From contig CM034546.1 in NCBI GenBank assembly GCA_020055645.1, positions 42,594,001 through 42,658,000 on the forward strand: a stretch of DNA of 64,000 bases, in the 5' to 3' direction. Both the position numbers and the translations under genes were made by a program. Positions 1-64,000 of the stretch are shown here, piece by piece (within the stretch, counting starts at the first letter, position 1; the number at the start of each line of letters is the position of its first letter). A model generated the notes under the pieces. The model made no database searches and was not told the origin of the DNA. It worked only from the letters and a program-made list of their open reading frames with translations. Source of the DNA: Tomocerus qinae (lineage: Eukaryota; Arthropoda; Collembola; Entomobryomorpha; Tomoceridae).

Positions 1-852
1 CTAGGTCTTGTCGGGTATTGATTAACAAAAATAATAGTGTTGAGGGAGTTGGTAATAGGCCCCCAATTGAGGCCTGCGCCCAATCCTACCACTCTGTATT
101 GAGGCAGTACACCCCATATAACATACAAACATACATACATTGATGCTACCATACTACCATTAAGCTAACTTGACGTCAAACCTTTGCCAATTAATACATA
201 ATTTTTAAAATACAAAATAAAATAATAAATAATAACAAATAATAAATTTCTGCAAAATTGCGTAAAACCAGTACTTCCTCTCTGTCAGGAGGAAACAAGG
301 GACGGTTTTTAAAAAATTCCATATTTTATCAATGTAAAATCTCCATCTCCGACTCACCAAATGAGAAATCATGAAAAGGCTAATTGGATTTAATATAAAA
401 AACCTATTTATCTGAAATACATTCTTCTCGTCGTACAACATTGCTCCGGAATACACACAGCTTTATTTATAACAGAGCCTGGGTCCTGTGTGGTAGGCAA
501 GTGTTGAATATATAGTTATTAAAACATTCTTTCTTCGTGTGATTTTGTGTTGTAAGGTGCCTTGCTTGCTAGTGTTATGTTTTTTGTACCTAACTTTAAA
601 TAGTATAATGTATTTTCGTGGCAAAAATAAATTATTTCCTTCCACACTTAAAAAGTAAGTATTTGCCATTTCAGATCGTGCGTGTGCCAAATAAATGAAT
701 AATACACCAAGCAAAACGAATGTCATCATCGTCATAAAATAAATACTTTCCATTTTGACATATTATTGAAACTTGACACAACGCAGTTCGTATTCCAGTG
801 CAGTGCAGCATTGTAAGATGCCAAACAGGTTTTTCTGCATGAAATTCTAAAA
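1..852. other. Upstream intergenic region, no firm gene
   Basis: AT-rich sequence with no convincing gene. A minus-strand reading frame at 463-753 starts with a hydrophobic, signal-peptide-like stretch, then turns into low-complexity translation. It could be the first exon of a divergently transcribed gene, but no second exon was found. The stretch just before 853 should hold the promoter of the NLR-like gene; no clear core promoter motif was identified. Confidence 0.4.
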
Positions 853-3800
853 ATGGACAATTTCAAAATTGTGAGTGATTTGCTGAGTAAACTCAACTTG
901 ATTTGTCATATTACCAAATTCAAAAGTAAGTTCAATCATTTAAGCTTGGAATTGGAAATTTAATGAATCGTGAAAATTGAACTCCAGATAAATAATACTA
1001 ATAAATATCATTTGGTTCATTAATTATCCATTTTAGCATGAATAACTTATACAAATAAAGTCAGTAATGCTTAATGTCAATCATTATTATTTTCAATTTT
1101 AGACGAGGAGTATGACGATGATTGTCTGCTAGGTGCAAGTGATTCTGATTTGAAAGAATTAGGACTATCTTTGGGGGAACGGAAGAAATTGCTTGCCAGT
1201 ATAAAGAATTTTATAGCAAAAAACGTATGATCATAATTTTATTGCTTAATATGTTCATGTAAATTATTGATTATGAAGTACATATTACATGTACACTAGA
1301 CTAGGTGTTATAATTTTATATTACAAACGTTTATAACTAATCAAAATTATATATTTTATTATTAACATTTTGGCGACATATGACGTTTATTATTTTATAA
1401 TGTTCATATTGGGTGCAATTTTAACAACTTTAAATGTAATTGAAATTGAAAACAGGTAATTGAAGAACAGCTGGCTGACTTTTACAATCACAACGATTTT
1501 ATAAACTTCCACAGAATAGACAGAACTCCGCTTAGTTTAGACACATGTTACGTGAATCTGACTGTAGTACCGATGAATGTGTACAATCCAAAGGAAAAGA
1601 CGGAATACAAAGCTTTTGAAAGCGATTTCATTCGACCAAGAAGCAGTGAGGAATTGATTTACGATGAAAATGAAAAATGCATTATAATCGAATTGAAGAA
1701 TTTGTTTGAAAACAAAAAGAATGTAAACTGGGAAAATGTAGATTTCAAGAGAATTCTCATTTTTGGTCGCGCAGGAGTTGGGAAAACGACATTATGCAAA
1801 AAGATTGTGTATGATTACTACAAGAAAAATGTATGGAAAAACAATTTTCATCGTGTAATTTGGATCGCTTTGCGTGATTTAAAACAAATCGCAAAACCAG
1901 AAAGCAAAAGTCACGCAGAATTGTCGGATGTCTACACACGTCGGTTTTTTAACCGGAAAGAAGATGGAATTGCGTTTTCAGATGCAATTACACAAGAGGA
2001 AAGAAATGGAGAAAAGATTCTATTTATTTTGGATGGCTGGGATGAAATAGAAGAATTACTAGCCGATGGCCATTGGATGAAGAATGTTTTACTAGATCAA
2101 CTTTTGAAAAAACCGTTTCTTATCGTTACATCTCGACCTTACACAATGGGATTAAAACTTTCTCAATTTGATGAGGTTCTAGAAACAGTTGGATTCACCA
2201 GGGAGAATGTTTTCAATTTCATAAAAAAAATAATCCCTGGAAGCGATATACAGAACAAAGTTTTGAAGTTTGTCAATTCTCACAGCACTATTTCTGGAAT
2301 GGCAAGTATGCCAATTCAGTTGGATATGCTTTGCTACTTATGCAGCAATATCGAAGACCTCGAAAAATGTTTAAACACAGAAACTGCAACAATGACTAAA
2401 TTATATGATGTACTGGTAAAGAAAATGATGGACTTAAATCAAATTCGAAAATTGGGATCTTTGACATTTGAATGGATAAACGACACCTACAAAAATATCT
2501 TCAGCAACTTCAAACGCGGAAAATGTTGCCAATCTATTTCTCAGTTCATTTTCCTGGCTGAAGTTGCTTACAATGCATTCCTAGCGAATCAAATCGAGTT
2601 CAGCGATAAATTCTTCCCAAGTGCCAGTTTATACTCTTTAGAGATTAGAAACCAAGTCAAAGAATCTTATTTTCTGAACTGTCTTAACCCGTCAGAGTCA
2701 GCGCCTGAGAAAAAGAGCTACACATTTATGCACTTGACATTTCAAGAATTTATGGCTGCATTACACATTGTTCATATTTTGGAAAAGGATGAAAGGACAC
2801 AACTTATCTCAAAATATAAATACAACCCCCGGTTTAAAATCATTTGGTCGTTCGTTGCTGGACTTTTTGACGACCCTAACGAACTGGATTTATATTTCAA
2901 TTATTTGGAGAGATCTCCTATAGAAATAACTGGAATCCCTCATCAGTTGCTAATGATTAGTTGCATCAATGAGTGTGAAAGTATACTCAAACCAAAAAGA
3001 ATGGACCGGCTTTTGGAAGAATTGTGGAACTGGCTCCCGTAAGTTGATTTTTTATTCCTCTGGCTACTTTTCTTAGTTTTGTCTTGTCCATGTCCTAATG
3101 ATAATGGTAGTTTTCTAATGTTTTCCATTGCCTAAATCAGGGCAGGGCTACAAAATAACGTCTATCCTTTAAATAATTTTAGGGGCTCTACAACCCCTGT
3201 GTTGGCCATTGGTATCGAACTTCCACAAATGCTGTATGAAAGAATGCTCACAGCGGTCATTGGACTTGATGAGAAAGCAATGAGGATATCCGAAATCTGT
3301 CTTAAAAGTAAATGGCTACCAGATTCAATAGTTTTGAAATTAATAGACATAATACACACAATAGGATTTTCACCTGACTCTTTTGAGTTAGTGACAGAAA
3401 AGTTGCAAGATATTTTGTCTTCTAAAAAGGGGTTCATTGGTCTGAACATTATTGAGCGGATTGAAATTATTCTAAATGACTTACTGGACTTGTTGAATGA
3501 AGCCAATAGTTCAAGCTATCAAGAAGCCTTGAATACTTCAAGTATTTTAATCAACTTACTAGTCGATTGCGAACTGAAAGATGATCTTTGCCAGACTTTA
3601 CTAAATATTTTTGAAGCAGTAGCAAAGGCAACTGAAAAAATTGACTCAAAAACAAGAAATGCTGTATTAATGACGATTTCCTCTGTAATTGGGAATTCTC
3701 GCTCTGATTACAAAAACCAATTACTTCACAAGCTTACAGAGTTGCTATCCATGAAAAATAATCGACAGATCCAGACCTCGGCTATTCTTTGTTTGGGAAA

Positions 3801-6300
3801 CATTAAATTCTTAACTTCCGAGATGCAAATTTTCCTTGCAGAAAACTTTGAATCCTTTTCTCTTGGGGCGACAAGAATCTTACAGAGGCAATTACTTGAT
3901 GGTTGTTCCATTGAGAAAATAGTAAGCCATCTGAGAAATGGTCCTAGTTATGAAGGCAAACGTTATTGCTTGCATGTGCTATCATCGCAACATAATTTAT
4001 CCGAAAACATTCAGAAACAGATCCTTGATGAATTTGAAACCACAGACGATCTAGATTTGAAACAAGCCATTTTACATTTATTTATGGGTCAATTTAATAT
4101 CTCAGATGAAATTGCTGACAAACTAATGGCACATTGGGAAAGTGACGATGTTCTCCTATACTTGTATGGTGATATCCATTGGGAAAACTATTCAACTATT
4201 CCAGTACAAATCCTCAATGAATTCGGTCGAATTTTTGTCGATTGCGATGAAGAAGACAATGATGAATACCATGAATGCATTATCAGAATTTTAATTTATT
4301 TGAAAGGGAAGCAAATCCCTGAAATAATGAGAGCAAGTTTATTCTCCCGTTTAAAAAGGAAACCTCTTAATTCTGAAAGTATTCAAGAATTAAAATCCAT
4401 TTTAGATTGTTTACTATTCCATTGCGTGTTTTGTCACTTGCCAGAATTTCCTTGCGTGCTAATTGACTTGGCTGTAGACTACGACATATTAGCTAGACCA
4501 ATTAGCAATGTTTTTAAACAGCATCAGCATTTATTTACTGACAGTACAATTACAAAGTTGTATAAACTAGCACTCAACTCCACTAACGATGATAAATTAA
4601 TTAATGTTTTTCAAATTTTATCAAACTACAAAAAAGTGGCAACGGAAGTTCTTTTTAAAGCTATGTGTTTCCTCCGTTCTGTAAAACTGCCAATGATTAT
4701 TAATAGACAGTTCTCAGTTAGAAGTACTTTGTGTACCTTGCTTAAAAACCAAGAACATTTCACCAGATCGGTACTATTACATATTTTAGACATAACAAAT
4801 TGGTACAGCGATGATTATTATGCGAAACATGTAAACAAAGTCATTTCCTTTGTACCATTAGCAGAAATAGTTGAAAATCTTACTGAATCAAATTGGAAAA
4901 ATGTATTTGATCACGTAATTTGGCATAAGATAAAGCTGGGCAACATTCCTGTACCAGTCTTTCAAATAATGGAACATGAAAACAAACTGGCAATGTTAAA
5001 CCCTGCTCAAAATGATCCACAAGAAATAAAATATTTAGAGCCGTCCTATTTAATAGATGAAATAAGAAAACTATCGAATCGGCCAATTAGACCTGACACT
5101 TTGACGATATTTTTCAAGTTTCGCTCTAAACAAGAGAGCTTATTGCACATCCAAAAACTGCCAAAGGTTTTCTCAATTCAAAGAATGGACTTATTAGTCT
5201 ACACAAACCCATTGTGTAAGTATATAAAGTTTTATATTTACAAGGAAAAACCATCTGACGAAGATTTTGATCTTTTACTGCAAGAAATCGCAATGAGATT
5301 GGAAAATTATGATTTCTTGCATTTAGATCTTCGTGACAATCATTTGAAAGATGAAAACATACACAGATTAAAAGAATGTTTACGGAACTGTCAGAAAAAG
5401 ATTTCTACTTTGATTCTATCAAATAATCACATCACTTGCGGTAAAGATGGTCTTCGATCATTGCTGGATAAGTCTTTTTGTACCAAAATTGGCCTGAAGA
5501 ATTTATATCTAGATCGGAACAATATTTATTTGACACAGGAAGATTTCAACAGTTCTCTGAGAAAAACGGATTCACTTCTAGCAGAATCTGGATTAGAAAT
5601 ATTGGATCTCTCTGGTAATTTCATACCTGAAGGAAAATTAGGTCGCTTTAGTGACAATATCCTTGCTCCTCGACATATTCTCTTAAGCAGTGGATTGTCA
5701 ATAGAAGAGTTGGAAATAAACGTCAGATTTATAAAAAATTCTTCTGTCCTTAACTCGTGTGAAGTGACAGACGACTCTTTCAGCTTCACTCCCATTCATA
5801 ATCAGTTTTACTATTTGAAACCAGATTTGGAATCTCCAAGAAGAATTAGCAAATCAGTCGGCTGTATTATTTTGGCATATGCCAAATCAAGTTTTCTTTC
5901 TAAGCATGCATTTTTTGGCATTGACTGGGTCCCTCCTGACCAATGTGATAATTTTGGCCAAAGACAACTCATCAAATCTGAACTTGTGATAAATCGAGAT
6001 GATAAAAGCCTGATCAGAATCAAAATTCTGCAAATACCGCCAACAAAATTTGTTGAAGACTTCAGTGCTGAAAATGTCAAAATTAGAGGAGTCATTTTTG
6101 CAGCAACGGAAAAAATAAGCAAATTCCTCGATGCCATTTACAGAAGCAGAGATACTGCAAATATTTATGAATATAAACTTTTAGCATCTTCTAGTAGTAG
6201 TTATCGAGGACAATTCAATTGTATTACTTGGGCTGATATAATGCTTCAACAAATTGGAATAACCCTCGACACAATGAAAACATCTTATCGACTTTCCTGA
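853..6300 (+). CDS. NLR-like protein: SAM-NACHT-helical repeats-LRR
   Basis: Four exons read by eye: 853-925, 1103-1224, 1456-3038 and 3183-6300. All junctions are GT-AG and in phase, giving about 1631 residues. Residues 1-65 (exons 1-2) look like a SAM domain, with the pattern DSDLKELGLSLGERKKLL. A NACHT P-loop NTPase follows: Walker A GRAGVGKTT near 169-177, Walker B ILFILDGWDE near 253-262, then a TSRP sensor-like motif. Exon 4 begins with long helical HEAT/armadillo-like repeats. Three or so leucine-rich repeats lie near residues 1300-1415 (HLDLRDNHL, LYLDRNN, LEILDLSGN). STAND ATPases of this kind usually act as cytosolic sensors that oligomerise on ligand binding; the ligand here is unknown. 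SAM would be the homotypic signalling module. NACHT-LRR genes are rare in arthropods, so acquisition or unusual retention is possible. The domain call is firm; the function is inferred. Confidence 0.88.
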
Positions 6301-7163
6301 AAACGCTAATAGACTAGCAAATTTTGTTTTCAATGGTCTACGTTAGTAAAGGGCGACGGCATTTTTTCCAAGTTAAGTTAGTTAGTTTTCCAAGCCTATA
6401 ACATCTCGGGAGATGTAATAATGCTTTTCAACATTTTATTCTTATAATCCATTAAATATTTACATGCAAGTCTTTAGAGCCTAATTGTTGAAGTCAATCT
6501 TGTTAACATTATTTCATGATCATAAGTCTTAATGCTTATCGCTTATAATATAAATATATGGATGTCTGAAATCAGAAGCTGTAGAATTACTCTTTGTTTG
6601 TATAAACATTGTAATAATGTTTGACAAATGTATTTGTGTTTGATATGTGTAATTTTGTGTTTGTTTATTTTGGCCATAAATACAATCTTTAATTAGATAT
6701 TTTCATTTGTATAAACTCACTAAAGGACGAGTAAATCATTTATTGCAATTTATAAATTTGTCAGAAAACAGTCAAAATGCAAATAATTAACCTTAAGCAT
6801 CATTGGTTCATTTCTATTACTTATTTATAAATATTATAAATAAATTATTTATTGACGCTACCCCATTTAAAGTCTATTTCTAAATAGCTTAAACGGGCAC
6901 CACTCAATCTCACCACTTTAATTAATTTTGGTTTTGATTTGAGCACTAAAAATTAACGCCTGTCTTCCATAGTAAATACGGGGTGAATGAAAACTATGGA
7001 ATTTAAAAAATGAGCAAAAAATGCAGAAAATTTTGAAACTCTATTTGAATTGAAGTTAATTGAAAATAATTGTAAAGCTTAGTAGCAATATGCATTAACA
7101 CTTATTCTGTATAACAATCATTGTTTGTTTGTACCAACGAAATAAAAGGTTCATTATGTCAAT
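6301..7163. other. 3' flanks of convergent genes
   Basis: Convergent intergenic space between the NLR-like gene (+) and the CD36-like gene (-). It should contain both 3' untranslated regions. It is strongly AT-rich with no sustained reading frame and no repeat that I recognise. Confidence 0.5.
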
Positions 7164-10100
7164 CTATATCGCATCTAAGTGAAAAGCGTCACCGTCATCT
7201 AACACTACCGCTACATTATACATGTATATAACGACTAGTGCCGTAACTACTATGATATTGAAAACAAAGAAACCTTTGTTTTTATATGTAAACTTTTTCA
7301 GAAATAATATAGCAGGTCCCATCAATGCAAGGAAGATGCCTACAGCAAGTACCGACCATCTAGCTGCACTTATGATTTTGAGAGGCTTAAGCAATTTGTT
7401 TTCAAGATATTCAGCACTTTCAGCATCATAATCGACCGTCTGCAAAAAAGGATAGAAATATAGACTTAGAAACTATAAGTAGGTACAGTGTATGAATTTA
7501 AGAGATGTGTATGAAAAAAAATTTGTAATTCGATATTGGATCTTAACTAATGATAACCTATTCAGATAGGGGAATGTAAAAAACAGTTTCTTTCCGATTT
7601 TTGATACACCGCCCCCTTCCCTCAGGACACACCCCCCGAAGGTCGCAAAGCATATACAAAAATTCTCAGAAACTACTCGACCGATTTGGATGAAATTTTT
7701 TTTAAATTGAATAAGACAATATTTGCCCCAGGGGTTCTGCAATTCGTTTCAAAATTCAAACTCCATCATTCAAAATAAATTTCAAAATTTTGAAAAAAGT
7801 CGTTTTTTTGAAATTTACCGTATATAAAGCAAATCTTACTGTAATAGCTAAAGAAACAGCCAGTTTTCATATAACATCAATTTGACCTTTGAAAATGTCA
7901 AAGGTCAACTTTTTGAAACGCTCCTATATATCTTGTGTGACATATCAATCAACGTCTACATAACTCGAGCAGAACGATTATGATGTAAACTGACACAAAT
8001 TTTGTACCAGTAATAGGTCAAAGATCAATTTGGGACAATGTTATTTTTGCTATTTTATAGAAATTGACCTTTGATCTAAAACTGGTACAAAATTCGAGTC
8101 ATTTTACATCATAATCGTTCTGCTCGAGTTATGTAGACGTTGATTGATATGTCACACAAGATATATAGGAGTGTTTCAAAAAGTTGACCTTTGACATTTT
8201 CAAAGGTCAAATTGATGTTATATGAAAACTGGCTGTTTCTTTAGCTATTACAGTAAGATTTGCTTTATATACGGTAAATTTCAAAAAAACGACTTTTTTC
8301 AAAATTTTGAAATTTATTTTGAATGATGGAGTTTGAATTTTGAAACGAATTGCAGAACCCCTGGGGCAAATATTGTCTTATTTAATTTAAAAAAAATTTC
8401 ATTCAAATCGGTCGAGTAGTTTCTGAGAATTTTTGTATATGCTTTGCGACCTTCGGGGGGTGTGCCCTGAGGGAAGGGGGCGGTGTATCAAAAATCGGAA
8501 AGAAACTGTTTTTTACATTCCCCTATCTGAATAGGTTATCATTAGTTAAGATCCAATATCGAATTACAAATTTTTTTTCATACACATCTCTTAAATTCAT
8601 ACACTACATACAGAAAATTAATTTCACAATTATTATTGTCCAGAGTATTATTTCGATTCCAAATTTATTTTACCTCTTCAGCCCATATAATGGGAAATAT
8701 TAATTCCGGAACATTTGCAAAAGCATCACTTTCTCTTGTTATGTACTTCCGAAGCCGTATGTTGACTTGTATCCGTTTTCGTGCATTCAAAAGCACTCCT
8801 GAGTTCTACAACCGGGAAAACAACAAAGTTATTTTATGAAATCGTTATTTGGGATTACAACATTTAATTCAAAAACGTTACTTACAGGTTCTAAAACCAT
8901 TAAAGTACGATGTAGGTCGGCATTCGGTTGTAGACCCGTGTCCTTTTGGTAAATGGGATTTGCACCCAGAAAATGAGGGGTCGACATTACAATTGGTGCA
9001 CCTAAGAAAATACAAAATTGATAATTGCCAGGACAGAAAGTTGTGTATATTTACCATTGCTGATAAAGTCAGGCCGTGGATTAGACACTTTTGACACTCG
9101 TTCCGTGATAATAAAGATCAATCATTTAAATGACACGCTATATTGCTAAATCAATTTTTTACGAAGATAAATGTACACTAATCGGTGTATGTCAATGATT
9201 GTTTTAAAAAAAATTAAGGATTATGCTATTACTTTAGTCGGTAATCATTATTAGTCATATAATAGTTACTAATTACCATTTCTGCAAACTCCAACGTCCA
9301 AGACGCCACTGTATTCACAATCAGTTATATTTTCTTTCAAGCAGAAGCAGCGATTCCATTCGTTTGTTCGAGGGTCCTCAAGCACTTGAGGTGGGGTTGA
9401 AAAGACGTAACCTTTAATCCCTCTGATTTCTGTCTCACCAATATACTCCAAGTATAATGATCGACACATATCCACAACATAAACTCTTAAAACTCGATCC
9501 TGCAGTAGTCAAATACATTTTTATAAATCGTCTTGGAATTAGTAAATTATAACAAAAACATTTCCAATTAAATTACTATCATTTGTTTGACAGTATTTTG
9601 AGCAATTTACTTCTTATGATTATTTTTAATGCATAACTACCGCAATACAGATAAAATTTGTATATGTATCCTTTACCTAGATAAATAAGCCATATATAAT
9701 ATTATGCACTTAACTTCTTATCTAAGGTATATATAATATAACGTGTAGTAAAATGCTATCTCATTGCAACAAAAGTTATTGTGTCAGGTATACTTACGGT
9801 TGTCACAAATGGAGGAAAAATACTTCCATCAGATCCATTAATTCTGTCGCATAGACTAGGCCCAGTGGCATTCCAATAACCTAAATGGGATTTGTGTTCC
9901 CATTGAATGATTTCCCCAAAATGGGAATGGGAAACTTTACCAGAGTTGATTTGGTAGAGTCCATCGTTGGTACCATTTTTCTAATTTCAGACGCAACATA
10001 AAATTTGAATAGTAGCATTAGATAATAAGTCATTCTAATATCCAAATGATAAATGAATTGAGACTTACGCCTTTATACAGTCCGAATCGCCCTCCATCAA

Positions 10101-11349
10101 ATTCTTTGGGTAAGAATAGACTAATCAACCCATGTTCTGTGTATGTAGTTACATCGTAACCGTTAAAAGTCAAGTCCCTGACACTTACTCCTCTTAAAAT
10201 TATCTTTTCTCCTTCGTCTTCTAGAATCTTCATTATAGTGCCAGTAGCAAGTGGGAATACATCTTGTATGCCGTTTATAACAGACTAAAATTAATTAAAA
10301 AATTTAATTCAAGATGCTACATAAAAGAAGTAAATTAATTTTGGTAGCTTTGTCGGAAAATTATCGCCAATTTTTGAAGATTGTGTAACTTACTAGGTAT
10401 GCCACGTTTATTACATCATAAGTATCGTTATCAGATCCGTATGATTCTTCTTCGTTGAAAAAGTAAGTGATATTTTGTCTGTAGAATACAGTGTCAGATT
10501 TTTCTTCCAAATCCCACTTAATCCTTTTCTCTCTGTTAGCATTTACAAATTTATTATCAGTTTTTATTAAGGGAAGTATCTAAAGAAATTAAAGATGCAC
10601 TTATATTAATAATTTATTACTCGTAAACGTAAGGACCAAATTCTTGTAGCTTGGGATTTTCTCCTCTTAATTCTACTCCATCTGGATTTCTGACATGAAA
10701 TATGTAAAACTTCAGTTTAATTGGCAGTGTTATGTTACTCCATTTATTCCAAGTTTCTGATCCGTTCACAAGTTTTGTTTCCTAAGACACGAAAGTTAAC
10801 ATTATCATTAGGATTTCTTACTAACTATATCGCTTACCAAAAATGTCAAATGAAATCATAAAACCATGATAATGTGTTTATAATGAACTCAAAGTTAAAG
10901 TTTTGTTAAGTTATAAACATATATCTACTTTGAAATGTAACGGGGACATTCTAAACGAAATAAAATTGTATTTTCATAAAAACCTCTTCACCGTAATAGT
11001 TTTGGTGTAATAAGATTCAAGTGTTATAATATTGTCAACAACTATAAATATTACACAATCACAAAGAAATTTATTGTTCTGAGGAGAATAGTGCAGCAGT
11101 AAAGTCTTACATCTCGTCGCGTAGACGATCAAATAAAAGAGAAAAGAAAATGGGTGCAAAAGATACAATATAAAAGTTACCTAAAATGTTATTCAAATTA
11201 GCTAGTAAAATGAAAGTGCAGGTAGTACCTACCTCTTTTATTCGCTTATCAACTACATTTGGAAGAACAGCCCATCCCACTATTGCTGCAATGGCAATAA
11301 TTATGATTCCAACAATTGTAACAGAGCTAAAAACAATTTTCACGTACAT
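7164..11349 (-). CDS. CD36-family scavenger receptor class B
   Basis: Nine exons on the minus strand: 11349-11233, 10781-10621, 10532-10394, 10284-10069, 9980-9798, 9499-9277, 9001-8886, 8805-8674 and 7439-7164. Every junction is GT-AG and in phase, and the protein is 520 residues, the usual family size. Exon 1 is the N-terminal membrane anchor after a short cytosolic start. Exon 2 carries the family pattern LKFYIFHVRNPD and QEFGPYVY. Exons 6-7 give the Cys-rich stretch and the hallmark STPHFLGANPIY. Exon 8 has VNIRLRKYI and PIIWAEE, and exon 9 the C-terminal membrane segment and tail. Family members are two-pass surface or lysosomal receptors that bind lipids, lipoproteins or apoptotic cells. 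Which subgroup (croquemort-, emp-, ninaD- or SNMP-like) I cannot say. The last intron holds a 1.1 kb fold-back repeat. Confidence 0.95.
7487..8605. repeat. Long fold-back (inverted) repeat in CD36 intron
   Basis: Two arms of about 540 bp (roughly 7487-8030 and 8062-8605) are near-perfect reverse complements around a loop of about 30 bp centred at 8046. Only scattered mismatches are visible, for example in the A/T run near 8390. No protein is encoded and no clear target duplication was found. It lies wholly inside the last intron of the CD36-like gene, so transcription of that gene would produce a long RNA hairpin. Best described as a non-autonomous fold-back element; the superfamily is unknown. 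Confidence 0.93.
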
Positions 11350-12118
11350 TATAAAGCTGTTTTTCTTGAAACCGTATATGTTAAAATTTGCTCAAAACTA
11401 TATTTTGGTAAATGAATAGTTTGTAAAATGCATTGCTCATAATTTTGCAAGTACACCAGTACAACTTTGATACCTGGAATCTGATCTTATCAATTTGGAT
11501 TATACAAAGTAATTCCTCCTTAATACATGCATATAAAACCTAGTTGTGCATACGTGTATGAAGGGCTTATGCAAAAAAGACATCCGACAGCAGAGACCCA
11601 TAAACACAGTCCTCGATTTTTCATTTAAAAGTTAATAAACAGATCCATGATCACTATAATACATTCGGGTCTAGTGCCTTTCCATCACAATACTATCATC
11701 ATATTACGATCATATATTAATGTTATGAGCAATATATTTAACATAAATATTTCAGCATGCAGTATTACAAAGTTATGTAGTTTGATTGCACACTAATCCC
11801 CACGAGCTTTATATGATTATACTGTTAATCTTAATCCAGAGTTACGATAAATTTAATTCCTTCAAAATTGTCAATTTCTAATTATTGTTCGTAATAAATC
11901 TTGTATAATTGTTTCAACCATTCAACCGATCACAATTCCATTTTGTTGTTCGTAATGTAGTAATATTTAAAATAATAAATTATGAATGATTTCTGAGGAA
12001 ATACAAACACGCCCTTCTTGCAAGGTCCCCTTCTAGTCTTTATTACGCAATTATCCAGAGGAAACCATGTATACAATTACCAGACAAAAAAGTCCCATCT
12101 AAATTCGGGGTAAAACAA

Positions 12119-12179
12119 CCTAACGAACTGACAAAAGCAGTTCGTTAGGCAAATTATAAGCAACATAGCTTATAATTTG
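12119..12179. repeat. Two adjacent perfect 12 bp hairpins
   Basis: Stem 12119-12130 pairs with 12138-12149 (CCTAACGAACTG and its reverse complement, 7 base loop). Directly after it 12150-12161 pairs with 12168-12179 (CAAATTATAAGC, 6 base loop). Both stems are perfect. They may be a tiny fold-back element or a transcribed structure; nothing more can be said. Confidence 0.7.
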
Positions 12180-12769
12180 TTGCTATACAACAACAACTTG
12201 GCCCAAAGGCCACACGGCCATAGTACCATTTACCAAAGTTGCAATAACCAATCCTTATATTTTGGGTAGTCATTAAGAGTGTAGAAATATTTTGCCAAGC
12301 ATAATATGATATGGTGTCATAATAAAACAAGGATTATTATAAGCTCTTAAGTAAACCGTACTGTTCCATTATTGCCAAATGGACTATTTTCCCATTGGAT
12401 TTCCATATTGAGATTGTGACCATCAAATTTATTTAAATTTAACTGAATTTACTTGTCGGGGATTATGTGTCAAGTGCCAGCAACGCGCAACAATGCTGAC
12501 TTGAATGCAAATATTATTTGCATGCCCATGAGCAATATTCCCATTTGTGTCAAGTAACTGGAGATATGTTGTATAGTAGTAGCGTAAATAAAGTAAAACT
12601 ACAGATATATATGAACAATAATTTTGCTATTCATCAAGCAATCAAGCACTCACTCTCACTCTTTTGCAAACATTAATATACCTTTGTTGTCTGCCTGACT
12701 TCTGTACCAGCGAGCTAAAAGCTGCTGCATGGCTATGATTTATAAGAGTTTAATTCCTTTGTATATGTT

Positions 12770-13432
12770 TACTATTTTTGTCTGTCTGTCCGTCCTTCCG
12801 TCTGGGAAACCTTGTGGGCAATAACTTTCAAATGGTTTGAGCTATAGTGTTCAAATTTTCAGGGTACCATCTTAAGATTAAACGAAGATCAAGGTCGTAA
12901 ATAGGTAAAATCGGTGACACTCCTGACCAAGGGAGGGGTTTAAAATTTTTTTTAAATCGATGAAGCTTAAGCTATATACATCGTAGAAAGGAGTGTAATA
13001 GCTCGTTCGAAAGCAAAAAGATATATGGACGCTACTAATGAGGTCACAATTATCCCCTGACAGGAGAAAGGGGTGGAAAATAAGAGGAAATTAAAATTAG
13101 TGTAACTTTGGTTCTATTAAAATCATAAAGCCGTGTTATTTGCCTTATTCGAAAGTAAAAAAATCTTTAACAACAATAATAAATAGGCCGCACCTCTCTT
13201 TGATGATGGAAGTGAGTGATTAACTAATAATTGACTTAATTCTGTACTGCTCACAGTAAAATATCGTGTAATGACTTATTCGAAAGCTGACAATTTTTGT
13301 GACACTTTTGAACAAGCCAATGACAGCCAGAAGACAAATGTTTTGACTCTCTTGGCTTGAAAGTGTTTTGGCTTAGATAAACTCCTTTGCAATTATACTT
13401 CCGTTTTGTAATGGTTTACTCCCCCTTATAAA
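12770..13432. repeat. Dispersed repeat with TCTGTCTGTCCGTCC start
   Basis: Non-coding repeat related to the one at 25492-26133. Both begin with a short TTTA-containing end followed by a CTGTCTGTCCGTCC tract, then a sentence-like AT-rich body (AACTTT..AA.GGTT.., CAAATTTTCAGGG). Both end with ACTCCT.TGC then ..CCGTTTTG.AA.GGTTTA. This copy is older and its ends are diverged, so the borders are approximate. It is a non-autonomous transposon-like family. Confidence 0.55.
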
Positions 13433-13860
13433 TATAATATGAACTATATATAGATATTGTACGGTCATTTATATGGTTCAGATTCAGATATAATATAGTT
13501 CATTCATAATGACGATGAGTAATGTTTGGTGGGTGTGGGTGTAAACGTGGAATACAATTCTAACTGTACAGTGTGTGCATAACAGACTAAGTCACTCACT
13601 CTTTGGTATTTGTACTATTGATAGATGTATAAGAGTGCGAACGTGAATATTATATGAATATATTGGTTTAGGTTTAGTAAATGTCCAAGCCTGACTCTGA
13701 CTGCATGAGGAATGAATGAACAGAGAAACAGAAACAGACCAAGTGGAATTCAGAGCAAAGCAAACACAGAGGAGGAGTGACTGAAAGATAAATAAACTAC
13801 GAAAATAAATTGAGGTCACAAAAAGAAAACTACAAAGCTGAAGATGAAGATTTTATCAAT

Positions 13861-15988
13861 GTAATTAAGAAGGTAAGCCAACCCAAATATTTTTTGGCTA
13901 GTTATCCTTGATTTTCCTAAAGATTTGTGTTGTTTTTGAATTGTCAAAATCTGTCATCTATTTTGGATTTGTAAATTTTTAGTTTACCAAGTGTCAAGCA
14001 GAAGAACTTGAGAAACGTCAAACGTGGCCGATTTTTGACCTACATTCATTAGATTCATGTCAGATTACTGTGATTAGTGTGTCTGATTTAGAAAACCGCG
14101 TTTAATTTCACGAGATATACTACTGATACACGTGCACGCAGTTTAAGGATAGGCTGACTGCAAGCACAAGGTAAAAAAATAATTCTAAATTCTAAAATAT
14201 TAATATTTCAACTATTGATACCATACATAGATTCAAACTTAAATCGTTTTTTCTAGTCTTTAATTTTATTTAGATTAAGGGTTTTCATTCATAATAAGTG
14301 GTATGCTAAATGCCAATTACGAGAGCAGGAAAAGAGAAACTTTTGACGTGGATGAAATCAGTTTATACTCATTTCATAACATTTTATACGCGCCATTCTA
14401 CGAATTCTACCGTATTACAGTTTAACTTGATGTGTTGATATACATAATGATATGCATTCTATTGAATAATAGTCATTTTATATTCACAGAATTCTGTCCG
14501 TGACGAACTTGCTATTTACGCATACTTGAATAGAGATAATGTATAACCAGGCTAACATTGCAACTATAGTGACTAATATTTAATACTTCAGTGAATCTGC
14601 TAAGCTTCCATCATTCTGTATTGTTTATTTAAAGGAACTGGCTCATTTGGATTTAAGCTGCGTTATTCATTATTGAAGTGACTATCAACGTGAACGAACA
14701 AGGAAAACAGCTGGTCTATTACACTTCGTTAAGGTCACTTGAAAGGTCATCGTCACAATCACGGCCAGTTAACCTCGTCGATTATATCAAATTGCGGCAC
14801 AATTACTTAATTCAATCATACCAAAGGTAAGCAAATTGTTTTTGAAGTCGAAAATTGAATGGAAGCATTGGAGTTCAAAATAACAATTTAATATATTTAA
14901 TTTTCGCATATCTTAAGTGTCAAACTTCTGTTTAGCTTATATTATAACAATGATTAATGTGTGATTGGGATTGTGAACGTGATTATTTAATTATTAGTGT
15001 TTTTCTACTCAATTCCCGTTAATAATGTAAAATTATAGATGATAGAGGTAGGTGTGTAGGTCATAAGTCATGGTTTATGAGATGCACTCTTGCGTTAGCA
15101 ATACACCAAAGACTGAATGCAGTAATATCAAAAAGTTTTTTGACAATGAAACTTATATTTTACTATTCAAGGATTGTTTTCCAGTACAACAGCTGATTAC
15201 AGCAACCAAACTTGTCGTGTGCTGACTTCTTTTTCACCTCGATTTGGATAGCTTAAAAAATCTTAAATAAAAATTAAAAGGGTCTAATTATTTACCTCGA
15301 ACTAATTGGTTTCTTTTGGGGAAATCCAAATTGAGGTGAAAGAGAAATTAAAATACGATAATTGTAAACGTTTGCAATCAGCTACTTTACTATCAGTCTA
15401 TATTATCGAGGACAGACAAATGGGAAATATGTTAAGTATGTAAGACATTAATAGGTAATAACATTATTTAGTATTGCCTCCGTTCGACAGAGTGCTTGGC
15501 GATTACAGCATCAAGAGATATAATTGATTAGGTATATTGTACATAATATTATGCCAATAAAAGTGACTAATGATTAGCCTCGCGGCCCTTCGTCGGTCAA
15601 GAATTAAATGACCAATGAAAATGATTCCAATAGTACGTTTATCAACATTTGGATAATTACCGTACATCATTTAATTTAATTTAATCTATCTGTTAGTTTC
15701 TCAGTAACTTACATTTTGTAATAATAATGTTGACTAATTAGTTTTGCTAGTTTGCTAGACAAGTAGGCTGAACCTATTATTAGAACTTTAAAAGCGTACC
15801 GTAATTACTGATAACCTATCCATAAATTATTATTATTGTCTAGTACTTAGTATTCCTATGGTACATTCCATTAAAACTCATTTAGTTCAAAGTATTCAGT
15901 ATAATGTAATGCAATTACATCATCATTGCAGTTAACATTAATCAAGTTTAATATAATATCTCTAATGATTGTATGTTTATGGTTTCAG
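13861..15988 (+). other. Probable leader exons and first introns of EHD gene
   Basis: The EHD coding exon starts just after a clear acceptor (TTTCAG ending at 15988), so the transcript must have at least one upstream non-coding exon. Good donor sites follow short plausible exons at about 13872 (AAG/GTAAGC), 14169 (AAG/GTAAAA) and 14825 (AAAG/GTAAGC). They could be alternative first exons. This is read from splice signals only. No other gene was seen here. Confidence 0.3.
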
Positions 15989-16011
15989 AGTACTTTATTT
16001 ATCGAGTCATA

Positions 16012-18636
16012 ATGTTCAGCTGGTTAAACAGTGAAGAGTCAAAGAAAAAGAATGTGGAAGTGTTCGAAAATGTCGCCGAAGGGCTGCGGCACATTTACAA
16101 AAATAAATTGCTTCCTTTAGAGTTAGGCTACCATTTCCACGACTTCCATTCTCCAGCTCTGGATGATCCGGATTTTGAAGCCAAGCCTATGATTATGTTA
16201 GTTGGGCAGTATTCCACTGGAAAGACGACATTCATTCGATATTTATTGGAAAGAGATTTCCCAGGAATTCGTATTGGTCCCGAACCCACAACAGACAGCT
16301 TCATTGCTGTAATGCATGGGGACAAGGATGGAATAATCCCTGGAAATGCACTTGTCGTGGATCCTAAAAAACAATTCCGCCCATTATCCAAATTCGGAAA
16401 TGCATTCCTCAATCGTTTCCAATGTTCAATGGTTGAATCTCAAGTTTTAAAGGGGATTTCTATTGTTGACACCCCTGGAATTTTGTCAGGAGAAAAGCAA
16501 CGGGTTGATAGAGGCTACGATTTCACAGGTGTCTTAGAATGGTTTGCTGAACGCGTCGATAGAATTATTTTATTATTCGACGCTCACAAGTTGGATATAT
16601 CAGATGAGTTTCGAAGATCAATTGAAGCACTCAAAGGCCATGATGACAAAATTCGCATAATTCTGAACAAGGTAAACAAACAATTCAGTAAATTCAATAA
16701 AATAGGGTGCAATATCTTTCGTTTATTGTCAATGTAACATTTTTGGCACGTTTTACTGCGATAAATCAGCTAAATTATTTTAATCAATATTTTTAAACAG
16801 GCGGACATGGTCGATCACCAGCAACTCATGAGAGTTTACGGTGCTTTGATGTGGTCTCTTGGAAAGGTTTTACAAACACCTGAAGTAGCACGTGTGTACA
16901 TCGGATCATTCTGGGATCAACCTTTGCGATATGACTCAAATCGAAAGTATGTTTTCTATTTGTAATATAAATAATATTAATATAACAATAATCCTGTCAA
17001 ACTGTCAATATATATTATAATAATTTATTTTTACAGACTTTTTGAAGCCGAAGAGCAAGATTTGTTTCACGATTTGGAAACACTTCCTAGAAATGCGGCT
17101 TTGCGCAAATTAAACGATCTTATCAAGCGTGCAAGATTAGCGAAGGTTTGACCATTTCCTACTAAGCTGCAATTATGATTTTCTAGAATAATATAATATT
17201 ACATTCTCATTTTATGACCACAAAAATACTTAAAAAAACATCTAAGCGACTGTTAGTGTTTGTCTGACTTGGTTACTTTTACTTTGTCAATTTTTGATAA
17301 TTTTTGAATTCTTTTTGTTCTCTTTTGTAGGTCCATGCTTACATTATTAGCTCTTTACGAAAAGATATGCCTTCTATGTTTGGAAAGGATTCTAAAAAGA
17401 AGGAACTAATAAAAAATTTGGATACCATCTACCAACAAATTCAACGAGACCATCAGATTTCCCCTGGAGACTTCCCAGATATCAAGAAAATGCAGGTTCG
17501 TATGCTTTATTAATGCAGTAATTTCAATTTCACAACATTAATGTATAAGATAATTACCTAGGTGCTTATTATTGGGACTGGGATCAGGTAGGCTGGTAGT
17601 CAGAGACAAACTATTATAATCCGATTTTGTTTTCATTTTGGCACAAAATTATCGAATTTTGTGCCAAAATGAATGGAAGTAAACCTTCAAGGGAGAGAGC
17701 ATATGCAAATACAATTTTAAAAATTCAATTTTAATTCTTTTGCTCTGGTTTCCAGATTTCCAGTCTATATGATCTCACTCCCAATTATTTTAATAAATGA
17801 ATCCTTCGCAATTTTTCCAATAGATAATTATATAATATAATGTAACATACGTTAATATTGTTTGTAAACTCGATGAGTTTTTTTGTTTTAGTTTTAATGA
17901 TTTTGTGTTGCTTTTAGACGGAGTTGATGAATCACGACTTTTCAAAATTTGCTGCCCTTAAACCAAAACTGTTAGAAACAGTTGATCAGATGCTGGCACA
18001 AGACATAGCAAAATTAATGGCACAAATTCCAATGGAAGATGCTGCAAAACCGCATCAGTCTTCTCTTGTGAAAGGGGGCGTATTCAGTGGTGTCCAAGAT
18101 CAAAGTACTCCATTTGGGTTCAAGCGTTTCGAAGGTGTTGAAGCTGGGCGTGGTGATACAGAATGGATTGTTGCTAAAGAAAAGCACAAGTACGATGACA
18201 TCTTTGAGGGATTGTGCAACAGCGAGGGAAAGGTTAATGGATCAGTTGCCAAGGCAGAAATGGTGAAATCGAAACTTCCAAACACAGTACTGGCAAAGGT
18301 AAACTACATGTACTCTTTTTCTCATGAGTTGCAACATTTGTTGAAAAATTACAATTTTCACTATTTGTAGTAGATTTTAATTGATTTAGCTCTGAATACA
18401 ATTATAATAAAATATAATAATTATAATACGATACCATATAATTATCTACTAAAAATAATAATATTTTTCAGATTTGGAAATTGGCGGATGTTGATAAAGA
18501 CGGTATGCTCGACAGTGATGAGTTTGCATTGGCAATGCACCTTATTAATGTGAAATTGGACAATCACGATTTACCTGAAGAGCTCCCAGTTCATTTAATC
18601 CCACCTTCCAAACGACCTTTTCACACCGGCGATTAA
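16012..18636 (+). CDS. EHD1: EH domain-containing protein (EHD/Past1-type ATPase)
   Basis: Six coding exons: 16012-16671, 16801-16946, 17037-17145, 17331-17495, 17918-18298 and 18472-18636. All are GT-AG and in phase, giving 541 residues, the normal EHD length. I chose the ATG at 16012 because the protein then starts [13 protein letters not shown] as in known EHDs; an upstream in-frame ATG lies before the splice acceptor. The dynamin-like nucleotide-binding domain has [10 protein letters not shown] near residue 65, [12 protein letters not shown] and LNK. A helical region follows, and the C-terminal EH domain has an EF-hand loop [13 protein letters not shown]. EHDs are membrane-bending ATPases on recycling endosomes and bind NPF-motif partners through the EH domain. 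A single ancestral EHD (Past1 in flies) is usual in arthropods, so the vertebrate number in the symbol has no special meaning. Confidence 0.97.
17632..17673. repeat. Perfect 19 bp hairpin in EHD intron
   Basis: Bases 17632-17650 and 17655-17673 are exact reverse complements with a 4 base ATCG loop, around a TTTTGGCACAAAATT core. It lies in the intron between coding exons 4 and 5 of the EHD gene. It could be a fold-back transposon remnant; the stem is short for a typical animal microRNA precursor. Confidence 0.8.
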
Positions 18637-19529
18637 TTTGGTCTTCATACTGCGCTAAACTTCATTTCAACGTCAAGATTATACTGATATAAACTTTGAT
18701 ACCCATTAATTAATACAGATATTCTCTGATCTGATACTTTCTTATACTTTAATGTTCCTATGGCTCTTGTAATAATATTTGGCTAATTTAGTAGTAAACC
18801 GTCCCTGCCTTTGCGAGTACACCCACTTTTACATTACCAATGTGCATGTTATTTGATTTTGTGGTGGATTCTTAATTGTATTATTACTTTGTCAACCTTT
18901 AAAAAGGTACAGTTGTAACCTGTTTACTCAGGGTGACGTAGGTATTTAGTAAAAATTGTCCCGTGTCCTTTGGTGAATACAATTATCAAGCGTGAGTATT
19001 TTATGGAGTTTTATTCAACGTGTACTTCTGGTATATATAAAGTAAATATCAATTGTATTTTCTCTTAAATTGTAATTCTAAAGTCCAAATAGAATTTCTT
19101 CTAGTTTAAAGGACGAATTAATAGTAAATATCAGCGTAAAACAAAAGTTTATACGTCAGAATCCAATAAGGCCCTAATGCCCAAAGTTATAGCCGACGAT
19201 AAAGAAAAATCGATGTTTCTCTATCTAACTCGGCTAAAAACTTTGTTGAGTCTTGTTAGAACGTGACCTACTAACCTGTTTTACACTTATACACATATTA
19301 TAGTTGCAACCAGAAGTAAACAGTCGATATCTGTGATTTCAGAAATGAATTTGGAAGCAGTCTTACACTGTCCCTTATTAAAGAGTAGTGAATTCAATAT
19401 TAAATTTTATATTTGGTATTGGTAATGATTCAAACGAATAATATTGTAAACGTTGAGACTGTTGAAGGAAGTGAATGTAAGGAATGGATAACGACTATAC
19501 AGAGTAATAGGCATGGGTCACCATTTGAT
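18637..19529. other. EHD 3' flank
   Basis: Non-coding AT-rich sequence after the EHD stop codon. It includes the 3' untranslated region of EHD. No open frame or repeat was recognised before the start of the IR-bearing duplicated units. Confidence 0.4.
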
Positions 19530-21649
19530 AATGACAACAAAATGCATTTACAATTGCAATGTAGTGGAACCTTGGTAAACTGAATTAATTTCAGACACAA
19601 CCTGGAATTAAGGATCCCTTATTCTCTCCCAGTTCCCTTGTCTACTCTACCTACTCATTGTTAAACTGTCAGACAATAATAACAAGAATTTCCCTTCCTT
19701 CATATTTAAACCTTTCTGCTAATTTCTATTGATGTATATTTACTTTGCCAATGTATTACACTATAATCATATAGAAGTCGCAATTGTTATACTCCTCCTA
19801 CGTAGAGGATGCAAGATTTGCATAATAATAAGTTTATGGAAGCTTCGAGTGTATTTTCAATTCTCAATGTAGAAAAGTCGCGAAATACAGCTGCAAAACA
19901 ACAAATGTAAATATCTATATTGCTATACACGTACATAATATATTACACATAGATGTGCCCACTATATACAGTACTATGATTCGCGAGTAATAATATTATT
20001 GCATAATAAATACGTACGGTATACTGTAAAAGCTACTCAATAAATATGTGCCTATATTGAGTATGTGCTACCTATAGAAATTGTTCTTAAGTTATTACAT
20101 GTAATGCATAATGTTAGAATACAGAATTAAGAATGTAAAATACACAACATATTTAAATATGCGTATTGCAGTAGACCAACATATTCTAAGGTTAAAATAA
20201 TTATAAAGCCATGATTAATGTATTTATTTAAAAAGCCGAACCAAAGGAAACGTTCCTCATTCTCGAATGTCGGACAATGTAATTACAATTAGTTAATTAT
20301 TTTTTCTGCAAATTATCAGGAATGAATTGTTTAATTGTTTAGATAGTTTTTTGTGTGTTTATCATTTTAGATTAGTCTTGGTATGCTTTGAAATATATAT
20401 AAATCAGAATAATGGATTTTTTGTAGTTAGATAAATTACATCTTTACTAAGAAGACAATGAGAATGTGTAAGGGCCACTTGAAACTCTTCCTAATGATAT
20501 CATTTTCCCCGTTGGTGACGTCATGTATGATTGAAAACAATTGTCAATATAATATTTAACGTCACAAACGGTGATAATAGATATGAATGCAAAGAGTTTA
20601 GGTTGGTCTCCAGACGTTTGTTTAAGCATGAGTGTCAATTTTGATGAAATAAATCCATCCTTCACAAAATGGTGCTTATGTATTTCATTTCACAATAATT
20701 GGTCATCAACACGTACTACTATATGAATGCTTTGGTACTAAAAGTAGCATTGTATTAGAAAATTGAGAATAATCCATTTTAAAGTAATATTATAAAATAT
20801 ATAGTACTACTACAGTTTGGACGTACGTACTTATTTTGTTAACATTGTAAGTTTACTTTTCAACCATGGCTTTAGCTTACTGGCTTTTTGTAGGTTGTCG
20901 AATGTGTTATTCCTTTGTATTTTACTTATTATGTTATGACTTAGTTGTACAAGTTTCTTAAGCTGAGTTAGGTTTTTGCTGCTAGACCATATTGCTTACT
21001 ATATATGACTATTCTAGTTCCATCTAAAAGCAATCAAATAGTGATGATAAATAGTGACTATTGATTTCTAAAGGTTTTAAATTATTTCAACGTCATAGCC
21101 AAGGTCTATGCCTGTCTTATCATGTCTTCGTTATAGTTTATTTCATGGTATATATTCCCAGTTCTTTAATATTATTTAGTGTTATAAGTCCTTCTACAGT
21201 GTTCTCGTTAGGGTTGGCTAAATTTTAGTAGACAGTCCTTCAGGAAAAATCCAAGACCTATCTAATACTAAATTAATTCTAAATGCAAACTTATTGATTG
21301 GTGAACGAGCAAACGAACGAACTAAGCTACCTATAACTTTTAGAAGTGGATTATAATGTTTCGAGTGGCAAAATTCGAGAATTAATATATTTATAGCTTT
21401 AGAAAGTATAGTTAAATATTTCATTTTGTCCAGAATGAACCCTATTAATTGTTAAGACAAGTATAAAACTCCATTCTTTCGTGTCACAAGGAACAAAATT
21501 TAGTATTTTGTACGGATAACTGTCAAACCAATATATTTAAAATATTTGTGACTGGGAATGTTGAAATTGAAAATGTAAGAAATAGAGTTAGAAATCGATA
21601 CAACATTAAAATATTCTATTAAGAAAAGAATCCCAAAATATTTTCCAAG

Positions 21650-24600
21650 ATGATTATTTGGATACGAATTATTCTGCTAGCGGTTTTCATCCCACGATGT
21701 ATTGTTTGTGCTGGAAAATTAAAAAAAATATTTAGAATAGATAAGGATTGTTACATCAACATAATATTTTACAAAATGCATTCCATACAATCAACAAAGA
21801 TAATAGAAGAACTGTTGGATTTTAAAACACCATACTCCCTTACGAATGCTGATTCAATTAAGAAGACTATCATTCAAAAGTTCACAAATATGGTTGGCGG
21901 ATACAAGTGCCAAAAATGAAAGTGCCAATTGGCACATTTATCCTACCTGAAAAAACATAAGTGCCAAAACCAAAATGGCCAAAAAACATAAGTGCCAAAG
22001 CATAAAGTGCCAAAATACTTAGTTTATAAGGATACTTATTTCTTTAAATCAACATTCATTTAATATAGATGAATAGCATGCGAGACTGTTTAGAGAATAA
22101 AATGAACTCAGAGAGAAGTAAATGAGGAGATAAAAGTTTAGTTGCAATCTGCTTCCATGGCTGATTTAGTCGTTGGTTAACATTGCACATGGCTCAAGTT
22201 GTTGAAATATTAAGCATGTTTCTGGTTATTCGTTCTTTGTCGAAAACACAGCTGCTCACTTTTGATCTTTATTTTAATAGTGTAATAGTACCACCTTAGA
22301 AAAAAGGATCAAAGGAGCTAGATGCAAAAATATCATTCCAGGTTACAGTGTAAATTTAACTGTGAAACTTACACATTACGTTGATTATATCAAAGATTGT
22401 ACATATTTCATAGGCAGGCAGAACCGAAAATTCAGAGCTCAAAATTACATCTGACAACCATTATTTCTGCTAACATTTGTATAATCTAAACAATAACTAA
22501 TTAAAACCGTATTGGCACTATTTGTCTTAGCACTTAAGTTATTGGCACTTATGAAAAACGCTTGGCACAAAGGGTCATAATTGTCTTGGCATATTTGACC
22601 TTTGGCACTTCTATCCGGGAACCCACAAATATTACAGAACAGGAAAAGGAATCTAAAATATTTTACGAAATAAAACAGTTTGATGTTTGCCTTTTAAATA
22701 AAGTAGTATATTCGCCCTTTTTGAATAACCGATTCACATGCATTGCGCATTTTTCTGTAGATTTGAATTCCAGTAACCTAAATGACGTTATATTAACAAA
22801 AACTGTAATTAAAGAAGTAGGACTTCGGTTCAATTTAAATAAATACAATTCATTCCAAAAGCCTTTCCTGTCAATGGTACAAAATCACAGATGTAACGGA
22901 AAGCGGTTCAATTTCGAAGACTACACAAACCTTTATTTTCTTGTCCACAAAGAAGTTCTGGGAAACATAAAAAACCAAACAAAATTTTTGAATGATATTG
23001 GTATTTAGTTTTCTGCATTGAAAGGACATTATTTTGTGCAGTCATTAGTGGAAGAGGATGACAGGGTATTCTTTATTTGTGGAAAATGTCAGAATCGAAT
23101 TATGTACGGAAATATGGGAATATCAAATAAGTTGATGGACAGTTTAGTTTTCTCACACAATGCTACGTCCACAGGAAATAGTCTTGAACTTCTGAAAAAA
23201 ATCCGGACAGAAGTTGTGTTAGAGGGTCAATTCTTTAAACAAGAATTAAAAGTTAACGTATATCGTTTTCAATACAAGACGAAGAGTTATTTTGGGCCTA
23301 ATTTAAAGAGCGAAAACTTTTCATCGGCTTTCAAAGGAGGCAATATAGACGTGGTGACTATTTTATCTTCGATCGCACTTCGCCGATTTCCCAATGCAAC
23401 AATTGGACCAAAAAATATTTTCAAAGATGCTTTACATATAGAGTACGAAATTTCAACGGAGTATGACGGCTTTCTCTTTGATACATATTTCATTCCAACT
23501 CATTCAGACAGCTACAATTTTATATCTTGTGTGGTTCTGGAAGATGAGAGTCTTTCGTTCTACGGCTACATCCGTCCATTTGATCTTTCTGCTTGGATTG
23601 GGATTCTATTCACAATATTGCTTGTGACAATCTTCTTCCAACTGACTTTGTATTTAAAGCACAACCAAATCCACCATTTCATCTTCACTTGCTGTGCTTA
23701 TGTACTCTGCAACAATTGCGGATTCCCCAAAAAGATGGAGAAATATTTCTGGTTCAAGATTGTTCTGGGACTTTATCTACTGATGTTCATCGTTCTCACC
23801 TATGGCTATGCAGGTATCGTCATCACCGATTTGACTGAACCCAGACCTGTAAAACGACTCGACTCTTTTGAGGAAATTGAAACTTTGGACGATATTTCAG
23901 TTGTCAGTTCACTTCTTAGAGAATCGCCATATGAACCATGGTTAATGCCAATTGCTGATAAAAAATTTATATTGTATTGGTACAACTGCTATATTTATTT
24001 GAACCAAACTCCAATAAATAATGTTCTAATGGAAAGGTATACCAATTTACATAAATGCCACAAAATCAGTTCAATTTCTGAAGACTTGACGTTTCAAGAT
24101 GTATCAATTGAAACTGTGAAGTCAGCATTAGATTATGCCAATCGACTTGGTTGGTCTCAATCTCAATTTTTTCTCCTTCCTTTCGAATCGTTTTATTTCC
24201 CAATCTTTGGTGAAAACCTAAAGAGAATTAGCAACAAAGTTGGTTTTCCACCTATTTCTCCCTTATTAAGTTTTCAACATTGGATTTCTGAATGCAACAG
24301 ATCCGTCTTTGTCGATAGACAGAGCCAAATTCATCGATTTTTAAACGTGTCTCATTGGGATATTGAAAAGGGAGTCAATCTAAAGCGAAAGTTGTACTTT
24401 GGAAATCCAACAGATAAGACAATCAATTTTGGCATAAATATACCCTACTTCACATCATCTTTTCTTCGAGAGTACGCCAAAAGAAATATTTTTAGTTTAT
24501 CCGAATCTGGTATCTACTCAAAATGGATGGAAGTGTACAATAACTTTAATTTCACCCAATGTCGTCATTGCTTTGATAGACCACTACCACGCCCTTTGAC

Positions 24601-24814
24601 ATTTTACAATTCAAACATTTTCACCATTTTCGCTATTGGATTTGCGTTTCTCATTTTGCCTAGTTTAACTATTTTTTGGGAAGCTAGACATGTCGCGTTT
24701 CGTTTTATAACTAATTTGATCTCCAAATTGGGCCACTATGTGGAAACAATAATACTGTATGTTAAGAGAAGAAGGCTTCGCACTAGGCGTACTAGGGTGC
24801 GCCGCCTCAGATGA
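21650..24814 (+). pseudogene. Ionotropic receptor copy 1, twice broken
   Basis: The frame opens with a hydrophobic signal peptide (MIIWIRIILLAVFI) and follows the other copies to about residue 80. There a 732 bp MITE (21892-22623) with a 9 bp target duplication interrupts it. Coding resumes at 22633 in the same frame, reaches a TAG at 23006-23008 where copies 3 and 4 have a Gln codon (CAA or CAG), and continues open from there to 24814. The body has the iGluR/IR plan: S1 region, M1 near IRPFDLSAWIGIL, a pore segment near HHFIFTCCAYVLC, M3 with YGYAGIVITDLTEPR, S2, and M4 near IFTIFAIGFAFLIL. A basic Arg-rich tail (RRRLRTRRTRVRRLR) ends it. MITE and stop together make it a pseudogene unless the MITE is spliced out and the stop is read through. 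Confidence 0.88.
21892..22623. mobile_element. Mutator-like MITE with 9 bp target duplication
   Basis: CACAAATAT is duplicated at 21883-21891 and 22624-22632. Between the copies is a 732 bp non-coding element with imperfect terminal inverted repeats of about 23 bp (GGTTGGCGGATACAAGTGCC against GGTTCCCGGATAGAAGTGCC). Several subterminal AAGTGCCAA motifs occur on both strands. The 9 bp duplication and subterminal repeats suit a Mutator-like element; the family is otherwise unassigned. Element plus duplication is 741 bp, a multiple of three, so the frame of the host gene is kept on both sides. Confidence 0.9.
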
Positions 24815-25491
24815 ATGTTTAGTCAAGCCATGTATGCTTAGTTCACAAGGAACTTACCATAAAATATGCATATTCGCGGATAAGGACTCCGAACGTGTCC
24901 CTCGCTTATAACTGCAACATGTACAGGAAATTTGATTATGACAACAAAATGCATTTACAATATTACAATTGCAAGGTAGATAGCGGAACCTGTTAATCTG
25001 AATTAATTTCAGACACACATCCAGGAATTAAGGATCCCTTCTCCCCCAGCCCCCTTTTCTATTCTAGGTATTGTTAAATTGTCAGACAATAATAAAAAGA
25101 ATTTCCCTTCTTTCCTTTGTATTTAAAACTTTAAACGTACATAATATATTACAAATAGATGTGCCTACTATATATATACTATGATTCGCGAGTAATATTA
25201 TTAATTATTGCATAATAAATACGTACTGTATACTTTAAAAGCTACTCAATAAATATGTGCCTATATTGTGTCTGTGCTATCTTCAGAAATTGTTCTTAAG
25301 TTATAACATGTAATGCATAATGTTAGAATACAGAATGTAAAATACATAACATATTTAAAATTTAAATATGCATATTGCAGTACAGTAGACCACCATATTA
25401 TAAGGTTAAAATAATTATAAAGCCATGATTCTAAAGGAAACGTTCCTCATTCTCAAATGTCGGACAATGTAATTACACTTAGTTAATTATT

Positions 25492-26133
25492 CAGAGGAGT
25501 TTACTCCGATGTATGCGTTTACCCTTTCTGTCTGTCTGTCTGTCTATCCGTCCGTCCGTCCTTATCCGTGATAACTTTAGAACGGTTATACCTAAACTAC
25601 TCAAATTTTCAGGGCACAATATTGAGGCAAAATGTAGGTCTGAGTTCGTATATGAGCAGGATCGGTCACATCCCCTGATTGGGGAAAAGGGTTGAATATT
25701 TCAATTGGCGATAACTTTGGAACGGTTATACCTAAGCTACTCAAATTTTCAAAGGACAATATTGAGGTAAAAATTAAGACCGAGTTCGTATGTGAGTAAG
25801 ATTGGTCACACCCCCTGACCGGGGAGTGTCGAACTGTACGGTTATAATTTACGAAAATTGGAAATATAACAATTTTAAGTCACCAGCTTATAGATTGAAC
25901 TGAACCTTTTCGTGATCACAAGAGTTAATGATGAGGAGGAAGCGGGAATTTTTATTTTACGTGAATTTAAGTTTTGATATCTTAGGATCAAAATAATAAC
26001 TTAATGCAACCGGTATTAAAAATGTACTACCATTTATATAGATGACCATTAATAATATTATGTTCGTCGTATTCGCATGGTACGCAAACTCCTCTGCTGT
26101 TATACCCGTTTTGCAACGGTTTATTTTTTCTGC
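25492..26133. mobile_element. TIR element with CAGAGGAGTTT ends
   Basis: Comparison with unit 1 shows an insertion between TTAGTTAATTAT and TTTTTTCTGCAAATTATC. The insert starts CAGAGGAGTTTACTCCG and contains the inverse GCAAACTCCTCTG ending at 26096, about 35 bp before the right border. A TCTGTCTGTCTGTCTATCCG tract and two tandem near-copies of a block of about 130 bp (GATAACTTT..AACGGTTATACC) follow. No transposase is encoded. A related older copy lies at 12.77-13.43 kb. Confidence 0.7.
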
Positions 26134-27516
26134 AAATTATCAGGAATGAATTTTTTAGATAGTTTTTTGTGTGTTTATCATTTTAGATTAGTCTTGGTAT
26201 GCTTTGAAATATATATAAATCAGAATTATGGATTTTTTGTTGTTAGATAAATTATATCTTTACTAAGAAGACAATGAGAATGTTTAAGGGCCACTTGAAA
26301 CTCTTACTAAGGATATCATTTTCCCCGTTAGTGACGTCATGTATGATTAAAAACAATTGTCAATATAATATTTAACGTCACAAGCGGTGATAATAGATAT
26401 GAATGCAAAGAGTTTTGGTTGGTCTCCAGACGTTTGTTTAAGCATAAGTGTCAATTTTGATGAAATAAATCCATCCTTCACAAAATGGTGCTTTATGTAT
26501 TTTATTTTACAATAATTGGTCATAAACACGTTTTACTATATAAATCCTTTGCTACTGAAAGTTGCATTGTATTGGAAAATTGCGATTAATCCATTTTAAA
26601 GTAATATTATAAAATATATAGTACTACTACAGTTTGGTCGTTAGTACTTACTGATATCATTCTGGATAGTAAAGATGTTTTCCGGGCAATATACAACCCT
26701 GTGTATAAATAACATTCTGTTATACTCACACATGTGTTAATCCAATGTATTTTCCCTTTATGATTTAGTTGTACGAGTTTCTTAAACTGAGTTAAGCAGC
26801 TTGTTGGTAGTGCATATTGCTTACTACTATAATATATAACTTCTAAACGGGTTCCATGTAAAAATAATCTAAATAGTGAGAACAAATAATGATTATTGAT
26901 TGCTGCAGGTTTTAAATTATTTGAACGTCGATAGCCAAGGTCGATTGACTGTCTTGTTATGTGCATGTCTTTTTTTATCGTTTATGTTTGGTATCTACTC
27001 CAACTTATTTAATACGCTTTAGAATTATAATTATAAGTTGTTTTAGAGCCTTCTCTTTAGGGTTGGCTAATTTTTAGTGGACATTATTTCAGGGCAAAGT
27101 GAAGATCTATCTAATAATAAATTAATTTTAAATGCAAACTTATTGATTGGTGAATACGATCAAACTAACAAGCAAAGCTCATTTTTCTATGAAATAGATT
27201 ATAATGTGTCGATTGGCGAAATTCGAGAATTGACATTTTTAAAGCTTTAAAAAGCACTTGTAAAAAACAATTTTATCCGAAATGAACTCTAAAATCTCGA
27301 AAATGTTAAAAAGTATAAAACTCAATTGCTATTCTGTCACAAGTAAAAAAAGTTAAGCATTTTGTATGAATAAGTATCAAATGTTTAAAATATTTGTGAC
27401 TGGGAATGTTAAAGTTTGAAATGTAAGAAATAGGGTAAGAAATAAGAATCGATATCGCAGGTGTTATATACACTAAAACAGTTTATTAAAAAAAGATTCC
27501 GAAAATATTTTCCAAG

Positions 27517-29817
27517 ATGATTATTTGGATACGAATTATTCTGCTAGCGGTTTTCAGCCCACGATGTATTGTTTGTGCTGGAAAATTTAAAAAATTATTT
27601 GCAATTGTAAAGGATTGTCACATCAACATAATATTCTACAAACCGCATTCCATACAAACAACGAAGATACTAGAAGAACTGTTGCAAATCAAAACTCCAT
27701 ACTCCCTCACGAATGTTGATTCTATTAAAAAGGCTATAACTAAAAAATATACAAATATCACAGAACAGGAAAAGGAATCTAAACTATTTAACTACTATAT
27801 AAGACATTTATATGCGTGCCCGACAAAGAAAGTAGTTTATTCACCTTATTTGAATAACCGTTTCACATGCATTGCGCATTTCTCTGTAGATTTGAATTCC
27901 AGTAACCTGAATGACGTTATGTTGACAAAATCTGTCAGTAAAGACGTAGGACTTCAATTCACTATAAATGAACACAATTCATTCAAAAAACCTTTTTTCC
28001 TGTCTATGGGACAAAGATGTCACGAAGGACGGTTCAACTTCGAAGACTACACAAACCTTTATTTTCTTGTCCACAAAGAAATTCTGGAAAACATGAAAAG
28101 GCAAACAAAATTTTTGAATGATATTGCTGATCATTATTCTGGATTGCTAGGACATTATTTTGTGAATTCACTAGTGGAAGAAGATGATAGAGTATTTTTT
28201 ATTTGTGGGAAATGCCAGCAACGACCTATGAACGGAAATATGGGAATATCAAATGAGTTAATGGACAGTTTAGTTTTCTCACACAATGCCACGTCTAGAG
28301 AAAATAGTCTTGAACTTCTGAAAGAAATCCGGGCAGAAGTTGTGTTGGAGAGTCAATTCTTCAAACAAGAATTAAAAGCTAACGTATATCGTTTTCAATA
28401 TCAGACGCAAAGATATTTTGGACTTACTTTAAAGAACGAAAACTTTTCATCGGCTTTCAAAGGAGGCAATATAGACGTGGTCGCTATTTTATCTTCAATG
28501 GCCCTTCACCGATTTCCCAATGCAACAATTGCACCAAATTTGAATGACAAAAATGCATTACATCTACAGTACGAAGTTTCAATGGATTATCATCATATAT
28601 TTCGCTCTAATGACTACTTTATTCTAACTCATTCAGACGGCTACAATTATATATCTTGTGTGGTTCTGGAGGATGAGAGTCTGTCGTTCTACGGCTACAT
28701 CCGCCCATTTGATCTCTCTGCTTGGATTGGGATTCTGTCAACAATATTGCTTGTGACAATCTTCTTCCAACTGACTTTGTATTACAAGCACAACCAAATC
28801 CACCATTTTATCTTCACTTGCTATGCTTATGTACTCTGCAACAATTTTGGATACCCCAAAAAAATGGAAAAATATTTCTGGTTCAAAATTGTTCTGGGTT
28901 TTTACCTTTTGATGTTTATTGTCATCACCTACGGCTATGCAGGTATTGTCATTACCGATTTGACTGAACCCAGACCTGTAAAACAAATTGACCCTTTTGA
29001 GGAAATTGAAACTTTTGAAGATATTATTTCAGTTGTCAGTCCACTTCTTAGAGAATCGCCATATGAACCATGGTTAATGCCAACTGATGATAAAAAATTT
29101 ATATTGTATTGGTACAACTGCTATGTACACTTGAATCAAACTCCAAATAATGCTGTAATGAAAAGGTTTAACAATATAGAAAAATGCGAAACGAACAGTT
29201 CAATTTTTAACAATCTCACGTTTCAAGATGTATCTGTTGAAACTGTAAAATCAGCATTAGATTATGCAAACCGACTGGGTTGGTCTAAATCTCTGTACTT
29301 TCTCCTTCCTTTCGAATCATTAAATTTCCCAATCTTTGGTGAAAAGCTGAAAACAATTAGCAACAAAGTTGGGTTTCCACATATTTCTCCCTTTTTAAGT
29401 TTTCAATTTCAACATTGGATTTCTGAATGCAACAGATCCGTGTTTGTCGATATACAAAGCCAAATTCATCGATTTTTAAACGATTCTCAGTGGGATATTG
29501 AAAAGGGAGTCAATCTAAAGCGAAAGTTGTACTTTGGAGTTCCAACAGATAAGACAATCAATTTTGGCATAAATATACGATACTTTCCATCATCTTTTCT
29601 TCGAGAATACGTCAAAAGAAATTTTTTTAGTTTATCCGAATCTGGTCTCTACTCTAAATGGATGGAAGTGTACAATCACTTTAATTTCACCCAATGTCGT
29701 CATTGTTTCGATAGACCACTACCTCGCCCTTTGACATTTTACAATTCAAACATTTTCACCATTTTCGCTATTGGTTTTGCGTTTCTCATTTTGCCTATAT
29801 TGACTATTTTTTGGTAA
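27517..29817 (+). CDS. Ionotropic receptor copy 2, C-terminal tail cut
   Basis: Single-exon gene of 766 residues. It has a signal peptide, a long divergent extracellular domain with many Asn glycosylation sites, M1 near PFDLSAWIGILSTILLV, a pore segment, and M3 followed by GYAGIVITDLTEPRP. The S2 lobe comes next, then M4 near residue 750. Divergent IRs of this type are chemosensory ligand-gated cation channels or their subunits; the ligand is unknown. The TAA stop at 29815-29817 replaces a GAA codon present in the other copies. The same frame stays open beyond it to a TGA at 29938-29940, encoding the Arg-rich tail seen elsewhere. The protein is thus about 40 residues shorter than its paralogues, losing only the cytosolic tail. 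All channel parts are present, so it may still work. Confidence 0.88.
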   Translation: MIIWIRIILLAVFSPRCIVCAGKFKKLFAIVKDCHINIIFYKPHSIQTTKILEELLQIKTPYSLTNVDSIKKAITKKYTNITEQEKESKLFNYYIRHLYACPTKKVVYSPYLNNRFTCIAHFSVDLNSSNLNDVMLTKSVSKDVGLQFTINEHNSFKKPFFLSMGQRCHEGRFNFEDYTNLYFLVHKEILENMKRQTKFLNDIADHYSGLLGHYFVNSLVEEDDRVFFICGKCQQRPMNGNMGISNELMDSLVFSHNATSRENSLELLKEIRAEVVLESQFFKQELKANVYRFQYQTQRYFGLTLKNENFSSAFKGGNIDVVAILSSMALHRFPNATIAPNLNDKNALHLQYEVSMDYHHIFRSNDYFILTHSDGYNYISCVVLEDESLSFYGYIRPFDLSAWIGILSTILLVTIFFQLTLYYKHNQIHHFIFTCYAYVLCNNFGYPKKMEKYFWFKIVLGFYLLMFIVITYGYAGIVITDLTEPRPVKQIDPFEEIETFEDIISVVSPLLRESPYEPWLMPTDDKKFILYWYNCYVHLNQTPNNAVMKRFNNIEKCETNSSIFNNLTFQDVSVETVKSALDYANRLGWSKSLYFLLPFESLNFPIFGEKLKTISNKVGFPHISPFLSFQFQHWISECNRSVFVDIQSQIHRFLNDSQWDIEKGVNLKRKLYFGVPTDKTINFGINIRYFPSSFLREYVKRNFFSLSESGLYSKWMEVYNHFNFTQCRHCFDRPLPRPLTFYNSNIFTIFAIGFAFLILPILTIFW

Positions 29818-30158
29818 GCTAGACGTGTCGCATTTCGTATTACAATTAATTTGATTGTTAAATTTGGGCGTCATGTCAAAACAATGTGTGTTAAGAGAAG
29901 AAGGCTTCATACTATGCGTACTAAGGTGCGCCCTAGATGAAATTAAATTTAATGTTAAGTCAAGTAATGTGTTGGAAAGCAGGGAGCAGTGTGGCCTGTG
30001 TTTTGTTTTGTTAGCCTCATTTTTCCTGTTTTCCTGTGGAGCCGATGATGACATAGAGTGTAATGTAATAAAACCTAGCTGCTTTTCTTTAATAAATCCC
30101 ACATACATCCTACACCAAATATTGATGACTGAAATTGTAATTAAATATATGGCGGATG

Positions 30159-30317
30159 CGGGCACCTATCCTGTAAGGGGCGGGAGGGGCGCAGCGCCCC
30201 CTAAATCTATAAGAAAAAGAGAAGATTTTTCCCAAAAGGGGTTAAAAAGTTTTCGCTCATTTCGGACATTATTTTTGGTTGCGTCCCCCCTTGACCAAAT
30301 TTCTGGATACGTGCCTG
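30159..30317. mobile_element. hAT-like MITE with 8 bp target duplication
   Basis: GGCGGATG is present at 30151-30158 and 30318-30325. The 159 bp between them start CGGGCACCTATCC and end GGATACGTGCCTG, an imperfect inverted repeat. It lies in the 3' flank of IR copy 2: the homologous flank of copy 4 reads straight through (GGCAGATG then TATTC). The 8 bp duplication and CAGGCAC-like end suggest a hAT-derived MITE. A diverged relative is present at about 40881-41020. Confidence 0.85.
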
Positions 30318-30367
30318 GGCGGATGTATCCGGTTGAATTTTTGGGAAATAATCTCAGAAAAAACTAA

Positions 30368-31336
30368 CTTCATGGATTGTTTGATTTATTTACTTCGAAA
30401 ATATGTGTAGATTAGATATTGTAGCAAAAAAGTGCGAATATTATAGAAGGATGCTAAATTTGTTATAATATATACTAACGTGAATATAATTTTTATCATA
30501 TAACAAGTATATCAGTGAAACGTTTGAAATTATTTTCAACTTAGAATTTGAAGTCAAATCTTTAAACCGTGCCTGTTTATACTTGATCGTATGAACTTGA
30601 CAATAAATCAATGCAACAATTTATTGTCAATAGTTCAATATGTCAGCAGTCAAGTGGTTTCAGTATAATATATATTAAATGCTTTTATTTACATAAATAC
30701 CAAATAATTAAAGTAAAATACATACTTAAACGTAAACCTCATTTTGTTGCTCATATAAGCTTAATTAACAATTTATAAGATAGTCGTATAGTAACAAAAT
30801 AATCACAGGTGATAATTACATATTTCAGTTACCAGTAAACTATACAGATTCAAAACGTTTGTGATGTGTGCATTAAACAATGATAATGTACTTTAAAAAA
30901 GCAGTTGATTCTAGAAGCAGATTTGTATTCATTCCTGAAAGCAATAAAAATTATAATATCCATCTGGTAGAAAAATATTTAAGTAGGATGCCGACTAATG
31001 CAATTTTTAATATTTGCCGGGCACCGTTTCAGCAGCCAGACTGCCCCATATGAGGGTGGGGCGCACTACATGTCCCCCGTCGTGCGAACATAACCTAATT
31101 TAACATAATCTAACCTAATCTAAGGATGGGGGTGGTGGGACGTCACATCCAAAGATGGGGTCTTTTAATCTGGCCGGGTGCGTCATCCATACACTGCTTT
31201 TGGAAAATACAAACCTCTCGTCTAGATGTACCGAAAACAATTATACAATTTGAAGGCTATATAATATACTGTGGCAACTGTGATACATTTGTAAATGGTA
31301 AAACAGTATTTATACACTAGTGGGTCCTAATAAATG
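30368..31336. other. Spacer between IR copy 2 and PKS 3' end
   Basis: AT-rich sequence without a supported gene. A short GC-richer island at about 31010-31200 contains a CCTAA-like run (ACCTAATTTAACATAATC, then CTAACCTAATCTAAGG near 31110), possibly the end of a transposon. The 3' end of the minus-strand PKS transcript should lie just left of 31337. Confidence 0.4.
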
Positions 31337-34300
31337 TTAATCGTATTCAATATTTAACTTTCTAAAAATTCCTTCTGTTTTAGCAAATTGTATCATAAGT
31401 TTGATGGTTTCAGATACATGTGGAATCACATCGTTTATATTTGGGATTATATCTGATAATTTGGAACTTGGACGGTAAATATTTCCTTTTTCTTCCATTG
31501 CATTCTTAAATACCGGATTGATTCCACTTACGACTTCATTAGCATCTCTATTCCCAATAGCTTCTCTAAACATTTCAATCAATGGATTTTTATCAGCAAG
31601 TATTCTTTCCTTAAATTCGCTGATATCTACTATTTCTACTTTAAGACCAGAATCATTGGCAACTCTAGCAAGGTCATTTGATGTTAGTGGAGTGGAGCAA
31701 ACAAAATTATATAGACCTACATCCGCTTTATCATTGAAAATCAATAATGACGAGAGTTTTGCAGCGATATCTACTGGCAATGAGTACCAACCACCGGGGA
31801 TCAAAGGGAATATTTGCATTTTTAAACCACTGAGAATTAAATTCATTAAAAAGTTTGTATCCAAAGTAAAGTGTCCGGTTTTACTATTTCCTGATAAACT
31901 TGCAAATCTAAGAACTTGACATGGAATTCCACGAGTAATTGCTTGAGACATTAATTTTTCGCCGACAAATTTTGTGAAGGCATAACCTTCACCTAAATTT
32001 ACCCCATTATTTATATCTAGAGGCAAATCCTCAGAAATAAAGCCATTGTTATCTAATTCCGTAGCAGCAGCAAAGCTTGATGTAAAGGCTACACGTTTTG
32101 TGCGAATAGTTGTTGCAAATTCCAATATTTTAATTGTTCCTAAAACATTTACTGAACGAATATCCTGTGTAGTTTTAGATTTTTGATATATTTCTACGTG
32201 GTTGGCCTTAACTGCGCAATGGAATATTGCATCAACCGTGTTTGCAAGTTTATTATAATCATTTATATCCAATCCAAAATTATTTTTAGTGATATCGCCC
32301 AAAACAATTGAAATCTTACTACCTTCTAAAATAGTACTTAAATTAAACTTTTTGAGATTCTCTGCTAATTTCTTTTCTGCTGAATTTATCGATTTACCAC
32401 GAATCAAACAAATGATGCTTAAATCATTTTTCTTTGATAATTCTTCCAGCAAATAAACACCAAAATGTCCAGTAGCCCCTGTCACCAATATGTTCTTTAT
32501 CATAGAAGGTTGGACTGGTTCACCTACAGTTTTAATGTGATCTGGGAGTACAGAATCCTCTTTTACCAAATTACGTTGTTGATCAAGAATAGTTTCATTG
32601 TCTAATCTGTCTACAAATTCATTAACCGACATTGTTTTTTCAGCCAGAAATATACTAAGGGTAGCCAATGTAGGATAATCCAAGAGAGATGTTGGATTCA
32701 GCTGCAATCTTTTTCCAAAAGATAATTGTAACTTATTCCTCATTTCAACGGCCATTAACGAATCCAATCCCATGTCCGAAAATGTTTGGTATTCGTCAAT
32801 AGTTTCTGATTCAGGAAGCCTTAATGTTTGTCTTATAATATCCTCGATACATTTCTTAATATATGTTGACCTTCCCTCCACATTCATGTCATTAATATCG
32901 TTCCAAAACTGATCCGCCTGAGCAGATGACTGCTTCTTGGTTGTCTGTTGTCCCGCAGTTAGTTCAGATAAAAATTCTGCAGTACTTGGAAATGCTTCAC
33001 CAAGGGCAATGGGATCCAGTTGTATCACCGCACACTGAGTGTAGGGTTTAGTCATAATGAATTTTAAAGCAGCTATCCCTTGGCCTGGAAATGTCAAAAA
33101 TAATCATTAAATTTTGTAAATTATTTTGAATAGTTTTCATTAATTGCTTAAAAAAGGTTTACCTGGGCTGAAAGAAGTTACCCCGAAAGCTCCTTCTTTA
33201 CCATATACTGTATTTGTTGCCGCCCCGATTTCCGACCATGCTAGTTAAAGAAAATCATTTGATTAATGTTAATACTAGTATGATATCCCACTGCAAATAT
33301 TATATTAATATTATAGCTTTTTAAAGTGTAAGTCAGCAAAATAATAATGACAAACCATGGAGATAATTGTTCAGTATCACGATTCATCATTCATCAATTT
33401 ATCTATTATTAAATAATTTAGGTATCAATTCAACTCACCTCCCCAGTTTATTGTCTGAGCTGGTAGCCCCAATGAGTGTCTGTAATGGGCAAGCGAGTCT
33501 AGAAACATATTTGCAGCTGCATGATTGCTTTGTCCAGGTGGACCTAAAATGGCAGCTGCTGAAGAAAATAGAACGAAATGTTCCAAATTCATTGATTTAG
33601 TCAAATTATGCATATTCCATCCACCATTCACTTTGGCGTTAAACACAGTTTGAAATTTCTCCCAGGTTTGATTTGGAATTGTTGCATCGGATATTTGACC
33701 CGCTGAATGAATTACTCCTCTTAATGGAGGCATTTCTCTTTTTATTATTTCAAATAACTCTTGACATTGTTTCCAATCACTTACGTCAACTTGTCTTGCA
33801 AGAACCTGAACTCCTTGTGTACTTAACGACTTCAAGACTTTTTGAGTATTTTCATTTGGGGCTGTTCTACCGACTAAAACTACATGCTCAGCTCCGCATT
33901 TGACCATCCACTTGCCCACTTCTAAACCAATTCCACCCAAACCACCCGTCACTAAATATGTTGAGTTTTTGCTGAATAGTAAATCATTACTATAATGTTT
34001 TCCTAGACTATCCTTTTTCTCTGGTGGAACTACAACTACTTTACCAATGTGTTGGGCCTTCAAGAAATAATTTAGAGCTTCTTTAATTTCAGACATGACG
34101 AATCTCGTAAATGGAAGAGGTTTCACTTCATTTCCAAGGAATTTTTCATTCATTTTCCCTACTAATTTTTTCATCACATCATCGTCCCCAACTGTTTCTA
34201 AATTTATAATTGTATATTTCACATCAGGTCTAATATTTTCTACTTCTTCTGGTTTCCAGATATTTATTTTTCCCATTTCAATAAACCTTGCATTATGTGC

Positions 34301-37300
34301 ACACACTTTTAGTGAGGTTTCTTTAAATCCAGCACCAGTTAATGAATTCAAAACAAAATCTACTCCTCTTCCGTCTGTCACCTTTTGTATTTCATCACCG
34401 TATGTCAGATCCCGAGAATGAAAAACATTTTCTATACCAATTGATTGAAGATAAGCTCTTTTCCTCTTACTTCCTGCAGTTGCAATGATTTTGGCCCCGA
34501 TTTGTTCTGCGATTTGAATTGCAAATAATCCTACTCCCCCTGAAGCAACATGAATCAAAATTGTATCTTTCTTTTTCAATTTCCCCACCTCTACTAAGCA
34601 GTAATAGGCTGTGAGGTAAACGGAAGGCAAAGTAGATGCCTCTGCGAAGGAAAATTGTTTGGGTTTGTGAAGAATGAGATCAGAATGAAGAATGACGTGA
34701 CTGGCAGCAGAACTCGAATTGGAAATTCCGAAAACCTCATCCCCAATTTTATACTTCATGACTTTAGTACCAACACGAGACACAACTCCTGAAAAATCTG
34801 TCCCTACAGCATCAAACTCTGTGAAATACATATCTGGTTTTAAAATTACTAAAACATCTCTAAAATTTAAAGCTGTTGCACGAATTGAAACTTCAACTTC
34901 ATATTCTTTTAAATTATTAGCTTTCATGACTTTAAAAGTCACATCATTAATCTTTTTGGATTTAGGAATAACTATCTCATAATTAGAACTAGGCAAAATT
35001 AACGGCGCCGATGGGGGAGGTAAAGCAGCACATCTAAAAACAAACCGTTTATTTTTCCTATATGCTGTAAGGTAGTCATCATCAGTGTTCCACATGTGAA
35101 AAAATATTTGTTTTCTCTCATATACTGGATTGACATTGTCAGGATCTAAATCAATAAAACGGCCCTTAATTTCTGGGAGTTCGTTTTTAAAACTTTTTGC
35201 AATTCCCCAAATAGTTGCTTTAGACGGATGTACTTTTCCTTGGTCACCAATGAAATAAACCCCACGAGTAGCAATAATAAACTTACTGGAATTGGCAAGT
35301 GTACATATATTTTTGCAAATATTTAATGTCGTTTTTGCTAAGTAGTCTTGATTGTCAGTTTCATCTAATCCCACTAATAAAATGTAACCTTTAACGTCGT
35401 ATTTAGAATTTAAGGATTTCATAAAATTACAATTAGCCTGTTCGCTTCCATACTCCAAAAGGTAATCAAACTGTGATCTATTGATATTTGCATGCAGATT
35501 TGAATTTCCCACAATTATAATTCCGTCACCTGTATTTTCAATGATAGATTTTAGTTCATTGGATATTGTTGTGTCATAACCAGATAGAATCACCCACGTT
35601 GGATTTTTCTTTTCATTATCGACATCAGAAGTCCTAAGTGAATACGCATAAAGTTCTGGTGTTGCTCGTGCTACTATTACTTTTATTGCTTCTTGCTTAT
35701 CAGAAATATTTGTGGCACAAGTAAATCCATTCCTAAGCATGATATCACACCACGTTTTCTCATTTACACATGGATGATTTGGTCGAATGTCATAATCTTT
35801 GAAGTACCAATATCCTTCTAGACATCCAAATATCATATCTATATGTCGTATAGGAGTTAATATCTCCATTAAGACAAAAGCTCCAGATGGTGCTAAAAGT
35901 TGTCTAACATTGATGATTGAAGACTCTAGATATTCTGTTGCATGAATTACGGAATTAATTGGACGCTACAACCACATCGTAGAAATGGGGCGCAAACCCT
36001 TGTCGTTTAGGATCTTTCTCAATATTTAGCAGTTTGTAATCCACTGCTGAAATATGTTTGAATGTTTTCTCAGCTTCCGCTAAAAAATGTGGTGAAATAT
36101 CTGTGAATGTATATCGAAACTGTATTCCTTGTTTTTGAAGACCATATATTATTTCTTTGGATGTAGCAGCGCTACCAGCACCTATTTCTAAAATCCTAAC
36201 TATCGAGCCATCTCCCTTTGCTTGTGACAAAAACACTTGCAAATAAGCACTTACTCTTGTATTAGCTAATTTAGAGGCTGCTACATCAGTATATATAATT
36301 AATGGGTCTATTTCGGTATCTTCGCCAAAAAGGATATTCACACCTGTCATATTTCCAATAAGATACTCACTTAATAGCCCACCACAATGTTCAGCAATAG
36401 ATTTCTCTACAAATTCAAAGTTCTCAATTGAATCTATTTTATTCAAAGCAGCAGATTTGAGTTCGTTGATTACGTCCTCTGGTAAAGGTTGTTTATGGAC
36501 CACCCACTCATTATCATGTTTGGAAACAGTCCTGAACAAAAAGTCATTTTCTGCCAATATTGACAACCCCAATTTTACATATGACGAACGGTCTGCAGGT
36601 ATTGAAAGCTGTGTCATTAATCTTTCACACGAAACTCTGTCCCCTAATTTTGGCTTCCAACCTAGCTTATAGAATGCTAATATGAAGTAATAAGGAGTAA
36701 GACCTGCTTGAGAAATCTCTAACCCTTCTGCCACAGCAGGATAAAATTTTGAATATTCCTGCATAATATTGTTTAAATCTTTCAAAAGTTCTCCAGTTGG
36801 TAATAGGTTTGATAAATTGACTCTGGAATGAAATGGAGCATCTCGGGATCTCCATACTTCCTGATTCATACCTGGAAGTTTGTTTTTTATACTGTTAATA
36901 ACATTTAAGAACGATCCAATAGATGTGTTAACTAGTTTAATCCCTGACATGGAAGCCAATATATTGTTTTTATCGTCATATAAATTAACAATTCCACCAT
37001 TGTTTTTAGTCGCATGAATAATGAAATACTCAGTAGTTGATTTTGATACCATAATAAATTTCGAAATACCGACAGGAAGTTGTAAATCCGATTTACTTGT
37101 CTCAGTCACTATAAAGAAAGACTGAAGCATTGCATCAATCACAATTGGATGGTAAACATACTCATTCATATTTCCCGCCTGTACTGGTACTGGGACTTTA
37201 GCTAAAATTTCATTTTCTCCCTCCCATACTATAGAAATACTTTGAAACGTTTCACCAAAATTAATGCCTGCCTGCGCAGTTAAATTGTAAAATTCTTCCA

Positions 37301-40300
37301 GAGATTTAGCAACCAATTCAGATTGCATTTCAGCAATTCGTTCTTTAGTTATTAATTTACATTCTCCTAAACAACTAGAATTGTTTACTGAAATGTTAGC
37401 ACTAGCAAATTGTTTCCATCCTTTTTCTTCATTATAACCGTTAATAAATTTGTGAACAAAGACTCTAATTAAAAATGAGTCTTTTTCTTCCAACTCTGAC
37501 GCCACTACTTGAATTTTATGTTCGTCATTATTGTCTATTTCCATTGGAGCCTCGATGATAAAATTTTCCACAATAACGTCACTATTTCTAATTTTAGTGA
37601 GACTAAAAACCTCTTTTCCTGCTGCTAAAATGAGCTCTAAAAATCCTGCCCCTGGAAATACAATTACATTTGCCACCTGATGATCTCGCAAATACGAGAA
37701 ATCTTGAATGCTTAAATTGTTACAAAATATTTGGTCCTTAATTACTGCTAATGATACTTTACTGCCCAGCAATGGGTGCAAAGGTTTTGGTAGTTGCTCA
37801 GATGTTGATTCAATCCAAAACTTTTGCCGTTGGAACGGATAATGAGGTAAGTCAATCTTTTTTCGAGGATAACACGAATCCACCTTCGCCCAATCCACAT
37901 CAAATCCATTTACATACAATTTGGATAAACTTTCGAATATTGTTATCCAATTATCCTCAATTTTTCGTATGGAAGGGGCCATAGAGAATTTTGCTGTTCT
38001 TCTACAGAGGAATTGTTCAAACCCAGAGCCAATAAAATTGGATGTGCCCCTATCTCTATGAAAATATTGCACCCTTGTTGATGGGCCAATTTAATTCCCT
38101 TAATAAAATCAACAGAATAACGTGCATGATTTTGCCAATATTTAGATGTTATGTCTTTTAAGCCCAGAATATTTCCAACAGATCCAGATATATATTGACA
38201 CAAAGGAGATTTGTGATTAATTTTACCTGCTTCTTTACCGAATTCATCCAACATTGCTTCCATAGCTCGAGAATGAAATGCATGACTCGCCGCAAGCAAT
38301 TGGGATTTTATATTATTAACTGTGCATAATTCCGAAAATTTTTTAAGTGATGCTACTTCTCCAGCTAATACAGTTTCGTCAGTAGAGTTAACCACAGCAA
38401 TATCAACCCACATTCCCGAATTAGACCTAGTAAAAGTCTCAATCATTTGGTTTACCGTTTCCTTAAAAGCTCTAACAGCCAACATACCTCCATTGGGCAA
38501 ATTTTTAATTAATTGACTCCTTTTACAAACTAGAATCAGTGCTTCTTCAAATGTCATCACTCCAGATGCCACAGAAGCAGCAAATTCGCCTACGCTATGT
38601 CCTAACACACAATCGGGCTTTATCCCAAATGTTTCCCACAATTTAAACAAACTATACTCGATGCAAAATATTGATACTTGACTGTAGATTGTATCCTCAA
38701 TGTTAATTTTGGAATTCGTACACAAAAGAATATCAACAACGGATATGCCTACATTATGTGAAACTATTTCGTTACAGGAATTGAATGCATTAGCAAATAC
38801 CGGATTTGTTTCATACAGTACCTTTCCCATTCCCAAATATTGCGAGCCTTGTCCGGTGAAAAGAAATGCAATTTTTGGTTTTTCAATTAAAACTGACTCA
38901 GATGGAAATACAGGGTGTTCCAACTTATTTTTCAAATCTTTTAAATCTAGGGCAATCGCAGTGAAACGATTTTTTAAATGTGACCTTCCAGTATTGGCAG
39001 TAAAACAAATGTTTTCTATTTGTACTACAGGAATTTTGTTACAAAATGACGCATAACTAAAAACCAAATCTTTTAAAGCGTTTTCAGATTTGGCGGAGAG
39101 AGTCAATATGTGGTGAGTCCTTTCTTTTTTGTGGTGAATTGTAAAATCATTTTTAAAGATTTGAGGTGGCTCTTCTAAGATAACGTGAACATTAGTGCCA
39201 CTAATGCCAAAGGAGCTTACTCCAGCCATTCGTTTCCTCTGATTATTTCTGGGCCAAAGAATAGGATTTGTAGGAATAACGGCTGGAAGTGAATCCAAAT
39301 TAATATTTGGATTTACACTATCAAAATTTCTATGAATGGGTATAATTTCATTTTCCATCGCCAGAATAACTTTAATTATCCCCGCTAATCCCGCAGCTGA
39401 TTCAGTATGGCCAGTATTTGTTTTGACGGAGCCAATTACAATCGGTTTTTCTCTTTGTGCTTTATATCCTGCAGAAATAGCGGCAAATTCAATAGGGTCT
39501 CCAATAGGAGTTCCTGTACCATGTGCCTCGACGTAATCAACCTCCTCTGGTTTTACACCAGACGCTTTCAAAGCATCCCGAATTGCAATTTCCTGACAAT
39601 ATTTACTCGGAGTTCCAAAGCTGGAAGTTGTTCCTTCGTTACTAATGCCCGAACCTCTAATTATCGATAGAATTCTGTCTCTATCCCTAACTGCATCAGA
39701 ATACCGCTTGAGTACAACTACAGCAATTCCTTCTCCACGAGCAAAACCATCTGCCTTTTCATCAAATGTCTTACAATGACCGTCTTTAGCCAGAATAGGG
39801 AGATCACTGTGTGGGAAATGAGCAATTAGCCAATTGGCACCAGTGACGAGAGTCAAATCTGTTTCTCTTTTTCTCAAACTGTCGCACGCCAAATGCAAAC
39901 TGACCATTGATGAAGAACAACCTGACTCAGTGGCCACATTTGGACCGTTCAGTCCCAGAAAATACGAGACTCGAGCTGAAGTGGCGCTGAAAGCATTCCC
40001 AAGAATCACGTGATGGAAATCACGTCCTCTGTTGGTACTTTCAGACACTAGTCGTTCGTACTCTTGTGTCCATACCCCCGAAAATACGCCCGTGTTACTT
40101 CCTTTTAATTTTACGGGATCAATTGAAGCGTTTTCCAAAGCTTCCCAGGCGACCTCCACCATCAATCTTTGCTGGGGATCCATAAACGCGGCTTCCCTGG
40201 GACTAATCCCGAAAAACTTTGCGTCGAATTCGTCAATTGGGCATTTCAGAAATCCCGCTTTAATAGACGTATAGCGCGGATTTTCACTGAAACGTTGAGG

Positions 40301-40507
40301 AAGACGCTCCATTGGAATTGAACTTATTCCATCCGATCCAGTCTCCAATAGTTCCCAAAATTCGTTGATATTATTTGCTCCAGGAAATCGGCAGCTTTGT
40401 CCAATAATAGCAATTGATTCTTTTATGTCATCATGCCGCTTTTTGCTTAATTGTTCATTGAATAGTTCTGTTTTTATATGCGAATTACTGATATTTTCAG
40501 TGAAAAT
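31337..40507 (-). CDS. Highly reducing type I polyketide synthase
   Basis: Exons: 40507-33439 (7 kb), 33240-33163 and 33084-31337. Domain order and visible motifs are as follows. [10 protein letters not shown] with the active Cys, [30 protein letters not shown] and HAFH, a malonyl-type signature. [13 protein letters not shown] and DAMLQ. C-methyltransferase: [40 protein letters not shown], then SNHAAAN where Tyr is usual. [12 protein letters not shown], with the phosphopantetheine Ser. Thioester reductase: [14 protein letters not shown]. It should build a methyl-branched, reduced chain and release it as aldehyde or alcohol. Two frameshifts interrupt the big exon, near 37.94-38.07 kb and at about 35953. 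There is no ATG upstream of the KS motifs, and the exon joins in phase to a glycogenin-like exon at 40659-40594. It is therefore probably the C-terminal part of one fusion gene. Confidence 0.9.
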
Positions 40508-40593
40508 CTAACAGCACAAAACATCCACAAACAATAGATTAGTTCATAGACCACTGATATTTTAATTTGTGAAACAATTAAATTTTTCTTTAC

Positions 40594-43500
40594 CTTATGG
40601 TCAGCAATACATGGGAAAACGTCGTTTGTAAAGACATCCAACCAAAATTTCAAGTAACACTGTAAATCAATTTAATTTGTGTAAGTGCTTGAAATTTTTG
40701 AAAGTTGATATTTACTAGGTGTTTTATTTCATAAATATTATTCTTACACAACGTTTTCTTTCGCTTTCCAGTAGTTTTATATCATTAACAAGCATCCAAG
40801 GTTTGATATCCATCACGTTCCAAACTTTTGCGCCACTTGTGACCAATCTAAATCCAGAATAAATTACAATAATTGTCTGCAGGCGTTTATCTAGAAATTT
40901 GTTCAAGGGGTGTGCAACCAAAAATAATGAAAAAAATTTTTTGGCCTTTTTTGGGAAAAACTCTTTTTCCATGCAAATATGCCGATTACTGCCCCACCCC
41001 ATTGCATGGATTGCATCCAAGGGATTAAGTAGAAAATATTATGAGTCTTGGTTCTGTTTGAATCAAGTCATGCATTTTTACCATTAAGTGCATTTTTACC
41101 ACTGTGATCAGGGTTGCGGTATCCGGATAGGAAGGTTTTTATCCACTGGAAAAAATTGATTTTATCCGGATGAAATTAATTTTATCCGGACAAAATGGTT
41201 GTGTTTAGTGGACGAAATGGTTTTGTCCACTGGACAAAATAAATTTCATCCGGACAAAACGTAACCCTGACTGTGATGGTAAAAAAGCCTGAAAAGTGGT
41301 AAATTTTGTACACTGTGTTTGATAGTGCCAAAATTAAAAAGTAATAAAATTCTTACCGCTCCGAGTTACAGTCTCTTGTGGTAATTCTGTCAACGATATC
41401 CAAATCACTGGTTTTAATTTTTGCTCCAAGTTGTTTAAAAAGACATTCCCGATTAGCAACTAAGTTTTTATCTGCAGAAATAAAAGATTGTCATACTAAA
41501 GGATAAATGCTAATCGTCCCTTAAGGATAGAATAAGCCTGTATCCACTTTCAGATTGGTAGAGAAATAAGCCTATATCCATTTTTTGTTTGGCACAGGAA
41601 AAAGACAAAATCCATTTTTTGTTTGGTACAGGACAGGAATAAGCCTAAATCCACTTTTCGTTTGGTGCAGGAAATAGCCTCTACCCTCTTACAGCCTTAC
41701 GTAAGGTTGTCGGGGCACAGTAAGAATAAACAAGTTGACGAAATGAAGTATTTATTATTTTTATGTTGATACTTGAAATATATCATGCTAGAATGTACAT
41801 AAACATTATAAAATTTTAGCTAATTACACAATAAGACAAAAACAAAACTTTTAACGACTCAAATTCGGATTTTGATATTGGATAAAACTAAACTGGCTGG
41901 AAGGAAGAATGAAAGTTCAATATTTCTGCCGCTCATATTAACCATGTATCAATACGCCCCTATAAGCTGCAAGAGGGTAGAGGCTATTTCCTGCACCAAA
42001 CGAAAAGTGGATTTAGGCTTATTCCTGTTTACCAAACAAAAAATGGATTTTGGCTTTTTCCTGTGCCAAACAAAAAATGGATATAGGCTTATTCCTCTAC
42101 CAATCTGAAAGTGGATACAGGCTTATTCTATCCTTAAGGGACGTAATAATACATCGCAAAGATTGGAATTATTTTGAATGGAATTCTCAAGGTTTTGCTG
42201 CAACCCGTTCGTACAAAAGCATGTAGCCACTGAAAGTGGTGTATTTTGAGGAATTGGGCATTGGGGACAAACATAGAAATTTCCTGGATATTTTTAGTTT
42301 GTCTCTTTATGCACAGTATAATTTAAGCCTGATTTTAAGTAAACTAAATAATCTCAGCTGTGTTTGTAAATAGTTTCCCTATATATATTTCAGCAGAAGG
42401 TATTAAACATCTTATAAATAAGAACAAATAATTTAGAGGGGAAAAATCATTGATTCGTCAACCAAAAAATAGTCCAACTGATAAATTAAAAAAACTGGGC
42501 TGAAAACCGAAATAAGTTTGCTGAAAAGGCAAACACGCACCACCCCAACGATACGAGATCTCAGTGCAGTGAGTGCAGTGGTGTTAATCTATTATATTAT
42601 GATACTCGTAAATTATTCGTTGGTTGGAATGACAGTACCTTTACATACGATACAAAATAAATATGCGAAATAATAAAAACATTTACCACATTATGACGGA
42701 TTTCTACTGCAGATAGCATATTCGCATAGACTATGTAAGAAGGTTCAGCTACTACCATGGAGACATCATTGGTAATATCGACAATTGCAGAAGAATCCTC
42801 CAAACCAAAGAGTTCATCACAATTCTTTACAACCTAGAACATATTTAGATGTCTACTGAACAAACTTTCCAGTCATTAATTGTAATTTAGATATAGCAAG
42901 TTTTCTTTCAAAATAAATAAGGTAAGCATCGAAATTTAGCCGATTTCGATGCATCGGCAAAATAAGAAAAGCGTCGCATCGGTGGCCGATGCATCAGCAC
43001 ATCCCTAATTAAACGAATCAAAATAAAAACGAATCAAATGTGCGAATATTTATTGTTATACGGGATGTATTCACTTACAATCAAATGAGGATTAAGAAAA
43101 ATGCATTTCCGATACATGGTCATACTCCAAATAAAAATTCTTGCAACATCCGGTGGTAACAAGTCAATCGGCTCCGGCTGTTTAAATTCCGTTTGTAACC
43201 TCATGACGATATCAAAAACGTCCGACAGTACGAGACTATTCAATTTAGAAATGAGAATGTTTATTTTTTCATAGAGACACATTCCAGCCATATTTATTTT
43301 AATTTCTATTTAGTCTGACTGTCATATTTCATAATAATAATGCACAATCCACAATAGTAGAATAACTATAAACTACTGTAAATTAGAGGTAAAAATTGTT
43401 GATGGCGTAACAAGTCATATCAAAAAGGTATTTTTATCTGTAGAAAGTATTAGAAATAATTAATATTGATAGAATTCCGTCTTACCAAAGGGACCTGCTC

Positions 43501-43652
43501 ATATCTCCAGGTACGAGTACGACAATCTTAGCAGTTGTCACAACTCGTCGAAGAGACATGGCCAAGACGAGGGCTTGTAGGCAAGTTTCCTCGTTATAGG
43601 CTACTGTCACCCAGGCTAAATCAGACACAACTGCAAACACAACAAAAAACAT
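40594..43652 (-). CDS. Degenerate glycogenin-like (GT8) domain, N-terminal to PKS
   Basis: Exons on the minus strand: 43652-43486, 43235-43079, 42833-42687, 41471-41357, 40847-40748 and 40659-40594. Joined, they follow glycogenin from end to end. Residues DLAWVTVAYNEE then ALVLAMSLRRVVTTAKIVVL match the start. IWSMTMYRKCIFLNPHLIV follows, then DELFGLE, KVWNVMDIKPW and WLDVFTNDVFPCIA. Catalytic marks are lost: the DxD metal site is NPH, and the GGDQG-like site has no equivalent. The domain is probably inactive and structural. The start is the ATG at 43652; a spliced upstream start is possible. Splice phases agree except between exons 3 and 4 (one base out), where the donor is unclear. The last exon ends in phase 0 directly before the PKS exon at 40507, so both look like one gene. 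Two separate genes cannot be excluded without RNA. Confidence 0.75.
40881..41020. mobile_element. Diverged relative of the 30159 MITE
   Basis: In an intron of the GT8 part. CAGGCGTTTATCTAGAAATT and the following GCAACCAAAAATAATG match the reverse complement of 30159-30317 (CAGGCACGTATCCAGAAATT, GCAACCAAAAATAATG). Its far end has drifted and no target duplication could be fixed, so the right border is approximate. Confidence 0.6.
41109..41269. mobile_element. hAT MITE, 161 bp, with 8 bp target duplication
   Basis: ACTGTGAT flanks it exactly at 41101-41108 and 41270-41277. The ends CAGGGTTGCG and CGTAACCCTG are inverted repeats of the hAT type. Inside, TTTTATCCGGA and TTTTGTCCACTGGACAAAAT blocks repeat in both orientations, so the whole element can fold on itself. 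It sits in an intron of the GT8-PKS gene. Confidence 0.92.
41515..42143. mobile_element. Fold-back MITE with CGTCCCTTAAGGAT ends, copy A
   Basis: Ends CGTCCCTTAAGGATAGAATA are inverted. The subterminal arms hold modules of about 60 bp (TCCACTTTTCGTTTGG, TCCATTTTTTGTTTGG) in mirror order. TAAT is duplicated at 41511-41514 and 42144-42147. No protein is encoded. It lies in the largest GT8-PKS intron. A shorter copy with the same ends and modules is at 50882-51093. Confidence 0.92.
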
Positions 43653-46600
43653 TCTGAAATTAATAAACGAAACGGAGTACGAGACACTTCATTGTGAAGA
43701 AGAAGAAAATCTACGGCAAGCAATAATTCATTCTCAATTCATTCGAATAGAACTGTCTACACAGTCCCTTAGAAATATTAGATTTTGTTATTGAAAAACA
43801 TTTTTTAATTTGTATAATATAGCAGATTGGCATACCAGCTAATCAGAGCAGATTAATTTTTCACCGTCAAAATTAACACCTTTAGGACAGATTTTTAGAT
43901 CAGAATCATGATCATTTTTGGTAGTATTTGCCAACAATCCATAAGCAATTAAAAACAATTCATGTTTCTAGAGTTATTGCGTTAATTAACAATTAACGGT
44001 TCAATAAGCTCCTTAAATTATTCTCAACTTTAATAATATAAATATTTTTAAGGGTTTAGCAACAACGGTGTTCAGACTTAAAACAATTAGTTTGGAATGA
44101 TTAACTTAAAATACAATTTTTGAGGTTTGACGGAAATCAGCGAAAAATTAAGACTTCTAGGATAGGTATGCAGATGTGGATGTGAATGCATTTGGTGTAT
44201 TGTAATAATCTCATTTTGATATGTTTTAAACCTTGGAGTAATTTAATTTAAATAGTATTGCTAATTAAATGTTTTAAATGAGTTTCAACTATTTTTTCCT
44301 GATATATTTGTTAACATATTAAAAGTAGGAACAACATTAAGAAAGTCATTAAAATATTCTGTCGCTTACGCCATGGGCCATAGGTGGCTAAAATATATTT
44401 TACAATGTTATAACTGGGTATTGATTTTCAAAACATGCCATTAATGTAAATAAAATACGAAATATTCACCTGACATGTTGAATTTTCCTACAACTGATTG
44501 TCAATCAACTGAAGTCGAAGTTATGTATACTCTCAAAGTATTTTATGAAGTTCGGAATATTGTTCTACGCAGGAATAGAATGCTCCGCTAAAAAGCTGAA
44601 CTAGGTTTGTCCAAAGCCAAGAGGGTTCTTTGCTTTTATGCATTTTTAGACCTTCTCATGGAAATTCTGAACTGACAGGTATATAATCCAATCATGTAAA
44701 TAAAAAAATGAATTAGGTCACCAGTGAACATATTATAATAACACAAAACTTTAAATAACCAGTATGCGATAAAAGCGTGTGAATAGTTGGTGGTAATATT
44801 ATAAGCTAAATAAATATCTTAACATAGATGTAACTTATTTTACTATTTTAGCTTTAGGAATAGGAGTATAAGTATAATTTACCGAATAACAATATCATTG
44901 GAATCAAATTTATATCGGGAAATAGTATGTGAAATATTTTTCTGTGGATTTCCCATTCCTGCTATTTTTATTAGTAAGTTGAATGTACGTATACGTCAGC
45001 CAAAAAAATTGTTTTACCAATGACGTAAAAATTTATGGGGTGAAGGAAACCGAGTTGGGTGAGTCAGTGGTTAGTTCAGTCGCAGTTGAGCTGTCAATTG
45101 TCTCAGTAATAAAGGTGAAGGTTTCCTATATACATCACATTCAGCATTGTAGATTTTAATCTTTCTCTCAAGAAAGTCAACTATTTGCATTGTGGAACAG
45201 CATAACGTTGTATAGCATTGAATTTAAGTACCCGTCATTAAATCCAGGCCTGGCGGAGAACTGTGAAAAATTCACACTAAAGAATCTAGCTTATTGTTTC
45301 GACTTAAAGGTACAATAATGATAATTGAAATTTTTTTAATGAAGTATCCTGATATCTCGGAAGGCAAATGAAATTACTTGCTGTTGAGAACGGAATAGTA
45401 GTATCAAAAGTACCCGAAGAAATACGAGAATAAACAATGCCAAAAACATTTAGGTATACCAACATTTAGTAACGAAATGTAATTTTTGTCCAATGCTCGG
45501 TTCATTAAATTTTTTAGAAACTTTTTGATGAGCGTATTTTCTAAATAAGTCGTAGAATTGCACTCTATGCCAATTTTAACAATATTCAGGGTATAAATAT
45601 GTGCAGGGTGTCAATGTCTATTGACTTGTGCCGCAAGTGGTGCAGCAAAACTGTTGATACCAAAATGGAAAGATCATACAAAGTTACACTAACTAGGCTA
45701 CTTTAATAAATGTCATTTGCCCTTGTTCAAAATGTCACTAAAATAAAAAGTGGTAAAAACTGCCCGTTTTCCAAGTTTCTGGAGTTTTCCTGGCCACAAA
45801 ACTTTTAACACCCTGTACATCTATATGATTAAAGCTTGATGTGATAACGTTGACCTGATTTAATATGCTAATCAGGCGTCATCTATTTAAAAGAGGGCAG
45901 TTAGGGGTGTCCCGTTAACTTAAACTCGTGGATAGTTGTCTGCACCTAATGTGATGGACAACCTTTATTACCCAATTCAGGGTTCCAGTTGATTTTTTCT
46001 AATTAATTGGTCTTCTTTTTGTGACTGGTAAAGCAGTACGGAGCGATTTTATACATTTATTAGAAAAAAACAAAAATCCAGATTGTTATATGAAAGCTAT
46101 AATCTGAATACACTACCTTCTCTAATAAGCTAATTTAGTTAATGATAAGCTGAAATGTGAAATTCCTATGGTATGCTTACCTCCATGGTTATTAGTTATT
46201 TTATTACAGTAAACTATTATGTAGTGTGATATAGTGTGCTACATGGCTACACATGCTTTAAACTAGTAACTGGCTAACTAGCTACAAGTGGAATCCGCAA
46301 TAATTATAGAGTACTATATCTATTTACACGTGTTTATGCGTTGTAGTGCTATTAATTTTATTACTTCTCTTTTCACACACATTTAATTCTTGTTTTCCGT
46401 CATATCACTTCAAAGAGCATAAGAAAAACTGCTTCATATCATAGGTATTGCTAAATTATGCATAATTATAGAAAATACAAATAATTTGCACCCACCAAAC
46501 CTATGACTATATATTCCCTATGCTGCTAAGGCTCCCTCTGCTACCAGTTTTCTGCTTTACCACGTAGTGTTAACTGTAAATGATGAAACCTGTAGTGGAG

Positions 46601-48949
46601 TAGAATATCTTCATGTGAATATTACTTTCTAGCGCTGTAAATTTTATTACGGCGTCTTAGACTTCAGCTCATTGGCTCTTCTCATTTCATGAATTAGAGC
46701 AGCTGAATTTCCAAAATCCAAATTGTTTATCGTGGGTATGACGTAAGAAGCTAAAATTGGTCTCAAAAAACGAGCAAAGAATTTGACGGGGTGAATTGGC
46801 AAATTTGGTGGCAAATTGGCAAATTTGGTGTGGTGGCAAATTTTTATCGTTTATTAATTCAAAAGCAGAGCTGTACAATGTGAGAGGTGTAAATTGTCAC
46901 TTCAACCCCTAAACTTTGGTCAATTTTCCTGTTTTTAATATTGAAAATTTCTAAAACGAAGTCTAACACGCCCTTGACAAATCAAGAATGGAGGACTGGA
47001 AACAAAATTCGGTTATTTTATGAAATGAGCCCAGAAATTGGAAACGCGTGCTTAGCTGATGCAGCCTTAAGGGATAATTCACTTTCTTGTTTTGTCGATG
47101 TATTGGCTAACATAAATTGCTCCAATATGGCGGTCGCCCATGCTTTTTAACTTTTGTAACATAAATCTCACATTTTTCTGATATAAGGTAAATTGACATT
47201 TGTTATTCAATATGGGAATTTCAAATGTATTTCAGACCACATCCGCATCCTGAAATTTTTTTTTTAAATTTTTATTTATTTTGTGAGATTTTATTTGGAA
47301 AACTTTTGCCGTTTGAAATTTTCTACTACAACTGGGAGTGGTAAACATTTTAAAATAATTGGCTTATTTATATCACGGATTTACAAGAACAAAATTATTT
47401 GTTTTGACAAAAAATGAGGGTGTTTAGTACCTACGCTTATTTATGAAAATGCTAAATTGGTATTACTTATTTGAAATGGGTAATAATTCTCTTGCAACTT
47501 CAATAAAAATGTTTTCCTTTCATCATTCTTGTTTCCGAATCATCGGGACGTCTCCGATGCATAAACATATTTCTAAACATAATGCAACACTATTTTTTCT
47601 CATTGGCACACAGATATATGGCTTTGTCGAATATTATTGTATTTAAATCACCAATATTCAATAATTCATAAATATTTCAGTGAAACGTAAAAAATGTATT
47701 GGAATTTTCAAATACTTTTGACTAAGAAGGAAATATTGGATTTTATAACTGGAATTTATTAATGGATTTTATATTTTCAAATAAAAACACATTATTCACA
47801 TGACCTGTTACAGATTTTTGAATAATTATTGTTTAATTCAAAGATATTCGAGATGTAATCGCCGAGATCTTTCGAATGAGCTATATATCGATCTATTCCG
47901 TTGAGCGTCGATATACTAGGATTTAGCCAAGCTCTGTTATAAAATTGAACTTGATTTGAGTTAAAGGAATACTGCTTTGTTTAGTTTTAGATCGTCTTCT
48001 GAATATTCTCAACTGATAAGTATAGACAATTAAATATTATTGTAAAAATGAATCCAGGTTACCACGTTATCGGAAAACATGTAAAAATAATTATAATAAT
48101 AACATGCTATAAAACTCAATGAAACTTGAAAAACTGCGTGGGAATTGCAGATTTTTAAGTTGTTGAGCAAGTATTAATGCAACTGCACTTTACGCTTTAC
48201 TTTATACGCTTTAGGGAACGCAATCAGTGTAAGAAAGGATTAAAGATAGTCTACAGAATATAAATTCGCGTAAAACTATATTTAAATGTTGCACTTTGTA
48301 CTGACAATCTATTAATCTGTTGTTTATAAGAAGACACAATATGAAACATTTATCTGTGGATTTGCAATCCTGCTTTTTACGTGCCTAAATTGTATAATAG
48401 TCCACCATATAGAAATGTATACTACTCTTAAACTACATTATACTAGTAATAATTAAAAGTGAAGCTAAATAAACCATATAAACCCAAAGTGTTAAATATA
48501 AAAGTTAAAAAAGGATTTAATTATTTCCTTGTGGGAATCGCATTCAATAAAACTATGCACAACTGTTTTACTACATTTACAAAGAAAGAGATATATTTAT
48601 ATTTCGCATGATATGGTATTGTATATTAATTTTTAAAATCAATAAATCCATCTGACATCTTATCAAATAATCAAAAATGTAATACCGTACAAGGTTTAAT
48701 GCCAAAAATATTATTCCAATTCAGTAGAAATTCCACTTCTTGTTTGTGGAGTAAATCTCTGCGTAAATGGTTAAGTCTCGACGCATGACACTTCTTTCTC
48801 ACACAAAAAGTAAAATGATAAAATTTTTGGAAAGAGCCAAATTGTCTATAATGGTTTAATGATCGTTCTTCTTTTAGTCGCAATCTACTAGGCACAGAAA
48901 AATACCCTAATTGTGTCGCCGTTGCTAGAGGTGCAAACTTTTACCCAAT
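43653..48949. other. Long non-coding spacer upstream of GT8-PKS gene
   Basis: About 5.3 kb with no reading frame that looks like a protein. The right-hand border of the GT8-PKS gene, and so its promoter, should be within the first few hundred bases. A short tandem repeat of a GGCAAATTTGGTG-like unit is at about 46795-46850. Short open frames near 46.7-47.1 kb and 47.4 kb look random. No RNA gene was recognised. Confidence 0.45.
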
Positions 48950-50881
48950 TTTGCAGACTTTTATGCAAATTATCAGGAATGAACTACTGTTGAGCAGTCT
49001 GTGCGTTTACTATTTCAGATTAGGGATTAGTCTTATGGTGTGTTTTGAAATAAATATAAATCAGAATTATGGATTTTTTGTAGTTAGAAAATCATTAAAT
49101 TACATCTTTACTAATATGAAGACAAAGAGAATATGTAAAGGCTACTTTAGTCTTTTCTTGGACTGGTTCCAATTCATAATATGCGGAAAGGTTATGGTTC
49201 ATGATGTCATGGCAGGTTGAAAACAATTTTCAGTACAAAATTTACCTACTATATAGTGACATCACAAGGATAACTGATATGAATACAAAATGGCGTTTTA
49301 TGTACTTTATTTTATAATAATTAGTCTTTTTAATTTACTTTAAGTACCGACCGGAGTTGGTCTTGTTCGCGACTTGGAAACGTGTCGATTTATATTATGT
49401 TTGAATCAAAATTATATACCCAGGATGATTACTTACTTACACGTATACGTAAACATCTTAGTTTCACTTTTCAACCATAACTCTAGATTACTGGCTTTTT
49501 TAAAGGTTCTATATAACATTCTTTCATGTGTTAATACATTGTATTTTACGTATGCTATGATTTAGTTGTAGCACAAGCTTCTTAAACTGAGAATTAACTT
49601 GAAACCCGGACGGTAATTCAAAACCCGGGTTTCGGGTAAACCCGGGTTTTGAAGGCCCAAAACCGGGTTCGGAACCGGATTTTGAAGATGTTTATTTTTT
49701 TACGTGTAATTATGTTGTACACTGCCAAATCAGAATGATATTTTTAACCGAACACAATCTTTCTTTTATGAAGGACATCAGACGAATACATAAGTCATCA
49801 ATTTCAGTATTTTCAATCAGTTTATATAAAGACAGGAAGTAGTGGAACATATCATAATAATATATGTTTTCCTACTCTAGCTTATGAATTATAACTTAGT
49901 TTTCTTTAATCTGGACATTGTTAATGTGAGTGTGGCTCCCAATGACCAAATTTCTATTTCAACTTTAAGGTATGTACTACTATGTACCCAAATTTTATTT
50001 ATTACCAAAATAATTTTGAAAAAGTTGAGAGTGTAAACCTAAGAGAATGGATTATTGTTTGCAATTTTTCCCATTTGACTAAATTCATTTTTAGATTGAG
50101 GTTTGATCTGAGAGGCATTTGGATGCGCGTTCACTAAGAGAATACATTTTTTGATACTATTTCCAGGTTGAATATTCGCAACATGCATAAAACCTGGCAA
50201 TCTGAATTTAGTATTTAATTAGTGAAAACCCGGGTTGGTCAATTGCAAAACCCGGTTTCCGGGTACCCGAAACCCGGGTTTGAACCCGGGTTTCAGAACC
50301 GTAAAAACCCGGGTTTACAAGCCCTATTGTTGATAGTGTATATTACTACCTACTATTTCTATATAGATCTTAAAGATCTATATAAAATTATCTAAATAGT
50401 GAGAACAAATAGTGATTATTGATTTCTACAAGTTTTTTATATTTTAACCTCAACAGCCTAGGCGGATCTGCCTTTGTTCATGTTTTCGTTTATTCATTGG
50501 TATCTATTCCATTCCCAGTTATTTAACACACTTTAGTGTCAGAAGTTGTTTTAGGGTATTCTTGTTAGTGTTGGCTAAGTTTTAGTTGACAATCTTTCAG
50601 GAAAAAGTCAAGACCTGCATAACGAATTCGAGAATTGACATCTCTACTGCTTCAATATACAGGCTACAGACTTCAGTTTAGTTCGTCAAGAATAAGCACT
50701 ATATAAACTCTCAAAAATGGTAACACCTATATAATACTCACTCCTTGCTATCGTGAGACAAGAAAAAAAGCTTAACATTTTTTCTGGATAAGGATTAAAC
50801 GAATATAATAAAAGTTTTTGTGACTGACAATCTAGAAGCAGGAGTTAGAAATCGATAGCGCACGTTAGTACACTGAAATAT
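48950..50881 (+). repeat. Upstream module of IR copy 3, transposon inserted
   Basis: It is homologous to the regions before IR copies 1 and 2. Shared pieces are AATTATCAGGAATGAA.T, AATCAGAATTATGGATTTTT, AAGCTTCTTAAACTGAG, and the run GTGAGAACAAATAGTGATTA about 0.7 kb before the start codon. The CCCGGGTTT element (49590-50326) splits it. It presumably contains the promoter of the receptor gene. Confidence 0.7.
49590..50326. mobile_element. CCCGGGTTT-rich inverted repeat element
   Basis: Absent from the matching modules of IR copies 1 and 2, so it is an insertion. Left end (about 49600-49690) and right end (about 50225-50325) are both packed with AAACCCGGGTTT palindromes in opposite order. The middle 0.5 kb is AT-rich and non-coding. 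Right end GGGTTTACAAGCCC and left end ACTTGAAACCCGG look like diverged terminal inverted repeats, perhaps hAT-like. The borders are approximate and no target duplication is clear. Confidence 0.75.
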
Positions 50882-51093
50882 CGTCCCTTAAGGATGCAAA
50901 AGACCTCAATCCACTTTTCGTTTGGCAGTGAAAAGAGCCTCCCTCCACTTTTTGTTTGGCAGTGAAAAAGACCTTAATCCAACGTATTTCCTATGGATTG
51001 AGGCTCTTTTCACTGCCAAACGAAAAGTGGAGGGAGGCTCTTTTCACTGCCCAACGAAAAGTGGATTAAGGTCTTTTGCATCCTTAAGGGACG
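50882..51093. mobile_element. Fold-back MITE with CGTCCCTTAAGGAT ends, copy B
   Basis: 212 bp, almost fully palindromic. The ends CGTCCCTTAAGGATGCAAAA are inverted, and ATAT is duplicated at 50878-50881 and 51094-51097. Inner modules TCCACTTTTCGTTTGGCAGT occur in both arms. It ends 39 bp before the ATG of IR copy 3, so it sits in the leader or core promoter; the leader of copy 4 (ACTGAAATATACC) lacks it. Confidence 0.93.
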
Positions 51094-51701
51094 ATATCTG
51101 GTTGAAAATAGATTTCAAATAAGCCTTCTACTATGATTATTTGGAACAGAGATTGGATAGGAATTATTCTGTTGACTATTTTTATGCCACCATATATTGT
51201 TTGTACTAGAAAGTTAGAAAATTTATTTGCTATAGAGAAGAATTGTTACATCAACATAATATTTTACAAAACGCATTCTACACAAACTACAGAGATACTA
51301 GAAGAACTGATCCAAATCAAAACTCCATACTCCCTCACGAATGTTGATTCTATTAAAAAGACTATAACTGGAAAGTATACAAATATTTCAGAAAAAGAAA
51401 GAGAGTCTCAAATATTTGACAAAATAAAATATTTATATGTTTGCCAAGTGAAGAGTGTAGTATATTCGCCTTTTTTGAATAACCGATTCAAATGTTTTGC
51501 TCATTTTTCTGTAGATTTGAATTCCAGTAACCTGAATGACGTGATACTGACAAAAGCTGTAATTAAAGACGTAGGACTTCAGTTTAATATAAATGAATTC
51601 AATACTTTTCAAAAGCCTTAGAAATATGCAATCCTTGTAAGGAAAAAATCGCCCCAGAATCCAATTTCTGATTATTTATTGTTTATTTGCCGGAAAAATC
51701 T

Positions 51702-51736
51702 TAGAGTGACTAGTTTCATATTATCATCAGACTCTA
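51702..51736 (-). ncRNA. Hammerhead-like ribozyme motif, left arm
   Basis: Mirror copy on the minus strand of the motif at 54286-54320; see that entry. Being inside the identical inverted arm, it has the same sequence. Confidence 0.45.
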
Positions 51737-52230
51737 CATCACCAAAAATTATTTATATTATAAAATATCCTTAAGTACCAGCTTAATTATATCATTTTAT
51801 ATTTTAAATGACAGAATACACATAAAAATGCCACTGAAGTGATTACCTATTTCGTTTTCCTTTCACAAAACATTATTTCTTCAATAATCTAGTTGTATAC
51901 TAAATTACATTGTCATCTTCTAAAAAACAACATTATAAAAACATTAAATTTCGTTACTATCGTTACATTTTACAAAAACAGAGCAAGTAAAAAACGGTTA
52001 TACATTAGTTTATAGAATGTAAAGTATAGGCTTATACAAATGTAAAAATATAAAGTAACCTTTGATACAATTTTAGAAAAAAATCTAAAATTCTGACAGA
52101 ATTTTTTCTGTCCTGTCCCGGCTGATGTTAATTGCCTCTCAATGTCATAATTTCCCACTCCTTGCTATTAATGACAGGTTTTTATGTGTAAGTAATCTTA
52201 GACTGAGAGACACGAGAATTCTGTTTCTCT

Positions 52231-52763
52231 TTACCCCTTTAACATTTTCTGTACAGAGTTTATTTTTGTATACGCTATACTTATGGTAACATTAGTTGTC
52301 CAATCTTTGAGTTTTTCATCGTTACATTTTTGTATTGCGTTAAACACTTCCTCCTTAAAAATATTACCAATATTCCGTATATTATTATAAAAAGGTACTA
52401 CTACAAATATCTTATTACCAAACTCTTTTTCCGTTAGCTTAGTTACGTCTATTTTATAGTGTTCCAATATTTCTGGAGTATGTATTCTGAGATTGCGGAT
52501 CAGTAAGTCTTTTTTAGGTGTGAGAATAGAATGTCTGCTTACATTTTTCAGTTTTTTAACGCAATCATTTAAAAGACTATTTGGATAACATCTAATTTTA
52601 AATTTTTCCATTTCAGATGTGATTTCCAAATTTGCCTTTTCAGTATCAGAAAAACATTTCATAATTCTTATACCCGCTGAATAAGGAAGTGACTTTTTTA
52701 CATGGGTTGCGTGATTTGAATAGTAATGAAGATACAAATGCTTACTCATTGGCTTACGGAAAA
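52231..52763 (-). pseudogene. Reverse transcriptase C-terminal fragment, inverted arm
   Basis: The minus-strand frame from 52763 down to 52231 encodes the same roughly 180 residues as the end of the + strand reverse transcriptase, starting at FRKPMSKHLYLHYYSN. It has no catalytic core of its own: upstream it runs into the unique spacer read backwards. It is a by-product of the palindromic structure. Confidence 0.85.
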
Positions 52764-52768
52764 TAAGC

Positions 52769-53791
52769 GTGTTAGTAACTGCGGATATTGAAGCACTGTA
52801 CCCGAATCTTCCCATAAAAATTTGTAAAACACAATGTCTAGAAGCATTTGAAGAAAATAGACATTTAATTAATTTACCATGCGATATTTCAAGCATGCAG
52901 TTGTCCAAGTTACTAGATTGGAGTCTTGATTACAACTTCATAGAATTTAACCAACTATATTTTAAACAACATAAAGGAATACCAATGGGATCTAATTGTA
53001 GTGTAACTGTAAGTAATATAACTGTATCTAGAGAAATCAAGCAACTATTTGAAGATAAAGAGGAAATTATTTCCATTAATAGATTTATTGATGATATTTT
53101 ACTATTCATTGAAGTAACCAATATTAATAATATAGATGAGTATCTTAATTCCCTATTTCAACACGAGTTTTTAAAATTTACATACGAATGGTCTTATAAT
53201 CAAGTAAACTTTTTAGATTTAACAATAGGTCTAAATAATAATATTATAGAAACTGTAATTTTCCGTAAGCCAATGAGTAAGCATTTGTATCTTCATTACT
53301 ATTCAAATCACGCAACCCATGTAAAAAAGTCACTTCCTTATTCAGCGGGTATAAGAATTATGAAATGTTTTTCTGATACTGAAAAGGCAAATTTGGAAAT
53401 CACATCTGAAATGGAAAAATTTAAAATTAGATGTTATCCAAATAGTCTTTTAAATGATTGCGTTAAAAAACTGAAAAATGTAAGCAGACATTCTATTCTC
53501 ACACCTAAAAAAGACTTACTGATCCGCAATCTCAGAATACATACTCCAGAAATATTGGAACACTATAAAATAGACGTAACTAAGCTAACGGAAAAAGAGT
53601 TTGGTAATAAGATATTTGTAGTAGTACCTTTTTATAATAATATACGGAATATTGGTAATATTTTTAAGGAGGAAGTGTTTAACGCAATACAAAAATGTAA
53701 CGATGAAAAACTCAAAGATTGGACAACTAATGTTACCATAAGTATAGCGTATACAAAAATAAACTCTGTACAGAAAATGTTAAAGGGGTAA
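52769..53791 (+). pseudogene. Penelope-like reverse transcriptase, 5' truncated
   Basis: Open frame of 340 residues. It begins inside the palm: motif A TADIEALYPNLP, motif B HKGIPMGSNCSVTVSNI, motif C RFIDDILLF with the catalytic Asp pair, then FLDLTIG and FRKPMSKHLYLHYYSN, typical of Penelope-like elements. The N-terminal fingers region is missing because the inverted arm joins just upstream. The thumb is present and the frame stops at 53791. No GIY-YIG endonuclease follows. It is not expected to be autonomous in this form. Confidence 0.88.
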
Positions 53792-54285
53792 AGAGAAACA
53801 GAATTCTCGTGTCTCTCAGTCTAAGATTACTTACACATAAAAACCTGTCATTAATAGCAAGGAGTGGGAAATTATGACATTGAGAGGCAATTAACATCAG
53901 CCGGGACAGGACAGAAAAAATTCTGTCAGAATTTTAGATTTTTTTCTAAAATTGTATCAAAGGTTACTTTATATTTTTACATTTGTATAAGCCTATACTT
54001 TACATTCTATAAACTAATGTATAACCGTTTTTTACTTGCTCTGTTTTTGTAAAATGTAACGATAGTAACGAAATTTAATGTTTTTATAATGTTGTTTTTT
54101 AGAAGATGACAATGTAATTTAGTATACAACTAGATTATTGAAGAAATAATGTTTTGTGAAAGGAAAACGAAATAGGTAATCACTTCAGTGGCATTTTTAT
54201 GTGTATTCTGTCATTTAAAATATAAAATGATATAATTAAGCTGGTACTTAAGGATATTTTATAATATAAATAATTTTTGGTGATG

Positions 54286-54320
54286 TAGAGTCTGATGATA
54301 ATATGAAACTAGTCACTCTA
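54286..54320 (+). ncRNA. Hammerhead-like ribozyme motif, right arm
   Basis: The conserved hammerhead boxes occur in order: CTGATGA at 54292-54298, GAAAC at 54305-54309, and GTC at 54312-54314 as the predicted cleavage site. They are enclosed by a perfect 6 bp stem I (TAGAGT/ACTCTA). Stem II is reduced to six A/T bases and stem III to about 2 bp, so activity is doubtful alone. Penelope-like elements are known to carry minimal hammerheads in their terminal repeats, which makes the position meaningful. Confidence 0.5.
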
Positions 54321-56353
54321 AGATTTTTCCGGCAAATAAACAATAAATAATCAGAAATTGGATTCTGGGGCGATTTTTTCCTTACAAGGATTGCATATTT
54401 CTAAGAACAAAATGTCACGAAAAACGGTTCAATTTCGAAGACTACACAAACATCTATTTTCTTGTCCATAAAGAAATTCTGGAAAACTTGAAAAGGCAAA
54501 TAAAATTTTTGAGTGATGTTGCTGTTCAATTTTCTGCATTAAAAGGACATTATTTTGTGCAGTCATTGGTGAAAGAGGATTACAGAATATTCTTTATTTG
54601 TGGAAAATGTCAGCATCGAAATATGAACGAAAATATAGAAATATCAAATGAATTGATGGAAAGATTGGCTTTCTCACACTATGCCACGTCTGGAGAAAAT
54701 ATTCTTAGTCTTCAAACTCTGAAAAAAATCCGGGAAGAAGTTGTGTTAGAGAGTCGATTCTTGAAACAAGAATTAAAAGCTAACATTTACCATATTCAAT
54801 ATCAGACGCAAAAATATTTTGGACCTAAGTTACAGAATGAATACATTTCAACAGCCTTCAAAGGAGGAAAAATAGACGTAGTGGTCATTTTATCTTCGAT
54901 CGCCCTTCGCCGTTTTCCCAATGTAACAATTGCACCAGATATGTTTGACAGTAATGCATTACATCTACAATACGAAATGTCAATGGAGCATAATGAATTT
55001 CGCTCTGATCATTACTTTATTCCAACTCATTCAGACAGTTACAATTATATATCTTGTGTAGTTCTGGAGGATGAGAGTCTGTCCTTCTACGGCTACATCC
55101 GTCCATTTGATCTTTCTGCTTGGATTGGGATTCTGTTCACAATATTGATTGTCACATTATTCTGCCAAGTAACTTTGTATTGCAAGCACAACCAAATTCA
55201 CCATTTCATCTTCACTTGCTGTGCTTATGTACTCTGCAACAATTGCGGATTCCCCAAGAAGATGGAGAAATATTTCTGGTTCAAAATTGTTTTAGGTCTT
55301 TATCTATTGATGTTCATCGTTCTCACCTATGGCTATGCAGGTATCGTCATTACTGATTTGACTGAACCCAGAGCTGTAAAACAAATCGACTCTTTTAGGG
55401 AAATTGAAACTTTGGACGATATTTCAGTTGTCAGTCCACTTCGAGGAAAGTCGCCATACGAGCCGTGGTTAATGTCAAATTTTGATAAAAAATTTATATT
55501 GTATTGGTACAACTGCTATGTATATTTGAACCAAACGCCAAATAATGATTTAATTACTAAGTTATCAAATGGTGACAAATGCGACGGAATCAGTTCAATT
55601 TCTAAGGACTTGACGTTTCAAGATGTATCTGTTGAAACTGTGAAGTCAGCATTAGATTATGCCAACCGATTTGGTTGGTCTCAATCTCTTTACTTTCTCC
55701 TCCCTTTCGAGTCGTCGCATTTCCCTATCTTTGGTGAAAAGCTGAAAAAAATCAGCAATAAAGTTGGTTTTCCACATGCTTCTCCTTTATTAAATTTTCA
55801 GCATTGGATTGCTGAATGCAATAGAACTGCTTTTGTCGATAGACAGAGTCGAATTCATCGATTCCTAAACGATTCTCAATGGAGTATTAAAAAGGGAGTC
55901 AAACCAAAGCGAAAATTGTACTTTGGCGATCCAACAGACAATGCAATCAGTTTTGGTGTACGAATAACCTACTTCCCATCATCTTTTCTTCGAGAATACG
56001 TCAAAGGAAACATTTTTAGTTTATTAGAATCCGGACTATACGCAAAATGGATGGATGTCTTTAATAACTTTAACTTCACCCAATGTCGTCATTGTTTCGA
56101 TAGAACCCAACCACGCGCTTTGACATTTTACAATTCAAACATTTTCACTATTTTCGCAATTTGTTTTGCTAGCCTCATTTTGCCTATTTTGACATTTTTC
56201 TGGGAAGTAAAACGTATTGTGTTCCATATTATAATTAATTTGATCTCCAAGTTGGGACGTCATGGTAAAACTATATTAATGTGGAAGGACAGTAGAAGCC
56301 TTCGTACTAGACGGACCAGGGTGATGAGGGTAAGCACTGCGCAACTAAGATAA

Positions 56354-58119
56354 TATTATTATTTTAATCTCGGTCATTTGTTAGTAAGCAGGGATTTCCG
56401 TCCCGATTGTACTTAACTTTCGGTTTCATTGATAATTGTATTGATTTTTACTAAATTAACACTTTAATAAAGCTATAAACCATATATGGTGTCTTTTTCT
56501 TCTTCTGATGTGTTTAATTTTTGGAGGACTCTTCTGGTACCTACTGCCAGTCATAACTGTTAGCCAGAATTTTGGTTTATCCCGCTGTAGAAAGTAGGAG
56601 AAGTACATCACTAATGTCACTAAACATATCACTCTGGCAGGAGTGTAAGGAAAAGTGATATTTATTATGCCTATAACAAATATCACACATTGCAGTCCTA
56701 AGGGACTCTCATAACTAGAATCTGACCCATTTTTGTGTAAAAAATTTTTCAGAAGGGGGTAATCCCCATCTGGGGCTATCTTCGTCCACTTTTGAGGTAA
56801 TACCTTGAAAATAGCATAGAACATGCCTTAAAGATAGGTGAGGTTATCTACTGAGTTTCATGACAAAATTCACAATACTTTCTGAAATATTGTATTTTTT
56901 AGTCTAAATTTCGGCGTTTTGTGACCTCATTTGACCGCTTAGTATATCTTGCAAGATAGGATCGATATAAGAAATTTTTCATTTTTAAGCGATGAAAGGC
57001 ATATATGAGCATCGATTTTAATTGAAAGTAGAAAAAGAACAAGCCTGGTTTAGGAGATATCGAGCTTTAAAGTTTGGGTAGTAAAGGGTACAGAAATTGT
57101 GGCGATATCAGATAATATTAGACACTTAATTTCAGTTCCTGAATTTTCAATTCCAAAGTCTTTTCAAGGTACATATCTGGTTTACTTTTACGACTACGTT
57201 TTACGATGTTTTCATTAAGAACTTTAGCGTTGCTATTTGCAGATTTTCCTCTGTAATTATGCCCATGTTTGTCACAGAAACAATTAACGCAGATCATCTT
57301 GTTTGAACTTGTGTCAGGGCTACTAGGAATAAAAATACAAAAATATAAGCTAATTAATACCATTTATATTCTCTAGTAAATTCTTCAGATATCTTCAGAT
57401 TCAGATAGCTTTAATAAAATATATAATATGAAAACCAATGCTGCATTTACCACGCACGAATGTCCTCATTCTAGTGTAGTTTAGTAAACCCTATTTAACT
57501 CACTGACTGAACTAGCATGTTTTAAGAAACCAGCCATCGTAAGTAAATCTTATGCTAACAACGACATTCATTTACAATTTAAATAAAGTACAAAAAATAT
57601 TAATTTTAACTAGGAAATAATGTAACTTTCCCATATCCTCTTCTGGTTTGGTGCAGGAATAGGAAATACATCATAATCATAAGTATGTTCACTTGCAGCA
57701 TATTATAACAATAAGTTGTCGGGGCACTGGAAGAATAACAAGCTAACTGTATCTTTCAACCCAAATCGTCTTAACCCAATCTGTCTCACCCAGAGCCGCC
57801 TCAATCTAACAGTCACTGAGTCACTGAATAAAATTGTGTAAATCCAAACCGCCTCAGCCCAAACAGAGTCTCAACCCAACCGGTTTTTACATAAAGCGTC
57901 TCAAACCTCTACCCAAACTGTCTCAGCCCCATCTTAAGTGTCTCAAACTTATTGAGTCACAGTTTTCAAATTGTCATTCTATTACCACCCTATTTTAGTG
58001 CTATTTTTGTACCACAAAAATAATTCCGTTCTTAAAATCTGGAATGACATTAAAGTTATAAAATGGGGCATCAAATAGCGTTTGCCCGAACAGCATTGAA
58101 ACCTCAACTGCGATGGGTA
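56354..58119. other. Spacer between IR copies 3 and 4
   Basis: No supported gene. Minus-strand frames at 56456-56824 and 57118-57363 resemble no family I know; the second has a CVNCFCDKHGHNY stretch and might be transposon debris. A degenerate short repeat lies at 57750-57965. The 3' flank shared by IR copies 2 and 4 was not recognised after copy 3. Confidence 0.4.
57750..57965. repeat. Degenerate CTCAACCCAA minisatellite
   Basis: About a dozen imperfect repeats of a 14-20 base unit built on GTCTCAACCCAA(A/C)C, for example CGTCTTAACCCAA, TGTCTCACCCAGA, CCGCCTCAGCCCAAAC, AGTCTCAACCCAACC, CTGTCTCAGCCCC. It is C-rich on the + strand, unlike the AT-rich surroundings. Function unknown. Confidence 0.7.
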
Positions 58120-59063
58120 ACTTTTTATTTCAACTATATATTATAACTCCAGATTACTAGCTTATTTTTAAAGTTCTATATAACATTATGCGACCTAATT
58201 TTTGTGTTTCAAAAACAAAGATATTGTGATTTTTCTAAAACCTCAGGTTCGTGACCCACCGCCCATTGTGGTGATAGGGGAAAACTAACACAATCTGAAT
58301 CTGACAAAAAGAGAACTGATTTGACCCAAATTTAATACAGTTCGTCGCGGGCTAATAAGCAACGTTTCTTCAAAGTTTTGTCTGAATCTGTTTGTGTTAG
58401 TGAGTTATCCTGTCAACAAACTGACAAAAAGACTGAAAGCTTTATAAGCTTTCTTGCGCTAGCCAAATGTTCTGATTGGGCAGCTTGGGGCAATTGGAAA
58501 AAATTTGTTAATTGCTTACTGTTTTTATATAGAACTAAAACTTCTATATAAACATAGTCTCTACGAGAACAAATAGTGATTATTGATTTCTGCAGGTTTT
58601 AAACTATTTTAACCTCACAGCCGAAGTCGACGGCCTGTTTTGTCATGCTTTCGTTTATTTCTTGGTATCTATTCCAAGTTGTTTAACCTACTTAGGGTCA
58701 GCAATTCTTTTAGAGTATTCTTAATAAGGTTAGTTAAATTTTAGCGGACAGTCCTTCAGGGAAAAGTCAAGACTACATAAAAAATTCGAGAATTAACATT
58801 TTTACTACTTCAAAAACAGACTTAAATCCATTTGTCGAGAATAAGCACTAAATCTTTAAAAATGAGAACACATACACATAATACTTATTCATTTATTTCG
58901 TGTCTAAAGAAACCATTGTATTGATAAATATCAATCTAATACATTTAAAATCTTTGTTATTGGCAATATTGTAGTTGCAAATATAATAAATTAGGATTTA
59001 GCATTCGATTTCGAAATCACAAGCTAGAACACTGAAATATACCGTTTAAAATAGATTGCAAAC
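58120..59063 (+). repeat. Upstream module of IR copy 4
   Basis: Shares GAGAACAAATAGTGATTATT, GGTTTTAAACTATTTTAACC, TCAGGGAAAAGTCAAGAC and CGAGAATTAACATTTTTAC with the regions before the other receptor copies. The last 60 bases before the ATG (CACTGAAATATACC.., AAAATAGATT) match copy 3 on both sides of its MITE. It presumably contains the promoter. Confidence 0.65.
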
Positions 59064-61499
59064 ATGTTTTTCACTATATTTATTTGGAACAGAGATTGGA
59101 TAGGAATTCTGTTGGCTATTTGTATCCCACGACATATTGTTTGTGTTGGTAAGTTAGAACATTTATTTAAAATAGAGAAGAATTGTTACATCAACATAAT
59201 GTTCTACAAACCGCATTCCACACAAACAACGAAGATAATAGAAGAACTGATCCAAATCAAAACTCCATACTCCCTCACGAATTTTGATTCTTTGAAGAAG
59301 ATTATAACTGGAAAGTATTCAAACCTCACTGAACAGGAAAGTGAATTTCAAATATTTGAAAAAATAAAACATCTTTCTTCGTGTATAGTAGACACAGTAG
59401 TATATTCCCCTTATTTGAATAACCGATTCACATGCATCGCGCATTTTTCTGTAGATTTGAATTCCAGTAACTTGAATGACGTGATATTGACAAAAACTGT
59501 AATTAAAGACGTAGGACTTCAGTTTAATATAAATCATTTCAATAGTTTCCAAAAACCTTTCCTGTCATTAATAACGAAATGTCACGGAAGACAATTCAAT
59601 TTCGAAGACTACACTAACCTTTATTTCCTTGTCCATAAAGAAATTCTAGGAAACATAAAAAATCAAACAAAATTTTTGAATGGTATTGATGTTCAGTTTT
59701 CTGCATTGAAAGGACATTATTTTGTGCAGTCATTAGTGGAAGAGGACGACAGAGTATTCTTTATTTGTGAAAAATGCCAACAGCGAATTATGAACAGAAA
59801 TAAGGAAATATCACATGAGTTGATAGACAGTTTGGTTTTCTCACACAATGCTACGTCCGAAGGAAATAGTCTCAAACTTCTGAAAGAAATTCGCGCAGAA
59901 TTTGTGCTGGAGAGTCAATTCTTCAAACAAAAATTAAAAGCCAGCGTCTATCGTTTGCAGTATAACACGCAAAGATATTATGGTCCTAAATTAAAGAACG
60001 AATACTTTACGTCACCTTTCAAAGGAGACAAAATAGACGTAGTGGTCATTTTATCTTCGATCGCCCTTCGTCGTTTCCCGAATGTAGTAATTGCACCTGA
60101 AATTTTTGAAAGAAATGTATTAAAAATACAATACGAAATTTCCATGGATTATAATAACTTCCAAGGTTATCACTACTTTATTCCAACTCATTCAGACAGC
60201 TACAATTATATATCTTGTGTGGTTCTGGAGGATGAGAGTTTGTCGTTCTACGGCTACATCCGTCCATTTGATCTCTCAGCTTGGATTGGGATTCTGTTCA
60301 CAATATTGATTGTCACATTATTCTTCCAAGTAACTTTGTATTGCAAGCACAACCAAATTCACCATTTCATCTTCACTTGTTATGCTTATGCACTCTGCAA
60401 CAACTGTGGATTCCCCAAAAAGATGGAGAAATATTTCTGGTTCAAAATTGTTTTGGGTCTTTATCTATTGATGTTTATTGTCATCACCTACGGCTATGCA
60501 GGGATCGTCATCACCGATTTGACTGAACCCAGAGCTGTAAAACAAATTGACTCTTTTGAGGAAATTGAAACTTTGGACGATATTTCAGTTGTCAGTCCAC
60601 TTCGAGGAAATTCGCCATACGAACCATGGTTAATGCCAACTGGTAGTAACAATTTTATATTGTACTGGTACAAGTGCTATGTATTTTTGAATCAAACTCC
60701 GAATAATAATACAATGGAAAAATTTAACAATATGGATACATGCGAAAGAAACGGTTCAATATTTAAAAATCTCACGTTTCAAGATGTATCTATTGAAACG
60801 GTGAAATCAGCATTAGATTATGCCAACCGACTTGGTTGGTCTCAATCTCAATTTTTCCTCCTTCCTTTCGAGTCAACGTATTTCCCTATCTTTGGTGAAA
60901 AGCTAAAAACAATCAGCAATAAAGTTGGTTTTCCACCCGTTTCTCACTCAAGTTTTCAACATTGGATTTCTGAATGCAACAGATCTGTGTTTGTCGACAG
61001 ACAAAGTCAAATTCATCGATTTTTAAACGATTCTCATTGGGATATTGAAAAGGGAGTCAATCTAAAACGAAAACTGTACTTTGGAGTTCCAACAGACAAA
61101 ACAATCAGTTTTGGTGTAACGATACCTTCTTTCCCTTCTATTTTTCTTCGAGAATACGTCAAAAGAAATATTTTTAGCTTATCAGAATCTGGTCTCTACT
61201 CAAAATGGATGGAAGTCTTCAACCACTTTAATTTCACTCAATGTCGTCATTGCTTTGATAAATCTCAACCACGCCCTTTAACATTTTACAATTCAAACAT
61301 TTTCACTATTTTTGCTATTTGTTTAGCTAGCCTCATTTTTCCTATTTTTACATTTTTCTGGGAAGTAAAAAGTGTTGTGTTTCATATTATAATTAATTTG
61401 ATCTTAAAATTGAGACGTTATGTGGAAACAGTATTTATGCATATGAAGAGGAGAAGGCTTCATATTAAGGTCCGGTGCCGAAGATGTAATAAAACTTAG
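59064..61499 (+). CDS. Ionotropic receptor copy 4, intact
   Basis: Single-exon gene of 811 residues, the only complete copy in the window. It has an N-terminal signal peptide (about 1-30; a later in-frame start is absent, so the first ATG is used). A long divergent extracellular region with repeated N-x-S/T sites follows. M1 is near residues 395-428 (PFDLSAWIGILFTILIV), pore segment near 433-450 (HHFIFTCYAYALCNNCG), M3 near 455-490 (FIVITYGYAGIVITDLTEPR), S2 about 490-740, M4 near 741-768 (IFTIFAICLASLIF). A basic tail (KRRRLHIKVRCRRCNK) ends it. This is the iGluR/IR topology, without recognisable glutamate-binding residues. It is probably a chemosensory channel subunit; location and ligand are unknown. 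A Cys pair CRHCFD before M4 is conserved in all complete copies. AATAAA overlaps the last codons (AAT AAA ACT TAG) and may serve as polyadenylation signal. Confidence 0.93.
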   Translation: MFFTIFIWNRDWIGILLAICIPRHIVCVGKLEHLFKIEKNCYINIMFYKPHSTQTTKIIEELIQIKTPYSLTNFDSLKKIITGKYSNLTEQESEFQIFEKIKHLSSCIVDTVVYSPYLNNRFTCIAHFSVDLNSSNLNDVILTKTVIKDVGLQFNINHFNSFQKPFLSLITKCHGRQFNFEDYTNLYFLVHKEILGNIKNQTKFLNGIDVQFSALKGHYFVQSLVEEDDRVFFICEKCQQRIMNRNKEISHELIDSLVFSHNATSEGNSLKLLKEIRAEFVLESQFFKQKLKASVYRLQYNTQRYYGPKLKNEYFTSPFKGDKIDVVVILSSIALRRFPNVVIAPEIFERNVLKIQYEISMDYNNFQGYHYFIPTHSDSYNYISCVVLEDESLSFYGYIRPFDLSAWIGILFTILIVTLFFQVTLYCKHNQIHHFIFTCYAYALCNNCGFPKKMEKYFWFKIVLGLYLLMFIVITYGYAGIVITDLTEPRAVKQIDSFEEIETLDDISVVSPLRGNSPYEPWLMPTGSNNFILYWYKCYVFLNQTPNNNTMEKFNNMDTCERNGSIFKNLTFQDVSIETVKSALDYANRLGWSQSQFFLLPFESTYFPIFGEKLKTISNKVGFPPVSHSSFQHWISECNRSVFVDRQSQIHRFLNDSHWDIEKGVNLKRKLYFGVPTDKTISFGVTIPSFPSIFLREYVKRNIFSLSESGLYSKWMEVFNHFNFTQCRHCFDKSQPRPLTFYNSNIFTIFAICLASLIFPIFTFFWEVKSVVFHIIINLILKLRRYVETVFMHMKRRRLHIKVRCRRCNKT

Positions 61500-62479
61500 C
61501 TACTTTTATTTATTCAATCTCAAATCCTACACCAAATGTTGATGACTGACATTGTAATTAAATATATGGCAGATGTATTCTGTTGATTTCTTTTGAAATA
61601 AACTTAAACAAAATAAACTTCATGAATTTCTTGATTTATTTGCTTTGAAAATCTTTGCAGCAAAGTTCTCTAAGTTGGGATTAAAGTATGATGACAGTAG
61701 TAGAAGGCTTCATACTAGGTTTCCTACAGTGAGGATAAAATTCGCCTTGGATAAAACTCGAAGTTATTCTGCTTCATAGGATGAGTAGATCTGTTGTGCA
61801 GGTCTTAATATTTTCTTGCTTGGTGGAGTAAAAAAGTCTGGTTTTGTTTGTTATTAAATCAATTCCGTTTTTCTGCACAAAAATTAAGTTTTATAAACAC
61901 CTAAACTATTTTTGCACCTACCTTAATACTTAGAAAGTTTTTACGTTATGAATTCAACAATTCTTTTCATCTGCTGACAGACATTGATACTTGAAATATT
62001 TCTCAGAAATAAATAGGCAATTTTTGAATTATTTCGCGAAGTATGCCACTCCAACGTAGCTTGAAAAATGAAATATTTAAAATAAATAGTGTATATGGTA
62101 TTTATTTCAAAAATTTCAATAAATTTCACTGAAAATAAATAAAACGCGCATGCATGTTGGGTCGTAGTGTTAAACAAAATAGTATTAATGTGTTAAAAGA
62201 CTAAATGGCTCCTTCTTACTAGGCATACAGTGTACTAAGGTGCGCGTACTGAGGCGAAGATGACATAAACATAAAGTAATGAAACTTTGCTAATTTTATT
62301 TATTCAATCCCACATCCTACGCCAAATATTGTTGATTGACATTGTAATTAAATATGTGGCAGATGTATCCGTTTTAAGTATTTGGAAATAAACGCAGACT
62401 AAATTATTTGCTTTGAAAATCTGTGTAGAAAATGTAGAAGTTATGTTATAGTATGTGCATAAGTACTTAATATAATACA
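61500..62479. repeat. IR 3' flank and relic of a lost IR copy
   Basis: 61500-61660 is the 3' flank of IR copy 4 and matches that of copy 2 (ATCCTACACCAAAT.TTGATG, ATTGTAATTAAATATATGGC). A second copy of the same flank occurs at about 62270-62440, preceded at 62210-62260 by sequence like the receptor tail (ACTAAGGTGCGCGTACTGAG). There is no receptor body before it. A third weak tail-like piece (TAGAAGGCTTCATACTAGG) is near 61700. These look like remnants of receptor genes deleted from the array. Confidence 0.65.
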
Positions 62480-63312
62480 TCGTTGTGAGTTCACTTTTTT
62501 ATCTCGCTTACTAGCTTATTTTCAAGGTTTTAATATTTTTACATTCGTACTCGTACATAATATAATGTTCACCTGCCGGTATATTGTAGTATTATTACAT
62601 TGTATTTTTCCTCTTATTTAGCTGTATAAGTTTCAATAATTTGGTTAAGTTGCTATTGAATGTGTATTGCTTACTATAGAACTTCTAGTTCCATATAAAA
62701 ATAATCTAAATAGTGAGAACAAATAGTCATTATTGATTTCTGTATGTTTTAACTAATTTTAACTTTAACAGCCGAGGTGAATTGCCTGACTTGTCGTCAT
62801 GTTTGCGTTATCGTTTGTTTCATGGTATTGGGTTCCCATGTATTTAATACACTTTTGCTTTAGAAGTAACTTTACACTTCCCTCGTTAGGATTATATAAT
62901 TTTACTAGACAGTTCTTCAGGGAAAAGATGAGACCATCGTTGTATTAAATTAATTCTAAATTGGAACTAATTGATCGGCGAATAAGCAAACGAACGAATT
63001 ACGCTCATTTATCTATGAAATAGATTATAATGTTCAAAGTCTCGATATTCGAGAATTAACATTTTTACAGCTTTAAAAGACAAACTTAAATATATCAACT
63101 TTCCAGAATGAGCACTAAACCCTGGAAATTGTTAACAAGTATAAAACTCCATGCTTTCGCGTCACAAGAAATAAAGCTTGGCATTTTGTATGGATAAGTA
63201 TTATAATCAAACCAATATTATTTAAAATATTTGTGCCTGACAATCTTGAAATTTGGAAATGTAAGAAAGTGAGTTAGAAATTGATAGCGTAAGTGGTACA
63301 CCTTAATTATAC
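62480..63312 (+). repeat. Upstream module of IR copy 5
   Basis: Matches the regions before the other receptor genes: TAGTGAGAACAAATAGTCATT, TCTTCAGGGAAAAGATGAGA, AAATTAATTCTAAATTGGAA, CGAGAATTAACATTTTTACA. The order and spacing to the start codon are the same as in copies 1 and 2. Confidence 0.65.
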
Positions 63313-64000
63313 ATGGAATGGATAGGAATTATACTGCTGGCTGTTTTTAGCCCACGATGTATTATTTGTGCTGGAAAATTAGAAAAATTAATTGCAATAG
63401 AGAAAAATTGTTTCATTAACCTTATATTTTACAAAACTCATTCCACGCAAACAACGAAGATACTAGAAGAACTGTTCCAAATCAAAACTCCATACTCCTT
63501 AACGAATATTGATTCTTTGAAGAAGACTATAACTGGAAAGTATACAAATATTACAGGTCAGGAAAGGGAATCTCAAGTATATGACAAAATACAATATTTA
63601 AATGGTTGTGTAGCAAAGCGAGTACTATATTCGTCTTATTTAAATAACCGATTCAGATGCATTGCGCATATTTCTGTAGATTTGAATTCCAGTAACCTGA
63701 ATGACGTGAAACTGACAAAAACTGTAACTCAAAAAATTGGACTACAGTTTACCATAAATAAATACAATTCATTCCGAAAGCCATTTTTATCAATAGAGGC
63801 AATATGCCTTAGAAGACGATTCAATTTCCAAGACTACACCAATGTCTATTTTCTTGTCCACAAAGAAATTCTGGGAAATATGAAATTTCAAGCAAAATTT
63901 TTGAATGATATTGGTGTTCAGTTTCCTGCTTTGAAAGGACATTATTTTGTGCAGTCATTTGTGGAAGAGGACGACAGAGTATTCTTTATTTGTGGAAGAT
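63313..64000 (+). CDS. Ionotropic receptor copy 5, cut by window end
   Basis: The ATG at 63313 opens a frame without stop to the last base (229 codons), starting MEWIGIILLAVFSPRCIICA, a signal peptide like that of the other copies. Conserved pieces follow in order: NLIFYKTHSTQTTKILEEL, IKTPYSLTN, SVDLNSSNLNDV, RFNFQDYTNVYFLVHKEILG and LKGHYFVQSFVEEDDRVFFI. The frame ends at the edge before any membrane segment. Nothing in the visible part is broken, so it is a candidate functional gene. Confidence 0.9.
   Translation, partial: MEWIGIILLAVFSPRCIICAGKLEKLIAIEKNCFINLIFYKTHSTQTTKILEELFQIKTPYSLTNIDSLKKTITGKYTNITGQERESQVYDKIQYLNGCVAKRVLYSSYLNNRFRCIAHISVDLNSSNLNDVKLTKTVTQKIGLQFTINKYNSFRKPFLSIEAICLRRRFNFQDYTNVYFLVHKEILGNMKFQAKFLNDIGVQFPALKGHYFVQSFVEEDDRVFFICGR

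Follow-up and report, generated by a model that had tools for sequence, protein, structure and literature searches.

A glycogenin-like domain as the putative N-terminus of bacterial-type reducing polyketide synthases amplified in the genome of the springtail Tomocerus qinae

The stretch of T. qinae DNA analyzed here (64,000 nucleotides, hereafter the window) contains on its minus strand a long exon of a reducing type I polyketide synthase (PKS), preceded by six short exons that resemble glycogenin, and the question raised by this locus is where such a synthase begins. According to the original prediction, the glycogenin-like (GT8) domain and the synthase are fused into one protein. The PKS part comprises the following features, while a search of the window against Rfam yielded no matches.

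33439..40507, minus strand: PKS exon with linker, ketosynthase (KS), acyltransferase (AT), dehydratase (DH), C-methyltransferase, enoylreductase (ER) and ketoreductase (KR), from Pfam
39323..40420, minus strand: ketosynthase, PF00109 and PF02801
38024..38866, minus strand: acyltransferase, PF00698
37946..38090, minus strand: frame break 1, a stretch where the reading frame shifts
37476..37778, minus strand: part of the dehydratase, PF21089
35958..36191, minus strand: methyltransferase, PF08242, 29.1 bits, just below the 30-bit cut-off
35955..35965, minus strand: frame break 2, a change of reading frame
34244..34537, minus strand: enoylreductase, PF00107
33440..33964, minus strand: ketoreductase, PF08659
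33163..33240, minus strand: small PKS exon, from a base-level reading
31337..33084, minus strand: last exon, with ACP (32845-32651), terminal thioester reductase (32485-31757) and stop codon TAA

The KS region matches CurL (4mz0) with an E-value of 8e-198 (phmmer), and KS, AT, DH, ER, KR and ACP are all found in the window copy, distributed over several open frames. Base-level reading places the acceptor of the KS exon at 40507 of the minus strand (...GTTAG/ATTTTC). The codon immediately preceding this acceptor in the KS frame is TAG, 93 nt upstream of the KS motif, with no in-frame ATGs in that interval; the first in-frame ATG of the exon, at 40312, is located within the KS domain. The expectation that this exon is unable to start itself is borne out, and 12 of 20 paralogues likewise have no in-frame ATG ahead of the KS motif. 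A start codon in the short intron just upstream would have spoken for a separate synthase gene; the two ATGs found there (40547 and 40524) are both out of the KS frame, and an in-frame start within the intron is excluded by the TAG at the acceptor. The exons upstream of the KS exon, with associated features, are listed below.

43486..43652, minus strand: GT8-like exon G1, glycogenin residues ~2-48; donor GTAAGA, phase 2
43079..43235, minus strand: GT8-like exon G2, residues ~48-106, with NPH at the DxD site
42687..42833, minus strand: GT8-like exon G3, residues ~107-158
41515..42143, no strand assigned: terminal-inverted-repeat element within the intron between G3 and G4, arms 98% complementary
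41357..41471, minus strand: GT8-like exon G4, residues ~160-202
40748..40847, minus strand: GT8-like exon G5, AKVWNVMDIKPW compared with AKVVHFLGRVKPW of glycogenin
40594..40659, minus strand: GT8-like exon G6, FWLDVFTNDVFP compared with LWWNIFTTNVLP of glycogenin; end of the GT8 domain
40508..40593, minus strand: phase-0 intron of 86 nt between G6 and the KS exon, with the in-frame TAG at the 3' end

Exon G1 starts either with ATG at 43652 or after a phase-1 acceptor with 43630 as the first base, and GTAA donors are present at the ends listed for exons G1-G6. As had been proposed, four of the five GT8 junctions are in phase, namely G1/G2 (phase 2), G2/G3 (phase 0), G4/G5 (phase 2) and G5/G6 (phase 0), and exon 40659-40594 (G6) continues into the KS exon in matching phase (phase 0). 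At G3/G4 the sole in-phase donor is poor (GTCATA); the phase-1 GTAA donor of paralogues L054 and L055 was not found at the end of G3 in the window. The codon split by this intron encodes Asp in both paralogues and may correspond to D160. Intron G1/G2 occupies the codon and phase of intron 2 of human GYG1 (c.143), the breaks in the native glycogenin gene of T. qinae fall close to those between the GT8 exons (approximate positions), and animal glycogenin intron positions are retained in the GT8 exons where compared. In the window architecture these features support the reading of the GT8 exons and the KS exon as one fused gene.

The likeness of the head to glycogenin is clear when the exons are joined: in the comparison with PDB, glycogenins accounted for 19 of the 20 rows at E<=10 (best E 1.4e-15), the twentieth being DrrA (E 0.29). 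Both G1-G3 and G4-G6 outscored 2000 of 2000 shuffles; for single exons the score was reached by 79 (G4), 11 (G5) and 1 (G6) of 2000 shuffles, while 6 of 2000 random chains of window ORFs scored at least as high as G4-G6, which by themselves had no PDB match at E<=10. The heads of paralogues also match glycogenin (E 7e-20 for L064 and 2e-10 for L055). Pfam and NCBIfam did not call GT8 in the window, where PF01501 had no match at E<=1; on paralogue heads this family reached 19.1 bits in L064, against a gathering score of 24.3, and had no match in three others. The codon-usage test gave the GT8 exons a positive score, but a weak one (19 bits for 248 codons), the score per codon being mostly within the range of open non-coding stretches. 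A protein database search with the GT8 region, whose reach was proteins of up to about 3097 aa, gave 504 candidates, none at E<=1, and the GT8-like stretch was absent from 239 collected proteins (best E 2.5).

Does the arrangement occur elsewhere in the genome? Human glycogenin, searched against the 334 Mb of T. qinae, gave 42 matches (E > 0.01 in 23 of them, the window's own head being missed), of which 5 belong to one native glycogenin gene. With the neighborhood set at 10 kb of a KS, 36 of the 37 non-native matches precede a KS in the same orientation, at distances of 0.6-8.6 kb, as do all 14 of those with E<=0.01; each of the other three arrangements of strand and order has no non-native glycogenin match within this neighborhood, and the upstream, same-strand places account, on each strand, for no more than 0.4% of the genome. 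Upstream regions were read for 20 paralogues, and GT8 matches on the PKS strand were found in 19, with at least two colinear matches to the window head in 16 and an order established by other queries in the other three. On the opposite strand, none of the 20 regions had GT8 at E<=0.02 or a colinear arrangement; paralogue L073 has no GT8 within 5.5 kb upstream. The union of the evidence places a GT8-KS join at 47 of 123 KS loci, the remaining 76 being mostly loci with unread upstream sequence, some of which may be FAS or other kinds of PKS. PF01501 occurs at three places in the genome, none of them next to a KS of the list; the native glycogenin is not one of the three, nor are the heads. Since the fusion recurs at dozens of synthase genes, it appears genuine, ancient and multiplied, and the predicted glycogenin-like domain heading a reducing PKS is supported well beyond the window. 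The same co-occurrence removes the doubt that G4-G6 could be due to chance, and chance exons were rejected as the source of the GT8 chain on this ground.

Two adjacent genes, a glycogenin-like one and a PKS whose separate first exon has escaped notice, could give a similar picture if the pair had been duplicated often. A phase match at one junction has a chance of 1 in 3, a poly(A)-like ATTAAA is present at 40566, and an in-frame ATG occurs upstream of the KS motif in 8 of the 20 paralogues, so that a separate PKS start is possible in those. However, the gap between G6 and the KS exon is just 86 nt, with the in-frame TAG barring a start there, read-through from G6 reaches a stop only after 40477, past the ATTAAA, no GT8 exon with a terminal stop was encountered in the course of the other comparisons, and the GT8-then-KS order is kept among copies with KS-AT only about 60% identical. 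We consider two genes very improbable; a GT8 gene terminating before the KS exon was rejected in view of the 86-nt intron and the stop lying past the poly(A)-like site. As for the window copy, it is probably a degenerate member of the family, because its KS exon is not a single open frame, having two breaks, and G3 has no good donor, while many paralogues are open over 2348-3068 aa, the three closest to the window over 2348-2359 aa. It is likely that the window gene is a pseudogene and its exon chain merely a fossil, although the breaks may stem from base-level assembly error; this would leave the fusion untouched, as it is present in open copies.

Self-priming by the head, which the original prediction had considered by analogy with glycogenin, did not hold up and was rejected, since the DxD motif is lost: both Asp are kept in none of the 19 readable copies, one survives in 4 of 19 (the first in L060, the third in L064, L065 and L068), and the Y195 position is N or R in the five rows covering it, the alignment being loose there. 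The head is best read as a pseudo-glycosyltransferase. At the same time, dN/dS of the GT8 exons is 0.15-0.31 across the 13 pairs computed and the blocks VVKNCDELF, KPW and DVFP are conserved, which indicates amino-acid constraint on the head; the exons look to be under selection. These values argue against a real fusion in which the head is a passenger giving only a promoter and a start codon, an unlikely case in our view, despite the lost DxD and the ease with which 5' capture explains how an incoming gene obtains expression. Still less probable is a head that binds a sugar nucleotide or glycan, thereby regulating or glycosylating the product: all 6 rows covering the KPW motif retain its K218, K86 is present in L064 and the single Asp residues mentioned above persist, but no readable copy has the complete pair, and in human glycogenin-1 one Asp change is sufficient to abolish autoglucosylation, as described in the available part of the source (PMC5203857). 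Rather than acting as a primer, the head would most likely serve as a structural platform.

The origin of the synthase was addressed with KS trees, neither of which had a FAS row. The 29 T. qinae rows (the window and 28 paralogues) form one clade (99/97), which is sister to the metagenome protein P0121 (100/99) within bacterial PKSs, with a warning from the tree program that P0121 is a long branch whose joins may be false. This protein was found via the reductase-region protein search (among the best 120 of 122 matches); the best 120 of 6029 matches of the KS-region protein search were mostly multimodular bacterial proteins, and KS-AT compared with genome contigs gave 20 bacterial loci (best 39%). 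Viral contigs contained no relative of P0121 or of the GT8 region.

On the sequence evidence we regard it as highly probable that a bacterial-type reducing PKS was combined with 5' exons from a duplicate of the host glycogenin, that the chimera was amplified, and that the head is a non-catalytic platform. The synthase would have arrived by horizontal transfer, and a single joining event would be older than the earliest divergence among the copies sampled. The start codon and six introns would stem from the glycogenin part, as presumably would the promoter, one transcript would span the GT8 and PKS parts, and the product would have about 245 glycogenin-derived residues at the N-terminus, followed by KS-AT-DH-cMT-ER-KR-ACP-R. 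The head may be a folded platform beside the dimeric KS, providing dimer support or docking; judging from the domains, the chemistry would be iterative, C-methylating and fully reducing, with reductive release. There is a slightly better than even chance that the synthase was domesticated via the glycogenin 5' half and that the head became a required structural part; if so, these chimeras would represent a new class among animal polyketide synthases. Such capture of a host-gene front end would be a concrete route for a transferred megasynthase to get a eukaryotic start, introns and expression, traceable here through amplification into dozens of copies. A pseudo-GT8 heading a PKS would be an added domain architecture, as no GT8/glycogenin-PKS fusion was found in the literature searched (open-licence PMC, partly judged by titles), and a glycogenin-derived domain appears to be kept under constraint despite the loss of its metal-binding motif. 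The open copies, for instance those of the cluster at C1:72.44-72.49 Mb, make animal polyketide origins testable.

With human glycogenin (GYG1/GYG2) the head shares a sequence of ~245 residues, the motif order and, where compared, intron positions and phase; it differs in having no DxD, a replaced Y195 where covered and no visible glycogen-synthase-binding tail, in falling below the Pfam GT8 cut-off, and in being fused to a PKS. P0121, from a JGI metagenome, is sister to the T. qinae KS in both trees and has the same domain kinds and the ESGCSSS active-site motif, but the protein begins inside the KS motif. The animal FAS-like PKSs (AFPKs), which cluster with animal FAS according to the available part of the source (PMC10764717), are animal polyketide enzymes like the window PKS, whereas the KS of the latter is placed among bacterial rows, in trees without a FAS row. 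In another arthropod, the springtail Folsomia candida, 30 type I PKS clusters were described, the majority of their genes being scored as horizontal transfers, and the word "glycogenin" has no occurrences in the main text of that paper as available (PMC5490193). Finally, the T. qinae synthases share with bacterial-type reducing type I PKSs (CurL for KS-AT) the same domain kinds and the terminal thioester reductase; identity to bacterial PKSs is up to 42% for KS-AT and up to 51% for KS among the matches listed, and synthases of Okeania and Roseofilum are listed relatives of the window PKS, but those of T. qinae are amplified, reside in an animal genome, and have a pseudo-GT8 head and a few introns.

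In the original prediction, a minus-strand polyketide synthase (PKS) was preceded by glycogenin-like exons and joined with them in one fused gene; both components were found in the window. The synthase contains KS, AT, DH, methyltransferase, ER, KR, ACP and terminal thioester reductase domains, the methyltransferase match (29.1 bits) falling slightly below the 30-bit Pfam cut-off.

Features of the window and the native glycogenin gene of the same assembly
43652-40594, minus: head of six glycogenin-like (GT8) exons, G1 (43652-43486), G2 (43235-43079), G3 (42833-42687), G4 (41471-41357), G5 (40847-40748) and G6 (40659-40594)
40507-31337, minus: PKS (Pfam), including the KS exon (40507-33439)
41515-42143: terminal-inverted-repeat element, arms 98% complementary, internal repeats of ~34 nt
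1450-6300, plus: NACHT/STAND NTPase ORF (E 7e-16), then a 1054-aa ORF
15952-16737, plus: EHD/dynamin-family GTPase exon (Pfam)
22538-24814, 27490-29817, 51112-56353 and 59055-61499, plus: array of related long ORFs with the common block SYNYISCVVLEDESLSFYGYIRPFDLSAWIGIL... NNCGFPKKMEKYFWFKIVLGLYLLMFIVL
52730-53791, in the array gene 51112-56353 (plus): reverse transcriptase ORF (PF00078, 26.4 bits, below cut-off)
C1:83795026-83799697: native glycogenin gene, five human glycogenin-1 matches at 45-67% identity

As predicted, the KS exon cannot supply its own start. Its first bases, ATT TTC ACT, directly follow ...GCTGTTAG, the preceding in-frame codon is the stop TAG, and no in-frame ATG occurs before the one at 40312, within the KS domain. 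The interval 40594-40507 was searched for a start: the 86-nt intron 5' of the KS exon holds two ATGs, neither in the KS frame, and the join from G6 to the KS exon is in phase 0. The six short exons each have a GTAA donor; joined, they encode 252 residues, including one X at an unclear junction. In a PDB search with the joined head, 19 of the 20 rows at E<=10 were glycogenins (best E 1.4e-15; the remaining row was DrrA, E 0.29), the alignment spanning SDLAWVT to FWLDVFTNDVFP. Exons G4-G6 alone had no PDB match; their score was equalled by 0/2000 shuffles and 6/2000 random chains of window ORFs. Pfam and NCBIfam gave no match for the window head. The phases chain at G1/G2, G2/G3, G4/G5 and G5/G6, as had been claimed. 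At G3/G4 the window offers only a poor in-phase donor; since the paralogous loci L054 and L055 have a phase-1 GTAA donor at the end of G3, that of the window copy seems to have decayed. The terminal-inverted-repeat element sits in this intron, whose donor is missing.

The same arrangement recurs throughout the 334-Mb assembly (115 contigs). A KS-AT query gave at least 55 matches (53 of 211 candidates scored), and 5.5 kb upstream of each of the 20 best places, window excluded, were searched with the window head. On the PKS strand matches were found in 19/20 regions at E<=1, 18/20 at E<=0.02 and 17/20 at 1e-4, at least two of them colinear in 16/20; the opposite strand gave 1/20 at E<=1, 0/20 at E<=0.02 and no colinear matches. 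Three heads without a colinear pair (on our reading L064, L068 and L070) had ordered exons in further comparisons, L068 and L070 scoring E 1e-9 to 1e-19 against heads of distant copies. These distant-copy queries gave no opposite-strand match at E<=0.01 in the sampled regions, and L073 had no GT8 match in its 5.5 kb with any head query.

Human glycogenin-1 gave 42 matches in the whole genome, 23 of them at E >0.01 (up to 6.25). For 36 of the 37 outside the native gene, a same-strand KS follows downstream within 10 kb (median distance 1.5 kb), the exception being C2:5919846; the stretches up to 10 kb upstream of a KS take up no more than 0.4% of either strand of the genome. Within 10 kb, no KS was found upstream of any of the 42, nor on the opposite strand to either side. 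At E<=0.01 there were 19 matches, five in the native gene and 14/14 of the others with a KS. This search undercounts, since it missed the window's own head. The Pfam ketosynthase model gave at least 127 matches in at least 123 merged loci, a lower bound (123 of 163 candidates scored) that may include FAS and other KS proteins. The two approaches joined head and KS at 28 and 19 loci, one common to both, or 47 of the 123 with the window. The predicted arrangement has counterparts at 19 of 20 paralogues and 36 of 37 genome matches; a single transcript presumably spans both parts, and we consider the fusion very probably genuine. The KS complement is very large and clustered, e.g., at C1:0.4-0.8, 28.2-28.4, 57.1-57.7 and 71.9-72.5 Mb and C4:6.5-8.0 Mb. 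In many copies of the C4 cluster the KS sits in a shorter open frame (305-390 aa), and several of the heads in that region are nearer to glycogenin; these could perhaps form a branch that is older or richer in introns.

In human GYG1, intron 2 comes after c.143, according to the variant c.143+3G>C described there as 'intron 2' (PMC13258228; variant also in PMC7046021 and PMC5203857), which puts it in phase 2 inside codon 48; the G1/G2 junction likewise has phase 2, in the residue aligned to Arg48. With D102 assigned to exon 3 (PMC5203857) and c.487 to exon 5 (PMC13258228), two introns separate them in GYG1, as in the window. The native-gene matches cover human residues 4-50, 49-108, 106-172, 158-206 and 202-234; the breaks, approximate because taken from match ends (near 49, 107, between 158 and 172, near 203), correspond to G1/G2 through G4/G5. 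In exon structure, therefore, the head is an animal glycogenin. The synthase, unlike the head, lies mainly in a single long exon, which in many copies has an open frame of ~3000 codons. Of two KS trees, the one that included the paralogues unites 29 own-genome rows (the window plus 28 out of 29 paralogue loci, L034 being absent, on our reading because of an early stop) in one clade (99/97) nested in bacterial PKSs. In both trees the window KS groups with that of P0121, a protein from a JGI metagenome that has the same kinds of domain (100/99). Transfer of the synthase from bacteria is likely, though not proven, because the rows were picked from among the matches listed and included no animal FAS, and because the tree programme calls the joins of P0121, a long branch, unsure. 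P0121 (2946 aa) begins within the KS motif and carries ESGCSSS in its KS, absent from the rest of 239 proteins compared. The deepest own-genome KS branch, L035, carries a head (L064, glycogenin E 7e-20); if the join occurred once, it would therefore predate the L035 split.

The window copy itself is probably a pseudogene, unless its frame breaks are assembly errors: the long-exon frame shifts twice (within 38090-37946 and near 35965-35955) and the G3 donor seems to have decayed, whereas the open frames of the three closest copies span 2353, 2348 and 2359 codons. Near 33523 (minus), at the position of the usual KR catalytic tyrosine, the window copy has His, versus Tyr in P0121 (GQSNYAGAN).

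A single transcript would encode a protein of ~3200 residues, whose synthase, judging from its domains, would carry out malonyl extension, methylation, reduction and reductive release. Glycogenin is described as a metal-dependent enzyme of the GT8 family and an obligate dimer (PMC4330554), and Asp102His alone abolishes autoglucosylation by human glycogenin-1 (PMC5203857). Of the 19 copies, the window among them, in which the metal-binding DxD can be read, none keeps both Asp; the first persists in L060, the third in L064, L065 and L068. In a loose alignment, where four distant rows stop before the Y195-K218 part, Y195 is replaced in 5/5 and H212 in 6/6 covering rows, and K218 is kept in 6/6. 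K86 is kept in 1/10 (L064), and D163 falls in a gap where the alignment is loose; in L054 and L055 the codon that the G3/G4 intron interrupts encodes Asp, which may be equivalent to D160. An ordinary glycosyltransferase is a very unlikely role for the head. Across 13 computed pairs dN/dS of the GT8 exons was 0.15-0.31 at synonymous distances of 0.23-1.54 (NG86, paralogue pairs, some close to saturation), and nucleotide likeness to the three closest copies is concentrated in the exons and short introns before the KS, with a few stretches elsewhere. As the head is constrained and directly precedes the KS, a structural platform would be its most likely role, to which we give about an even chance, ahead of a regulator acting via a bound ligand or a mere leader giving expression.

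Elsewhere in the window, the long-ORF array, which by eye we take to resemble divergent arthropod ionotropic receptors, had no Pfam match at E<=0.01, and one of its ORFs reached only E 0.27 against PDB. One array gene is seemingly split by the insertion with the reverse transcriptase ORF, and an in-frame stop interrupts the copy at 22538-24814. The 1054-aa ORF, without a Pfam match, is perhaps the sensor part of the NTPase.

No description of a glycogenin-PKS fusion was found in open-licence PMC literature, judged by titles. A springtail genome was reported to contain 30 type I PKS clusters, most of whose genes were scored as horizontal transfers (PMC5490193). The individual parts are known; their combination and amplification are new to us.
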